Assembly (NCBI GenBank): GCA_947179485.1
Contig: OX359246.1
Coordinates: forward strand, 73,683,508-73,747,507
Direction of reading: 5' to 3'
Origin: Allacma fusca
Lineage: Eukaryota > Arthropoda > Collembola > Symphypleona > Sminthuridae
DNA length: 64,000 nt
The notes beneath the pieces are model-generated. The model was given only the letters and a program-made list of their open reading frames with translations, was not told the DNA's origin and did not search any database. How positions within the stretch are numbered: position 1 is the stretch's first letter; each line of letters begins with the position of its first letter. This document shows positions 1 through 64,000 of the stretch, piece after piece. Made by a program: the position numbers and the translations under genes.

Positions 1-425
1 CCCGCACTGCTACTAAGGACGGAAAGAAAGTCACCGTATACTCTGGAGTGGATGACTTTTTACTCGCCGTGCGATCCCTGGAGAAGACCGCAGGAAATCC
101 GGCGTTGGGCAACGGAATCAACCGGGATAATTTTACCGCAGGTAAGTATAGAATAAATTATATTATAACAATTTAAGTTAACTAAAAGTTAGTGAGACAG
201 AATACTAAGCATATAATTTATTGTATACTTGCAGGTAACGTACTAACGGCAGTGGAGCTGCTTCCCAACAGCGGAAACGCCCTCAGTGTCAACCGCCGTG
301 GACAGATCAAGGTCCAGCTCAAGTTCCGCGAGCCCTTGGATGAGCCCGTGAACGTGGTCATTTACACCCAGTATCAGTCCATAATTGAAATTGATGCCAA
401 CAAACACATAATATTTGATCATTAG
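1..425 (+). CDS. Polinton/adintovirus-like major capsid (hexon) protein, C-terminal part
   Basis: Partial gene, open to the window edge. Coding runs 3-141 and 235-425, joined across a 93-nt GT-AG intron (GTAAGTATAG donor, TTGCAG acceptor) in phase 1. The C-terminus has the pattern I associate with double jelly-roll capsid proteins of Polintons and adintoviruses (the F54H12.2-like group): a basic segment RRGQIKVQLKF, then PVNVVIYTQYQSIIEID and a hydrophobic end. In that family the protein forms the capsid shell. The adenain-type protease starts 2 nt after the TAG, which supports a virus-like cluster. The family call rests on remembered patterns, not a search. The intron is the odd part: it implies expression in the nucleus of a splicing host. 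Confidence 0.6.
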
Positions 426-426
426 T

Positions 427-999
427 ATGAACACTCACTCATTGATCATGGGTCTGCGATTGCTTCTGTGCAATCGGAAATCCCAAACCCAATTTTTTGT
501 AGTGGCTGCTGACCGCGTGCATGATCAGGAAATTAAGAGCTATCCCTGCATATTTATTGTCAACACGGATCTTGCTCCGGACAGAGGCACTCACTGGATC
601 GCCTTCTTTGTTTTATCACCAAGTGCCTACGAATACTTTGATTCGTTTGGCAAGCCAAGGGCTTATTACAAGAATGTGCAGCGACCTCCCGGGAAGCTCA
701 TAAAGGAAAACTGTCTGGCTCTTCAGAGCCCGTTATCGGATGTGTGTGGTCACTTCTCTTTGTACTTTTCATACCTACGTTCCTTGGGAGTCCCGTATGA
801 AAAGATACTGCGATTGTTTACTACTTCTAATTTAACGAATAATGAGCAGTTTGTACGTAAATTTGTTCGGAGTATTCCGAAACTTAATGAAAAGGGCATT
901 TATGATATTAATGAAAAAATCCAAACATGTTGTTGCTTTGCACTTGGTAAGACAGCAGTGGAAAAGAAATGTAAAAAATGTGGTGAGACAGCAGTTTAA
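427..999 (+). CDS. adenain-like cysteine protease of a Polinton/adintovirus-like element
   Basis: 190-residue protein from the ATG at 427; about the size of adenovirus protease. The catalytic set of peptidase family C5 is in order and well spaced: His56 in GTHWIAFF, Asp72 in YFDSFG, and Gln100/Cys107 in ALQSPLSDVCGHF. In Polintons and adenoviruses this enzyme matures capsid proteins during particle assembly. A Cys-rich tail (CCCFALG...CKKCG) follows the catalytic core and looks like an extra zinc-binding end. The gene abuts the capsid gene upstream. A poly(A) signal AATAAA lies at 1015-1020, 16 nt after the TAA. The reading frame is intact with no stops or frameshifts. The start could instead be the second Met at 448. 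Confidence 0.8.
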   Translation: MNTHSLIMGLRLLLCNRKSQTQFFVVAADRVHDQEIKSYPCIFIVNTDLAPDRGTHWIAFFVLSPSAYEYFDSFGKPRAYYKNVQRPPGKLIKENCLALQSPLSDVCGHFSLYFSYLRSLGVPYEKILRLFTTSNLTNNEQFVRKFVRSIPKLNEKGIYDINEKIQTCCCFALGKTAVEKKCKKCGETAV

Positions 1000-1193
1000 A
1001 TTAATATAAATATAAATAAACAATTTGTATAATTTAAGTACTGAAGGGTTTTGTGAATTTGATGTAAAGAAATAAATTCGGATTTGTAAATATGTACACG
1101 AAGTTGCAGATTACGGCTTATTCTCGAACAAGCATAAATAATCCCTTTATTTGGAATAAATTATGATCTCGGAAGGACCAGCAGGTCTTGTGC

Positions 1194-3116
1194 ATGCAAG
1201 TATCATTCGCAATGCAGGAGCTAAGGGAGACTTGCTTCCGTGCAGTAAAGTGTACCCTACAAGAGTACAATACCGACAATTCATGGAAGTTAGTTGAGAC
1301 GGAAATTCTGTCCCGCTCGGGCTTATGTCACAACTGCATTCATTTCGACCATTTATTGAACCAAGTAGTCCCAACGGCTCATCAGACCATTGAACTATAT
1401 TCCTTCAAATACTTTTGCAATCATAGACTTTGCCACAAGTGCTTCCAGAGTAGAAGAGGTGTAAAAATTAAAAAGTGCAACTGTATGTTAGTTGTGAGTG
1501 CAAAATCTGTCCTTTTGCCTTTTGAAAGAAGTGTACTACTACCCCGCACAAACTAGTCTAACATGCAGGGGTGTATGGAGAACATTTTTAAGTTGGGATG
1601 TCTCCCAACCTGCACGAAAGAGCCGAAGATTCCTTTTAAAAACCTTACATTACAGCAACGACAAATAATCGCCTCTGTTCAGAGCCATATTAAACTGCCA
1701 ATTAAGGACCAGTTTAGGATTCCTTTATTACTCCTCGGTGCTGGAATTGCAGGCACCGGGAAGAGCGTAGTGTGTCAGCACCTCAAGTATTTGGCTGAGA
1801 AGTATGCCAATTCCAATCCTGATTTCAATTTTGTACTGTTCTCATATACGGGAATAACTGCATATAACATTATGGGCAGGTCTATACATTGTACACGCCG
1901 ACCATTCCATTTCAAAGAGGAAAGTTTTGATAACTTTGTCCGTGATATTGACATAAGTGCTTCATCAGAACAAGAATTTGGCAAGATATGCTTCATTCTA
2001 GTAGATGAATTCTGCCACACTGGACCAAGGTCCTGGTCAACAGTAGACAACATTCTTCGGAAACATGATGCAAGGAACAGTGCCTTGCCATTTGCAGGAA
2101 GAAGTGTGTGCATTCTTGGAGACGTGTGTCTCACCAATCCACACATAGGTGGCAGCACGCTGAGCAATTTGGAGTTTACGGACTTCGCACCTCGCCGATC
2201 AGTCCTTAGTCTATTCCAGCATGTGTTTGTGCTCAAGACTTCATTCCGTCACAAAGACCAGAACCAAGAACAGTCCGAATACAAAAAGTTTCTTAACCGG
2301 GTGAAGAACAATGAGGTGGAGGAAGGGGACTTAATTAATTTGAAAGCAATGATAAAATACGTACTAAGTGATACAGAGCGAGAGAACTTCCGTCTTTCAC
2401 TTCACGTGTACCCTCGCCAGACTGATGCTGAAGTCCACAATTATTTAATGTTAAATGAATTATTCAATGAGGATTCAATTATCACGATACCCAACGGGTT
2501 TGAGACTCTTCAGCTGGCCATCGGCTGTAGGGTAATATTGTTAAAAAACATTATTTTCCCCTGGGGACTTTGTAAAGGGAGTTGTGGCATAGTCACAGAT
2601 ATTATATTTAATAAATATGAGGACAAAGAGCGACCACTGTGTATACTTGTGGATTTTCCACAGTATGAAGGAGCTTATGAATTCGTAACTAACCGGGGCA
2701 CAAAGGGACTCCCGATTTTTAAGTACAGTGAGTACTGTTCTTTTACACGAGAGTGTTTCAAATACGAAGTTTATCCACTCCGTATTTGTTATGCCTTGCC
2801 TGTTAATAATATAATAGGTCTTACAATTAATAAAATTTCATTATTTCTTGGACCTAAGGAACTACATCCTAGATCCGGCTACGTTGCCTTGTCGCGAGTG
2901 GGCAGATTTCAAGATATTATGATTCTTGATAAACTTATTCACCCTAGCAGATTTGTGAATGATAGAGAAAAGTCCCGGTTCCGATGCTATGGACAAAGAC
3001 GTCTACATGCATTGGAGAACAAAAGCTCGCGTTCTAATATAGTATCATTCCTTACCATTCGAACTCTTGGAAGTTTCAAGGGAACCCAAGTTCAAATGGA
3101 AAGTGAATACTTGTAA
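1194..3116 (+). CDS. zinc-finger plus Pif1-like SF1 helicase, spliced, in the virus-like cluster
   Basis: Two exons, 1194-1493 and 1569-3116, about 615 residues. A 75-nt phase-0 intron (GTGAGT donor; CTAAC branch-like site and CATGCAG acceptor) removes an in-frame TAG that would otherwise split the gene. Exon 1 carries a Cys/His cluster (CHNC, CNHRLCHKC, CNC) resembling a RING-type zinc-binding module. Exon 2 has Pif1-family motifs in order: Walker A GIAGTGKS near residue 160, Walker B ILVDEF, motif III ILGDV, LKTSFRHKD, motif V GLTINKIS and motif VI YVALSRVGRF. The family unwinds DNA 5'-3' at the cost of ATP. Motif III lacks the usual GDxxQLPP, a divergence from cellular Pif1. Poly(A) signal at 3134-3139. 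The start codon is uncertain (1194 or 1212). Confidence 0.75.
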
Positions 3117-3440
3117 CATGAACTAAGAATTTAAATAAAACCTTGTATATGTGTAATATGCTGACGCTATCATATTAACTAAAACCAATGCACCCCTAGA
3201 ATCACCCGATACTTTTTCATATTTACAAACTCACCACTGGGTTAAGCACGAACCATGATTAAGCATAACAATTTGAAGATAGGCTAAGATAATAAAAATT
3301 AACGTTTTTCCAACGACGGGACGCGTGAGATTTTACTCTGCTGTCAGACCGTCAGGAATCGTTGTCAAGTTTGGATCAATCACTATTATTTGGAAAAAAT
3401 CTGATATTTTAAATCATTCGAGTTTTTGTGCCATTCAGTT

Positions 3441-4073
3441 ATGAATCCACAGGACGGTAAGGTCCATTTTTTTCCTAGTGCATACACCATAATTTTGTGT
3501 TCATTACGAATGCAGTAGTCCAAATTATTGCTCTTTACTATTTAGTTTGTGGCTACACGGGCAGCTGCCTCGATTGTGTTAAAGGAGGCAACTACTTTGT
3601 GCAAACAGTGAAGGAGATTATTTGCTGTGTTTCAAATATGGGTACACTGGACGATGCGGTCATGTCTGTGTCAAGAAGTGCCGCTGATTGTCCTCAGCAA
3701 CCCATATCTGCTGCAACTTTCTTTTGGGGTAATAATCAATAGTAGATCTTTTGGATTTTGTGGGAAAAGGCAAGACATAAAGTAGGATTTAAAAGTCGTA
3801 AAAGTCAAATGTGCATTGATTGCAGTTGCATTTGCCGTGTTGACTCTGCTGGCGCTTACAATTGGAGCGATAATTTGGGTCTGGGCAAAAAAACGCCAGT
3901 ATGCAGCTACAGTGGAGAGAGCAGGAGAGGGGATTCCTCTTGTCTCTTACACTCAGCAAAGCGTTGACTCCAGCTTTGCTGAAGGTACATATGAAGAACC
4001 TCCACCGCTTGCTGATTGTTTCCAGCCTGCCCACGAAGGTTTGCGGACTTATGTCAACGTCCCATTGTACTGA
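3441..4073 (+). CDS. small single-pass membrane protein, three exons, function unknown
   Basis: Exons 3441-3456, 3516-3728 and 3826-4073 total 477 nt, exactly 159 codons, with both junctions in phase 1 and consensus GT-AG borders. A hydrophobic stretch near the N-terminus may act as a signal peptide. It is followed by a short Cys-bearing outer segment and a strong membrane span (about 21 residues, VAFAVLTLLALTIGAIIW). After a basic stop-transfer AKKR comes a tail of about 55 residues rich in Tyr and Pro (YEEPPPL; C-terminal YVNVPLY). I recognise no family. Position between the helicase and a RING-like gene, in the same orientation, makes it part of the virus-like cluster. The tail could recruit SH3/WW or endocytic factors; that is inference. 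Poly(A) signals at 4139-4148. Confidence 0.55.
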
Positions 4074-4154
4074 ACTCCCTCCGCTGGAGTTAATACCACA
4101 AATGTGAATTAATTATTTCTATAATTCGTTTTTTCAATAATAAATAAATGTATC

Positions 4155-5629
4155 ATGCCAATTTATGACCCTGATTTTTATACTCCCATCATTTTCTGGT
4201 TCATTACTGATTTTCAAACTGGGCAAGGCTGTTCTAGGTTTCGTAAAATGGGTAAAGACAGGATCTGCCTAATTTGTGAAAGGAATACTGATTTTCCTGG
4301 GCCAAACGCTAATAAAATCATTCTTCCATTTCTTACACCATTTTACTACGGGCACCAAGGTGCTACTCCCAATATATTGGACGAGTGCAACGATACTGGG
4401 AAGATATCCTGGAGAAACACGGGCTATGTATCTCACCTAGTTTCCAAAGTCATTACACATAGATTCCATCTACAGTGTTTACTGTTAGCGTTCAGCACAG
4501 ATTTTTGCAAAGAGAATTTTAACCCGAGTTTTAGATTTAAGTGCAGGTCTGCAGGGTGTACATTTAATTTTAGCAGATTCAATGAACTAGATCGTCCCCG
4601 AAGGAAGACCGTCAGTCGCTTTGAGTGGTATGGACTATTGGAATGTAAGTTTAACAACTACATTATTTAATAAAGCTGTAGTAATTATTATACTTTAGAC
4701 TTTGCTTTATTACTTTTTTGGATTTATATTTGCCATTAGTGGCCAATGTTGCAAACCCTATCTTGCAAGGGGAAAAGCAGCTACCTCTGATTGTTAGCAC
4801 TGACAAGCACATCCGGCCAAATTCTATACTTCAGCGTAAGTATTTACCAAATGTAACGTAAATGAGGATTTATTTGTGCTAATGAAATACTACATCCACC
4901 AAACGTTTTGTTTGCAGTTACGCATGATGTACGTATTTCATGATGCTTGTATATGATTTCACCTTGTACGGAAAAATCGAATTTCAGATTGCTGCCCCCA
5001 CTGTGACCACCGAATCACATGCCAAGACTGATGAAGTGCAGGCAGTCAAAGGTGAGGGAAACTGCAATAATAATTCTCATTTGATTATGTGCAAATCCAA
5101 GCAAACTAAAATTACAGATTACTATGGCTTGCATGGTAGTTGCCTTACTGGATCGAATAATTGTGCAGTACAATATTTTTTTGCAGATCCCGAGCCTGCC
5201 CTACGCGAGGATCCCTGCTTTAACAATGCATTTCAAGATGCTTTCCATGTTATTCAGGAAATTGAGGCTTCTGGTCTAACCGACCAAGCCAATGCAAATG
5301 CTGGGGATCCGAATGAACTACCTACAACGGATTTGGAAATACCTGAGGACCTACAATTCACAGAGTTTGAAGGTATCGTAAGTAACGAATTTTTTAATGA
5401 ACTTGAAGATTTTATTCGCCAGGAACCTAACGTTAAGTATAATGCTAGCTGTCTTCAAATGACACCCGAGGCTAATGAAGTGCCTAGTCCAAGCTTTCAG
5501 TCAATTTCATCTGCTAGTGAGGATGAAGAAGACAAGATGCTACGGATGGAGTTTGAGTGGAAAAGATTGGAGAATATGCCACAAAATGAAAACCCCCTCG
5601 TTCTTGGTGTACTCAATAATATTGATTAA
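4155..5629 (+). CDS. spliced RING-like protein with acidic C-terminus, function unknown
   Basis: Five-exon model: 4155-4644, 4740-4835, 4918-4928, 4988-5051 and 5187-5629; 1104 nt, about 367 residues, all phases consistent. The first exon holds a Cys/His array (ICLIC ... ITHRFHLQC ... FKCRSAGC) that resembles a RING or RING-like ligase finger. The C-terminal exon is acidic and Ser-rich (SISSASEDEEDK), like many activation or protein-binding tails. The weak point is the 11-nt third exon; without it the first part ends at a TGA shortly after 4928 and the acidic part would be a separate gene. Poly(A) signal at 5706-5711. No homologue recognised. Its place behind the helicase and protease suggests an accessory viral or transposon gene. 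Confidence 0.45.
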
Positions 5630-5884
5630 TTGCTCCAGGTACTTATCCTGTACTTATTACTTTATTACAACTTTCAAATCAGATTCTCTTATACATTATT
5701 TTAAAAATAAATAATAAAGTCTAATTCATTTAATTCAATTAAACTTAATACTACGGACAAGTTGAATTCTAATTTTCAGTACCAGTTACGATGTTATTGG
5801 TTCTTGCATTATCCATTATAATTGTGATGACTAGTTCGATTATTCCCAAATTTTACAATTTTACTATTTATTTAATGTAATTCA

Positions 5885-5916
<32 letters not shown>

Positions 5917-6931
5917 TGTGTGTTTATGTGTATGCGCGTCTGTAGAGATCGTGTGGGGGAGGCATTCAGGAATTTATATCGTCGGTGAAGAGGCCAATTG
6001 GACATTGGACTTTTTATTTGGGATATTTTTAATTTTTCATTTAACTTTTTATTCGAGAATACGTAAAGTAACAAATGTAAACAAGAATATATACATTTCA
6101 TTACTTTTACAGGGATACTTTGGAAATTTACTTTTTTAAATCGCAAATTACTTGGGAAAATAATATATTTTTTTCTATCCAGTCATCATGAAAAACATTA
6201 ATTATTCCGATACTTGGAAAACAACATAAATCGATTTTGGCATTTGTTCTTGGGAGTTTTACGAGATACTCTGATATTTACGGGTTTATTGTCGCTTGAT
6301 ATGTAACTAATTATGTACGTGATGTATCTATAGAAATTTCATGATCGTAATCAACCAGTTTCCATTTCAATTTCAGTGACTCCGCATGAGGAAAATTGGT
6401 AAAAATATATATATACTCTTGGTAGTAAAATACTAGCACGAGATATATTATATGATGAAATTTCTTGAAAATTGTTATTGTCAAAACAAGCCCAGGTACT
6501 TCCATGCCAGCACCTATGGTATAACCTATGGTGCCAAGTAATTATTTATTCAACTGTAGGTTGCATTTTTAGGAAAATGACAAGACAAGACAAGATGAGC
6601 CTAAAGTAGCTCATGATATTAAAACGTTCCGGGAATATACCTCTTAATGGAAACCTCATTTTGAAGTGTAACGAATCTTAAAAATACTAGACAAACAACA
6701 ATAATCCAACGTTCAACGAGATTAAATTTCTAGAAAAGAAGTCATACAGCAAGCATCTTGGCCTGAAAAATTGTATCCTGCACAGGAAGGATTAATGTTG
6801 GAAAGTGAAGTATAAAGGAAAACCTGTTTTAATTAATTTTTTTAAGTAAAACAACATAATTATTCATAACTTACCTTGATAAAACAAATTTAGACGTATA
6901 AAGGTATGTATCTTTAAAAAAAAATAAAACA
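5630..6931. other. gene-free spacer with a CT/GT microsatellite
   Basis: Downstream edge of the virus-like cluster. No integrase, DNA polymerase B or packaging ATPase is visible here, so those genes, if present, lie left of the window. I found no terminal inverted repeat marking the end of the element. A dinucleotide run at 5885-5923 is listed separately. Confidence 0.5.
5885..5923. repeat. (TC)n(TG)n compound microsatellite
   Basis: About seven TC units pass directly into about twelve TG units, followed by imperfect TG-rich sequence to about 5940. Low-complexity open frames on both strands here are artefacts. Confidence 0.95.
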
Positions 6932-7250
6932 ATGTTAGCAGTTTTAATGGTTTTGCTAGTAGTATTTGCAATGTTTCAAACCCTAATTTTCCTCCATTGG
7001 AAACCTTTTGGGACGAATCGATCCTTAAAATTGCATTGCAAGGATTCCTTGTGCTTTCTCCCAAAAATTGATCCTCTGCCAGTAAGCAGTCCAATCCTGC
7101 CCCAATTTCGTCTCTGTATTCTTCCCTTCCTTGAAATGTTTCCAGAGAACCTTGAGTAAAAATGATAATCTGTTTTTGACAAGGTCAGACAAACCCTTGA
7201 AGCTAAATATAATTTTAAGAAGTGCCGTTTGCTTCGTTAATTTACTTTTC
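6932..7250 (+). pseudogene. decayed 5' fragment of the neighbouring ionotropic-receptor-like gene
   Basis: The first 75 codons align residue by residue with the start of the receptor at 8.2-10.6 kb: KLHCKDS against KLFYKDS, then PILPQFRLCILPFLEMFPENLE-like sequence against the LPQFQSCIFHFLELVPDLLE segment. After this, about 80 nt present in the intact copy are missing (GAGTA joins directly to AAATGAT), which creates stops. Nucleotide similarity then resumes (TTTTTGACAAGGTCAGACAAACCC) and fades after about 7245. This fragment keeps an intact hydrophobic signal-peptide-like start (MLAVLMVLLVVFAMF), which its intact neighbour has lost. It lacks all membrane segments, so it cannot make a receptor. 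It is a dead or dying tandem duplicate. Confidence 0.75.
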
Positions 7251-8190
7251 AGCGGCTAAATTATACATACTGGAAAAGTATTATGACGACAATTTTGGAC
7301 CGATTCCAATACGTTTTCTTATCTTGGGACTGCAAAATGGTTATTGATCTACGGTGACCTTTTGAGGTCAATAACTTGGGGCTGGGAATCAACATCTTCA
7401 AAATTGTTTTTCCCTATGATTTATATTTACAGAGTTGCCATTTTTTATTTTAATTGTTAACTACCACATTAGCTTTGCTTATTTTTCGGTAACGTTATCG
7501 CGAAATATGACCGTTTCCTGTTTTCAGATTTCTTGGGGTCAGTTATCAGATCTACTGTTCAAGACGCAACCTCCAGATGTTTTTACCGAGATCTAACAGG
7601 AGGCTCCAAAGCCTTGGGCCGTATGACTTAAATTTGTAGATTTGAAATTCCCTAAACGCTCATATAACTGTAGCTACATGCTCATTACAATATGAATTTA
7701 CTCGAGTAAACAAATACAAATAACTTTTACTTCTCCAGGAGGTCACTTTCGTTAGTAGCAGTTGAAGAGTTTCCCGCCAGTAATAAATGTTTATTCATAA
7801 TTTCACTAATGACGATTCATTTCTATCACCAACTTGTCAATGGTCAATTCTTACCTTCACGTTTGTTGGCCGTAAGGAGTTTTTAAAGTATTTGCGGCAC
7901 GTACATTTCCGATGAGGTTCCCTTTCCCAACATCACAGAACCAATCAACGGTACATGAACGAAATACTTCAGTAAAGTGAAATATTTACGTATTTTAATA
8001 ATACCACCCTGGAAACAACTCGTATTTATGCGCCCCCATTTAAGTCAGAACGATATCAGGATATGAGCAGAGTAAATGAAATTCAGTTTGAGATATCATA
8101 AAGCAACATTCGACCGACTGGAACACTCACATTGAAGACACAATTTTCACACGAAATAAGATTGAAAGAATAGATTCAAGATTTGGGACA
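7251..8190. other. spacer between receptor fragment and receptor gene
   Basis: AT-rich sequence with no convincing exon or repeat. It presumably contains the promoter of the receptor gene downstream; I see no core motif I would defend. Confidence 0.4.
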
Positions 8191-8259
8191 ATGTTCGCAA
8201 TTTTGATAATTTCCCAAGAAGTCGTTGCAATGTTAGCAATCGTAACATTCTGCCCATGA
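8191..8259 (+). other. former signal-peptide leader of the receptor, ended by TGA
   Basis: ATG at 8191 opens a 22-codon hydrophobic leader (MFAILIISQEVVAML...) in the same frame as the 777-residue receptor ORF, but a TGA at 8257-8259 separates them. In an ungapped alignment with the paralogous fragment at 6932, the TGA falls exactly on a TGG tryptophan codon. The leader and the ORF were therefore one reading frame, and a nonsense change divides them. No splice sites are present that would remove the TGA. Confidence 0.7.
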
Positions 8260-8268
8260 CATTCTTTA

Positions 8269-10602
8269 ATGACGGATCTTTCCTTTAAATTGTTCTACAA
8301 AGATTCCCCGTGGATTCAACCTACAACTGATCGTCTATCAGTACAAATTTATCCAATTTATCCAAACCTCCCACAATTTCAAAGCTGTATTTTTCACTTC
8401 CTGGAGCTGGTACCAGACCTTCTTGAGTACTCGGAAATCACGACTTACGAAAACAACTATTATCCTCTGGTAATTTCTTATCCGCTCAAACCGTTTTTCT
8501 TTCATACAAATGATACGCTGTTTCTGTCAAGGTCTGACCAACCCTTCCAGCTAAACATAATTGCAAGGAGTGTAAACTGCTTCGTTAATTTCTTGATAAC
8601 AAATTCTGTTACTACAAGCACTTGGCTACAATACGCAAATGCCAGAGGGAAAAGAGATGTCTTCGGCATTGGGGGATACTTCCCCTCGGGAAGCTCTTTC
8701 TGGGAACGGTACAAATTCAAAAGATCTCTCAACTTTCTTGTTACGGACAAGTATTATCCTCATGATGAGAAACGAACAGGGCTCCTGGGGCCAATTAGAG
8801 CCGACGGAATTCCAACAATAGTATTGCTGTACGACAAAACTACAGCTTTAAAAACTTCGAAATTTGGCACAGTACCATACAGTATTCCCGCATCGATATC
8901 TCTGTACGGGACTCAATGTGACAGTTGCGAAAAGAACCACGAATTTAAAATACTCTTGTGGGAACAAAATAAGAAAGAAGGATTCGAACGCTTCGGAAAC
9001 ATTTTGCAGATTATTGACCACATCAGTGAAAATGGCAAGGACATTTTCTGGGATGGAAACATTGAAGGCGTCGGGAAAAATCCTTTTGTTTTGGAAGAAA
9101 AATGCTTTCCACAGTTTCCTTGTATAAGCTCTTTGAATCCAAGAAGTAGTCCGTTTGGAAGGTTTCTTCCAGTGTTTCGGTACATTTCGGTTCCCTTAGG
9201 TTTTTGGGACGGTCTCAATTATACCATGCATGATTGGCTTAATTTCAAAACTCAGTTTTCGAAATTCGAACCAAGTGTTAATGAAGGGAGTAGATTATCG
9301 AATGTAATGAAAACATACTATAACTGGGAGCTTTACATTCCGGAATTCAACGTTGGTGGATTCAGATTTATGACCTCAGATCCTGTGATGCCTGTCGCAT
9401 CTGCGTTTTTGTTGACTAAACCATTTCAAACGAGCGTCTGGGTTGCTGCTATATTTTCATTTGTAATCGCTATAGTCATTACAGTATTTAGCCAATGGGT
9501 GACGGTCAAATCGGAATGGAAAGAAAGTACTGCATCGGTTGTGGCTTGGTACTCTAGAGCGACCTTGGAGCAATGCGACAACGAGCTTATGGCAAACACG
9601 GCTGGACTGAATAAACATTTCATCTATCGTTTATTGTCTGCAATCTGGCTTCTCACTGGAATCGTGCTCATTAATTCTTATAAAGGCATAGTTAAATCTG
9701 ACTACACTATTCAGCACCCATTTGAAACGAAATGGCAGTGCTTTCATGAGTTGGCAGAATTTAAGTTATTTTCCGTCCTGGATGATGTAAAATGCTTACA
9801 ACTTCAGCATTATCAGTATTCCGACCCCGATTATGAAGACGACGTCGAATTTAGAGGAGGAAGTTCTATTTTGGAATACTGCATTGCTTTCGACAGTTTT
9901 GATCTTATTTATATAGCAACAGAAATGATTCAAAATAAGAACGAAAGCAGGATTCAGAATGTGAAATTTGAACATCTTTTGAAAAATCTGAAGGAGGAGT
10001 TAGAATATGTCTGTTACGACGATTTGGAGAAAGTGATTTTAATGAATCTCACCAAACCTAGCACCGCATTTATATGCAAAGAGACCGATTGCAAGTATTA
10101 TTGGAGCCAATTTTTAAAAAAATCCAAATCCAAAAGGATGCCGAAATTCCATCACAATTTCCAGTCAAGCGACTCCTTGAAAACTGAGACGTTTCCGTAT
10201 ATTTTTGTATTCCCCATAAGTTCATATTTTAGAAACATACCCTTACAACGTCTTACTGCAATTGTGGAGACTGGCATTTACGGGCTGTGGTTCAAATGGG
10301 AGGCGATTAGATTCAGAAGGTACAAACATTTTAAGGCTGAAAAGCTTACAAATGATGCCGCTATCAATGATTTTCAGCCCTTATCTTTTGATTCATCGGA
10401 CATTGTGGTTATATTCTACCTTGATCTTCTTGGATTGGCTGCTTCTAAAATAACTTTCTGGCTTGAGGTTATTTCTAGCGTCACTTGCGTAATTAAAAAA
10501 TCGCCGTTGTTATCAAGTATTGACAACAGGATTGATACGGGAACAATTGAAAAAGTAAATGAAGATTATGCATCCCCAGCAAACCAAATCCTGATGCTGT
10601 AA
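8269..10602 (+). CDS. divergent ionotropic receptor (variant ionotropic glutamate receptor)
   Basis: Single-exon ORF of 777 residues. Three membrane segments are spaced as in ionotropic receptors: about 390-411 (VWVAAIFSFVIAIVITVF), about 449-475 (FIYRLLSAIWLLTGIVLIN, followed by SYKGIVKSDYT, the usual post-M3 pattern) and about 708-735 (FYLDLLGLAASKITFWLE). The large N-terminal half and the stretch between the second and third spans would form the ligand-binding lobes. Such receptors act as ligand-gated cation channels in chemosensory or internal neurons. The ORF itself has no break. However, its signal-peptide leader lies upstream behind an in-frame TGA, so the protein as written would start at an internal Met and lack a signal. 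Either a null allele, a young pseudogene, stop readthrough, or a sequence error. A decayed tandem copy lies 1.3 kb upstream. Confidence 0.8.
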   Translation: MTDLSFKLFYKDSPWIQPTTDRLSVQIYPIYPNLPQFQSCIFHFLELVPDLLEYSEITTYENNYYPLVISYPLKPFFFHTNDTLFLSRSDQPFQLNIIARSVNCFVNFLITNSVTTSTWLQYANARGKRDVFGIGGYFPSGSSFWERYKFKRSLNFLVTDKYYPHDEKRTGLLGPIRADGIPTIVLLYDKTTALKTSKFGTVPYSIPASISLYGTQCDSCEKNHEFKILLWEQNKKEGFERFGNILQIIDHISENGKDIFWDGNIEGVGKNPFVLEEKCFPQFPCISSLNPRSSPFGRFLPVFRYISVPLGFWDGLNYTMHDWLNFKTQFSKFEPSVNEGSRLSNVMKTYYNWELYIPEFNVGGFRFMTSDPVMPVASAFLLTKPFQTSVWVAAIFSFVIAIVITVFSQWVTVKSEWKESTASVVAWYSRATLEQCDNELMANTAGLNKHFIYRLLSAIWLLTGIVLINSYKGIVKSDYTIQHPFETKWQCFHELAEFKLFSVLDDVKCLQLQHYQYSDPDYEDDVEFRGGSSILEYCIAFDSFDLIYIATEMIQNKNESRIQNVKFEHLLKNLKEELEYVCYDDLEKVILMNLTKPSTAFICKETDCKYYWSQFLKKSKSKRMPKFHHNFQSSDSLKTETFPYIFVFPISSYFRNIPLQRLTAIVETGIYGLWFKWEAIRFRRYKHFKAEKLTNDAAINDFQPLSFDSSDIVVIFYLDLLGLAASKITFWLEVISSVTCVIKKSPLLSSIDNRIDTGTIEKVNEDYASPANQILML

Positions 10603-11150
10603 CAAATGCAACTAACGTGTTGACAAACATTGATGGACTCGCTTCTTGAAAGTCTAGCAAAATTTTTTTAAATGCACGAAATCTCACAATGTGTAATTGA
10701 CACTTGACACCAGTAAAACCCCTGTACTTCACAGGGACAATTACTTGGAGAGGTAGTAGTGTGAGTGTAGAAATTAAAAGCTAAACGGCTTATTAATCAA
10801 GTTTTGTCGTAGAAACTTATTGTATGCCTAAATCACGCGCGTTTATTTTAACAGTAGCGTGCGGAGATTTAAATAAACGGACAAGTAGTGCTTTTTAGCA
10901 ATAGGGATGCCTAATCGTTTATGGATATCATATATGAGTTCCACTTTTAATGGAATCATATAACATCACATTGTAATATTATCATTGTAGAGGAAGTGGT
11001 ACATTCTAAATGTTTAAATAAAATGAAAGTTATGTGGAAAAATTTATATTCTCCGAATTTATTTCGTTCCAGCTACAGAAAAATATTAAAAACAAACCGA
11101 GGTACATACAATTAGAGGTACCCAAATTTCGTTTTCGCATAGGTGATGGT
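10603..11150. other. 3' flank of the receptor gene
   Basis: No further coding signal. A poly(A) signal AATAAA occurs at about 10872-10877, some 270 nt past the receptor stop. Confidence 0.4.
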
Positions 11151-11330
11151 AATCAACCAGGGCTGGTCATTCGAATCGGAATTAGAATTGGAATCGGTAT
11201 TTCATTCCTATTTTTTGGTATTTTTATCGGAATTGGTATTTTGAAACATATTTTTTCAAGTATTTAAATCTATATTGAATCAAAAAGAAATATCTGTATT
11301 CGAATTAGTATTCAAAATATATTTCAATAC
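11151..11330. repeat. degenerate GAATCGG/GAATTGG word array
   Basis: Starts with CAGGGCTGGTCATTCGAATC and continues as a run of GAATYGG-like words, then GTATTCGAATT variants. The CAGGGCTGG start resembles a hAT transposon end, and the word-rich sequence below it matches the style of the hAT-like elements elsewhere in this window. No matching right end or target-site duplication was found, so this is probably a truncated copy. Confidence 0.4.
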
Positions 11331-11680
11331 TGTATCCAATGCTTAGATATCCGAAAAATCCGCGACATTTTGAAGTTTATCTCGTAAATTCAAACAACAA
11401 AAGAAGTTTTCGGTCAGCCATTACATAACCTTTTTAAACTACTCATTGGAATAGAAAATTGAGGATTACGTTTGACTCCATAAAATGACGCAGAGCAACG
11501 ATACTAATTTTTTTGTGGAAATGAATTCGCTACAATCTGTAAGCAATGAATTTATTTGTCAGAATGAGAATGCTCGTCTGGGCGATGACCCAAAGGGGCT
11601 TTCCACCTTCATTTAAAGTCTCTTACAATTAGGAGTCCGGCCCAGTGAAGCCCCCTTTGTTTGCCGTGCATTTACGTGAA

Positions 11681-12763
11681 GGGAGTGTGCACATATTACG
11701 TTTCATTTTTGGGGGAGGGAGGGGGTCTTGTAACTGATGATTTTGTGTATACCAAGGGAGGGTGGGGGTAATCTTACTGATGACGTTTCACCCATTTTCA
11801 CAAAAATGTAAGGAATAAACACGGATAATTGTTAGGCTAGCGTTTTTAGTAACAAACTTTTATTGGTGAAAGACCACTGATGCATTTTATAAACATACTC
11901 TGGCCGTACATTAGTCCAAATATCTGACAACCATGAGCATTCCAAAAACTCATGGCTTACGCAAGAATGGCTACAAAATCACGTCCGTCAATTTCACTTT
12001 TGCAAATAATTTGTTTTCATGATCTCAGTTGCTGTCGCCCTTGGCGATGCAACTTAGACGAATTTTAATATAGAAGTTTCTCCAGGTTCCGGTGCTCTTT
12101 AAGCAGGATTGTTCTGAAGTACGTATTTGAAAACCCGGACGATTCATCTGCCTACTTTGGCGGTTTGTTGTCAAATGGCATTCTAAATGTCTGAAAATTA
12201 TCCCCTGTCTACCATTGCCCCAGCATTCAAGACAACCTTGAAAGCCAAACCCACCATGCGTGCAATAAATTACTATTTTGTTATCAACATTGCATATGAA
12301 CCCCACAAAAGAATTGCTCATAGAAATTTGCTAGAAAGCTTCACGAAAAATACTGAATCTGTTCAAAGTAATCAAATGCAATTTTCCACAGCATTTCAAG
12401 CGGAGTATTTGTCGGAAACACCGATGGAAGTTATTGTAAATGTGGCTGACTCGATACAGAGCGAATTTGCCGATATTACTGACGTTAAATGTAAATTTTA
12501 AAATAACAATAGGCTCTTTGCAAAAACAGTAATAATTGCAACTTCGCTTTAGTCCGCGAAGGAGAAACCAAAATAAAATGACCCCGATCTCAAGTTTCCC
12601 ACTAGGTATTCATTCGTTTACCTTTTTTTTTCTACCTTCAAAATTTAGTTTATTTTGTTAAGGAAAGTGTCAAGGTGTCAAGGAATAATGACGTTAGGAT
12701 GACTATAGAGGGGGTAGGGTCCAAAAATGGTGAAAAAATGAAACGTAATATGTGCACACTCCC
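11681..12763. mobile_element. 1.08-kb DNA transposon-like element with 30-bp terminal inverted repeats
   Basis: Both ends carry the same 30-bp inverted sequence beginning GGGAGTGTGCACATATTACG, with no mismatch seen. The element is flanked by GAA on both sides (11678-11680 and 12764-12766), compatible with a 3-bp target-site duplication. A G-rich stretch follows the left end. No transposase motif is visible in the single 104-codon frame inside. I read it as a non-autonomous element; the superfamily is not settled. Confidence 0.65.
12187..12501 (+). CDS. 104-codon open frame inside the 1.08-kb inverted-repeat element, unknown
   Basis: ATG-started frame with mixed, non-repetitive composition, lying wholly inside the element at 11.7-12.8 kb. 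I recognise no domain. There are no Cys/His clusters, membrane spans or catalytic motifs to describe. It may be a remnant of an element-borne gene or chance; a competing frame on the other strand covers 12025-12321. Confidence 0.2.
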   Translation: MSENYPLSTIAPAFKTTLKAKPTMRAINYYFVINIAYEPHKRIAHRNLLESFTKNTESVQSNQMQFSTAFQAEYLSETPMEVIVNVADSIQSEFADITDVKCKF

Positions 12764-13689
12764 GAAGCAGATTTTGAAGGTTTTACTGGGGCAGAGCGTT
12801 ACTGGGCGTTACAATAAGCGGGAGAAAACACAGATACTGTTCAATATGCCCAGGTATAAATAATCAAACTGAAGACCATGGCTGGTATGTTCACGTTAGC
12901 CCTTACAATTAGCCGTTAGAATCTAACCAAACCCAAGTAACCCAATAGAACGTCTAGCGAATAACACAGGATTCCGCTAAATCTTAATAGTATTTCCAAA
13001 CTCTTGTATATATGTAGATATGTATATAGGTACAAATAATAAACTGTAAAAGTCTGTCTCATGAAGCTGAATTATCCTGTAATTGCATTTATTCCGAGTT
13101 CAAATGATAAACTAGATGTAGTTTTGTTTTTGTCCACAATAAAAGGTGGTTAAAGCTAGGTCTAGTTTATTGTTGCTTTAACTTGTGTTCCCTGTCTTCT
13201 CTGTAAATTTTAAGCATTACAAATAAATACATTTCAAATGATTTCGGCAAGGAAAAAAAATTTATCATGAAATTGCAAAACAAATTAAATTTGTACATAT
13301 TTAAATTCTTGAAAGTCTCTTTTATTTAACGTACTTTGCTTTGCAAATTCCTGCTGCAAAAATGATAACCACACATATAAATACTTTCATGCTGACCGGA
13401 TTGATTTTGAATCAAAAATCGATTTTAAGTGTAATGCGACGAAATCTGCATGGACCTTTGTAGTTTGTAATGGCTGTTTCAGACAAAATGTAATAACTGA
13501 CTTCTGCTCTAGCCAGAAGCACCATTTTATGCAAAATTGTATTTGCTTTTATAAATTATGCACTTCCAAATATTTGGGCATTTTTGGGCTTTCGGAGATT
13601 GTAATTAATCTTGTTTTGTGTTTTGATCTGGTTTGCAGTACTTATATCTTATTGCAAGTACTAACTTGTAAATTCCGTCTGGGTCTTTT

Positions 13690-13800
13690 AAAATGAAATA
13701 TAAATACTTTTTTTTGATCTTCTTAAATGAAATATAAATACTTTTTTTGATCTTCTTAAATGAAATATAAATACTTTTTTTTTGATTTTCTTAAATGAAA
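13690..13800. repeat. about 34-bp tandem repeat, three copies
   Basis: The unit AAATGAAATATAAATACTTT plus a T-run plus GATCTTCTT is repeated three times and followed by a partial fourth. The copies differ mainly in T-run length and one C/T change, which points to recent slippage. Confidence 0.85.
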
Positions 13801-15589
13801 TTTTGACATTTATTCGCACTTTTATCATTCGCTTTCACCCAGGTCTAATTTTTTTTAGAGAAAGCCAAATTTTGAAAATAATGAATAGCTTTCTTGGCTT
13901 GCTTCGGCCGAAAACCAGCACAAGCTAAATTTCGTCCAAATATGAAGGAATTACAACACATGACCTAAATCCCTTTTCTGACCAGTACACCAAAAAGGTT
14001 ACGCTCGGGGTCAAATTGTGCATTGTATAAGTTGAGAGCTGTTTTAAGTCTAAACGATGGAGGCAGAACGTAGTTTTCTCAGCGTGCCACAACTACATAT
14101 AGCGGAGCAGGGATATGCTTAGTGATAGATATTATAGGGATAGATGATAAGAAATTTAATCTGCAAGTAACACACCCAATGCAACAGTAATTAACTCAAA
14201 TGGGGAAACGCCAGACTGAAAATCCTTTTTCCTACACACTTCAATAATTATACGTAAATGCCCTGTTTACTTATAAAACAAGTAAAAGAGAATGAATGGA
14301 AATTAATATTACTAGATAATTAAAAACAATTATAACAAAAGGAAGCAAAAGGATTTAACACACTGGGATGCAAAGCCCAACCGATCCTACTGGTTCCTAT
14401 AACGCTGCTTTGCAATTAGACCCGAAGATCCAGCATCTTGTAAATAAATGCAATTACGTAAAAAACAAGCCTTAGATTAGAAGAGATTGCGTGTATTCAA
14501 AAATCCTTCGATCTTCATTTTTTCTACTTTCAAGGACATTGAAAGCACAATTTTTTCGCAATGGCGGTCTCCAGCATCTGCAGTTACGACATTTTTTCTA
14601 TAGACAAAACCTGCTATAAATTCTAACGTTATTGGTGTAATTACTGAAACTCCAGGATAAAAATGGAAAAATGGAATGGTAAGGTTTTTGAGGTTACGTT
14701 GTGTAAGCAAACTGAAAAGAATAATTTACACGTCAATTAAGTGAAGATGGTTGAGCATGACTTGATCCTGAAAGGTAGACAAAAAAGTGTTTACTATATC
14801 TAAATGATTTCGGAACTACAAATGTCTTTTGCTGTATTAAAGCCAAAGTAAACTCCAACTTTTTAAGGTTGATTTCTACACAGTGGCAATCGCTGCATTA
14901 TTTTTTATAAAGTAAAAGTTTCTTATGCATCCATGCGATCCGTCCGGTCGTCACCCAAAAGCTTGAGTGTTTTTCAATGCAAATTTTTTAACATCCTGAG
15001 TGGATAATTTATGGGTATAATATTCTATTGGGAAACATCAAGGAGGTCACCTTTTATCTGCATGGAGGTTTTTGCATTCAAGCTGTAGGTGATTGCAAAT
15101 ACTTTGACAGTAGTTAGTTCTTATCCATGTCGAATTCATAGACGCGCTGATTTTTTTAAAACGTCATATTTTGCCCTAACTTCGTTTATGGTAATTACTC
15201 CAACATATAGAATTTTTTCAAGATTGACATATATGAGTTACCAGGATCTTATACTGTAAATCTCATTCTCTGAAGTATAAAGGCAATAAAAATGTAATGG
15301 AAAGTCAGAACGCTCAAGGAATACGCCTGGAAAGATCTTCTGCACGGAGCTCTTCTACACTATTGCTAGGGGCTTAGTGAGACGAAGTAACTTATTACAG
15401 TTAATTTCAGTTAAAGTTGTAGTTTTAAATTTTTGCTGTTCACGGGGCATATACTTATTAGGGTAATTAGGGTTAAGTAAATTATTATATTTGTACGAAG
15501 TATTTATCAATGGTAAAATAGGGATGCATAATTGGATTAAGTGATTGACAGGTGGCCCACGTTTAATATACGAGCTTCCGGTTTTTAGG

Positions 15590-15760
15590 GTGGCGTCAGT
15601 CCTCTAATAAAATAGCCTTGTCCGTACGTCCGTGTGTCCTTCCGCACGATTACGCAAAAACTACTGGTCCGATTTCAATGAAATTGTTTTTACGGACATT
15701 ACTTGTGTCAAAAGTAAGACTGAGTTCATATTTGGTTCAAATCACCTGGATAGTGTTTGA
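15590..15760. repeat. probable dispersed-repeat fragment
   Basis: The stretch with CGTCCGTGTGTCCTTCCGCA and then ACTACTGGTCCGATTTCAAT resembles sequences I remember from many invertebrate interspersed repeats. This is recall only; no second copy is present in the window and no element ends are visible. Confidence 0.3.
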
Positions 15761-16181
15761 GAAAAAAAATATTGAAATTTTGGACGAACGATAAAAACAC
15801 AAATAACGAAATTTGTTGTGAATATTGCTGATGTAAATCGAAATGGCTACTGCTTATGTGGTTGAAATCGGCCCATTTTTTTGAAAACAATTCTGAAATT
15901 TTGAAAAAAGCTCAAATTCATCCTACTTTGACGGTGGTGGCTGACGGCAACCTTCAATGTCAGGGTTTTTGCTTAAATAATTACAAGCTAATTACATACA
16001 TATTTGAAGGCAAGCCGGTGACACAGTTCGAGAAATCCAACAGTATAATTTACTTTTTGAAACCGGTTTTGAGACTTCATATCCACAGCAAGGGTACATA
16101 GGAACCATCCAACATTTTCCTAGTTTTCAGTTTTATTTTGCCTTTGAAAGTCTCAAGTTCTGGACATATCTCAAAATAATT

Positions 16182-19100
16182 ATGGCCGTCACAAGTATTT
16201 TAGTTCTGGTCTCATTGGGAGTGCTTCTATGGCAACTTTTAAAGAAATCCAGAAGTGATATTTTCCTTCAAAGATTTTCTGGTCCCAGGAAACTACCATT
16301 TCTTGGCAATGCTTGGTTTATAGCTAGGCCAACCGGTAAGTTTTCCAGTTTTTAACAGCTAAGCTAATTGACACATTGCACGAATACTAATATACTACCT
16401 TTATTATAGCGCACACAAATATTTCAATTACACATATTTCCAGCTCATGTCTTTGACTTCGTTGCTGTGTAGGGCAAAGGTGTCCACATTGATTTACCTC
16501 CCTAAATTCCTACGTATTTTTATAAGCTTACAGGGAAGCCTACTTACTTAAAATTAATAACCTATTATATTTCCTACAAACATACATGCAGCTATAATTT
16601 AGACTGTACAGGCCTATTTTGTAGTCTATAAAATAACCTTTTGGATCCAAAACAAAATATTTAAATTTTTATTTGCAGTCAACTTTAGGACAAGTGACAT
16701 CTCCTTTAAATCTTTTCTGAGACTATTCGAGGGATTCAGAATGCTTCGCTACATAGTTTTTGTTCAGGTTTATTATTATCTAATATTTGGAACAATTTAA
16801 AATTACTATCAGTTTTTAGATTAAAATCTAAAATTAGTATTTAGGACTAATTTGGTGAATATAGGTTCAGAATTTTAAAACATATTTTAGTGGACGCTTC
16901 AAATTTCCGATATACATATAAAACAGGTCCAATGGCACGAGCAAGGAAGGTAAAGTAAGGTAGATGTGACGTGCTCGAGTAAAAATGGTTCGCTTGATAA
17001 ACACAACGTAACCTAATAATACATACTTATAGTTCGCCTGTCATATGCCCTAACCAAAAGAACTAAATGTCAAAGTTTTGTACAGGTGAAACGGGCAATA
17101 TAACACACATTCAGGGTATTTTGGGCTTGGCAAGCACTTTGATCACGCCATATTCAAAATTCCAGCTCTAAATGCATAAAATATTTTCGAATTCCTGGGG
17201 CCCAAAATATGCCAGTGTTTGAAGATTTTTCTAATAATTATTTTTCAGAGCGGCTTAAAAACTTACAAATTCTTCAGCAGGAGTATGGCAATAGAGTCGG
17301 TATGACTTTGGGATCTCAGAAAATGCTCACAGTGTTCCATCCCGACGATGTAGCAGTAAGTATATTTAATTCTCAAACGACGGAGAGTGAATTTGCTATG
17401 CCATATATATTCAAACAAGTGTTAGATGTTATACAGAACTTCCAGGAACAGAGTCCAGAAATATTATGAAGTCTCTTCACTTCTTGATTAATAAAATCCT
17501 ATTTACAGAAAGTTTTAGCATCAAAAGAAATGAACAGGTCTTGGTTTCTGGAACTGTTGTTTACTGATTGGCTCGGATCGACATGTTTATTAACTGCTAA
17601 AGGTATTTCATCAAACAATTTCCAGTTGTAAAAATGTTATAAGTGTACAAATTGTTTTCTTAAATGTATGCAGGCAAGGAATATTTAAGAATGAGGAAAA
17701 TGTACCTACCCATGTTTTCGTACATACACTCTGAAAATCTAGAGCTTAATTTCAATACTCATTCGAAAACCCTGCTGTCAGTTTTGAAAAAGGAGGCTGG
17801 TAAAGGGGCGGCTGTGGAAGTTCGTTGGCTCCTAACTTTATGCACATTGGATAATATTTCACGTAAGAATGGCACATGTCATATGAGTATAAATGAAGGA
17901 TGCCCTGTATTCTTGAATAATTATTTTTCAGGATGTAGTGTTTTTAATTGTGATTTTCAGAATACTTCCTGGGCAAAAGCATGGGATGTTTAACCAAATT
18001 CGACAATGAATATCCGGCAGCTGTTCATAAGTAAGGCTTGCATTGGGCTTGTGCCTCTTCTAGTATTTTACGCAATTTCGATCATCTGTAATGCAAAAGA
18101 CAAGATTAGTAAAAAGGATTACTAAATGAGGACATATTGATTGTACAATCAAATATTTTCGGGGATTCACATGTAAAGCAGCTATGTATGGGAGACATTT
18201 TGTAAACGAAATGGTATATGTAATTTCAGTGAGACTAAATTAATTAACCAACGCATTTACCTGCCCTGGTTGTGGCCCAAAGTTTGCTGGAATATTTCAT
18301 CAATTGGTAAGAAGGAGAAAGTGATCAGGGAATACTTGCAAGATTTCATGGATAAGGTAACAAGTAAATTAACTGATTGTGAGTTAGATGCATAATCGTC
18401 TAAACGTATAATCGCCCAAACGTACAGGTTATTTAAACGCATAAGGTAGCAAAATGTATCGTAATGCACAGGTAAATAATATTGACATTCGTTTGAATAA
18501 GATGGTATTTCAAGTCAGGGATTAAAACAATGTTTGGCGTTCTCTTTAATTCATTCCCTTGCAAGAGGATCGTCGTTAAATGTTAACGACACAAAATTGT
18601 CTATTTCATATGCTTCTAGATGCAATTTGAATAAAAGGAACATAATCTATACGTACAGGCGGTACAGGCAATGTGTACAGGTAAAATCAGATTGTGTGTG
18701 TTGAGTTTATACGTTTAGCTTTTATACGTTTAGATTTTAGGCGTTTAGAGGTGTAGTCGATTATTTATCCAATGTAAAATTTGGTTACTGTAATATCCCC
18801 ATGCATTTTTAAGGAAAATTATGTTCCACAATAAAACAACAACATGTATGGGGACGAATTTAAACAACTGGAATCCGTTAATAAATTTCCATGTTCATTT
18901 CAGGTCGTTCAAGAGAGGAAGTCGGAAATTTTTACAAATACTCCTGACATTAGTGTAGAACAAATGAAGGATAAATTTCAAAAGACAGGTAATTAAAAGA
19001 ACTTTGTTATATTTTTGAGTTTCACCTATTTTGTAAACACTTTTCTTCATGCAGGTTTAGATTATTCTCTGTCGGAACAACTTGGAGGAAACACTGAGTT

Positions 19101-20189
19101 TACGGATAGGTATATCCGAGACCTCATGAATTCCTGTATATTAGCTGTGAGAAATCAGTTTTTCTTTATTTCAAGACGTTTTGAAATTTCAAAAATTTTA
19201 CATTAATTCACGGGTGCATGCAGTTACATTCATTTATATTTGCAATTTTAAATAAGGGGCACGATACAGTTGCGGCAGGTCTTACCTTTGCCCTGTATCT
19301 GCTAGCAGCAAATCCCAAGGAGCAGGTTAGTGTTTTCATCCATGTCAATTTTAAACGCAAATTTCGTCAAACAAGAACGTTTGCTTTTTATTAGAATTTT
19401 CTATAATCTGGAATAATAAGTTTTGATTAATAGGCCAAGCTGCACGCTGAATTGGATGAAGTTTTTGGAAATGATCGGGATCGAAATGTGGAATCATCCG
19501 ACTTAACAAAGCTTAAATTCCTGGAATGTTGCATCAAAGAAACAGAGAGGTTGTATCCTCCGATACCCATCATGCCCCGAACGTCGGAAAATGACTTTGA
19601 ATTAGGTAATGACATTTAATTCCATGATAAATAGTTGTATTTAAGAAGTCTATTGGCGTGGTTAATAATTTAAAATAATTGATAGATAAGAACTGCGTGG
19701 TACCCAAAGGGGTGGACATTGTTGTATCTCCATGGGTCACCCACAGACTCCCAGAATTTTTCCCAGAGCCGGAGGAGTTCAGACCTTCGAGATTTTTTCC
19801 CGAAAACTGTACGGGAAGACACCCTTATGCATATTTTGCTTTTTCGGCAGGAGTGAGGATCTGCATGGGTAAATTGAACTATTTTATTAAGCGTCATTAT
19901 TTGGGACATAGTTGTTCACTTTTTTAAAAAAGAATATTTTGTTAGACCTCGAAATGTTTTAAATAGACGAACGACGTGCAAGAACTAAAATTATTTACAA
20001 AAAATGTAAAGTCCGGGATGTTTGTTGACAGGGATTAAAATTGCGATTGTGTTGGAAAAGATCATTCTCGCCGATATATTTCGAAACTTTACCGTCGAAC
20101 TGGAAGATCCAACTCTGAAGGTGGTTCCAGTAGGAGATATTGTTGTGTTTCCGAGGGATGGACTGAAGGTCAAGCTCAACCCGCGTTAA
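16182..20189 (+). CDS. cytochrome P450, clan 4 (CYP4-like), complete, 12 exons
   Basis: Exons: 16182-16335, 17249-17355, 17509-17602, 17674-17862, 17961-18030, 18230-18356, 18904-18988, 19055-19146, 19257-19325, 19434-19605, 19686-19868, 20032-20189. They sum to exactly 1500 nt (499 residues), the usual P450 length, with every junction GT-AG and in phase. An N-terminal membrane anchor is followed by the Pro/Gly hinge [13 protein letters not shown], the I-helix GHDTVAAG (307-314), ExxR as KETER (Glu365-Arg368), the PSRF meander and the heme loop [10 protein letters not shown] with Cys446 as the iron ligand. Clan 4 enzymes are microsomal monooxygenases, often fatty-acid or xenobiotic hydroxylases. 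All catalytic motifs are intact, so it should be active. Intron 6 (548 nt) holds a word-array repeat. A poly(A) signal lies at 20424-20429. Confidence 0.92.
18388..18775. repeat. word array (TAAACGTATAA / TACAGG) inside a P450 intron
   Basis: Short words TCTAAACGTATAATCG, TTATACGTTTAG and GTACAGG recur in both orientations at the two ends of this block. The ends are loosely inverted (ATGCATAATCG near the left, CGATTATTTAT near the right). No clear target-site duplication was found. It is probably a small degraded transposon of the same word-rich type seen elsewhere in the window. Confidence 0.45.
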
Positions 20190-20551
20190 ATGTTGTCTTT
20201 ATGAATAATAGTGGTCGGAACGGTTCAGTTCAATATACATTCGGAACTGAATGCAATTAAATCTTGTTTAAACCAATATCAAACTGAAAAATGTGGTGTT
20301 TTGCTATACCATTTGGCTATATAAGACATTTTGCAGCTCTTGGTTCTGGTTTTTGTTGCAGGAAGCCTTCATTTGTTATTTTCAAGGTTTTCATGTTTTA
20401 AAATTTTATGGTCCAAACCCAAAAATAAACATTTTGTACTCCTCAGATTAGTTTGATTAGTGAAATTATATAAACTTGTAGGGTCTGTCACCAGAATTTG
20501 TGCAGGATACTATTTAGTTGCATATATTTGAAAAAAAAACAAGTTTTTGCC
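20190..20551. other. 3' flank of the P450 gene
   Basis: Presumed 3' untranslated region with AATAAA at 20424-20429, then AT-rich sequence. Nothing else seen. Confidence 0.5.
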
Positions 20552-20675
20552 CATTCTCGTTTGTCTCGTTCAATGCTTACACTCGCTAATCTCGTTCTCA
20601 AAAAATCTCGTTCTCGTTTTTTTTTCTAAAAACGAGAACGAGACAAACGAGAATTTTAAAACCAACGAGATACTC
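20552..20675. repeat. inverted word array TCTCGTTCTCGT / ACGAGAACGAGA
   Basis: Two inverted arms of CTCGTT words surround a T-run, so the block can fold into a hairpin. It sits directly beside the word-rich element at 20686. No element ends or target-site duplication could be assigned; it may be what is left of an older element into which the neighbour inserted. Confidence 0.6.
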
Positions 20676-20685
20676 GCCCTTAGAG

Positions 20686-21271
20686 CAAGGGTGTCCACCT
20701 ATCCTATTTATAGGCCTATATATAGGATAAAAATAGGCGGGATGCAAAATCCAAGTAATTATAGGTAGTAAAATAGGGTGCAGTAATTACAGCTAAAATT
20801 AATCCTATATTGTATGTAGGAGCTGCAAGAGTTCACTTTTTATTTAGGAACAAGGTAGGCAGTTTGTGAAGGTAAAATAGGCATATTTAATAATCTATCG
20901 ACAAATTTGTCAATCAGTTATTTGATTTAACCTTAAAATAAATCTCAAAAATATTCTTCAAATACGTGACAATTTAGTAGTTCGATTTTTTTCATGTGTT
21001 ACGATTGCACATACATAGACGATTTATAGTTGAAAAAATAAGCCGTTATAGGCTAAAAATAGGTAATTATAGGCTAAAAAATAGGTCTTTATAGGCTAAA
21101 AAATATGCCTTTATAGGCTAAAATATAGGCAGAAACATTACAGGAGTATATATGTAGGCGAATAGGTCGGAAATTTATTTTTGATAAATAATGTAGGTTA
21201 ATATATAGGGAAGGCAAAGCTGCAAAAAATATATAGTATTTTAGGTAGGTTGAACCTTTTGGACACCTTTG
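20686..21271. mobile_element. 586-bp non-autonomous hAT-like element, CCTATA/TATAGG word type
   Basis: Terminal inverted repeat CAAGGGTGTCCA on the left against CAAAGGTGTCCA on the right (one mismatch). Flanks CCTTAGAG (20678-20685) and CCGTAGAG (21272-21279) form an 8-bp target-site duplication with one mismatch. Beneath both ends the words TATAGG, TATAGGCTAAAAATAGG and their complements recur many times. 8-bp duplications and CA...TG ends are the hallmark of the hAT superfamily. There is no coding capacity, so it depends on a transposase made elsewhere. Confidence 0.75.
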
Positions 21272-21291
21272 CCGTAGAGTAAATACTAGCA

Positions 21292-21610
21292 ACCGTGAAA
21301 GCACTACGGCATACCTGTACATTTGTTTTTGAGCACGTCTACGCCGAAGTACTTTTGAACCGTCAAACATACTATTACATCATCGAAACGTTATCTAAAC
21401 TGCGGTTGGATGTGGCAATGGTTCCAAGATTTGTGGAAGCTATTGTAATGGATGATACGCACAGCAAAGAAAAGTTCTTCAGTTTGACCGCTCCTGTTTG
21501 GCAAAAGTTACTTTGAAGAAAGACGGGGGTTCCAGATTCGAAATTAAAACAATTTCTGTCAGCAAATGTTAACAAGGACTGCATTTTGTCTCAAAAATAC
21601 TTTTAAAACC
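21292..21610 (+). pseudogene. unrecognised coding-like fragment with a frame break
   Basis: A 73-codon frame (GTG at 21295, so probably not a true start) reads KALRHTCTFVFEHVYAEVLL... and then stops. Shifting by one base at about 21508 gives a continuation VTLKKDGGSRFEIKTISV. The order alpha-helical segment, then a beta-rich stretch, faintly recalls a COMM-domain protein. The likeness is weak. It could be a decayed gene or a single exon. Confidence 0.15.
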
Positions 21611-22568
21611 CGTCTTGAATTGAATGTAGCTCTATTATAATTTTTGGACACAATACTCTTATTATAAATGAATACGATAAATCAATAAAAATTCATTGAG
21701 TATAATAAGTTCAAACCATATCCTAATAAAGTGGTATTTGAGATAACATCTTTATAGGGATTTATGTAAATTGTACTATAAACTTGTTAAATGTAAGCAA
21801 TTCCTAAAAACCTATATTTTACTCCGCGTTTGTTACGACAGTAATCGTAATTATTGATGTTGATCAATAAAACTAAATTTGAAAACTTTAGAATTTCGAA
21901 ATGGTAAAAATCACATCATTCACCACTGTCCCTTATGTGGGCTAGTAGGCATATTGATCTTTTTGACATCAATATGCATTGCATTAATGTATAAAAGATA
22001 ATATTAATTTTTGTTTTATGTTTTTCAGACATTGTAAAAAGTATTTTTACGCCGGTGGGGGAATTCATGCAAACATGTTTACAGCATACATTACATAATT
22101 TACATATATGCTTAAAATGGTCAAAATATAAGGGAAGTACTAAATTACAAGAAATAGTGTCTTAAGGCGAAAGTATTATATACTCCACCCGCAAAGATGC
22201 TTTGAGGTTCTTGGGATTTTATGTTTAGGCATTAAAATTGAAAATGATTTCGGAACTTCTTTTTTGTTTTGTTTTTTTTTTAACCGGATGTTCAACTGCT
22301 GATTCATTTGACATGAGTTCATGAAACACGAAATGGATGGACTGAATCTGATTCCATCTCAAATAAATTAAGAGGAAGTTACTTACAATTTTAAAATCTA
22401 AAGAGCATAGAATCAAGTGACATAAAATAATGATTTAATATATTATTATTACTCCTGGTTGCATAATCTCGTAAATAAACACAGGGTTCTGCATAATCAA
22501 ATATTATCTATAATTATATTGCATTTAATTAATGAGCCAAGGAGAATTGTAAATTATTAACGTAGAAT
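21611..22568. other. AT-rich spacer
   Basis: No exon, repeat end or RNA gene recognised between the coding-like fragment and the foldback element. Confidence 0.4.
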
Positions 22569-23025
22569 ATATCGTCGGCGAAACTTGCTAACCGGTTAAA
22601 ATAAAAAATGCTTAGAATGCAGACCGGCTATTTTGCGTTGTCGCTTAATACTGAAACCAGCCATAATTCCCCCATTTCCCTCAACCTGACCACACCTTCC
22701 GCTCCCCTTGCACTAATCCACACGTACTACCCATCTATACTCTCCATCCCATTATTTCCCCTCCACTACCCCTCCACTACCCTCCCACTCCCCCTCCGAT
22801 TTCCCTCCACTTGCCCTCCATCACCAGTCCACTTCCTTTCCCCACCTTTTCCACACTACTTCCCCTCCACCTCCAGTCCACTTCCAGTCCACTTCCTTTC
22901 CCTTCCATTTCCACACCACTTCCCCTCCCCTCCACCTCACATTCAATTACATTCCCCTCCACTTCCCCTGCCACTAACCCTGCAATTACATTCCCTTCCA
23001 CTTTCCCTCAACTTCTCTCCAATTC

Positions 23026-23275
23026 CCCTCCGCTTCCATTTCAATTACATTTCCCCTCCACTTCCATTTCAATTTCATTTCCCTCCACTTCCATTTCAAT
23101 TACATTTCCCCTCCACTTCCATTTCAATTACATTTCCCCTCCACTTCCATTTCAATTACATTTCCCCTCCACTTCCATTTCAATTACATTTCCCCTCCAC
23201 TTCCATTTCAATTACATTTCCCCTCCACTTCCATTTCAATTACATTTCCCCTCCACTTCCATTTCAATTACATTT
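23026..23275. repeat. 28-bp tandem repeat, about nine copies
   Basis: Unit CCCCTCCACTTCCATTTCAA plus TTACATTT, nearly identical between copies, lying in the left arm of the foldback element. The right arm carries related but not identically phased purine-rich words, so this array expanded after the palindrome formed. Confidence 0.9.
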
Positions 23276-23317
23276 CCCTCCACTTCCCCTACAATTCAAT
23301 ACCCTTCCACTTTCCCT

Positions 23318-23475
23318 CCACTTAACCTACAATTCATAACCCCTTCACTTTCCCTCCACTTAACCTACAATTCATAACCCCTCCACTTTCCCTCCACTTA
23401 ACCTACAATTCATAACCTCTCCACTTAACCTACAATTCATAACCACTCCACTTAACCTACAATTCATAACCCCTC
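23318..23475. repeat. tandem repeat with ACCTACAATTCATAACC core, about five copies
   Basis: The core TTAACCTACAATTCATAACC recurs five times at 37- and 27-bp spacings; the longer units contain an additional CTTTCCCTCCA segment. It lies just left of the centre of the foldback element. Confidence 0.85.
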
Positions 23476-24438
23476 CACTTACCCTCCACTTCCTCTTCAA
23501 TTAAATACAGCGGAAGTGGAGGGGACGTGGAGGGGAAGTGGAGGGGAGGTGGGGAGGAATTGGAGGGTAATGTAATTGAAATGGAGGGGAGGTGGGGAGG
23601 AATTGGATGGTAATATAATGGAAATGGAAATGGAGGGGAGGTGGGGAGGAACTGAAGGGGAAGTGGAGAGGAAGTGGAGGGTAATGTAATTGAAATGGAA
23701 GTGAGGTAAGGTGGAGGGGAATGTAATTGAAGGGTTAGTGGTGGGGGGAAGTGTAGTGGAATGTTATTGAAATGGAAGTGGAGGGGAATGGAAGTGGAGG
23801 GGAGGTGGAGGGGAATGAAAGTGAAGGGGAATGAAAGTGGAGGGGAATGGAAGTGGAGGGAAAGTGGTGGGGAATGTAAATGAAATGGAAGTGGAGGGGA
23901 ATGTAAATGAAATGGAAGTGGAGGGGAAGTGGAAGGGAAGTGGAGGGGAAGTGGAAGGGAAGTGGAGGGGAAGTGGAAGGGAAGTGGAGGGGAAGTGGTG
24001 GGGAAGTGGAGGTGAAATGGAGATAAATTGGAGGGGAAGTGGTGGGGTATATAATCGAAGGGGACGTGGAGGGGTATGTAATTGAAGGGGACGTGGAGGT
24101 GTAGTGGAGGGAAAGTGGAGGGGTATGTAATTGAAGGGGACGTGGAGGGAAAGTGGAGGGGTATGTAATTGAGGGGGAAGTGGAAGGGAATGTAATTGAA
24201 GGGCAAGTGGAGGGTGAGTGGAGTGGCATGTAAGTGAATGTGAAGTGGAGGGGTAGTGGACGGGAAGTGGAGTGGAATTGTGGAAAAGTGGGGGTGTACT
24301 TCATTCCACTTACATGATATACTGCTAATGTGATTTATGGCCGAGTTTCACTTTAGAGTTTGTAGCGAAAGCAAAATAGCCGGTCTTCATTCTAAGCATT
24401 TTTTATTTTAGCCGGTTAGCAAGTTTAGCCGACGATAT

Positions 24439-25278
24439 GCAAATATGGATGGAAAGGGCGCCCCCTGAAAAGAACCTTAAATATATTGTATTTGTAATTT
24501 ATATTCCTGTAATTTTTTTTTCAAAATTTGGACAAACAACAGCTTTTCAGGATATCGCTTCCATCCAAGCACTTTAATGACAACTACAGAAATGGACATC
24601 TGTGTACATTGTGATGCAAACCTATAGCAGTTGAAGTAACAAAAGCAATTTACAAGAAAATCTGAAGTTTGTCACAGGCTGATGATGTTGAATACTTGAG
24701 AGATTTCTTTTATAATGAGGGATCAATAATTTGGTAATTATCTCATTTTGCAAAACAATTTAAACCTCACAACTAATAAAAATTATGTTTGAGACGAATG
24801 GCAAGGAACATCCTTCAGCAATCCTATGACAAATCTTACAAAGAATTAATCCTTTCACATTCCAAACTAATGGTATAGGATTACAATCAACTTGCCATAC
24901 AACAAGTCCTATGTCGAAGCATTCACTGTAACGTTACACTAACAATATGATTCGAGATTAAGTAAAATTACTTCATTAAAATCGTAAACACATTAAACTT
25001 AAGAACGACAATTTCCTAATTATTAGAGCTCCATAAATCATGCCAAGAGTCTACTACATCCCAGGGTAGAATTCTCTACAGGCCATTAATTCAATAGATT
25101 TATTTGTACCGAACGTTTCCAAATGCGCTAATAATTATTATTCCAACTTACAATTAGAAATCAGGGAATTCAAAAGACAATAAAATAGGAACATGGAGAA
25201 GTCAGGATGAGAATTTTTAATAAAAGCACTCCTAAAATACAATCAACTATAATTACTTGGAAGACCTTGTATATCTAA
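24439..25278. other. 3' flank of the first receptor kinase gene
   Basis: Presumed 3' untranslated and intergenic sequence for the - strand gene. No coding signal. A - strand AATAAA occurs near 25099. Confidence 0.4.
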
Positions 25279-28200
25279 TCACACCTTTTTCTGACAATGT
25301 TCATTGTAACTTCCGTAAATCTGATCTTCCTGATTAACCTTCGACTGAAGATTAATAAAAAAGCCCTTGCATTCCGACATGGTTGGTCTTTTCTCCGGTT
25401 CATTTTGCCAGCAAATGGTCATCCAATCAAATCTGCAAAATGAAGGGAAAAGATTGACAAAATAAAACACTAAAGTCTTGAAATGAAATACTATTATTTA
25501 CAAATTCTTACACTTCTGGAGTTGCTTGTTGAGGCCTGTTAAGTCTGAGTCCGCCCTCAATTTCGTTGGCAAATTCCGGAGACCAAGTTAAGCCCGCATA
25601 GGGGACTTGGGCAAAGGAGAAGATTTCCCAGACTGTGACCCCAAGGCTCCAAACGTCGGATTGGGAAGAAAATTGCATGAAGCGTAAGGACTCGAGAGCC
25701 ATCCAACGCCAAGGTAACGGGGCCTGTTACCAAAAATACCAAAACGTTAGTGTACTGAAGTAGTCCAGTCTCAACAGCGTAAAGTACCCCTCTTACTAAT
25801 TCCGAGTAATCCTAAAAGTCTCCTAATTTTTTATTATATTTGTTGTACAGGGTCAAAATATTAAAATCACAAAACCATATGAGTAGGAATGGTTTAAGTT
25901 CTAATGTGACAAAATACATTAATGTACCTGTTTTTCTTTGACGTAATTCCCACATTCATAGAGCTTCCTAGACAGTCCAAAATCCGTGATTTTTACGACG
26001 TTGTTGGGAAAGACCAAGACATTTCGGGTTGCCAAATCTCCGTGAATTACCTTCAAGTAAACAGTTTAAAAAATAATGTATGGCCTAAATTTTCCCACAA
26101 TTACGGAAGCTATCTAAAGGATGGTTATTATCTTCCGGACCCCCCCCCCTCCAAAGGTTAAAAGTAATTACTTATAGTGATCTATTAAATATTTAAGCTG
26201 CATTATTATGGGTCTAACTATGCTCTGAAATATTTACCATTTAAAATTATTTTACATTTTTGAGCTCATAACGCTCAAATACAAGAACAGCATACGTATT
26301 GTTAAAAATGGATTTGTTTAAGCTGTGTTAGCCGTTATATCCGAAAATTATTATTGCAGCATTTTCGGGGATGACTAGCTGAAATTTTACCCCGGAATAC
26401 TTATGAAGCATTTTGTTTTAAAAAATGCCAATTTTTAAAATAATTATGACATTTACCTTTTTCTCAGCAAGAAAAGCCATTCCAGTAGCAATTTGGTTGC
26501 AAAAACTGGTCAAGATGGACTGATTGAGTACCAAGTGGGCCTCACAGTCGGGACTGAAATTGCACATTTTTATCCAAATTACCATTCTGTTTTGAAAAAT
26601 ATCTCTTTACAGATAATAATGAGTGTTATTTTCTCGAACTTACATCTCTACCGGGATTTTCTTCTCTGATTTCTCTGACATTGAACCCGCGTAATTTGTA
26701 GCATAGTCTTTCAGGTAGTTGTTGAGATTACCGTGGGGACTCAGTTCAAACACAGCGAAGCAAATACCTTTGAAAACATGCCACACTGACAATGAGTTAA
26801 AGATTTTAAAAAAGGTATACTTCTTAAATGAAAACTAGCCATACAGTGCACCACAATAACTTTTCACCCCAAGCAAAAGGGGGGAAACATTAAATTTCTC
26901 TGTTTTGTTATCAATTTTCTGACATATATTTTAAAATCATGGACATTAATCTGGGTCAGTATTTGCGGTCTCAGGTGTTCAAACCTTAAAACAAAGTCAG
27001 CATAAATCATTTCAAAATTAACCATAAAATTTCTGATCACCGAAACAAATTCTATCCCAAAATATACATACGTTGACTGAGGGAAATTTGACGGACTTCA
27101 CATTCTGTTACGATTTTTAAGTTATAAGGGTAAGAACTTGAAATAAAAACAGAATTAAATAAGATCTAAGAAAATATTTTTGGTAATACTGGACTTGTAG
27201 GAAATTTGACGGTAAATTTTGAAAATACTCGTCAATATCCAAATTCTAAAGCTGCAGGATCCCCAGAAATTTGAATTGAAAATTTTACTTCCGTGTAAGA
27301 AAGCGTTTTAAAATTTTGAGACCTAAAAATTCCTGGTTATAGTTTGTCTGTCTATACATAAAAACGTAGTTTAGGAAGCTTGAATATTACAATTTAGCAA
27401 TTATAAGGCTATATTTATGAGTAGAGTTTCTTTAGTATGTTTTGTCTTACGCTTCTGGATTTTATCCACGACGGCACCATGAAAATAGACAATATTTGCA
27501 TGCTCTCCAATGAAATTGATGACTTTAATTTCCTTCAAGAATGCTTTGAAATATTCCACATCTGCATTGGGCTTGGTTGTCTTGACTGCAACGGGACTTC
27601 CATCCAGTGTTCCCCTGCAAACCACGCCATACTCACCAGATCCCAACACGTCCTCAGCTGGATACCACAAAATTCACATCAAATATTTTACTAGTTACAT
27701 AAATAAAGCAATCCCAAGTCGCCATAACAGATTTCTCTCCATAATGACACTTCCCCCGACTCAAAATGACAGTATTAACACCTGTGAAAGTTATAAATAA
27801 AAAATTGATTTTAAATATTTTTTCGCAAATGAATTTCCTGACACTTACTATTTGTTACTAATCTGTGCTGTGCAATAGCTTTATCCTTGGAGAATCCTAA
27901 GGCCTCTATCATCACTTCTTCCTCATCCCCTTCTGTGTGAGTCTTGATTCCATTGAAGAATTCATCGACCTCGTACTTGGTGAGATTCCTGATGATTCCC
28001 TACAAAAAATATTTTTAATTATAAACTTCCTTGTTATAGAGGCAGTGGAGCCTATGAATACAAAATTAGTTAATTCTCTCAAGCTACTATAAGCAGGTGT
28101 AACTTGTAACATGTGTTCAGGTAATCTGCAAGGGGGTAGAAGTATAAGCAGTTTAAAAATTGAACTCAGATCCAGTACCTTTGATGTGTGGTACTTCCAC

Positions 28201-31200
28201 CAAAACACCAAAAGGGATATGGCCAAGACTAAGAATAAAACTACAGACACTCCAATGCTAATGAACTGGATAATTCCCAAGGGCTCAGCTGAAATTCAAA
28301 GGAATAAAATCCCGATAGGTCATATAATGATTATATCAAATCCGACTCCTGGTACTGGACCCTGTCGACACCAGCATCCCAAAATAGGGGAATATGTATC
28401 TTGGGAGGTGTCACGTCCAGGAAGGTAATTGTAAGCGGACCAGGTCAAGATCCAATTCATCTTTACCTATGGTATCAAACGTTTTTGTAGAACTGAAGTA
28501 TTTGCCGGTGTCAATGGACGGGGCTTCGCAGGAGATTTGTTTCGCATCTATGCTCAATTGCACTTCCATTGTAATTTTTTTGGTCAGTTTTTCTTCGTCG
28601 GGACGTGATTTATCATTGTACTTCCTCAATCTCGGGTCTCCGGAATTTGGATCTATGTACATCACACCACAGTAATGCATATTCAATTGACTATGTGACG
28701 TTGTATAGATTCACGTTTCTACAATAGGGACTTACCTAATTCCGTGGGTGTATCATCCATCCCGTATTTAATGTAAAACCGGACGTATGGCATGAGAACG
28801 AAGGTTGAGATCTCACACTCAACTACGTAAAACTGATTTGCTATTTTATTATCCGAGGTTTGAAATCCCACGCGGATTGATTCGTTCCCTTGGAAATTGT
28901 CTTGGAAAAAATCTGGATTTAACAATTTTATATTACATCTTTGTAGCAATTTTTCTTGCCAACGTTTCAAGGGAGGAAGGTGGAAGAAATTTTCCTTGAG
29001 GAGCTTAATAATAGCTGAAGCAGTGAATAATTATCATTTATGACCCATTCGGGATAAACGCACCTCTTGGGGCAAGAATTCCTTCATCAAGGGTTCTTTT
29101 TTGGAATACCGGGATTTTATATAAAAATTAACAAACTTCCTTACGTGCGTTCCCAAGGACTCCCTGGAACATATAACCCGACTCGTACATGTAGCCAAAG
29201 ACATTGGGCTGATTATATGGAGAGAAGATTGCAGTGCATTGGACAAAACCATGAGTAAACTTGAGTCGTTTCCTGAGAAACATATTGGAAAAATGCATTG
29301 AGACTTTTCTAATCATAAATGGAAAAAGTTGTCACAGAAATGATCCGGAGAATCTTACGTGTGAGTTCTATTAATGTTAATAAATTGATCCAGCTCCGAC
29401 TTGAGCGGGTACTTATGCTCTACGAACGAAACCTAAAATTAAAATAGCAGCATGTAAATTGATTTTTAACAAAATTAGTACAATAATTATTATCATCTTC
29501 GGAATTTCCAGGGGATCTGATTTAAGGAAACAATTCCGGTACGATCGAGTTGACGGTTCTGCTCAAGATTTCTTAACCCAATGGGACAATAACTTTACGG
29601 TTATTTATTAATGCACTACATGAAAAGGATTTTTTTTAAATTATTCACTTACGAAGGGCTTCATGGGCTTGTAAATAAGGTCACATTCCGTGATAGAGGA
29701 ACAGAGCCCAATTTGTAAATTCGTGTTATGCAATTCTTGCATCGGCTCGCAGTAAATCTGGATCTTCGCCGGGTTAGTATTGTCAAGGGATAGTGATGCA
29801 CGAACTCTTCGTTCTGGATAACAAAATAAAAATCCCCAAAGTTGTGACATGGATCTAAAGCTTCGGAAGGGAATCCAACGGACATGATTTGACCCACCTT
29901 GTCCATCAAATTCTTATACGTCTTACCTTTAGCCAAAGGGGTCACGTAGAACAAGTTGTAGAGCAAGTTGGAGCATTCGTACATATTCTCAAAGTCGGGC
30001 AGTTCCTTGATTTTGAATCCCATTCGGGGGTCGAACGTACTTTTGTCCGTTAATATTGTGAAATTTTCTTCGGCCTGAGAATGGGAAAAATCATTATTTT
30101 CGTTAAAAGTTCATCATTAAAAATCATTACGAAATTGTGTAGTTCTCAAACAAACGGGTGAATTAAAATAAACTAAAATTATAATATAGATTCCCTCCGA
30201 CTGGAGTTATGAATGATGTTTACCATGTCATAGCAGGATTTGAACCGATCATAAATTGGTTTTTCCTCCTGATTTAACTCTCTTCCACAGCTGCTTTCAC
30301 CGAAATAAAATTGCTGGACGAAATCCTCGCAGGTCAAAATACCATCCCCATTACAATCCTTTCCTGAAGGTGGGAATTTCCTCATGTGACCATGAATTGT
30401 GCAAACGGAGCAGCCAAAGTTCTTCATGCAGTCGTCATAATCTGAAAGATGAGGATTTATTCAAACTCTGTTTACTCTTTTTGGGGCCCCCAAATCCAAA
30501 AATACTCTTATACCCATCCCATACTATGTATAATGCTATTGACTATATGGTGACCGACTGTATTTTGAAGAATCATGTAATTATTACCTTCAATTGGATT
30601 TGTCTCATTGTCCCATATAGGCTGGGGCAATGGGCCACACATAAATTTGGAAAAGCATGGGAAGGTGTCATTAGGGCAGTCCGTCTTTCCGAAACAGGCA
30701 CAAATGGCGCATTTCGCAGAAAATATCTGCGGAACAAAAATGTCATTCTTAATTAAATTTGCAGTACTAAATGTACGAAGGTACAAGGGATTCTTCCGTT
30801 GGGTCAACATTTTTGAGCAGCTTTTGCAGCTCCTTTGTAACTTGAGCTATTTTTTTATACTTGGTCCTATGTAAATAATTATATGCTCTTAGATATTATA
30901 TAAGGGGTCAGATAATGTTATGATATATGCCTCGGCTGAGCTGTTCCGTTTTGTAAGGGTCACGGTTGGATCGGCCCCGAAGGATTTGGCCGTGCAAGGG
31001 ATGATGTATTCCCCGCTCGGGTTTTTTTCGACTTCGAAATAATTCAAATCCTGCGTTTCAAATGGGACAAATTTGGGGTTATTTTTTCCGTCTGGTGAAT
31101 TCAAGAAGATCTCCGCAGCCAGGGTAGAGTTGTTAAAATATTCACAGCGTAATATTTTGCTAAAGTCCTGGGACAAATGGACAAAAATTTCTTGGGTGTA

Positions 31201-31690
31201 TTGGGCGGGGGCTGAGCCTGAGCCCATCCGATATGTTGTTCCTCCGTGGGTAATCCTACCCTATGAGGAAAAATAGGAGGAATAATCAAAATGGTAAAAA
31301 AATCCCAACCACAAAATCCTTCCCTCAAATATAAAGTACACATATCATGTTTAATGTATATATCATTCTTGAAAGGAGAAAGTACATGTTCCTGATTACC
31401 GTAGGCTTATGAGACAACCATCGGACTGGAGCCGTTGCTATGCACTTCAAATACAAATAGTCCCCCCTCGAAGTCAAGTTGACAGTATTGTTCCGAAAAT
31501 CCTTACTCAGTCCATTAAAGGCAAACTCGGAGGTGCTAAATTCCGTCACTTCGCCACAACTCTCGTAACCATCCCTATTGCGCCGGGTAAAGCATCCTTC
31601 AATTATAGGTCTGCCCTGGGAGCAAACCGTCCCCACGAAGGAAATTACGATGCTGAGTAGAATTATTATTCTTTGGGATTCTCTGGCCAT
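25279..31690 (-). CDS. receptor tyrosine kinase with Ig-like and i-type-lysozyme-like ectodomain (copy A)
   Basis: Eighteen exons, high to low: 31690-31400, 31260-30931, 30726-30588, 30441-30224, 30074-29927, 29813-29653, 29432-29359, 29272-29145, 28912-28736, 28652-28467, 28288-28179, 27999-27849, 27657-27451, 26767-26644, 26553-26457, 26050-25928, 25723-25512, 25432-25279; 3030 nt, 1009 residues, all phases consistent. Signal peptide 1-25; Ig-like region to about 207; lysozyme-like domain 208-326; further Ig-like segments (FDPRMGF, MYECS) to about 617; membrane span 622-648; kinase from about 705. The kinase is complete: LGSGEYG loop, Lys730, Glu747, HGDLATRN (Asp852, Asn857), DFG at 870-872, WRWMALES. 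The ectodomain style recalls the PDGF/VEGF receptor group. Exon 2 needs a GC donor (GAG|GCATAT). It should signal from the plasma membrane by tyrosine phosphorylation; ligand unknown. Confidence 0.88.
30224..30726 (-). other. i-type lysozyme/destabilase-like domain of receptor A (exons 3-4)
   Basis: Residues 208-326 of the receptor. The Cys order CxxCxC (213-218), C224, C231, C237-G, then [10 protein letters not shown] (258-267), HMRKF, KDCNGDG (281-287), TCEDF (290-294), C305 and C323 reproduces the spacing of arthropod i-type lysozymes, including their DCNGDxxxxCxDF signature and the final Cys-bearing helix. The acidic residue normally following CxC in these enzymes is Phe219 here, so muramidase activity is doubtful. 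The domain is carried on its own two exons, bounded by introns in phase 0 on both sides, which is the arrangement expected for a shuffled module. Confidence 0.75.
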
Positions 31691-32181
31691 ATCCCTGACA
31701 ATTTAACTCAAAATTCCTCTGAAAAAAATCAAACCCTTGAGAGGGTTTAAGGGTGAAGAAAATTTTGTCCGCTAAATCCTTTTTCCAATCGAATTCCAAG
31801 CCAGTCAAATTTTTTATTGTGCAAATTAATTTTTTCCAGGGAAAATAATTATTATTCCTCTTGCCACCAGAAGGACAGTAGCTGGAATGAAAGGAAACTT
31901 CCTGTAGGGAGAATTTCTTATCATTACAATAACACGACCGAGGAGGAAAATTGCGGTTATTCGCAAGGAACATTGGATATTTTAGTGAGTTATATCACTC
32001 TTAATTGGATAGACTACGTCTGCGATAAAATTGAACTGGAAATAGTTGTTCTTGGAACTATAGTGGTTTTCAAATGGAAAAATAACACGGAATGTGTATG
32101 AACAATAATTATTTTACTGGGGTTATATTTTTTTGCCAATGTCAAATGTGCAATCACGATGCATATGACATTTTGTGCCTC
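31691..32181 (-). promoter_or_regulatory. upstream region of receptor kinase A with a block shared with copy B
   Basis: The segment at about 31836-31983 resembles 45709-45868 upstream of the second kinase gene: both contain CCTCTTGCC(A/T)CCAGAAGGACA, GGAATGA, TTTCTTATC and GCGG...TTATTCGCAAGGA in the same order and at similar distances (150-300 nt) from the start codon. This is either a 5' untranslated exon or a promoter copied along with the gene. The TSD-flanked element at 32182 inserted just beyond it. Confidence 0.5.
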
Positions 32182-33035
32182 CAGAGCTTCTGCCGGGGAC
32201 GGGGACGGGACGTCGGGACACTCGACGGACCGGGACGGGACGTCCCCGGGGACAAAATAATTGTCCCCATGTCGTATTCGGGACGGGACGGGGACAAAAA
32301 AAAATGTCCCCATTATATCGGGGACGGGACGGGGACAAAACAAATTGTCCCCGCTATATTCGGGACGGGACGGGGACAAAAACAATTGTCCCCATTATAT
32401 TCGGGACGGGACATGCTTTTTGGTTCTGTGTATAACGGGACGGGACGAGCAAGCATAGCAGAACAAGGATAACGTTTCAGCTTTAATGCTCATGAGTAAA
32501 CTATTCTGTGAACACTATTTCACCGAATGTAAGACATTCGATTTTAGGTTGTAGAAAATGAGGCTTGTTGCTCAAAAAGTTAAGGAAGAATCTTGGAGCC
32601 ACGATTCTATAAATGTGTTTTTTATGTCTTTAGTACAAATATTTTTTGTACGAAATTTTCCTCATGTTCCGATTTTCGGTTTGAGAATGTCGACAACTGT
32701 TTTCAGTAATTATTGGGACGGTACAGGAATTTTGTTCACATGCCACGATTTTCGGGACCGGGGACAATATTTTTTTTTAATTTTGGGGACGGGACCGGGG
32801 ACAACGTTTTTTAAAAATGTTGGGGACGGGACGGGGACAAGATTTTTGTCCCCATGTCCCGACTTTCGGGACGGGACCGGGGACAACGTTTTTATAATTT
32901 TTTGGGGACGGGACGGGGACAAGGTTTTTGTCACCGTGTCCCGATTGTCGGGACGGGACTGGGGACAAAGGTTTTGAAAAAATATCGGGACGGGACGGGG
33001 ACGGGACAAGAATTTTGTCCCCAACAGAAGCTCTG
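32182..33035. mobile_element. 854-bp non-autonomous hAT-like element, GGGACGGGGACA word type
   Basis: Terminal inverted repeat CAGAGCTTCTG, perfect over 11 bp, followed two bases later by GGGGAC at both ends. Flanked by a perfect 8-bp target-site duplication TGTGCCTC (32174-32181 and 33036-33043). The interior arms consist of GGGACGGGACGGGGACAAA words and their complements (TTGTCCCC), with a short unique core at about 32430-32700. No coding capacity. The intact duplication indicates a recent insertion. Confidence 0.88.
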
Positions 33036-33190
33036 TGTGCCTCCATGTAAGAGGTTGCTCCTTTATGGATGGGGGGCTAATTGAGATACTTTCATTACTG
33101 ATTTTGAGCAGAGATGCGCAGCCTTCGAAGGCTAGCCTTCCAAGAAGGCTTCTTTGAAGGCGGAAAGGTAACTTTCTTAACGTTGCAGAA

Positions 33191-34033
33191 TATAGCTCCT
33201 TATTGAGTGATTACCTTGCGGAACCGTACTCGAACTCGTACTCGAAATCGAAGCATCGAGTATGGACTCCAATCCAAGGTACTCGTACTCGCCACATATA
33301 CGAGTACTCAGGAAAATACTTGAAATAAGCGACCGAGTTCCAGTTCAGAACCCGAACTTGTTTCATACTCGCGAGTACGGAACTGTAAATACCGAAATCC
33401 CGTACTCGTACTCGTGCCGTGACTCGAGTCTGCATACTCGAGTATTTAATAATAACAAGACCACAATTGAACAGTGATTATTTTTAGATTCATTTAATTT
33501 CTCACAAATAATTCCCCCAAAATTTTAAATTGATCATGCAGTTGGTAAAGTGTCTCTTTAAATTTTCAATCAATTCAACTACGCCTGTGGAAGAGTTTGT
33601 GTTAATATGTTCAGCCATTAGAATTAACTAATTGTTTTAACTTCAATAGTAATGTACTAAATGGAGAGAGATTATACTTTGAAACCTGAGAGAGTCGTGA
33701 CTGGTGGATACAACGATTTTTTGTGACAATTTCATATTAGCGCCTTCGTCTCTTTACTTGAAATTCAAAAGTTTGCAACACTTGTGTGCACGTGTACGCG
33801 TACTCGTATATTGAGCATGTGGTACTCGAACTCGAACTCGATAACCCTTATGAGTATTTTTATTGGACTCGTACTCGTTTGATACTCGTACTCGTAAGTA
33901 TGTGAAAAATCGTTACCCGTACTCGAAACCCATTTCAAGTATCGAGTATTCACAAAAATTTGACCGTACTCGACTCGAACTCGTACTCGTACTCGATACT
34001 CGCCGGTATACTCGAACTCGATAAGGAGCTATA
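33191..34033. mobile_element. 843-bp nested hAT-like element, TACTCG word type
   Basis: Terminal inverted repeat TATAGCTCCTTAT, perfect over 13 bp. Flanked by a perfect 8-bp target-site duplication TTGCAGAA (33183-33190 and 34034-34041). Both arms are packed with ACTCG/CGAGT words; a unique core of about 330 bp lies at 33450-33780. Inserted into the left arm of the GAAGG-type element. Confidence 0.85.
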
Positions 34034-34304
34034 TTGCAGAAGGAATGGAAGGATGGTGATACTTTTTTCTGAAGGCTGAAGGAAGCCTTCACAAAAACTA
34101 GCAGTGAAGGACTGTGAAGGAAGGGTTCCTAAATATTAGCCCTCCAAGGCCGTGAAGGCTTCCAGGTACATGAAATATCTATAACGTGAAAGCATAGCAT
34201 ATGCAACGACGTTTTGCTCCTAGCGCAACAATACAGCACAATACATGACCTTACAACTGACAATGTGTGCCCGCTCTCTTCACTGCACTGAAATCTGCTG
34301 GTGC

Positions 34305-37142
34305 CATAGATGGGCCTTTATCTATCCCTCTGCCTCTTTTCGTGAGGGATAGAATATAGTCTACTTACACTCTGCCTCGACATCAATCGCGCGACACGTT
34401 ACGGATTGCCCTCGTCCTCACCCTCGTGAGGTGCTCATATTAAAATATACCCCTTTCCCTCGCCCTCATGAGTACCCTCGTTATTTTATATTATACGCAA
34501 AACAACTCCCTTACAATTTTCTACAATCCCTGAGCTTTCAAATAACTTTTTTGCGGACGCTTGGTTAAAATATGGCAGCTTTAAAGTGTATCATCCTCAA
34601 TGTTCAATTTCTCTTCTGAATCAATTGCTTCAACTTTGGTTAGTGTCTTGTTTGGTCCTGTCTACAATCTCGATGTATAATAAATAGCCCTTTGAATAGC
34701 CCTATCAAGTCGCTACAAGCGATTGCAAAATGTGTTTTAAAAGGCGAGGGAGTAAGTCATTGTGAATTTATTATATGTGGACAATGTTTGACTATGTTTC
34801 GCTTTTCTTGAATGAAAAATTAAAATTTATTAGGCCCAATGTTAATACCCTTTGAACTTGAAACGAAGGAGCCCAATGGGGTTTCTCCGCCTGTGGTCGC
34901 AAAATCTTAACCTTCCGGTGATGATGGGCCCATTATTCTTGTTCTTGCACTTCAGTTCACATAATGTCCGCTGACACTGAGAAACTCAATCTCTCAAATT
35001 TTATTTTTCCAACACAAAAACAACAAAATATTCCCTGACCACTGAAATTTTGCATGTGAATTCCCCGTAAGATACGAAAATTGTTGCACTTCGACGAAAA
35101 ACAATTAAAAACTTTAACGACTATGAGACTATACTAGGCAGATTTGACAATTGTTACATGCTAATCTCGCTGTGACGGGTGGCTAAACAGCGGTTATTTG
35201 TATATAAGGGCAACTTAAGCCCTCCCCATGAAAAAATGGCAACATCAGAATTTTGTCTTTTTTTCCCTGAAGTAATATTTTCCTAACCTTGCTCTTCGTT
35301 CATGCAGTACATACTCCCAATTCTAAACGTAAGGACCTTTTGGATCGCTTAGAAAGTTCATAAAATTTCGTACAACCTAGCGTTCAAAAATATTTTAGGA
35401 AAAAGTTGGTGATGAAACAAACAGCAATGTGTTGTATTCAAAATAATGCACCTCATTGGTACAGGGATTACCCGAGTATTTTGATACAGGTACAGAGGTG
35501 CGTATTAGGTACCCATTTTTTCACCCATTCGGTTTGGGTACAGGTTCAATAAGATAGTTAGGTTATAAACCATCAGGTATGGGTACGCAGGGTAAAAACA
35601 TTTAACTGAACGTAGAATATAGCTATGAAATATGTAGCTATGTATTGTTAAGCCATACTTGTATTTTAAGAAAAATATTACATTGTATGTAAAGAGTAGC
35701 AATGAAGCCTCTTACTGTTAACTGTAACACGTAAGGAATATCACTTACATTTGTAAAGAAAAGAGAATCTTATTGTCTATTGTATCGTGCTCAACTATTG
35801 GTTAAAAAAAGGATGTTTCATCTAAGAAGCTTGGACTCTGTAGTCGCATTGGTATTAGCTCTGAATAAGAGTAACAATGTAAATGTAACGGAAACGAAAC
35901 CAGTTTGAACTGGATAATTCCTGTTTTACAGCTAACCCTACAGTATATAAATCCAGCTCCTTCACACACTCGGGGAGTCTGGATCGGATCTTCTCCATTG
36001 TAACTTACTGTTACTCTGCCGGACTCCACTCCACTCTCCTTCTCTAGCTCTCACTCTTCCTCTCATTCTTTTTGTACACTGAATAAATATTACTATAATT
36101 GGCAATACGCAGTTAATATTTTACTTTACATTATATTACAAGAGACTAAACTCCCGAAATCCCTCACAGCAAGGGAGTGTATTCTCTACCTGCTACATTT
36201 CCCCCTATTTATTATACTTTATTTTACTCTTTTCGTTACGTACACGAACCTGCTCATTTTTACAAGTTAAGTAATCCCAATTACAATTATAACTTAATAG
36301 TATTTAATCGTTCCAACAAATTAGGTTTCCTGGTTGGCATAAAAGTATAAAAATGTTTTTTTCGATTTAGGGCTGGTTTTCCCTACAAATAATTTCAAAA
36401 TTCCAATTCATTGGTAAAAAGTGCCTATATCCCTTATATTTTGATTTTTAGCGAAATGGCAAAATTTCAGTAGTCGTACTACAATATATTATTTTGTGGT
36501 AAAAACAATTCTGTCAATTTTAGTGTCGACAACATTTCTTAATTATTATATGTGCAATGGCTCAGAAAATGACTTATTGATCAAAGCCTTAGTAGTTCCT
36601 TAACTTTAGACCAGTAATTTTTCATATTAGGGCCTGCAAACAGCATTCATCAAATATAAAGCTGAGGTAGAGTCCTTGTTTACAAATTACCAAGCCTCAC
36701 CGACATCTTAAAATGAAAATTTATTCTGGAGTTTAACATGATTATTTTAAAGGTAAACAGGAGGACCTTTAACCTTTTCGAAATTAAAACTTTGGATTTT
36801 TGAACCGGGCATGACCGAGTACCTTACCTCACATAAAATATCATTCTATCCTACTAAGGGGGAGACGGTTATTTGTTAGATTACTGTGAGTGAAGTTGAC
36901 GAGTTGGGCAATGTCTGAAAGATTTTCGCATAAAGGTTCCGGTAAGATAATGTCATGAGGGCTTATATGTCCCCTCTGCCTCCCCCTCTTTTGTTCACAC
37001 CCTCTCTGTAGGTCCTCTCCCTCATGTTCATGAGGGCTCCTAAAATCAACGTGTACTCACCCTCACCCTCTCATTTTGTGAGGGCGAGGACGAGGGAGAG
37101 GGCGAGGCATCCCTCAAACCCTCGTGAGCGTGCCCATGTATG
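34305..37142. mobile_element. 2.84-kb nested hAT-like element, CCCTCGCCCTCATGAG word type
   Basis: Terminal inverted repeat CATAGATGGGC against CATACATGGGC (one mismatch). Flanked by a perfect 8-bp target-site duplication GCTGGTGC (34297-34304 and 37143-37150). Word arrays with CCCTC, CCTCATGAGGG and CTCGTGAG lie beneath both ends (34330-34500 and 36950-37130). The 2.4-kb interior has no transposase-like frame but contains an LTR-like block and a short GTACCC/GGTACAGG array at about 35460-35600. Confidence 0.8.
35723..36197. mobile_element. possible solo LTR
   Basis: The block begins TGTAACA and ends TGCTACA, an inverted pair typical of LTR ends. In between are a TATA box TATATAA at 35944-35950, a pyrimidine-rich initiator region and AATAAA at 36082-36087, in the order expected of a retroelement LTR. 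No target-site duplication could be matched, so the ends are uncertain. Confidence 0.35.
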
Positions 37143-37373
37143 GCTGGTGCAAAACGTTTTTACGCGGGCTGTAGTTTAAAATTGAAGGAAGGATATTTTT
37201 AGAAGAAGGCTGAAGGCAAAAATGAGTGTATGTATTTTGGAAGGAAGGGTGAAGGAAGGCAGATTTTTTAGAAGGCTTCATTCTGCGACATGTTGAAGGG
37301 GAAATTTTTACTGAAATTTCGCCTTCGAAGGCTTGAAGGAAGGCTATTTCATTTGCGCATCTCTGATTTTGAG

Positions 37374-38840
37374 TGTATATGGTAAAAGTCTACTGGATAA
37401 ATGGAATTAAAGCAGCTGACAAAAATTATTTTAATAGGCTGTTTAAAGATTTATTTAACGGAAAATAAATCATTCGTATTATTTCTGGGCAGTTTCATCC
37501 ATGATCTATTTCATTTCATAGAAATGTTTTTTTTTCAAGAATCTATCCTTAAATATACTGGCGGTTGACAATTGTTGGAAATTAAAAGGGATTGTATTAA
37601 AACACATATCTTGGGTAAGAAGGTTCTCCTTCCAAACTTTTATGGACGTTGATACAATGGTGTTCCAGTAAATATCATGTCGCCCCATCCGGACTGCGCA
37701 TTTTAATGCTGGAAACAGTTTATTTCTAATCTAGAAGATGCCACTAGTGTTGAGTCTACTGTGAAAATTAACTATCTTCAATTACGGTCGTCATGAACGA
37801 ATGCGAAATCAGGATTTATCTTACAGACTATATGCCAAGCAATTATTTTACAGCGATTAAAATAAGTAAGTACAGTTAGTTGAAGTTTGGATTCCCTCCA
37901 AATTTTTAAGTCCCTTACCGCTTCTGTCTTACAGTGGATGCAAAATTTAGCGAAATATGAGAATAAATGGATGTTTTTCGGACGTAAATCGTATGTAGGA
38001 TAAATTAATTTTAATCTGCGTCTCATTCAGCAATGTGGACAGTCATAAACAGGTTTCTCGCATGTTTCTAGCACTGTAATAATGAGTGGTTTTACAAGAG
38101 GATCTAACTAATCCTGATAAAATGTTTCCAAACCAATACTGACTTCAGTCATGACTGTAAATTTTCTAACACTGATCTCAAAATGACTGTCGAAATTATC
38201 CCCAAAAGTAACAGCGAAAAACTATACTAGGAAAACAAATTAATCCCAAAGCCAGTGGAGCGATCCCATATGGATCTATTAATTAAAAATGCAAACAAGC
38301 GAATTTTCATACTTAGGAAATTAAACCAATTCAAGTACTCTATTTCTGAATTAATGTAATTGTATATAAAGATTATATGTAATTATCTATAAGGGTAATA
38401 ACTATTGTTTACATAACATAATTGTGCGGACATTGTGAGAAAGCCATCTAGTATTACATGGGCTTAAAAACTTATTGTAAATAAACTTGTACTTTCGTAT
38501 ATGAATGTTTCATAGTGTGAGTATATCTAGGGTTAAAGTATTGCAATGTACAATTATTATTGATTAAAAATAATAATGTTTGGAAGGAAATGAAGTAATA
38601 GGAAATCACCACTTATAATTATATAATGCACTTGCATATAAGGCACTCTCTTGCATTTCGCACATTACAGTATTCTGCGTGTTGAATATGTTCAACTAGC
38701 ACAGCAAAATTTGTGTATTAACCTATAAATATGTGCATACACGTGTGATCCTTTAAATACTCATGATTTCCTTCATGCATAAAAGTAGGAATAATCTTGA
38801 CAAATCTCAACAGCAAAGGAAATGATGTCTCCGACGGGAA
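37374..38840. other. spacer and 3' flank of the second receptor kinase gene
   Basis: AT-rich sequence with no exon recognised. Presumed 3' untranslated region of the - strand kinase at the right-hand side. Confidence 0.4.
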
Positions 38841-41800
38841 CTAACACGCTGCATTGAGACTCCCATAAATTTTGTCGACCTGGTGCACCTTGGACTGATA
38901 ATTTATAAAAAAGCCTTGGCAGTCGGATAGGGTTGGTCTTTGGACTGGATCATTTTCCCAGCATGTCATCATCCATTCAAATCTGTAAGATTGAGGGTAA
39001 CATTTCTAGTCAAATCTTTCAGGCTGCTTGGAATTTTAAGGATGTGATATGTGTTCAAATTCTTACACTTCTGGAAGCACGTGCTGAGGCTTCGCAAGTC
39101 GGAGTCCGCCCTCAATATCTTCAACAAAGTCCGGTGACCAAGTTAATCCTGCAAAGGGGACTTGGGCAAAGGAGAAGATTTCCCAGACTGTGACCCCGAG
39201 ACTCCAAACGTCGGATTGGGAGGAAAATTCCATGTAGCGCAAGGACTCGAGAGCCATCCAACGCCAAGGTAATGGAGCCTAATTATATAAAGAAATGTGT
39301 TGAATAAATAATACTACAGTTAAATCTCACTATTGGATCACCTCTAAACATATTTATAAGATTGAGCAAATTTCCCTGTAGTCATCATGTTAACACTTGT
39401 GTTATTACAGGAGCACTTCCCTTATATATACTCTCTTATACATGCATTTTCCTCTTACGTTATGCTCACTTTTCCTGTAACATCATCCGTGTTTAAGAAT
39501 CAAAATATGACACTTAGTATGACGTTCAATTCTAAGGAAAACAAATTTAGTTTTAAATAGGATCGGAAGGAAATTCATTTAATATTCTGAAGACTATGGG
39601 GTGGGGTCTCCGATAATAATTTAAAGTTTATTTATGCGGGTGTTCTTGCAGGATAGTGAGCTCTAATGAACCACAAAAAGTACTGAGCACGAAAGAGTAA
39701 AACCAATGCCGTACGTTAGATTGTATTTAAAAAAAATGATAGCAAAAGGGTATTTACCTGCTTCTTTTTGACGTAATTTCCACATTCATAAAGTTTCCTC
39801 GAGAGTCCAAAATCCGTGATTTTAACAACGTTGTTGTGGAATACCAAGACATTGCGGGCAGCCAAATCCCCATGAATCACCTTCGAACAGAACAGACAAA
39901 ACTTTATCCTATATTTTCTAATCCAATATTTGATAAGGAATTTTGTTTCAGATTGTCTAAGTATCCGTCGTTGTAGGAAAATTTTTACAAAAGAATTTAG
40001 CAATGGTATCTGCACAGGTCAAAATTTGTACAGCATCTACAATCTAGTCCAAAATATGATGGTATTTCGAGATTTCATTTGAAAATACAAAACTTGTAAC
40101 GTTTAACTTCCATATTCAACCCCAAGGGCAAAACATATTCACTAGATTTACAAAGAAATATTTTTTCTGCCTTACTTAGCTATTTTAATCCAAAATGGAC
40201 AAACTTGTCTACCCAAGTCGGAAACCTTGGATGAACTTCCAAATGTTTGCTAAAAGTTTGGAAACGAAATATCTAGCCCTGTAAATTCATTAAGTTCATC
40301 ATTGTCATACCTTTTTCTCAGCAAGAAAAGCCATTCCGGTAGCAATTTGCTGGCAAAAACTGGTCAAGATGGACTGATTGAGTACCACTTGGGACTCACT
40401 GCCGGGACTGAAATTGTTTTATGAAAAATAATTATTCCAAAATCAAAGACGCAGCTTGTTAGTTTGTCAAACTGCTGTAAGTAAACTCATATATCACAAT
40501 CGGTATTTTTATTGATATTACAGCGGTGTCGGGGTTTTCTTCTGTGGTTCTCCTGGGACTGAACCAACGTAATTTGCCGCATAGTCCTTCAAGTATTTAT
40601 TAAGATTACCGAAGGGACTGAATTCAAACGCAGCGTAGCAAACACCTTTGAAAACATGAAAAACTCAATTATTAATGTAATATTTTTCAAAATAAAAAGA
40701 GTTTTTCATACATAAAACAGATCTTCTAAACCTGAAAGATGATTTGATGTAAAATATGGGGGACTGAATACTTTTACCTCAGGATTTACATTCTGTGCAT
40801 TTTTGCAAAAGGGAAATGTTTTTCCGTAGCCAGTACGTGGTTAAATAAATACACCCTTGAAATTGGTAATTTAATTTAAGCCTGCTGTCACAACCGGCTT
40901 CCTTTTAAATATGACCCAACTTACACTGCTGAATTTTGTCAACGACGGCTCCATGAAAATAGATTATATTTGCATGCTCTCCAATGAAATTAATGACTTT
41001 AATTTCCGTCAAGAAGGCCTTGAAATAATCTACGTCTGCATTTGGCTTAGTTGTCTTGACTGCAACGCAATGATCATCCAGTGAACCTCTACAAACCACA
41101 CCAAATTGACCCGTTCCCAACACGTCCTCAGCTGGATACCCAAAAATACACACACAAATTGTTACAATCCAATCGCTAGACTTTTTAATAGTAAACAAAA
41201 TACGGGATATCTTAAAGTACAACCTATGAGCATGAAATTACCCTAGTGTCCAAATTCCATTTTTAGAACATATAAAAACAACTAGTTTACAATAACTGAT
41301 GAGTTCTACAGAACCCACATCAAAAATCTTGATGACGGTTATAGTTAAAAATATTAGTTTATATACTTATAGAAATTCCTTGCATGAAACTTACAATTGA
41401 CTACTAATCTGTCGGTAGCAATTGCTTTATCTTTGGAAAATCCTAAGGCCTCTATTATGAATGCTTCATCCCCCCCTTCCCTCTGACTCTTGTCTCCATG
41501 GAAAAATTCGTAGACTTCATTCTTGGTCAAATTTCGAATGATGGACTAAAAAAATATTTTATTTATTAATTTCCTTGTTAGACCATAATCAAAGATTAAA
41601 TTAAAAAATGTTATTAACTTTCTTAAGTTATTAATTTTAAATTGTTAAATAATTTTAAATTAAGCAAAATTCTCAAAATAGGTTTTGGGAAGCCGTGGGT
41701 TTCAAAATGGACATTAAATGCATTACCTTTGACGTTACCCACTTCCTCCATAATACCAAAACGGAGGCCGCCATGACTAAGAATAAGATCACAGCTCCGA

Positions 41801-44800
41801 TAATAGCAATGTAAAACAAGACGCTCGGAGGCTCATCTGAAATTCGCAGGAATAAAATTATGGAATCAGTAATAATAATAATAAATAATGATTTTTTAAT
41901 AAACAGAGCTCAAAAAGGGTTGCAAATTTTGACTCGGCTAGCGAGTCATGTCAACAGAAATCCCTAGAACGACTCCTTAAAAATGCCACTTGTTTCCATA
42001 CCTTGGACGTCCAAGTCTAGTGTTGCAGTGGCCGGGTTGCCCGTGTCGATGGCGGGGGCTTGACAGTAAATAATGTCCATATCTTTTGTAACGTTCACCC
42101 TCACTGTAAATTTTCTGGTAGCCTTAGCTTTGTCCTCAGGGAACTCCGTGTAGTTCATTGCTTTGTCAGAAGCTTTGAATTGGATGAGTAATAAAAATAT
42201 CAATATATTTTAATCTACGCGAGAGTAGCTTCCTTATCTTGGAATCAAATCAACTGTAAAAGATCGAAATTACAGTGAATTCCAAACATGTATGGGAGTA
42301 CTCGAGAGTGACTCACTTAATTCCGAGTAAGGATCATCCCCCTTGTATTGAACATAAAACCGAACGGTTGGCAAGAGAATGAATGTTGAGATGGTACACT
42401 CAATCACATAGAACCGGTTTACTATTTGATAACCCGGTGAGTCAATTCCAATCGCGATTATTGACTCATTCGTGTCGAATCTACTTTGGAAATAGTCTGG
42501 AAAGAAAAAACAAACGAAAAAACAAATCGTATTAATTACATCATTTATGAGTAATTAGTTGCTTGAGGGAAAGGTGTAAGTAGATTTGGATGAGGAATCC
42601 GAGTCAAAACGTCTTGTGTATGCATCACGAGAGATCCGATCCTCCGAACGGATCTGCAATATTAGTATAGTACTGTCATATTTTATAAAATCTTCCTCAC
42701 GTCTTTGTCCATCTACTCCCTGGAACATATACATGGATTCATTCGTATACCCAAGAGTTTTGGGAAATTCAGCTGGATGGAAGATTGCAGCGCACTGGAC
42801 AAAACCATGAAGAAACTTGGGTCGAATGCTGGAAACACATTGTAAATGATTATAAGTACAAACCTCCAAACAAAACTATAATTGTCCTAAATGGAACCAG
42901 CATGTGTACAAAAAAATTATGAACTGGAAATGTTTACGTAGTAGTTGAATTTATAGAAAAAAATTGCTGCACATTAGAATTTCTGGGCTCCTCTTCTATG
43001 AAAGAAATCTGAAATAATTAAAAGAACATTATGACACTTATTCCATTACAATAAAATTAGTATTCCGTTACAAGCGATTCTCATAATAGTGGGGTCCGAG
43101 AATTTTGGCCCTTTTATAAAATCAAACTCTAATTAGCAGAATCTTACTAACAGCAAAGCAAGCTTTGACCCTAAATATATGACAATTATGTCTATAACAG
43201 AGAATGTAACTTACGAAGGGCTTCATCGCCTTGTACTTGAAGTCACATTCTGTGATGGAGTTACAGGAACCAATTTGTATATTCAAGTTGTGTACGGCAT
43301 CGTCAGGAGTGCAAGTTATCGAGGTTATGTCCGCATTATTAGGAGGAACTAATTTTGCTCTAATTCTATTGTCTGCAAATGTAAATAATAATATTATTAT
43401 AAAATTTGGGGGTTAAGTGCCCGAATTCATTGAGTGATCTGTTGGAGTCAGAGCTGGGAGTCCCAACAGACATGATTGATGACCCCTGAGTTGACCTCCG
43501 CACATGATATTTTTACCTTCGGTCACAGGGTTCATATAAAACACACTGTGAAGCGTACTGGAACATTCGTACATGTTCTCAAGATCTGGCTTCTCCCCTT
43601 CCCTTTGATGAAGTTTCAATCTGAATCCGATTCGAGGATCGTAGATATTCTTATCGGTTATTCTGGTGTGGTTCTCATCCGCCTGGGATTGAAAAATATG
43701 AGTATTAATTCCTTGTCAGTTAATTAATCATTCATTGTTTTGTTACCATAAAGAGAATCAAAATCAAATATATACAGTGTCCTCTGAGTCTACAAAGGCA
43801 CCCCTCAAAAAACTTTTAGTGATCCTCCTTCACAGAGAGAAACGCGAATTTGTTCTTATTTTGGGGAGAGTGTCCAAATATGGGTTTAAATGCCCCTGTC
43901 GGTGGTCACATCAGGGATATTACTAAACTGGAACGTTATAATGATATTAATAATAATTACCTGTTCGTAGCAAACTTCAAACCGTTCGAAAATTTCCTTC
44001 TGCTGGGGTTGTAAATCTCCGGTACAACTGTCTTCCCCGAATAGAAATTGTCGGGCGTAGTCCTCACAGGTCAAAACATTATCCCCATTACAATCCTTCC
44101 CTGTAGATGGGAATTTACTCATGTGACTCTGGACTGTGCAAATGGAGCACCCGAAGTTCCTGATGCAGTCCAGGTATTCTGAAACACGAGAATAATAATA
44201 ATTATTATAAATACGTTAAGTCAGGGGAAATCCAGGAAAAATAATTCCAAGAATCATTATTAGAGTTTAACATTTCCAGGATTTTCCTATTACAAATTTG
44301 ATTCAAATACCCTGCAAGGACAATACTGTAATTATTACATTCATCTTTATAGTGGAGTCACAGATGGGGGATAATATGATCCCCTATCCTGGACCCCCTT
44401 ACAACATCTTTTACAGGAGCTTCTTTGAGTTATCATTGGGGACAAACTTAAACTTAAATTATTTTAAATTCAACGGTAAATTAGTTAAATGTACTCTTTA
44501 CCGTCAATTGGATTCGTATTATTGTCCCATATTGACATGGACAAGGAGCCACAAATGTTGGAGGAAAAACATGGGAAGGTACTATTGGGGCACTCTGAGC
44601 TTCCGAAACAGGTGCAAACGGCGCATTTTTCGGAAAATATCTGCAAGTCAAGAAATTATTTAATTCATTATTTATAATAATGACAGCCTATGCTTAACTT
44701 ATAAATATTTAATTAATGTTGTCATTGACTAAAAGGAATTAAGTAGAGTACCGGGGCCTTGCTGTTCCGCCTCGTGAGGGTGACGTTGGGAAGAATCCCA

Positions 44801-45562
44801 AAGGATTTGGCCACACAGGGCACGGTGTACTCTCGGGCTATATTGACCGTGTCCGTTATAAAGAAATTCAAACCCCTCTTCTCAAATGGGACCAACTTGT
44901 GTGCGTTGACCCCGGGTTCAGGCATATTCAAGAAGACTTCTGCGGCCAGGGTGGAGTCATTGAAATTCTCACAGCGTAATATCCTGCTAAAATCCGACTG
45001 GATTGAGACCCTAATTTTTTGGGTGTATTCAGAGAACACTGTCTCATTGGGATTTGTCTCGGAAGCTGAAACCGTAAAGTACGTCCCGCCTTGGTAAGTG
45101 ATGTCACCCTTGGGGAAGGTTGGGTAAAAATCCAAGACAAATTAGTCATAATTTATATTCCAAAAAAAAATTTGAAATCATAAATCCAGCCTCGAAAATA
45201 ATAAAAAATAAATTATTAGATGTGGTAAAGGATAGGAAGTCCAGGTATAGGATCAAGAAGATATGATTTACCACAGGCTTGTGAGATAGCCATCGGATTG
45301 GGACCGTAGCATTGCATCTCAAATGAAGATAGAGCTCATTATGGTTCGTGAGTATGACCGTTCCTGCGGTAAAATTTTCACTGCGCCCTTCGAAAAGAAA
45401 CTCGGAGTTGCTGAATTCGTTTTGACAACCAGTACTATTCACGGAACTGGAGTTGGAAAAACATCCGACAATTTTGGGCTTGTCCTGGGACCTGACACCT
45501 ACCGCGAACACAATAATTAATATAATCGTCAGCCGACTTACTGACTTGCACACTCTTTCCAT
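38841..45562 (-). CDS. receptor tyrosine kinase with Ig-like and i-type-lysozyme-like ectodomain (copy B)
   Basis: Eighteen exons, high to low: 45562-45272, 45108-44752, 44640-44502, 44178-43961, 43682-43517, 43372-43215, 43008-42938, 42828-42701, 42496-42317, 42172-42002, 41836-41727, 41545-41395, 41131-40925, 40645-40522, 40407-40311, 39880-39758, 39278-39067, 38982-38841; 3045 nt, 1014 residues. Every intron position and phase matches copy A, and eleven exons have equal length. Signal peptide; Ig-like region with PIRWLSHKP; lysozyme-like domain 217-335; Ig-like segments (YDPRIGF, MYECS) to about 626; membrane span about 632-656; complete kinase with LGTGQFG, Lys739, HGDLAARN (Asp861), DFG at 879-881 and WMALES. 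The exon 2 donor is a normal GT. A recent tandem duplicate of copy A with more diverged ectodomain than kinase. Confidence 0.88.
43961..44640 (-). other. i-type lysozyme/destabilase-like domain of receptor B (exons 3-4)
   Basis: Residues 217-335. Same Cys framework as copy A: KCAVCTCFG, C, C, ICG, then CIRNFGCSIC, HMSKF, KDCNGDN, TCEDYARQF, C and a final CYEQ. The CEDYARQF motif is especially close to the CxDYARIH-type segment of active i-type lysozymes. As in copy A, the residue after the CxC is Phe rather than an acidic residue. Exon lengths (139 and 218 nt) are identical in both genes, so the domain was present before they duplicated. Confidence 0.75.
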
Positions 45563-46475
45563 TATTAAGAATTATCTGAGCTCAGATATCCTCCTGGAAA
45601 TTTAATCCCTTGGAAAAATTTACATGGTCAATTTTTTTTTGTAAATTAATATAAATCCTTGGAAAATTAATAACTACTGTGTTTGTACAAATTGATGTTG
45701 GAATTTTTTCAGGGGAAATTAATACTCCTCTTGCCTCCAGAAGGACATGGTATGGAATGAGAGAAGACTGTATATTGACATGGGGTTTTTCTTATCGATG
45801 GAAATGAAGCCCGCAACCAGGAAAAGTGCGGAATTATTCGCAAGGACAATTATTGCGATATTGGATTGAGCTTTGTAAATTCATAACCTTAATTACATAC
45901 AAACAGACGCTCCCTATGCCTGACGGTCATAGTTTGTTTTAAGGAACTATAGCGGTTCTCAAAGGATAAATAATATATTTTGTAAATAATGACGTCGTCG
46001 TGAGTATTGGAGTGAATATTCTCTTTCTAATAAATATTGTTGGGAATGTGCGACTGTATGGAGAATAGTAATTATTTGGTTTTTGTAATCATCATTTAAT
46101 GTTTGCAATTTTAATGAAATACGGATCCCTGACAGGAATCACTTCCTTCAAAAAATATATGAGGCTTGTGTATAATATACACCTGCAGTATTTAATGCTG
46201 AAGGGAAATTATTATTATTTAATCCATTTACAGAGCCCTGATGTCCGAGATTCTCCAGCAATGCTACAATAGCGACCCGCTTAAAACAGATGGCAACTTT
46301 TGAAATAGTGCTGACAAAATTGTCATGATTAAAGTTGAAGAGTTCCTAATCTGACGAGTCATTGCGGTATTTCCGTGGAATTTTAGCAAGTGATGTCACT
46401 TAGAAGAAGGGGCTTTTTTCCATCCGGAAGTTTTCTATTTTGCGGGTTTGCGATTTTTATTTTAAGGAATGTTGT
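45563..46475 (-). promoter_or_regulatory. upstream region of receptor kinase B with a block shared with copy A
   Basis: The part at about 45709-45868 matches the segment 31836-31983 upstream of copy A in order and spacing of several 8-20 nt identities. The remainder up to the word-rich element at 46484 holds nothing else I recognise. Confidence 0.5.
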
Positions 46476-46483
46476 GTATGTGT

Positions 46484-47316
46484 TAGTGCTCGGACTGGGT
46501 ACAGAAACCGTGTACCCGTACCCAAATATCGGGTACGACAAAATCCTGTACCTATAGCCGTACCCATACCCGAGTACCCGGATAAATTATTTCAGTACCC
46601 GTACCCGTACCTGAAACTACAATGTAGTACCTGTACCCACAATTTACCCGTACCCGTAATGTACCCAAAATCTGTACCCGTACCCGAGTACCTATTGTTT
46701 GTACCCGGGCATTACTCGGGTACTGGAAGTTTGGGCGATTTAAAATCCCCGACGACATTTGCCTGCCCCGCTGAAAATTTTTAATTTGTCAATTTTTTTT
46801 GTCCTCCATTAAAAATGTCCGGGATTTTGGGAATTTTCCCTAGGCGTTAAGGGCATCCTATTTCAATTTCAAAAATCATTTAAGGCCTTTTGTGATTTAT
46901 TTTTAGTAAACACTGACGAACTTCAAATGCTACTACTCCAAAATAATTACTTGCTGAATGAAATGAAATGTGTTCTCGCGGATTGGTTATTGAACAATTC
47001 TTATATGGTGTAAGGGCAAACAATTGGGACAAATTCTTTAATACTAAACTCTCCATAACTGACTTTTCAACTTCGAGAACATGAAACAATTTTCACAAAG
47101 TTGAAATTCACAACAACACAAAGTCGTTAAACAGGCGATTTCACTGACTCTACGCTCCGGAGTAAAATAAATCCTCTAATAATCCCTCTAAATCCGGAGT
47201 ACCCGGGTAGTACCCGCGTACTTGCGTGTACGCAACTTCTGTACCGGGTAGTACCCATACCAGTAATTACCCGTACCCATTTACCCGAGTATTACCCGCA
47301 CCCTGTCCGAGCACTG
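46484..47316. mobile_element. 833-bp non-autonomous hAT-like element, GTACCC word type
   Basis: Terminal inverted repeat TAGTGCTCGGACTGGGTAC on the left against CAGTGCTCGGACAGGGTGC on the right. Flanks GTATGTGT (46476-46483) and GTATGAGT (47317-47324) form an 8-bp target-site duplication with one mismatch. Both arms are made of TACCCGTACCC words and complements; the unique core lies at about 46750-47170. CAGTGCTCGG is a typical hAT start. Confidence 0.82.
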
Positions 47317-47324
47317 GTATGAGT

Positions 47325-50300
47325 ATGCTGATGCTGAACCTCCCGTCCATTCACTCTTTGGACATGTTAGACCTGAACGAGTTTGAAAACCTTAAAAGAT
47401 TTTTACATAAGGGACGGATTAGGTACCATTGGTCTGGTCTGCGTATAATTATCTATCGTATTGACATTCTAACACGGACAAAATTCAAGGGTCAAATTCT
47501 TAAAATTTGAGGAAGTTAATTTTTAAAAATAATTTGAGAAATAATGACAGTTTATTTGCAAAAAGTTTTGACAAAACGTTTATGGGGAATTAATTGCAGA
47601 GCTACAGAATATAAAACAGTTTTTTTTAATTTTCCTCAAGCGTTCGTAAATAGCAGCATTACTAGAAAGTGTGTTCAAATTGCTTATCTCATCTGATAAT
47701 GAGCGGTTTTGTCGAACTTCGATGGAAATCCTGAAGGCTGACGTGTACAGTACACTCTTGCAAAATGTAGTGCTCTTATAAGGGATTTTATGGATATGTG
47801 AGAACGGTATTTGCAGTCCAAGTTTGGACAATGTTTAACCACTATGTGCTGATAATAGGGATTATTTATAAAGGGGGAAAAATTGTCCTTTGAGCAACCC
47901 ATCCAGCTAGTGTTTCCTGTATTTGACTTGAAACCACTGGAGAACTAGGAAAGGAAATTGGAAGATTGCATTCAATAAATAATACAGGGTCTGATAAATC
48001 CAACCGCAAGTATCAGCAATAGAAATAAATACTGTGTGCACGTGCATGGTTTGGTTTCCTTTGGAGCTTTTCGGGTGTCAGGTTACAATTATTGAGGCAT
48101 TGCGCAAATTCCATTACTATATGTATTTATTGGCTGACCTTATATAACTCACTAATTTTGGGAAAACTGAGGAGGAGGAATCAATGGGGGAATATCTATC
48201 ATACTGCTGTAGAATGTTTACATTAAATTCAGGGTTTCCCGTCCTAATAATTTTTATATATTGTGCAATATGAGATTGGAAGTAAATCAGTTATCTTATA
48301 ATGGCAGACTCATTTTCCCATCCACTTTGTCCATACAAGCGATAATGATTGCAAGAAATCGTAATTCCTCAATTTTAAGTCAATGTTTTCACAGCTTTTC
48401 CAAAATCCGTTTCATTGAATTATAAATTGATGGTGAGGCGGTCACAATAAGCGGCAGAAACGTCCAGGAAAGTCAAATTTTTTAGGGATAAAAATTTTTG
48501 CTCTGGGTCAAAATATTTCCTTGAATATCCTTTGACGTTTTTTGGTAGCAAATTAAATGGGTTTTCAAAAGAGCTATGACATGTCCTTAAGTAAAGCAAT
48601 TCTGTACTAGCAATTGTCGACCATATAATGGTTTGAGAAGTTGCTCATTTTCCCCAGTAAGATGTTGGCGAAATGTTCTGTGTGTTTTTGCATCTACACT
48701 CCAATAATACGCACCTAAGTATACAATAAATATTTAATTTAGGATGTCATTATTCGTAAATGCACCTATTCCCCCAAGGGCAGACTGTAGGGACACATCA
48801 AAAACAATGTAATTTGTGATGCCATTGAGTGCAAAAAAATTAGAGTCCCACAGTTAAAATTTATACCTGTCTATGTATGTACATATGTACAGGTCATGCT
48901 TTATCGAAATACGTAAATAAGTACCTTTTAATACTTAATATAAATTTGCTTTTCCCTTGCTTGAGAATCTATGCAACATTGAAGAAAATTCAATCCATTA
49001 CATGCGAGCTTTGAAGTACGATAATAAATTCTAGTTAACTATCAATGTCTCTACTGTGTCTACACTTATTGCACTATAATTCTCAGGAAGAACTTCAGAA
49101 TGTTAAAAGCTGTAGTGAGAGTGGAGCCGTGGGGAATGAAAAACAAGTTGAGAAAATCTTGGTTTAATGTCGTAAATGCACAAGAACAAATGATTTTCCT
49201 GGAAATGGCACTCAAACGAAATGTTTCTGAAAGGATACGGTCGCTGCATTGGCAAAAAAACTATTTGTGACTACAAGCAATATCATAGTTATTTTGCATT
49301 TAGTAAAATTGCATTTAGATAAATAATTTGAGACGAAAATGAATCCTTTCCACTTTGCTTGTACATGATCAAAAATTATTCTACAATAGTCCATTTTGCT
49401 TTTACATATAAACAAAAATGATTCTGGTCCACTTTGTATTAACATGATTTGAAATGCATTCTATCTATTGTATCTTCATTGACAAATGTACACAAGGATG
49501 AAGCATCGTATTTTCGTTCAGACTTGGAAAGTTGAATTTATTTAATGGATACTTACAAATGCACACAAGCCTAGAGAAACCGCCAAATCCCTATTTTTAT
49601 TAATACCAACTGTAACACTGTGTCAAACTGGACAAAGGTGTAATCCGAGAAAACAGATTCATCCGAGAATGCACCATCACTTGCTCATCTCCCTACAAGA
49701 CCTTGTAAGGTCCTGGTTGCTTTATTTTGTACACACACCGAATGTATTGCTCGCCACACAATTATCTATGTAATAATTACATATGTACGGTCTAAATTGA
49801 AGTACTGATCTTCACTGTTAAATATTTGCCTTAAACTAACAGAACACTATACGAACTTGGCGTAATTAGATACACAAATATGGTTACAAAATGTATTAAA
49901 AGTGTAGACTATAAACAGTAATAAGGAAGTTATTCGCAGACATAAATGACAAGGATCATCCCGAAAACAGTATGGGAACATCATATAACAAGTGTACAAA
50001 ATTAAAATACACGCTTAAATTACATATTGGATAGGAAATAACCACGAGATTGAAACAATTCCTTCCATTGCTGCCGTGCATTAAAAAAGCTATGTATGCG
50101 TTCATTTTCTTATAATCCTCCAGTATTCTCCTCAAAACTGGTCCTCGAGGAATTAATGTTGAGATTGGGAAAAGTACGGAATACCTTACTTCCAGGAACT
50201 TTGGAGAAATCTTCCCTTAGACTTGAAGCAGTTTTTCCAAATTCCTGGCGAGAGGAAATTCTCAAAACGGTCCTGAAGACCTTACAAAATTTCCGACATT

Positions 50301-51872
50301 TCAAAAAACATCTGAAAAATTTGGGAAACAATTTCCCACAAGTTTATAAAAACATTCATGAAACAGTATATAATTTACTCAGAAACACAGCCAGTGAAAC
50401 ATCGTCACTGAAGAGGCAAAATGATCGACATGCTATATATTTTTGTATATTGTGTAGATCGTTTTTCCTCTTCAGCCACGATATGTTCTCCCCCCCACCT
50501 AAGTAAGTCCCTAGAAACATTCTGGGCTTTGAATTGTAATTACTCTGTAAAAAACAGGGTTCTCAGTTTCCCAAAAGTTTTCCAACCCCTCAATGCACTC
50601 ATAATGCCATCAGCATACAAAAATCGATTCTCCTCTCAACACTGTAAAATATTAGTCTTATTTCTCTACTGTTCCGTGACCTCTATACGTTCATATATCA
50701 GCAGCCAACCGTTTCAATTTCTGATCCCCAAAAAATGCAATTCTGCAGTATCAAAATTAATCACGATTACAAATTGGATACATGGTTAATATTGGACATT
50801 ATTTTTCGAAAACGTTTTGTCTATACTATTTATAGTCATTAAACCTACCTTAACATTGCAGATCATGTAAAAAGCAGGTCTATTCCCACGTTAGAAAAAC
50901 ATGTGCGTGTCTGAGATTGAATTTAGATTTACCAAAAAATCGATTTAGCTTCTGGACCACTATCCTCCAAATTTAAAAACCGTTAGGAAAGAGATATATA
51001 CCCGAAGGTTTATGAGGACAAAACTAAAGATTATAATAAACCGCTTATGTTTAATAATCTTGTTTCATAAGAATTCCGACCTGAAATGAACGGACGCTGT
51101 TCAAGCTAAACCTCTTTCCTATACTCATGCCACTTCCTCTTTTCTGCCATAGATAATTAACGTTCACACTAGAACAAACTTCTACATGGCACTAGCAATT
51201 ATGCTTATACATAGTAACTTCTCTAGTGTGCGCTCGCATGCAAGGAAGAGAATATTTAATAATACCAAAAATAACAGCGTAAACTTAATATTCTAGTTAC
51301 ACTAAAATCATTAAATTTAATATCGCAGCACTTATTAAACAGCCAGTAGTACAAAATCAGTTTGTTGCCTCCCGTTTATAAAGTTACAAATTAATTAATT
51401 ATAATTATGAATAATAGAAAAGCTGCATGTATAATCAGTCCCGCTACTCTACTGTTAATAATATATAGTTAGTTAGGTATAGAAGTGTACACCTGCAACT
51501 GCAAGTCAAACTTTAAATCTAACAGTTTTCAAATCAAAGTGATTACTGAGATTGTGTTACTCAAATGCAACCATTTGTAATAATTCATTTCGAGACTAGT
51601 AAGATCCAACAATAATATTCGTTGATCTCTAGGAGCATTCAAAGTTGAGAGTGAGATGGTAAGTCTCACAGGACGACCTTATGCTTAAAATTGAAACCAT
51701 ATTTACATCAGAATAAGTAACTAACAGTAGGATAACAATGCGTATTATGCTTACAATTTAATAGGACGTTCACACAGCTTGCAGGCGATCATTTACACAC
51801 TAATTCACCAATTTGGCCGAGAGACGATTATCTAAATCTCTATATAGCTAACATTAAATCTAACTTTTAGGC
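47325..51872. other. long gene-poor stretch, probably 3' flank of the dock gene
   Basis: No exon recognised on either strand. A 136-codon + frame at 50096-50506 is rich in repeated GGAAATTT-like sequence and has no domain. A short palindrome TGTACATATGTACA occurs near 48882. The part nearest 51872 is likely the 3' untranslated region of the - strand adaptor gene. Confidence 0.4.
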
Positions 51873-53738
51873 TCAGCAGGAAGAGTTCGCCGGTCGTGGG
51901 ATCGCTCGTACAAGGTACAGCTTTTCCCCTCGTTGATTAGTATAGATTGGGGCCCTTTGGTAATGCTCTACAAGTTGATCCAAATTAAGGAACTTCCGCT
52001 GACCAATGCAAAATTGTCCGTTCTCAACGTGCACACGGAAGTGTTTGTTCCTTCCTGGTGCTTTGAGTGATACTGAAAAATCTCCAGCCTGGAAACCAGT
52101 ATTAGGGAGCAATTTATTAATATCAATACAACATGAAAGACATATACAAATATTTAGGCAATTTATACAGCTTTGGATTCAATGTTCAAGATTTGTGTTG
52201 GAAATGAAAATAAAGCTAGTAAACTTGGAGTGCATTAGCGGACAAATCAAAAAGTGGCCAGTGATTAGCAAACAAAAACATTAAATGTTTCTACGTATGA
52301 AGATTGATCTTACTGATCCAACCTCAGTCAACAGTTCATATTGGTTTTCTATTATCCTATTCTATGTATTTACTCGACGATAAAAGCAAGAATATCTGAG
52401 AAAGAAAATCATAAATGTCTCACATTTGTTTCTGAATCACGGATAAGATAATCGCCATCAAGTCCTCTATCGTTGAGTAGTTGATCACATTGAGTTCTTG
52501 AGATACTGCTAAAATACCAAGCCTTCCCAGAAAGTACTGCCTTATCATGCATGCCCCGACTGTGATGATTATTCGTTCCATTACTGGCATCCCTCAATGG
52601 TTGAGTAAGAAACTCGCTCAGTTCTTGAAGGTAATTCCGAGGTACCAATCCTACTTGGCCGTTTGAGTTCCGAGCTTTGAACCAGTCAGGATCAGATGAA
52701 GGTCTTTCAACGATTTCCAGTCGATCGCCTTTTTCGAAATTCATTTCTTGATCGTTCTATAGGAACCACGTCAAATATTAAAACAAATATTTATTAAAAA
52801 ACCATTGAATATAACTATTAAACTACAAATAGTACAGTTAATAGCATTGTCTTCGAGACATGTTCCAAAAGGGAACAACTAACTAATGGCAGTCGACTGA
52901 ATAAGAGTTAAGTAAAACACTTTTAATGGACTTTGTTTCCAGGTCAGGAAAAGAATATTTTCAAACAGGTTCCTTAACTAATCAAATAATTATGCACTTA
53001 TCTATAAAATTATACATAGTAATTACCTGAGCAGTAAAATTGTAGAGAGCCACCATAATGTCGAGCACGTTTTCAGCCATTGCGTAAGTATGAACTGTTT
53101 CATCCTCAATCTCTTCCTTAGTATAGTTTGAAGGGAACCAGCCAATATTATTTCCGTACTGACCTTTCCACCACCCATCGTTGGACTTCTCCAGGATTAG
53201 AATCCTCGTTCCCTTCAAAAGTGCCAGTTCATCCATTTGTTGAGCTTGGTAGGCATACTTAACTAATGCTGTCCCGATGGCTTCTTGAGGATCCAAAGGT
53301 CGCGGTTTATAATTTCCCGTGTATCCATTATTATAGCCATGAGAAGGACTTATGTGAGTTACTGGTGGAGCCTCTACAGTTCTCGAAGGAGAGTTTGGCA
53401 ATGTTTTTGAACCCGAGGAAGTCTTCTTGACTTTCTTTTTAATGCTACACGAAAACCAAAATAATATGTATTCTAGCTTAAAACTTATGATCGCAACACA
53501 ATTATTATCTTATTGCAACAAACAATTATTTCAACACACACCTGTCAAAGATGGAAGGTTTTTCTCTCTTGACGTAGTTACTGGGCACATAACCCGAGTG
53601 ACTCCTGGCGTTTTGGACCCGCCACCAGTGCTTGGAATCGTCAAGAAGTAAATATTTCTCATTTTTCCGCAAATCCAATTCCTGTGCCCCTTGCGCAGTG
53701 TAATCGTACTTTGCAATCACATAGCAAAAATCCTCCAT
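51873..53738 (-). CDS. dock: Nck/Dreadlocks SH3-SH3-SH3-SH2 adaptor, complete
   Basis: Four coding exons, high to low: 53738-53542, 53444-53027, 52756-52424, 52088-51873; 1164 nt, 387 residues, the normal Nck/Dock length. SH3-1 at about 4-58 ([28 protein letters not shown]), SH3-2 at about 124-178 ([26 protein letters not shown]), SH3-3 at about 193-250 ([21 protein letters not shown]) and SH2 at about 284-378 with the phosphotyrosine arginine in YLIRDSE (Arg311). The linker [14 protein letters not shown] after SH3-1 is typical of the family. It couples tyrosine-phosphorylated receptors to the actin machinery, e.g. in axon guidance. An acceptor (TTGCAG) 12 nt upstream of the ATG shows that a 5' untranslated exon lies further right. 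The nearby receptor kinases are plausible but unproven partners. Confidence 0.95.
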
Positions 53739-53750
53739 TGGGCCTTTTCC

Positions 53751-56700
53751 TGCAATTCACAATATCAATAACAAAATCATCATAAATTCTCAGATATAAC
53801 TAAATCTGTTCTCTGAAGGGTTAAAAGTTTATATTTAAACAGGATTCAATGCACAAAGAGTATAAATGTTCCCTAAAATATTATATGGTTACGTTGATAC
53901 TTCCGTCAATTATATTAATGGAATTTTATTTTCATATTTTCAAAAATTGTCTATATTATTCTGAATTGTATATTCTTTCCGTCTATTTGGGAGCGCACAT
54001 GTTGGTGGAGGCAATGCTGACTCAAAGTATACCATTTTCCAATCAACAATAATTATTCACATTGGGCCAGTGGTAGCCCAGTTAAGAATCTTTCGCCTTG
54101 GATGTGGCTAAACTGGCAAACTTAATCACAGTTGGCGATACGTTAGAAATAACCGTTTGGTAACGTTGACCAACATTGCCCCAACAGCAAAATCCGACAT
54201 ATCGGCATAATTCATGACTCACAACTCTTGATAAGGTGTAACTTCTGACTCTATAATTGAAACAAGATTTACTTTTACAATTAGCACTAACACCATGAAT
54301 TATCACTCTATGACTAATGCTGGAATTATTATCTTTCACACTGAGCACACTGAATGTTATCAATCCCGTTACTACTGTCAGTACCTAAATAACTCAGTAA
54401 TCAATCAAATAAAAGTTAAAACCTCAAAGGATCCTTTATTTCAGTAAGTATCTACATTTTAGTTTCAAACTCCAAAATATCTGAATAACACTAAAAACAT
54501 TTTTTAAATAGATACTTAAAATCAAACTCAAACCCAAAATACTACAAAAAAGTTTTTCATGTTCCTAATCTCTACTTTCATTTGTTACTGAAAGTTAAAC
54601 TATTGTACCTAATCACCTCATAATAGTCCACAACAAAAATTATATCCCATTTATTAAATTACCTGATTCCCACTATCAACTTTACATTTTACAGCCCATG
54701 AAACCTTTATTGGCGCTTTATCGAAATCCCCTATAGCAATTTAACTCTCAGTTGTCAATCGTTCTGATACCCTATTAAATTTAATATGTCGACTTTCCCG
54801 TCTTTCATGAGGTTGACACATTACTTTGGATTCTTGAAGAGCATTGACTTCCGACTTGCATATATTTCATTCAAGACATTCTTGAACGACTGCTCACTGA
54901 ATAAAAAATGCTTGATTAGTTTATTCACAAACTGTCCAAAATACTGACTTACAATACAATGGTCTTGATCCACCGGTCCTAGCTCAACTGACAACACCAA
55001 CTATTCCCCACTGTATAATAATTGTCTCTGGTCCGGTCAGGGTTGATCCTTAGGTCTTGTCAACAGGAAAGACACCGAGATTGAGCAGGTTGCAAATAAG
55101 AGGCAGTGCTTGACAGTGACTACAAATACATTAAACTTGTTAATAATTTAATTAAATTAGCATCATTCTCAACCAACTCTCTCCCACTTATTCTCCGCCT
55201 CTTACTCATAAAATTTGTCACCTGAAAGAATTACCTCAGAATTACTTTGTATTACTCTGACTTTTGACCTGTCATTGGATTGTAAAGACGGATTTTGTCT
55301 GTCAACTCTCCAGGTCCAGAAATCACTGCTCCAGCCACAAAAAAAGATCACTTTGGAAATCCATCTATAGTTAAATTGTAAGTACGAAACTAAATACTAG
55401 TTTTACTTTTAACTCTCAAAATAACAGTTCAAAATTTTTTGAAATATGTTTTTCACTAGTTCCGTTAAAATTGATTGTAGAGTAATAATTATTATTACTG
55501 TAATAAATAATTGTTGAAACAAGCTGAGCTCACTCACAAATCACTTTAGTTTCGGGTGAAGACTAATAATAATAATTATTAAAGGGATTTGTATTTTAAT
55601 GATGATTGTATTTTTGGAGAAGAAATAACTGGAAAGAAACCTCCTTTGGAATGACCTCCCGCTTCCGTCTCAGGACAAGGAACGACCTGCCATGTCAATT
55701 CCCTGCACCTCTCTGATTCATTCTTCCTCAAACTCTGAATCAGTATAGAGTGTGTGTAATGCATAGAGGCAGAGGAGAGACTGGGATTGCAAGTAAGTAA
55801 ACGTGAATGAGCGCAGAGTGCAGAGTGGAGTGAACGAGTGAAGTGCATGTCATCAAAACAGGAAGGAAAAAGGTTTAATATTACGGGCTCTCCACTATCT
55901 TCATATTGCAACGTGCATTAGGGTAGCCCCAATGGTTTTGAGCCTGAACTCGGCAACCCAATTCTGCCTTTAAAACTTGAGTGTTCAAAACTTTAACCCC
56001 CGTAATAAAGCGAGAGCATTAGTGACAGTCATATTTGATGTTTCTTTTTACTTGAAAATGTTTTTTAGGATAGGCTTCTTCCAGCTATGTTTAAATTCAG
56101 CATGGCTTGACTGTACCTTCAATATTTAAAAAATTTAAATTTTAAGTATTTTTGCTGCCCTAAAGGCTTTAACCAAGCCTCTTACAAAATAGGCGGAGAG
56201 TAACAGGTGTAACAGCTGAGTAGAAATATTCAGGAGCTGTTCCACATCAAAGAGCATTTTACATATTTCTGGGGAATCTCCTGGGATCTTCCTCGTGTTT
56301 TTTATTTTGTTGAAAGTTACAAAATAAATACTGGTGGTGTAAGGTAGTCCTTTCCCTGTCTTGGATGAAGATGCAGAACTAACATAATGTATTTTTTTTA
56401 CTACAACCGAAATTCCTAGAATAGTTTTTCTTTGAAGTTTTTTCTTTTAAAAACGTTTTTGATACAAGAAAAAAGGAATGAGGTCTACCCTAGCAAGGAT
56501 AACATTGTCTCTCAACTGTCTACTCACAGTGTGCATGTGCTCCTCTTGCACCCATACATTTGAGATTTGAGATAGAGCGAGAATGGATGGGGATATGGCA
56601 TGGCTCTTGACTGTAACTGTAAGTAAGTACTTACTCAAAAGCATTTAACTCGTAGTACTACGCGATTACTCACATCCAGTTCCCGTTCCCAGTGTGTCAG

Positions 56701-59700
56701 TAATAGCACGGTATAAGATAGAAATATAGCAGATACATACGTGTTTACACACCAATGACTCCAAGTGGGATTGGAAGGATCGCTGCTGTAAAGTTACATT
56801 GGGACTTTGGGACTCTCACAACTGGGAGCAACTGCCATCTTGATAGTACATGTATAGACTTTCTTTTCCCCTAATTTTGATTTTTTTTCGGGGTTACCGA
56901 GGATCTCCTTAATTACTCCTGGATCCAGGAACTCATTTGAAGCTAGGCTCAATTATTTAGGGAAATTAATTCAAATGACGTCCTTTCTCTGCAGTAGCTC
57001 TTAATTCCCACATAAATACTACAATTGTGATAAGATGCCTCTGCAAGTTTGCTCTTACGTCAATGCAATTTATGCATTTAATAAAACAAACACTTGACGT
57101 TATACAACCACCGTGGGATTTTTCCCTCATTTCATGTTTCACAAAGTACTGGGAATCTCTGAAGAAATTTGAGTAATGCTTAATACAGTAATGCCCTCTG
57201 ACTCATAGAGTACAAAATAGTCAGATATACATTCCTAATTTGTATACAAACACCAAAGTGTACAGAAAACAAATTTGCAATGATTTGCAACAAATATTTA
57301 AATGGATTCCTGTTGAAAGAATTTACAGTAGGAATGTATAGAAATGACAGGCTGTAATAATTCTGTCTGGGTTCAAATTTGAAATCCTAGAATTTTAATG
57401 ACAGCACTCAGAGAACATTTTAACAATTTTAGTCAAAATTGTTTACTATTACCTTAAGGTAATAGGGGGTTAACTGTAATTTTTTAACCCTGTTTCAGTG
57501 TAATAATATTAGAGAAAGACGTGTGAACACAAATGGATATAAGTATGATGTACATAATTTTTATCACCCTAATAATTCCCTACTAATACCGTCACAATTG
57601 TATAGGATATTGGAGAATTACTACATTGTATTACAAATGCGGAAGTGATTTGAAGTACATTGAATACATTGGTTATGCTCAATTATTTATTATGTTTCCG
57701 TATTTACTAAAATCTATTATAGAGGACATTTTGATCAAGGCTTAAAACTAAGCTAGAAATTGGTGGAACCTTAGAGGGGAATTAATTTTCTTTAACACCT
57801 GGTTGTCATCATACGTATCAGTCATTATGACCTGGGATTATCTAATAAATAAATTACATAATAACATGTCCCAGTAACCCAACAATTTACAGGAAGGGCT
57901 GTATTACATTACATTTCTACCGGTTCTTTGCAATCAAAAATTGAAAAACCTTAAAAAGAACTGTGTTTTGTAATAATTCGGTATACACATTAAAAAATCA
58001 ATTTCTTCGGAAGGGTCATGATAGGTTTCTTATTTTAAAAAGTGTCTAAATCAGATATTGCATTGTTACATATATATTAACTATAAGATATATTACGACA
58101 TATAGTGGAGTATTCTGGTATTTTCAGTAGCAAATTACTTTAAAGACAAGCTGACAATAACAGTAGTAAGGGCTAAAGTGGTCAATACAGCGTGTTTTCG
58201 CATTTTAAATATATTCTCTTTTTAACTTCAAGAAGGGACAAAGTACTTTCGTTTGCGTCATTTGATAGAGTCAATTCCCCTGACACATTCTTAAATTCTT
58301 TGCTCACACGAATTCAACGCTTTACAAACGTCGGTTTCCCATGACAGGAATAATATTTTTTGCATTAGTTCACACAAGTCCGAAACAAGTTCGTAGCAGT
58401 CACCCTACGGTCTTTACAGACACTAACAACTAAACAATAAAGTGCAAAAGGCCAAGTCCGTCATACGGGTATAAATCTCTCAAATATCGCACTGATTTGT
58501 CTACGAAAATCGGAAGTAACTGATTCCGCCCTACACCTCCCAACAATTGGAATTTAACAAAGCGAATGACATACAAAATAATAAAATGGAAATATAATAC
58601 AGTACAATATACGCACATCATACACAAAATTACAATAAGTTTTACATAAATTGTCATACCGACTTAAGGTTTAATCCGCACCTCCTACTCACAACAAGCT
58701 AATTCTATGTAACAATACACATGAAAAAGTACTCTCATTATAAACACAAGTCTCGTGCATTTGTTTACACAACGAAGTGTCACAAAAGTCTAACAATAAG
58801 TGGAGGGTCAACAATATATATAAACACGTCACTTCAATGTAGATTTGGCTAACTACTCAGTACGTCATTGATAATTTCGTTCCACATACTACAATTAATT
58901 ACGTTTAACTTCAGTTACACTCACCAGCAGACTCCCATTCATAACATTCATAAATGTACACATCGTATTATTAGTAAGCTTGCGCTTCTTCTCCGAACAC
59001 ATATGTAATTAGCTAAAAGTACAGAAAACCGATTTGTTCAGATAATGTCTGAAAATTCGTTGTAGGACTTATTACACATTTGAAACATACATCTGGATTT
59101 TATCGTGATTTACACATTAAGGACAGTTTAAACTACCGTAAAACCAGCACTATGACTTCTTGCCCGAAGATCTCCCCGATTTCATTTAAAATTCTCGTTC
59201 CTCAAAATCAATAATTATTTTAAATAAAAATAGCAAGACCGGTTAACTAAGTGCAGCATGGATATATGACTGAGATAGTAAGAAAAAAGAGATCCCAAAG
59301 TTACATATTATTGTTCCAACCAGTGAACCAGACTGAAAATATTGGGAAAACGATAATCAAGAAAACTTTTAAAATTACGTTTTACGGAGGTGAACTGCAA
59401 TCAAAAGGACTAAAAACGTTGGTATTGCTATGGTTGCAACAGAGGGCTACACGCGAAGGGCTTAATGAGAAGCAACCATGATCTTTACAAGGTATCAGTG
59501 ACTGGTGGGGCACGCAGCTATGCTAAAAATATACTAAAATCACCTGAAATTCGACTAATAAATTGTTCTGTAAAAACTTACATCTAGTGTTCTACTATTA
59601 TAGTGCCCCGCCCCAGAAAATGGTGCCCCTGGAAATTATAATGCAGGTTTTACGATATAGAAAAACGTAAGCACAATAATTATGGACTGGTCATAGCATT

Positions 59701-60805
59701 ACAAGAAACAATACAATGTGTAATACCTTTCATACTAATTGAAAGTGCTACTATCAGAAAAGCATCAGTACACTTACATACTTACATTGGTTGAACATTG
59801 TAAAGTACCTACTCTGACTGATAATTACATGTTACAATGTGACAAAAAATGTACATACATATAGCTTCTAATTTGAATCTTAAAAAACCTATTCATGTGT
59901 TGACATGCTTTACTGACATGTATGAAACTCTTGAAACTACTAGGTATAATAACTTAATTAGTGCTACCCATACAGAACAGTCCATGTAGGGTTGTAATTC
60001 CGCCAGTAATATTCCCGACGGAGATAATCCCGCTGATGATATTCCCAACAGATGAAAAATTATTCTAACTGCTTCCAATGTACTAATAGCCTCGTGTTGA
60101 CATTTTTCCATATTCGGGTTCGGTCAGGTTACTTGAAAGCTAGTATACAAAACCATAGTTTAAAAATTACATCATCTGAGCTTTTATATTAAAGAATTTT
60201 GCATTATTGATTAAATATTTTTTAAATATGTACGAGAATTTACAACACCAGTAACTCTATCTTCATCTACGGATTAGATTGCTTAGATATTTACATATAT
60301 TTAGTTCAATGTCTACCCAATTCTATTGTTGCTAATCTAATCCAGCACCGAAGGTAACCACGACGAGATTAGCTCCCGTGGTTTTGGGTCTTTGAGACGG
60401 TGGCAAAACACGCAAAGGATTTTGTCATACAATTAGCTACTATAGCAAAAGGGAAGATGAGACATCTAATTGTAAGATCGTGTAAAAGAGTCTCTTCAGG
60501 CGTCTACTTTGAACCAATTTAAAACAATCAAAAAATATTCACGTGACCACAAAACATGGGAAATAATCACTCGGGTCCTTTAAAATAAACGAAATAAAAT
60601 TCGTTGTAAAAATGGGCTGATAACTCCAGTTAGAGAAAGTAGGAAGATCAATAACATACATGATTCGAGACGCAAAAATGCCTTAAACGGCAAAATTAAA
60701 GAAAAAAATTCTTCTTGTGGTAGGGTACGAGATAAGGATCTGTGAGTACACGATAATGTGGGTATTTAAAATTTGATGGCTTAGCATAGAATATTTAAAA
60801 AAAAA
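53751..60805. other. intron, leader and intergenic sequence between dock and the ZC3H10-like gene
   Basis: No coding exon recognised over 7 kb. The left part contains the upstream leader block of the dock gene; the part near 60800 is probably the 3' untranslated region of the ZC3H10-like gene. Short open frames such as 55579-55911 (-) and 59251-59481 (+) have no recognisable content. Confidence 0.45.
54945..55550 (-). promoter_or_regulatory. dock upstream leader block, paralogous to 62585-63135
   Basis: Read on the - strand this block ends with a consensus splice donor (GTAAGTC; + strand ACTTAC at 54947-54952), as expected for a non-coding first or second exon feeding the acceptor just before the dock ATG. 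A collinear series of identities links it to the block upstream of the ZC3H10-like gene: TGACTTACAATA, CTTGATCCA, CTGGTC..GGTCAG, TTGTCAA, GAGCAG.TTGCAAA, TGACTACAAA, GACTTTTGACCT. Confidence 0.45.
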
Positions 60806-62116
60806 TTAATTGGTGAGAGGATGACCACCTTGTGTTGTCACCAGCGGGTACACTGTCTGCGCTTGAGAGTGTTGGGCCATGCTTACAACAGGTAGAGGTT
60901 GGCTCATACTAACGGGGGTGATGGATACCGTGGGAAGGGACGTGATTGTTGATAGCGGTTGGGCGGAAGTACCACTGAGGGATGAATTTATCCCGATAGG
61001 TTGAGACATAGACACCAAAGTCTGAACAACGCTACCTGCCGGGCCCCCAGCAGACACTCCTTGAACTTGAACCTCCTTGGTGATGTTCATATTATTAATG
61101 CGGAGATGAGCATTTTGCGAGAGTAAGTACTCATTGGTTGCCACGAGGTCACTCACTTGCTTTTTTAACTCTTCAATCCGCCTCTTTAGCATAAAATTCT
61201 CGTCTTCCAGAGCTTTCATAGCTGCTGCAGCAGAGTTACTTGACGACACTTGGTTGCTGCTAAAAGTAGTCATTGCACTGATATCGTTCATAGGCGTTCC
61301 TTGAGTCACAAATCCATTTCTACCCGCTCCATTGTTGTAAATGTTGGATTGATTATTATGTGTCATACCACCACCATGAATATGAGATCCAGCGTCATGA
61401 TAAACTGAGAAAGAACTGGAATAATTTGACTGCGGGGGAAGTGGGGGTGGAGGGGGAGTGTAAGATCCTGTACTACCGTAGTCATCATAGTCTGTAGAGT
61501 AGTGATTTCGTTTGGGTTCTGGACCAGCATCGTAGAAAGTCTGGCTACCCGCTCTTCGTCTATTCTGACTACCGCCGTAATTATCAACGGGGTTAGCATG
61601 TCGGAATTTACAACCGCCTGGAGGGCGATCACAAAGTCCTTTCAAATTGTCTTTACAAATAGGAATCTCATTGTCACCTTTGCAATTACTACTTCCCCTT
61701 CCGAAACCGTTCCGAGCACCCGGCCGGGTCCCGCTCTGAGTCACACGATTTGATTTCTTTCCAGCTCCGTTCCCACTTACACCCGCTTTACTATCCAGCT
61801 GTCTCCTATGTACGTCCACTACTTCATAGTACTCTGTCCCACTGGCTCCCTCGGGTAACTCTCCTGTTTGCTTGAAATGCTCTTCATCCTCCCGAGTACA
61901 ATGGATAAACTTGCAAGTGGAGCGAAAGCATTTATTCTGTTGGTAGTCGTGGCAGAAAATAGGATCCGTCCTAATTTTGACATTCTCTGGATGAATGAAC
62001 TTGCAACTCTTCCCTCGGTTGCAGACATTTCGCACAAAATCCCGGCACAACTTCTCTTCCCCATTCTGGGATGTGTCGGAGTCCACACCATTGTGATTTC
62101 CTCCGTTCTCAGCCAT
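60806..62116 (-). CDS. ZC3H10-like CCCH zinc-finger RNA-binding protein, complete
   Basis: Intronless 436-residue protein. Three CCCH fingers: CRDFVRNVCNRGKSCKFIH from residue 24, CHDYQQNKCFRSTCKFIH at about 55-73 and CKDNLKGLCDRPPGGCKFRH at about 153-173. A Gly/Asn/Ser-rich middle contains the Pro run TPPPPPLPPQ. A coiled coil follows at about 303-345 (ALEDENFMLKRRIEELKKQV, then ATNEYLLSQNAHLR), and a Ser/Thr/Pro-rich tail. This order, and the coiled-coil sequence in particular, is that of vertebrate ZC3H10, described as an RNA-binding protein linked to mitochondrial function and microRNA processing. The role here is inferred from the family. A likely acceptor (CTCTTAG) near 62147 suggests a spliced 5' untranslated region. 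No defects seen. Confidence 0.92.
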   Translation of the reverse strand: MAENGGNHNGVDSDTSQNGEEKLCRDFVRNVCNRGKSCKFIHPENVKIRTDPIFCHDYQQNKCFRSTCKFIHCTREDEEHFKQTGELPEGASGTEYYEVVDVHRRQLDSKAGVSGNGAGKKSNRVTQSGTRPGARNGFGRGSSNCKGDNEIPICKDNLKGLCDRPPGGCKFRHANPVDNYGGSQNRRRAGSQTFYDAGPEPKRNHYSTDYDDYGSTGSYTPPPPPLPPQSNYSSSFSVYHDAGSHIHGGGMTHNNQSNIYNNGAGRNGFVTQGTPMNDISAMTTFSSNQVSSSNSAAAAMKALEDENFMLKRRIEELKKQVSDLVATNEYLLSQNAHLRINNMNITKEVQVQGVSAGGPAGSVVQTLVSMSQPIGINSSLSGTSAQPLSTITSLPTVSITPVSMSQPLPVVSMAQHSQAQTVYPLVTTQGGHPLTN

Positions 62117-64000
62117 TATTTCTCTTGGGAACTGGCTCTCGGGTGCTAAGAGTTACGAAAACGCTCTAATTAACACACTGGATGCATTCAAATTCAAACT
62201 TTGACATATATTTTACCACTTATACTGTCTAAACACTAATTTATGAATATGATCATGTACATCCCTAAAGTAACTTACATCAACAAATAAGTATACTCCC
62301 AAGTGTCAAATGGGAAATTCAGTCGAGTTCGGACACGCCACTTATATGGAGTCGCCTGCGGACATGTCCCTAAGAATTGAGTCTTGATCCCACGGCCACA
62401 GCAATATCAAGCGAATTCGCCGGTATCTAATAAATTAATTTATTGTAGCAACAGTTAATCCCTGCATCAATTCATTCCCACAATTTCCAAAATCCAGCCA
62501 TCTAATTCATTCCACATTCTTGATTGAAAGCAATAAATTACTTTTGATCATATAATAACGGTCGAGGCTAAATCTTTCAAATAATGACTTACAATAATGT
62601 CAAATGTACTTGATCCAGTAATTCTAATGACACCAATTTCCAAATTTTGTTTTCTGGTCAGTTTAATTGATAAGGCCAGTCCTTGTCAAACTGAAACTTG
62701 AAGTTGAGCAGATTTGCAAAACCAATGATGAAATCCAATGACTACAAACAAATTATTGTTTCACATTTTCCAAACAGCATTTTGAACTCAAGCACACTTT
62801 CCCTTTGAATCCTAAATATTTTGTTCCTGACGAACTATTTACTTACTACAGCGACTTTTGACCTTTTGATTATATACACACACCTATCTTTCCTTTTGTC
62901 AAATCCTGGTCCTTGAATCCATTTACAATTCTTCCAGGAACAATCACGACAATCCGTAATAAAGAACTGTCCCACTCCACTTTTGTAATGAGAAGTCTCG
63001 AGGAACAGGAAATCAGACTAAATATTCACCGCCACTACTAAACAACAATGTAATGTTCAAAATGACAATTATAATTTTTAAGACACTGTAACTGACAGAA
63101 TAATAATATTACAAACGATGAACTCACAAGATATCCTTAGTCCTCCTGTCCTGTATTTGAAAAAGGTATTTTGGGGAATTGTAATAAATCATTTAAAATA
63201 AATATATTCGTTCGTAGAATTCGGCCACAAAACTTATTCCTTTCGTAAAAACATTCCTCTCTACTCCAATCAAACCCTTGAGTGTGAGACTGACTGCCTG
63301 AACGTGAACCGTGAACGTGAAGCCGTAGTGAATGTGAGTGGAACTGAAGAGAAGAGCTTTAGCTTAAAGGGCATATGTCATCAGAATATGAAGCATGCGA
63401 TATATATACGCTATGATATGTACATAGAGCTCCATCGTATGTGTTGTGTCAATAGAGCGGAATGAAATATGGTAACACACCTTCCCGCAAAGTACGAGCT
63501 CCAAACACCTGCACAGCCCCATTGTCAGACCTTCTCACTATTTTCGAAGCCCCTGTTCCTAATTGGCATTCCCACAATTCTCATAATTTTGGTTAACGTG
63601 GAAGTTACTTAATTAACTCCACTTGCATAATTTAGGTTTAAATTTTGAAAATATATTAAACTTACTCCAAGAGCTCCCAATAAACATTTTAACACGTTTT
63701 ACACATTTTAAGACGTAACACAATAACATTTTTATTTTCCCTGTAATGCCTTGACCATCAAGTTTTCATCCTACATTTATTGTTAGCCCTGGAAATAATA
63801 TTTAGAGTTCAAATATATTAGCGTGTACTTATATAAAACCAATTAGGGAGTATTATACAAGATCCATGGTACATATAAATATTGGGAATAATATCCTTAG
63901 AGATGTACAAATATAGCAGTTTTGCTAGTTTTTGTGCGAAATGCTTGTATGTTTGGGATCAATGTGGGGTCAAACGAAGGACCAAAGCTCCTGCAACAAT
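62117..64000 (-). promoter_or_regulatory. upstream and intergenic region of the ZC3H10-like gene
   Basis: No coding exon. It contains the leader block at 62585-63135, which on the - strand ends with a consensus donor GTAAGTC (+ strand ACTTAC at 62587-62592) and pairs with the block upstream of dock. A GTGAACGTGAA-rich stretch at about 63295-63350 resembles one at about 55795-55850 and may be a transcription start region. The last 600 bases hold nothing recognised. Confidence 0.45.

Follow-up and report, generated by a model that had tools for sequence, protein, structure and literature searches.

Two tandem genes in the 64,000-nucleotide stretch of DNA analysed here (the window; C8:73683508-73747507 of the 393-Mb assembly of Allacma fusca, a globular springtail; Collembola, Symphypleona) are predicted to encode receptor tyrosine kinases whose ectodomains carry a module of the Destabilase, or i-type lysozyme, family. 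An initial annotation of the window had pointed to one such receptor. That observation is confirmed and proves to be larger than was proposed: the two genes, which we refer to as A and B, belong to an expanded family of Allacma receptor tyrosine kinases in which one slot in the ectodomain is occupied either by the lysozyme-family module or by DM9, a lectin-type domain. On balance we think it probable that the module in the slot is a non-enzymatic, ligand-binding part of the receptor, plausibly one that senses glycans or microbes.

The gene A model was assembled from conserved frames and splice sites, and its parts are listed together with those of gene B in Table 1. The frame runs through 1009 codons without an internal stop, and 16 of the 17 introns have GT-AG borders. 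The exception is the intron after exon 2, which has a GC donor (GAG/GCATAT); GC is a rare splice donor, and the corresponding donor in gene B is GT. Hydropathy of the protein indicates a signal peptide and a single membrane span, so that one frame encodes, in order, a signal peptide, an N-terminal region, the Destabilase module, more ectodomain, the span and an intracellular tyrosine kinase, which is the layout of a receptor tyrosine kinase. Pfam finds both domains in the full-length protein (Destabilase, E 2.3e-10; PK_Tyr_Ser-Thr, PF07714, E 1.3e-72). A database search with gene B as the query led to a deposited and unnamed Allacma fusca protein, P0001, which is identical to the gene A model at 1009 of 1009 residues and was deposited with both Pfam domains precomputed; its automatic UniRef name, 'lysozyme', hides the kinase. 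This agreement is the concurrence of two models, not transcript proof. Protein-database searches that depend on shared exact words returned 10 and 2 matches, and among these P0001 alone has both domains listed.

Table 1. Features of receptor genes A and B, in window positions
Feature	Position	Strand	Basis
Gene A, 18-exon receptor tyrosine kinase, 1009 aa	25279..31690	-	own model; identical to P0001
Gene A exon 1: signal peptide and beginning of N-terminal ectodomain	31400..31690	-	model, hydropathy
Gene A exon 2: N-terminal ectodomain; GC donor at end	30931..31260	-	model
Gene A exon 3: Destabilase/i-type lysozyme module, first half; starts in phase 0, ends in phase 1	30588..30726	-	model, Pfam
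Gene A exon 4: lysozyme module, second half, including EF-hand-like loop; ends in phase 0	30224..30441	-	model, Pfam
Gene A exons 5-10: membrane-proximal ectodomain, without Pfam match	28467..30074	-	model
Gene A exons 5-10 singly	30074..29927, 29813..29653, 29432..29359, 29272..29145, 28912..28736, 28652..28467	-	
Gene A exon 11: membrane span	28179..28288	-	model, hydropathy
Gene A exons 12-18: juxtamembrane segment and tyrosine kinase (K730, E747, D852, N857, D870)	25279..27999	-	model, Pfam
Gene B, tandem paralogue, 18 exons, 1014 aa	38841..45562	-	model, Pfam, alignment
Gene B exon 3: lysozyme module, first half	44502..44640	-	model, Pfam
Gene B exon 4: lysozyme module, second half	43961..44178	-	model, Pfam
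Gene B exons 12-18: tyrosine kinase	38841..41545	-	model, Pfam

Residues 208-326 of gene A, encoded by exons 3 and 4, match the Destabilase profile (PF05497) on their own with E 7.4e-12 and 46.0 bits (cut-off 26.2), over profile positions 2-116 of 116. The initial annotation had placed a lysozyme/destabilase domain at exactly these exon coordinates and had named a search of these residues against the family as a check, a missing match being the outcome that would count against it; the match lies above the cut-off. Among solved structures, a phmmer search with the gene A domain yields E 0.0011 for the leech destabilase 8bbu and just E 0.53 for 2dqa, while a profile built from 11 copies of the domain (nine receptor modules and two standalone Allacma genes) finds 8bbu, 4pj2, 3ab6 and 2dqa, all of them lysozymes, at E 2e-10 to 9e-9. 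PF05497 is matched by all 11 copies at E up to 1 (best 6.6e-39). Across the alignment of these copies ten cysteine columns are invariant and two more nearly so, and the Asp-x-Asn-x-Asp...Asp pattern of the EF-hand-like loop, which gene A carries in exon 4, is invariant in all 11. An AlphaFold prediction of P0001 run without an alignment has a mean pLDDT of 35.

The modules of A and B thus resemble the known Destabilase/i-type lysozymes (8bbu, 4pj2, 3ab6 and 2dqa) in their cysteine framework and in the full-length Pfam match, and they differ from them in several respects. First, they sit in a receptor kinase. Second, they lack the catalytic Glu. The third residue after the third cysteine is Glu in 8bbu, 4pj2 and 2dqa as aligned, and we take it to be the catalytic residue of i-type lysozymes; gene A has Lys there, gene B has Ser, and the remaining nine copies have Ser or Thr, so that Glu occurs in none of the 11; both standalone Allacma relatives (CICQAS) are among those without it. 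Third, the sequence after CGP is shortened in the receptor modules. The position of the second acidic residue (Asp), which depends on the alignment, is occupied by Lys in A, by Ser in B and by Asp or Glu in several paralogues; loss at this position is not uniform across the copies. Neither A nor B has the muramidase residue pair of catalytic Glu and Asp. Because the catalytic Glu is missing in all 11 aligned copies, muramidase activity of the module is unlikely, and as judged from its sequence the gene A module is a member of the Destabilase family by descent and no active lysozyme. We infer a binding domain without enzymatic activity that is held together by disulfides and may bind calcium; a module with a purely structural role would account for the missing catalysis equally well. 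The interpretation given in the initial annotation is upheld in part: the receptor tyrosine kinase with an i-type-lysozyme-family module is supported, and the suggestion that it senses bacterial wall fragments through a lysozyme-like site is weakened.

The same annotation had read the rest of the frame as Ig-like segments, one membrane span and a catalytically complete tyrosine kinase, of which the span and the kinase are supported and the Ig-like segments are not. The catalytic residues of the kinase (K730, E747, D852, N857 and D870; the K, E, HxD, N and DFG positions) are invariant in all six aligned receptors. The catalytic loop reads HGDLATRN in A and HGDLAARN in B, the usual motif being HRDLAARN. 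Against solved structures, PDGFRA, VEGFR1/2, Kit, Ret and Flt3 lead the best 60 of 826 matches, behind a single EGFR entry whose score is the sum of two copies; among these best 60 the kinase is nearest to the PDGFR/VEGFR class (III/V). Gene A is therefore like PDGFR, VEGFR, Kit and Flt3 in kinase similarity (as the best PDB matches listed) and in its single span, and differs from them in its catalytic loop, in the lysozyme or DM9 module found in the ectodomains of its family, and in its lack of detectable Ig domains. No Ig family was found by Pfam in nine N-terminal or in seven membrane-proximal sequences (0/9 and 0/7), in a search in which the HMMER filters discard most matches above about 0.1, and the same sequences gave no convincing PDB sequence match. 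An Ig-like ectodomain is thus unsupported by the sequences, a strongly diverged Ig fold being conceivable, and A and B are not filed as class III/V receptors, since the Ig-domain ectodomain that characterizes that class is not found in them. The flanking ectodomain, whatever its fold, is common to all members aligned.

Gene B is like gene A in exon number (18), intron phases and domains (Destabilase, E 9.1e-12; kinase, E 4.7e-71), and the two proteins are identical at 600 of 996 aligned residues (60.2%). By the Nei-Gojobori method dN/dS between A and B is 0.27 in exons 1-2, 0.39 in the lysozyme module, 0.47 in exons 5-10 and 0.25 in the kinase, and all four segments look constrained, with the reservation that high dS makes these ratios rough.

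The window holds several other features. Minisatellite arrays lie beyond the 3′ side of gene A (22756-24277) and between genes A and B (32247-33002). About 6 kb from gene B is an adaptor gene on the minus strand (51876-53509) that encodes two or more SH3 domains and one SH2 domain split over exons, which by eye is Nck/Dock-like; SH2/SH3 adaptors of the Nck/Dock kind act downstream of tyrosine kinases. A cytochrome P450 gene occupies approximately 16000-20200 on the plus strand (p450, E 4e-20 on the exon frame 19679-19924), and a 780-aa frame at 8260-10599 (+) is ionotropic-receptor-like, as judged by a Lig_chan match that is weak and stays below the cut-off (E 2e-4). A PIF1-like helicase frame (1557-3113, +; Pfam PIF1, E 1e-8), perhaps part of a mobile element, adjoins a frame without a Pfam match (412-996, +), and a single long open frame at 60809-62152 (-) encodes a CCCH zinc-finger protein.

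With 68 of 87 candidates scored, comparison of the gene A ectodomain with the whole genome gives at least 44 matches, and by position these fall into 25 places containing exon 1 or exon 2. Thirteen of these places have the lysozyme module, intact or decayed, nine have DM9 just downstream, and three (C8:58.54, 58.66 and 61.89 Mb) are left unassigned, with DM9 lying 6 kb from the 58.54-Mb place. The Destabilase profile itself has 13 matches in the genome, which we assign to nine receptor loci and to two standalone genes (C8:37.59 Mb), one of which has a Gln-rich stretch ahead of the domain. Loci were modelled with a spliced aligner that uses splice-site weights from the introns of A and B, and with which the A protein recovered 15 of the 18 B exons exactly. 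The lysozyme module and the kinase are joined in spliced models of 17-18 exons, without signal peptides, at C10:60.73, C8:15.94, C8:6.03 and C8:6.23 Mb; three further ectodomains carry the module (C8:6.01, 6.05 and 6.08 Mb), their models stopping short of the kinase, and the diverged locus at C8:9.87 Mb, which also has the module, was read through to a kinase. Several copies look decayed: the locus at C8:5.86 Mb has an in-frame stop in the kinase, that at C8:8.66 Mb (read to the ectodomain) a stop in exon 5, and that at C8:15.96 Mb a module whose second half is unrecognisable. Not every copy is therefore necessarily functional. Long frames that by eye resemble mobile elements lie inside or beside receptor loci, including the one at C8:61.92 Mb.

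The family may in turn be part of a larger receptor tyrosine kinase expansion, as at least 140 similar tyrosine kinase exon matches were found in the genome (116 of 556 candidates scored). Such exons lie at C10:55.3-56.3, C8:66.8-67.0, C1:43-49, C12 and elsewhere. The catalytic loop of one related kinase (C8:66836401-66843600) is altered to YRDLSARS, and no ectodomain exons, those of the N-terminal part included, could be recognised in the piece that was read; this kinase was not used.

The position taken by the lysozyme module, between exons 2 and 5, is filled by DM9 frames at each of three other places that were read (C8:61.92, 62.04 and 58.58 Mb). Each of the four DM9 frames at 61.92 and 62.04 Mb scores above the Pfam cut-off of 26.2 (34.5, 50.9, 36.0 and 64.5 bits), as do two of the three DM9 pieces at 58.58 Mb (46.7 and 44.6 bits; the third, 13.2); a spliced but incomplete model of the 62.04-Mb gene gives just 21.2 bits for DM9, under the cut-off. 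At 62.04 Mb, a single open frame of 598 codons runs through exon 1, exon 2, two DM9 exons and exon 5, with all internal junctions in phase 0, and the locus continues to a kinase. The lysozyme exons of A and B, normally two per module, are flanked by the same phase-0 introns as these DM9 exons. The two kinds of occupant are also distributed separately. Of 47 DM9 (PF11901) matches in the genome, those lying on the same strand and downstream by no more than 2 kb account, by comparison of positions, for nine of the 25 N-terminal-exon places; none of the 13 lysozyme places has DM9 within 2 kb among the matches listed, and Pfam finds no DM9 in the A and B proteins. DM9 exons thus fill in paralogous receptors the same phase-0 slot that holds the lysozyme module in A and B, and from this arrangement (one DM9 paralogue having been read through) we conclude that the slot very probably holds exchangeable modules, one exon-bounded slot being the simplest account of the sequences.

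With the module left out, an unrooted tree of nine sequences places the 62.04-Mb DM9 receptor between A/B and the remaining lysozyme receptors (support 98.5/98), and an eight-sequence tree without the module gives the same placement; one DM9 receptor is included, and artefact-like stretches of two sequences were left out. A kinase tree rooted on fish VEGFR3 has support values of 27/43 and 25/42 and does not show which module came first, and a tree of the modules with the standalone lysozymes is weak.

Intron positions bear on where the lysozyme module came from. The intron between exons 3 and 4, which is in phase 1 and lies just before the conserved DC motif, matches both standalone genes at C8:37.59 Mb in place and in phase, which suggests that the receptor module was captured from a lysozyme gene segment of the genome. 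The standalone genes differ from A and B in a further phase-0 intron before DCNGDG, which is present in both of them and in none of the 12 receptor modules whose models cover this part. They also have approximately ten extra residues after CGP..YW that are missing from ten aligned receptor modules (the diverged C8:9.87 Mb copy being a partial exception). The shared absence of the intron and of these residues is consistent with the receptor modules having arisen once.

How might such a receptor work? If the module is, as we favour, a non-enzymatic ligand-binding part, it would bind a ligand outside the cell, ligand binding would pair two receptors, the paired kinases would phosphorylate each other (the activation-loop Tyr lying in NYVKEKQ), and signalling would follow this trans-phosphorylation. 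Exchange of the module would then alter what the receptor senses. The likeliest ligands would be glycans, or glycosylated microbial, food or self surfaces, because the DM9 family includes known lectins (the oyster DM9 lectins) and lysozymes bind glycans; by this analogy a glycan or microbial ligand is possible, and we regard it as somewhat doubtful. A bolder proposal, which we put forward tentatively and consider rather unlikely, is that these genes form a large springtail pattern-recognition family of receptor tyrosine kinases, with interchangeable sugar-binding modules (a dead i-type lysozyme or a paired DM9 lectin) in the exon-bounded slot, through which kinase signalling, and not only the Toll or PGRP pathways, would directly read microbial or dietary glycans.

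There are several other ways to account for these genes. The module could be an inert structural spacer kept by descent, with a PVF/PDGF-like protein growth factor acting through the flanking ectodomain. The PDGFR/VEGFR-like kinase, the presence of that ectodomain in all aligned members and the missing catalytic Glu would all suit such a receptor. However, an unrelated extracellular domain, DM9, fills the slot in paralogues, which better suits a variable sensing part, and the Ig-like domains expected to bind such a ligand were not found by Pfam in any of the sequences searched; we hold this to be a serious alternative, if an unlikely one. That A and B are decaying copies of a formerly useful receptor is very improbable. 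The stops or insertions at other loci of the family and the GC donor in A are in keeping with decay, but the frames of A and B are fully open (1009 and 1014 codons), all kinase residues are kept, and dN/dS stays at 0.25-0.47 in the four segments measured. More improbable still is an active peptidoglycan-cleaving or isopeptidase receptor, in which the kinase would report the product of the lysozyme domain: the Destabilase match is full-length and the cysteines are retained, but the Glu position, on which we reject an active lysozyme, is Lys in A and Ser in B with Glu in none of the copies, the part after CGP is shortened, and the alignment-dependent second acidic position is likewise Lys in A and Ser in B, though Asp or Glu in several paralogues. 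Finally, it is scarcely credible that a lysozyme gene and a kinase gene were wrongly spliced together in the gene model or the assembly, as the GC donor of exon 2 might hint, and we reject such an artefact since gene B and four other separate loci, read from the N-terminal ectodomain through to the kinase, repeat the order, phases and slot, and the deposited model P0001 is identical.

Receptor tyrosine kinases are well surveyed and have fairly few ectodomain types. An ectodomain with a lysozyme-family module, and more so a slot for either a lysozyme or a DM9 module within one gene family, would be a new design for these receptors, here found in a deposited protein that its automatic name, 'lysozyme', has kept out of sight. 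The slot would be a clear case of module exchange through phase-matched exons, and the family as a whole would connect domains of innate recognition with signalling by tyrosine kinases in a basal hexapod, a connection that can be tested.
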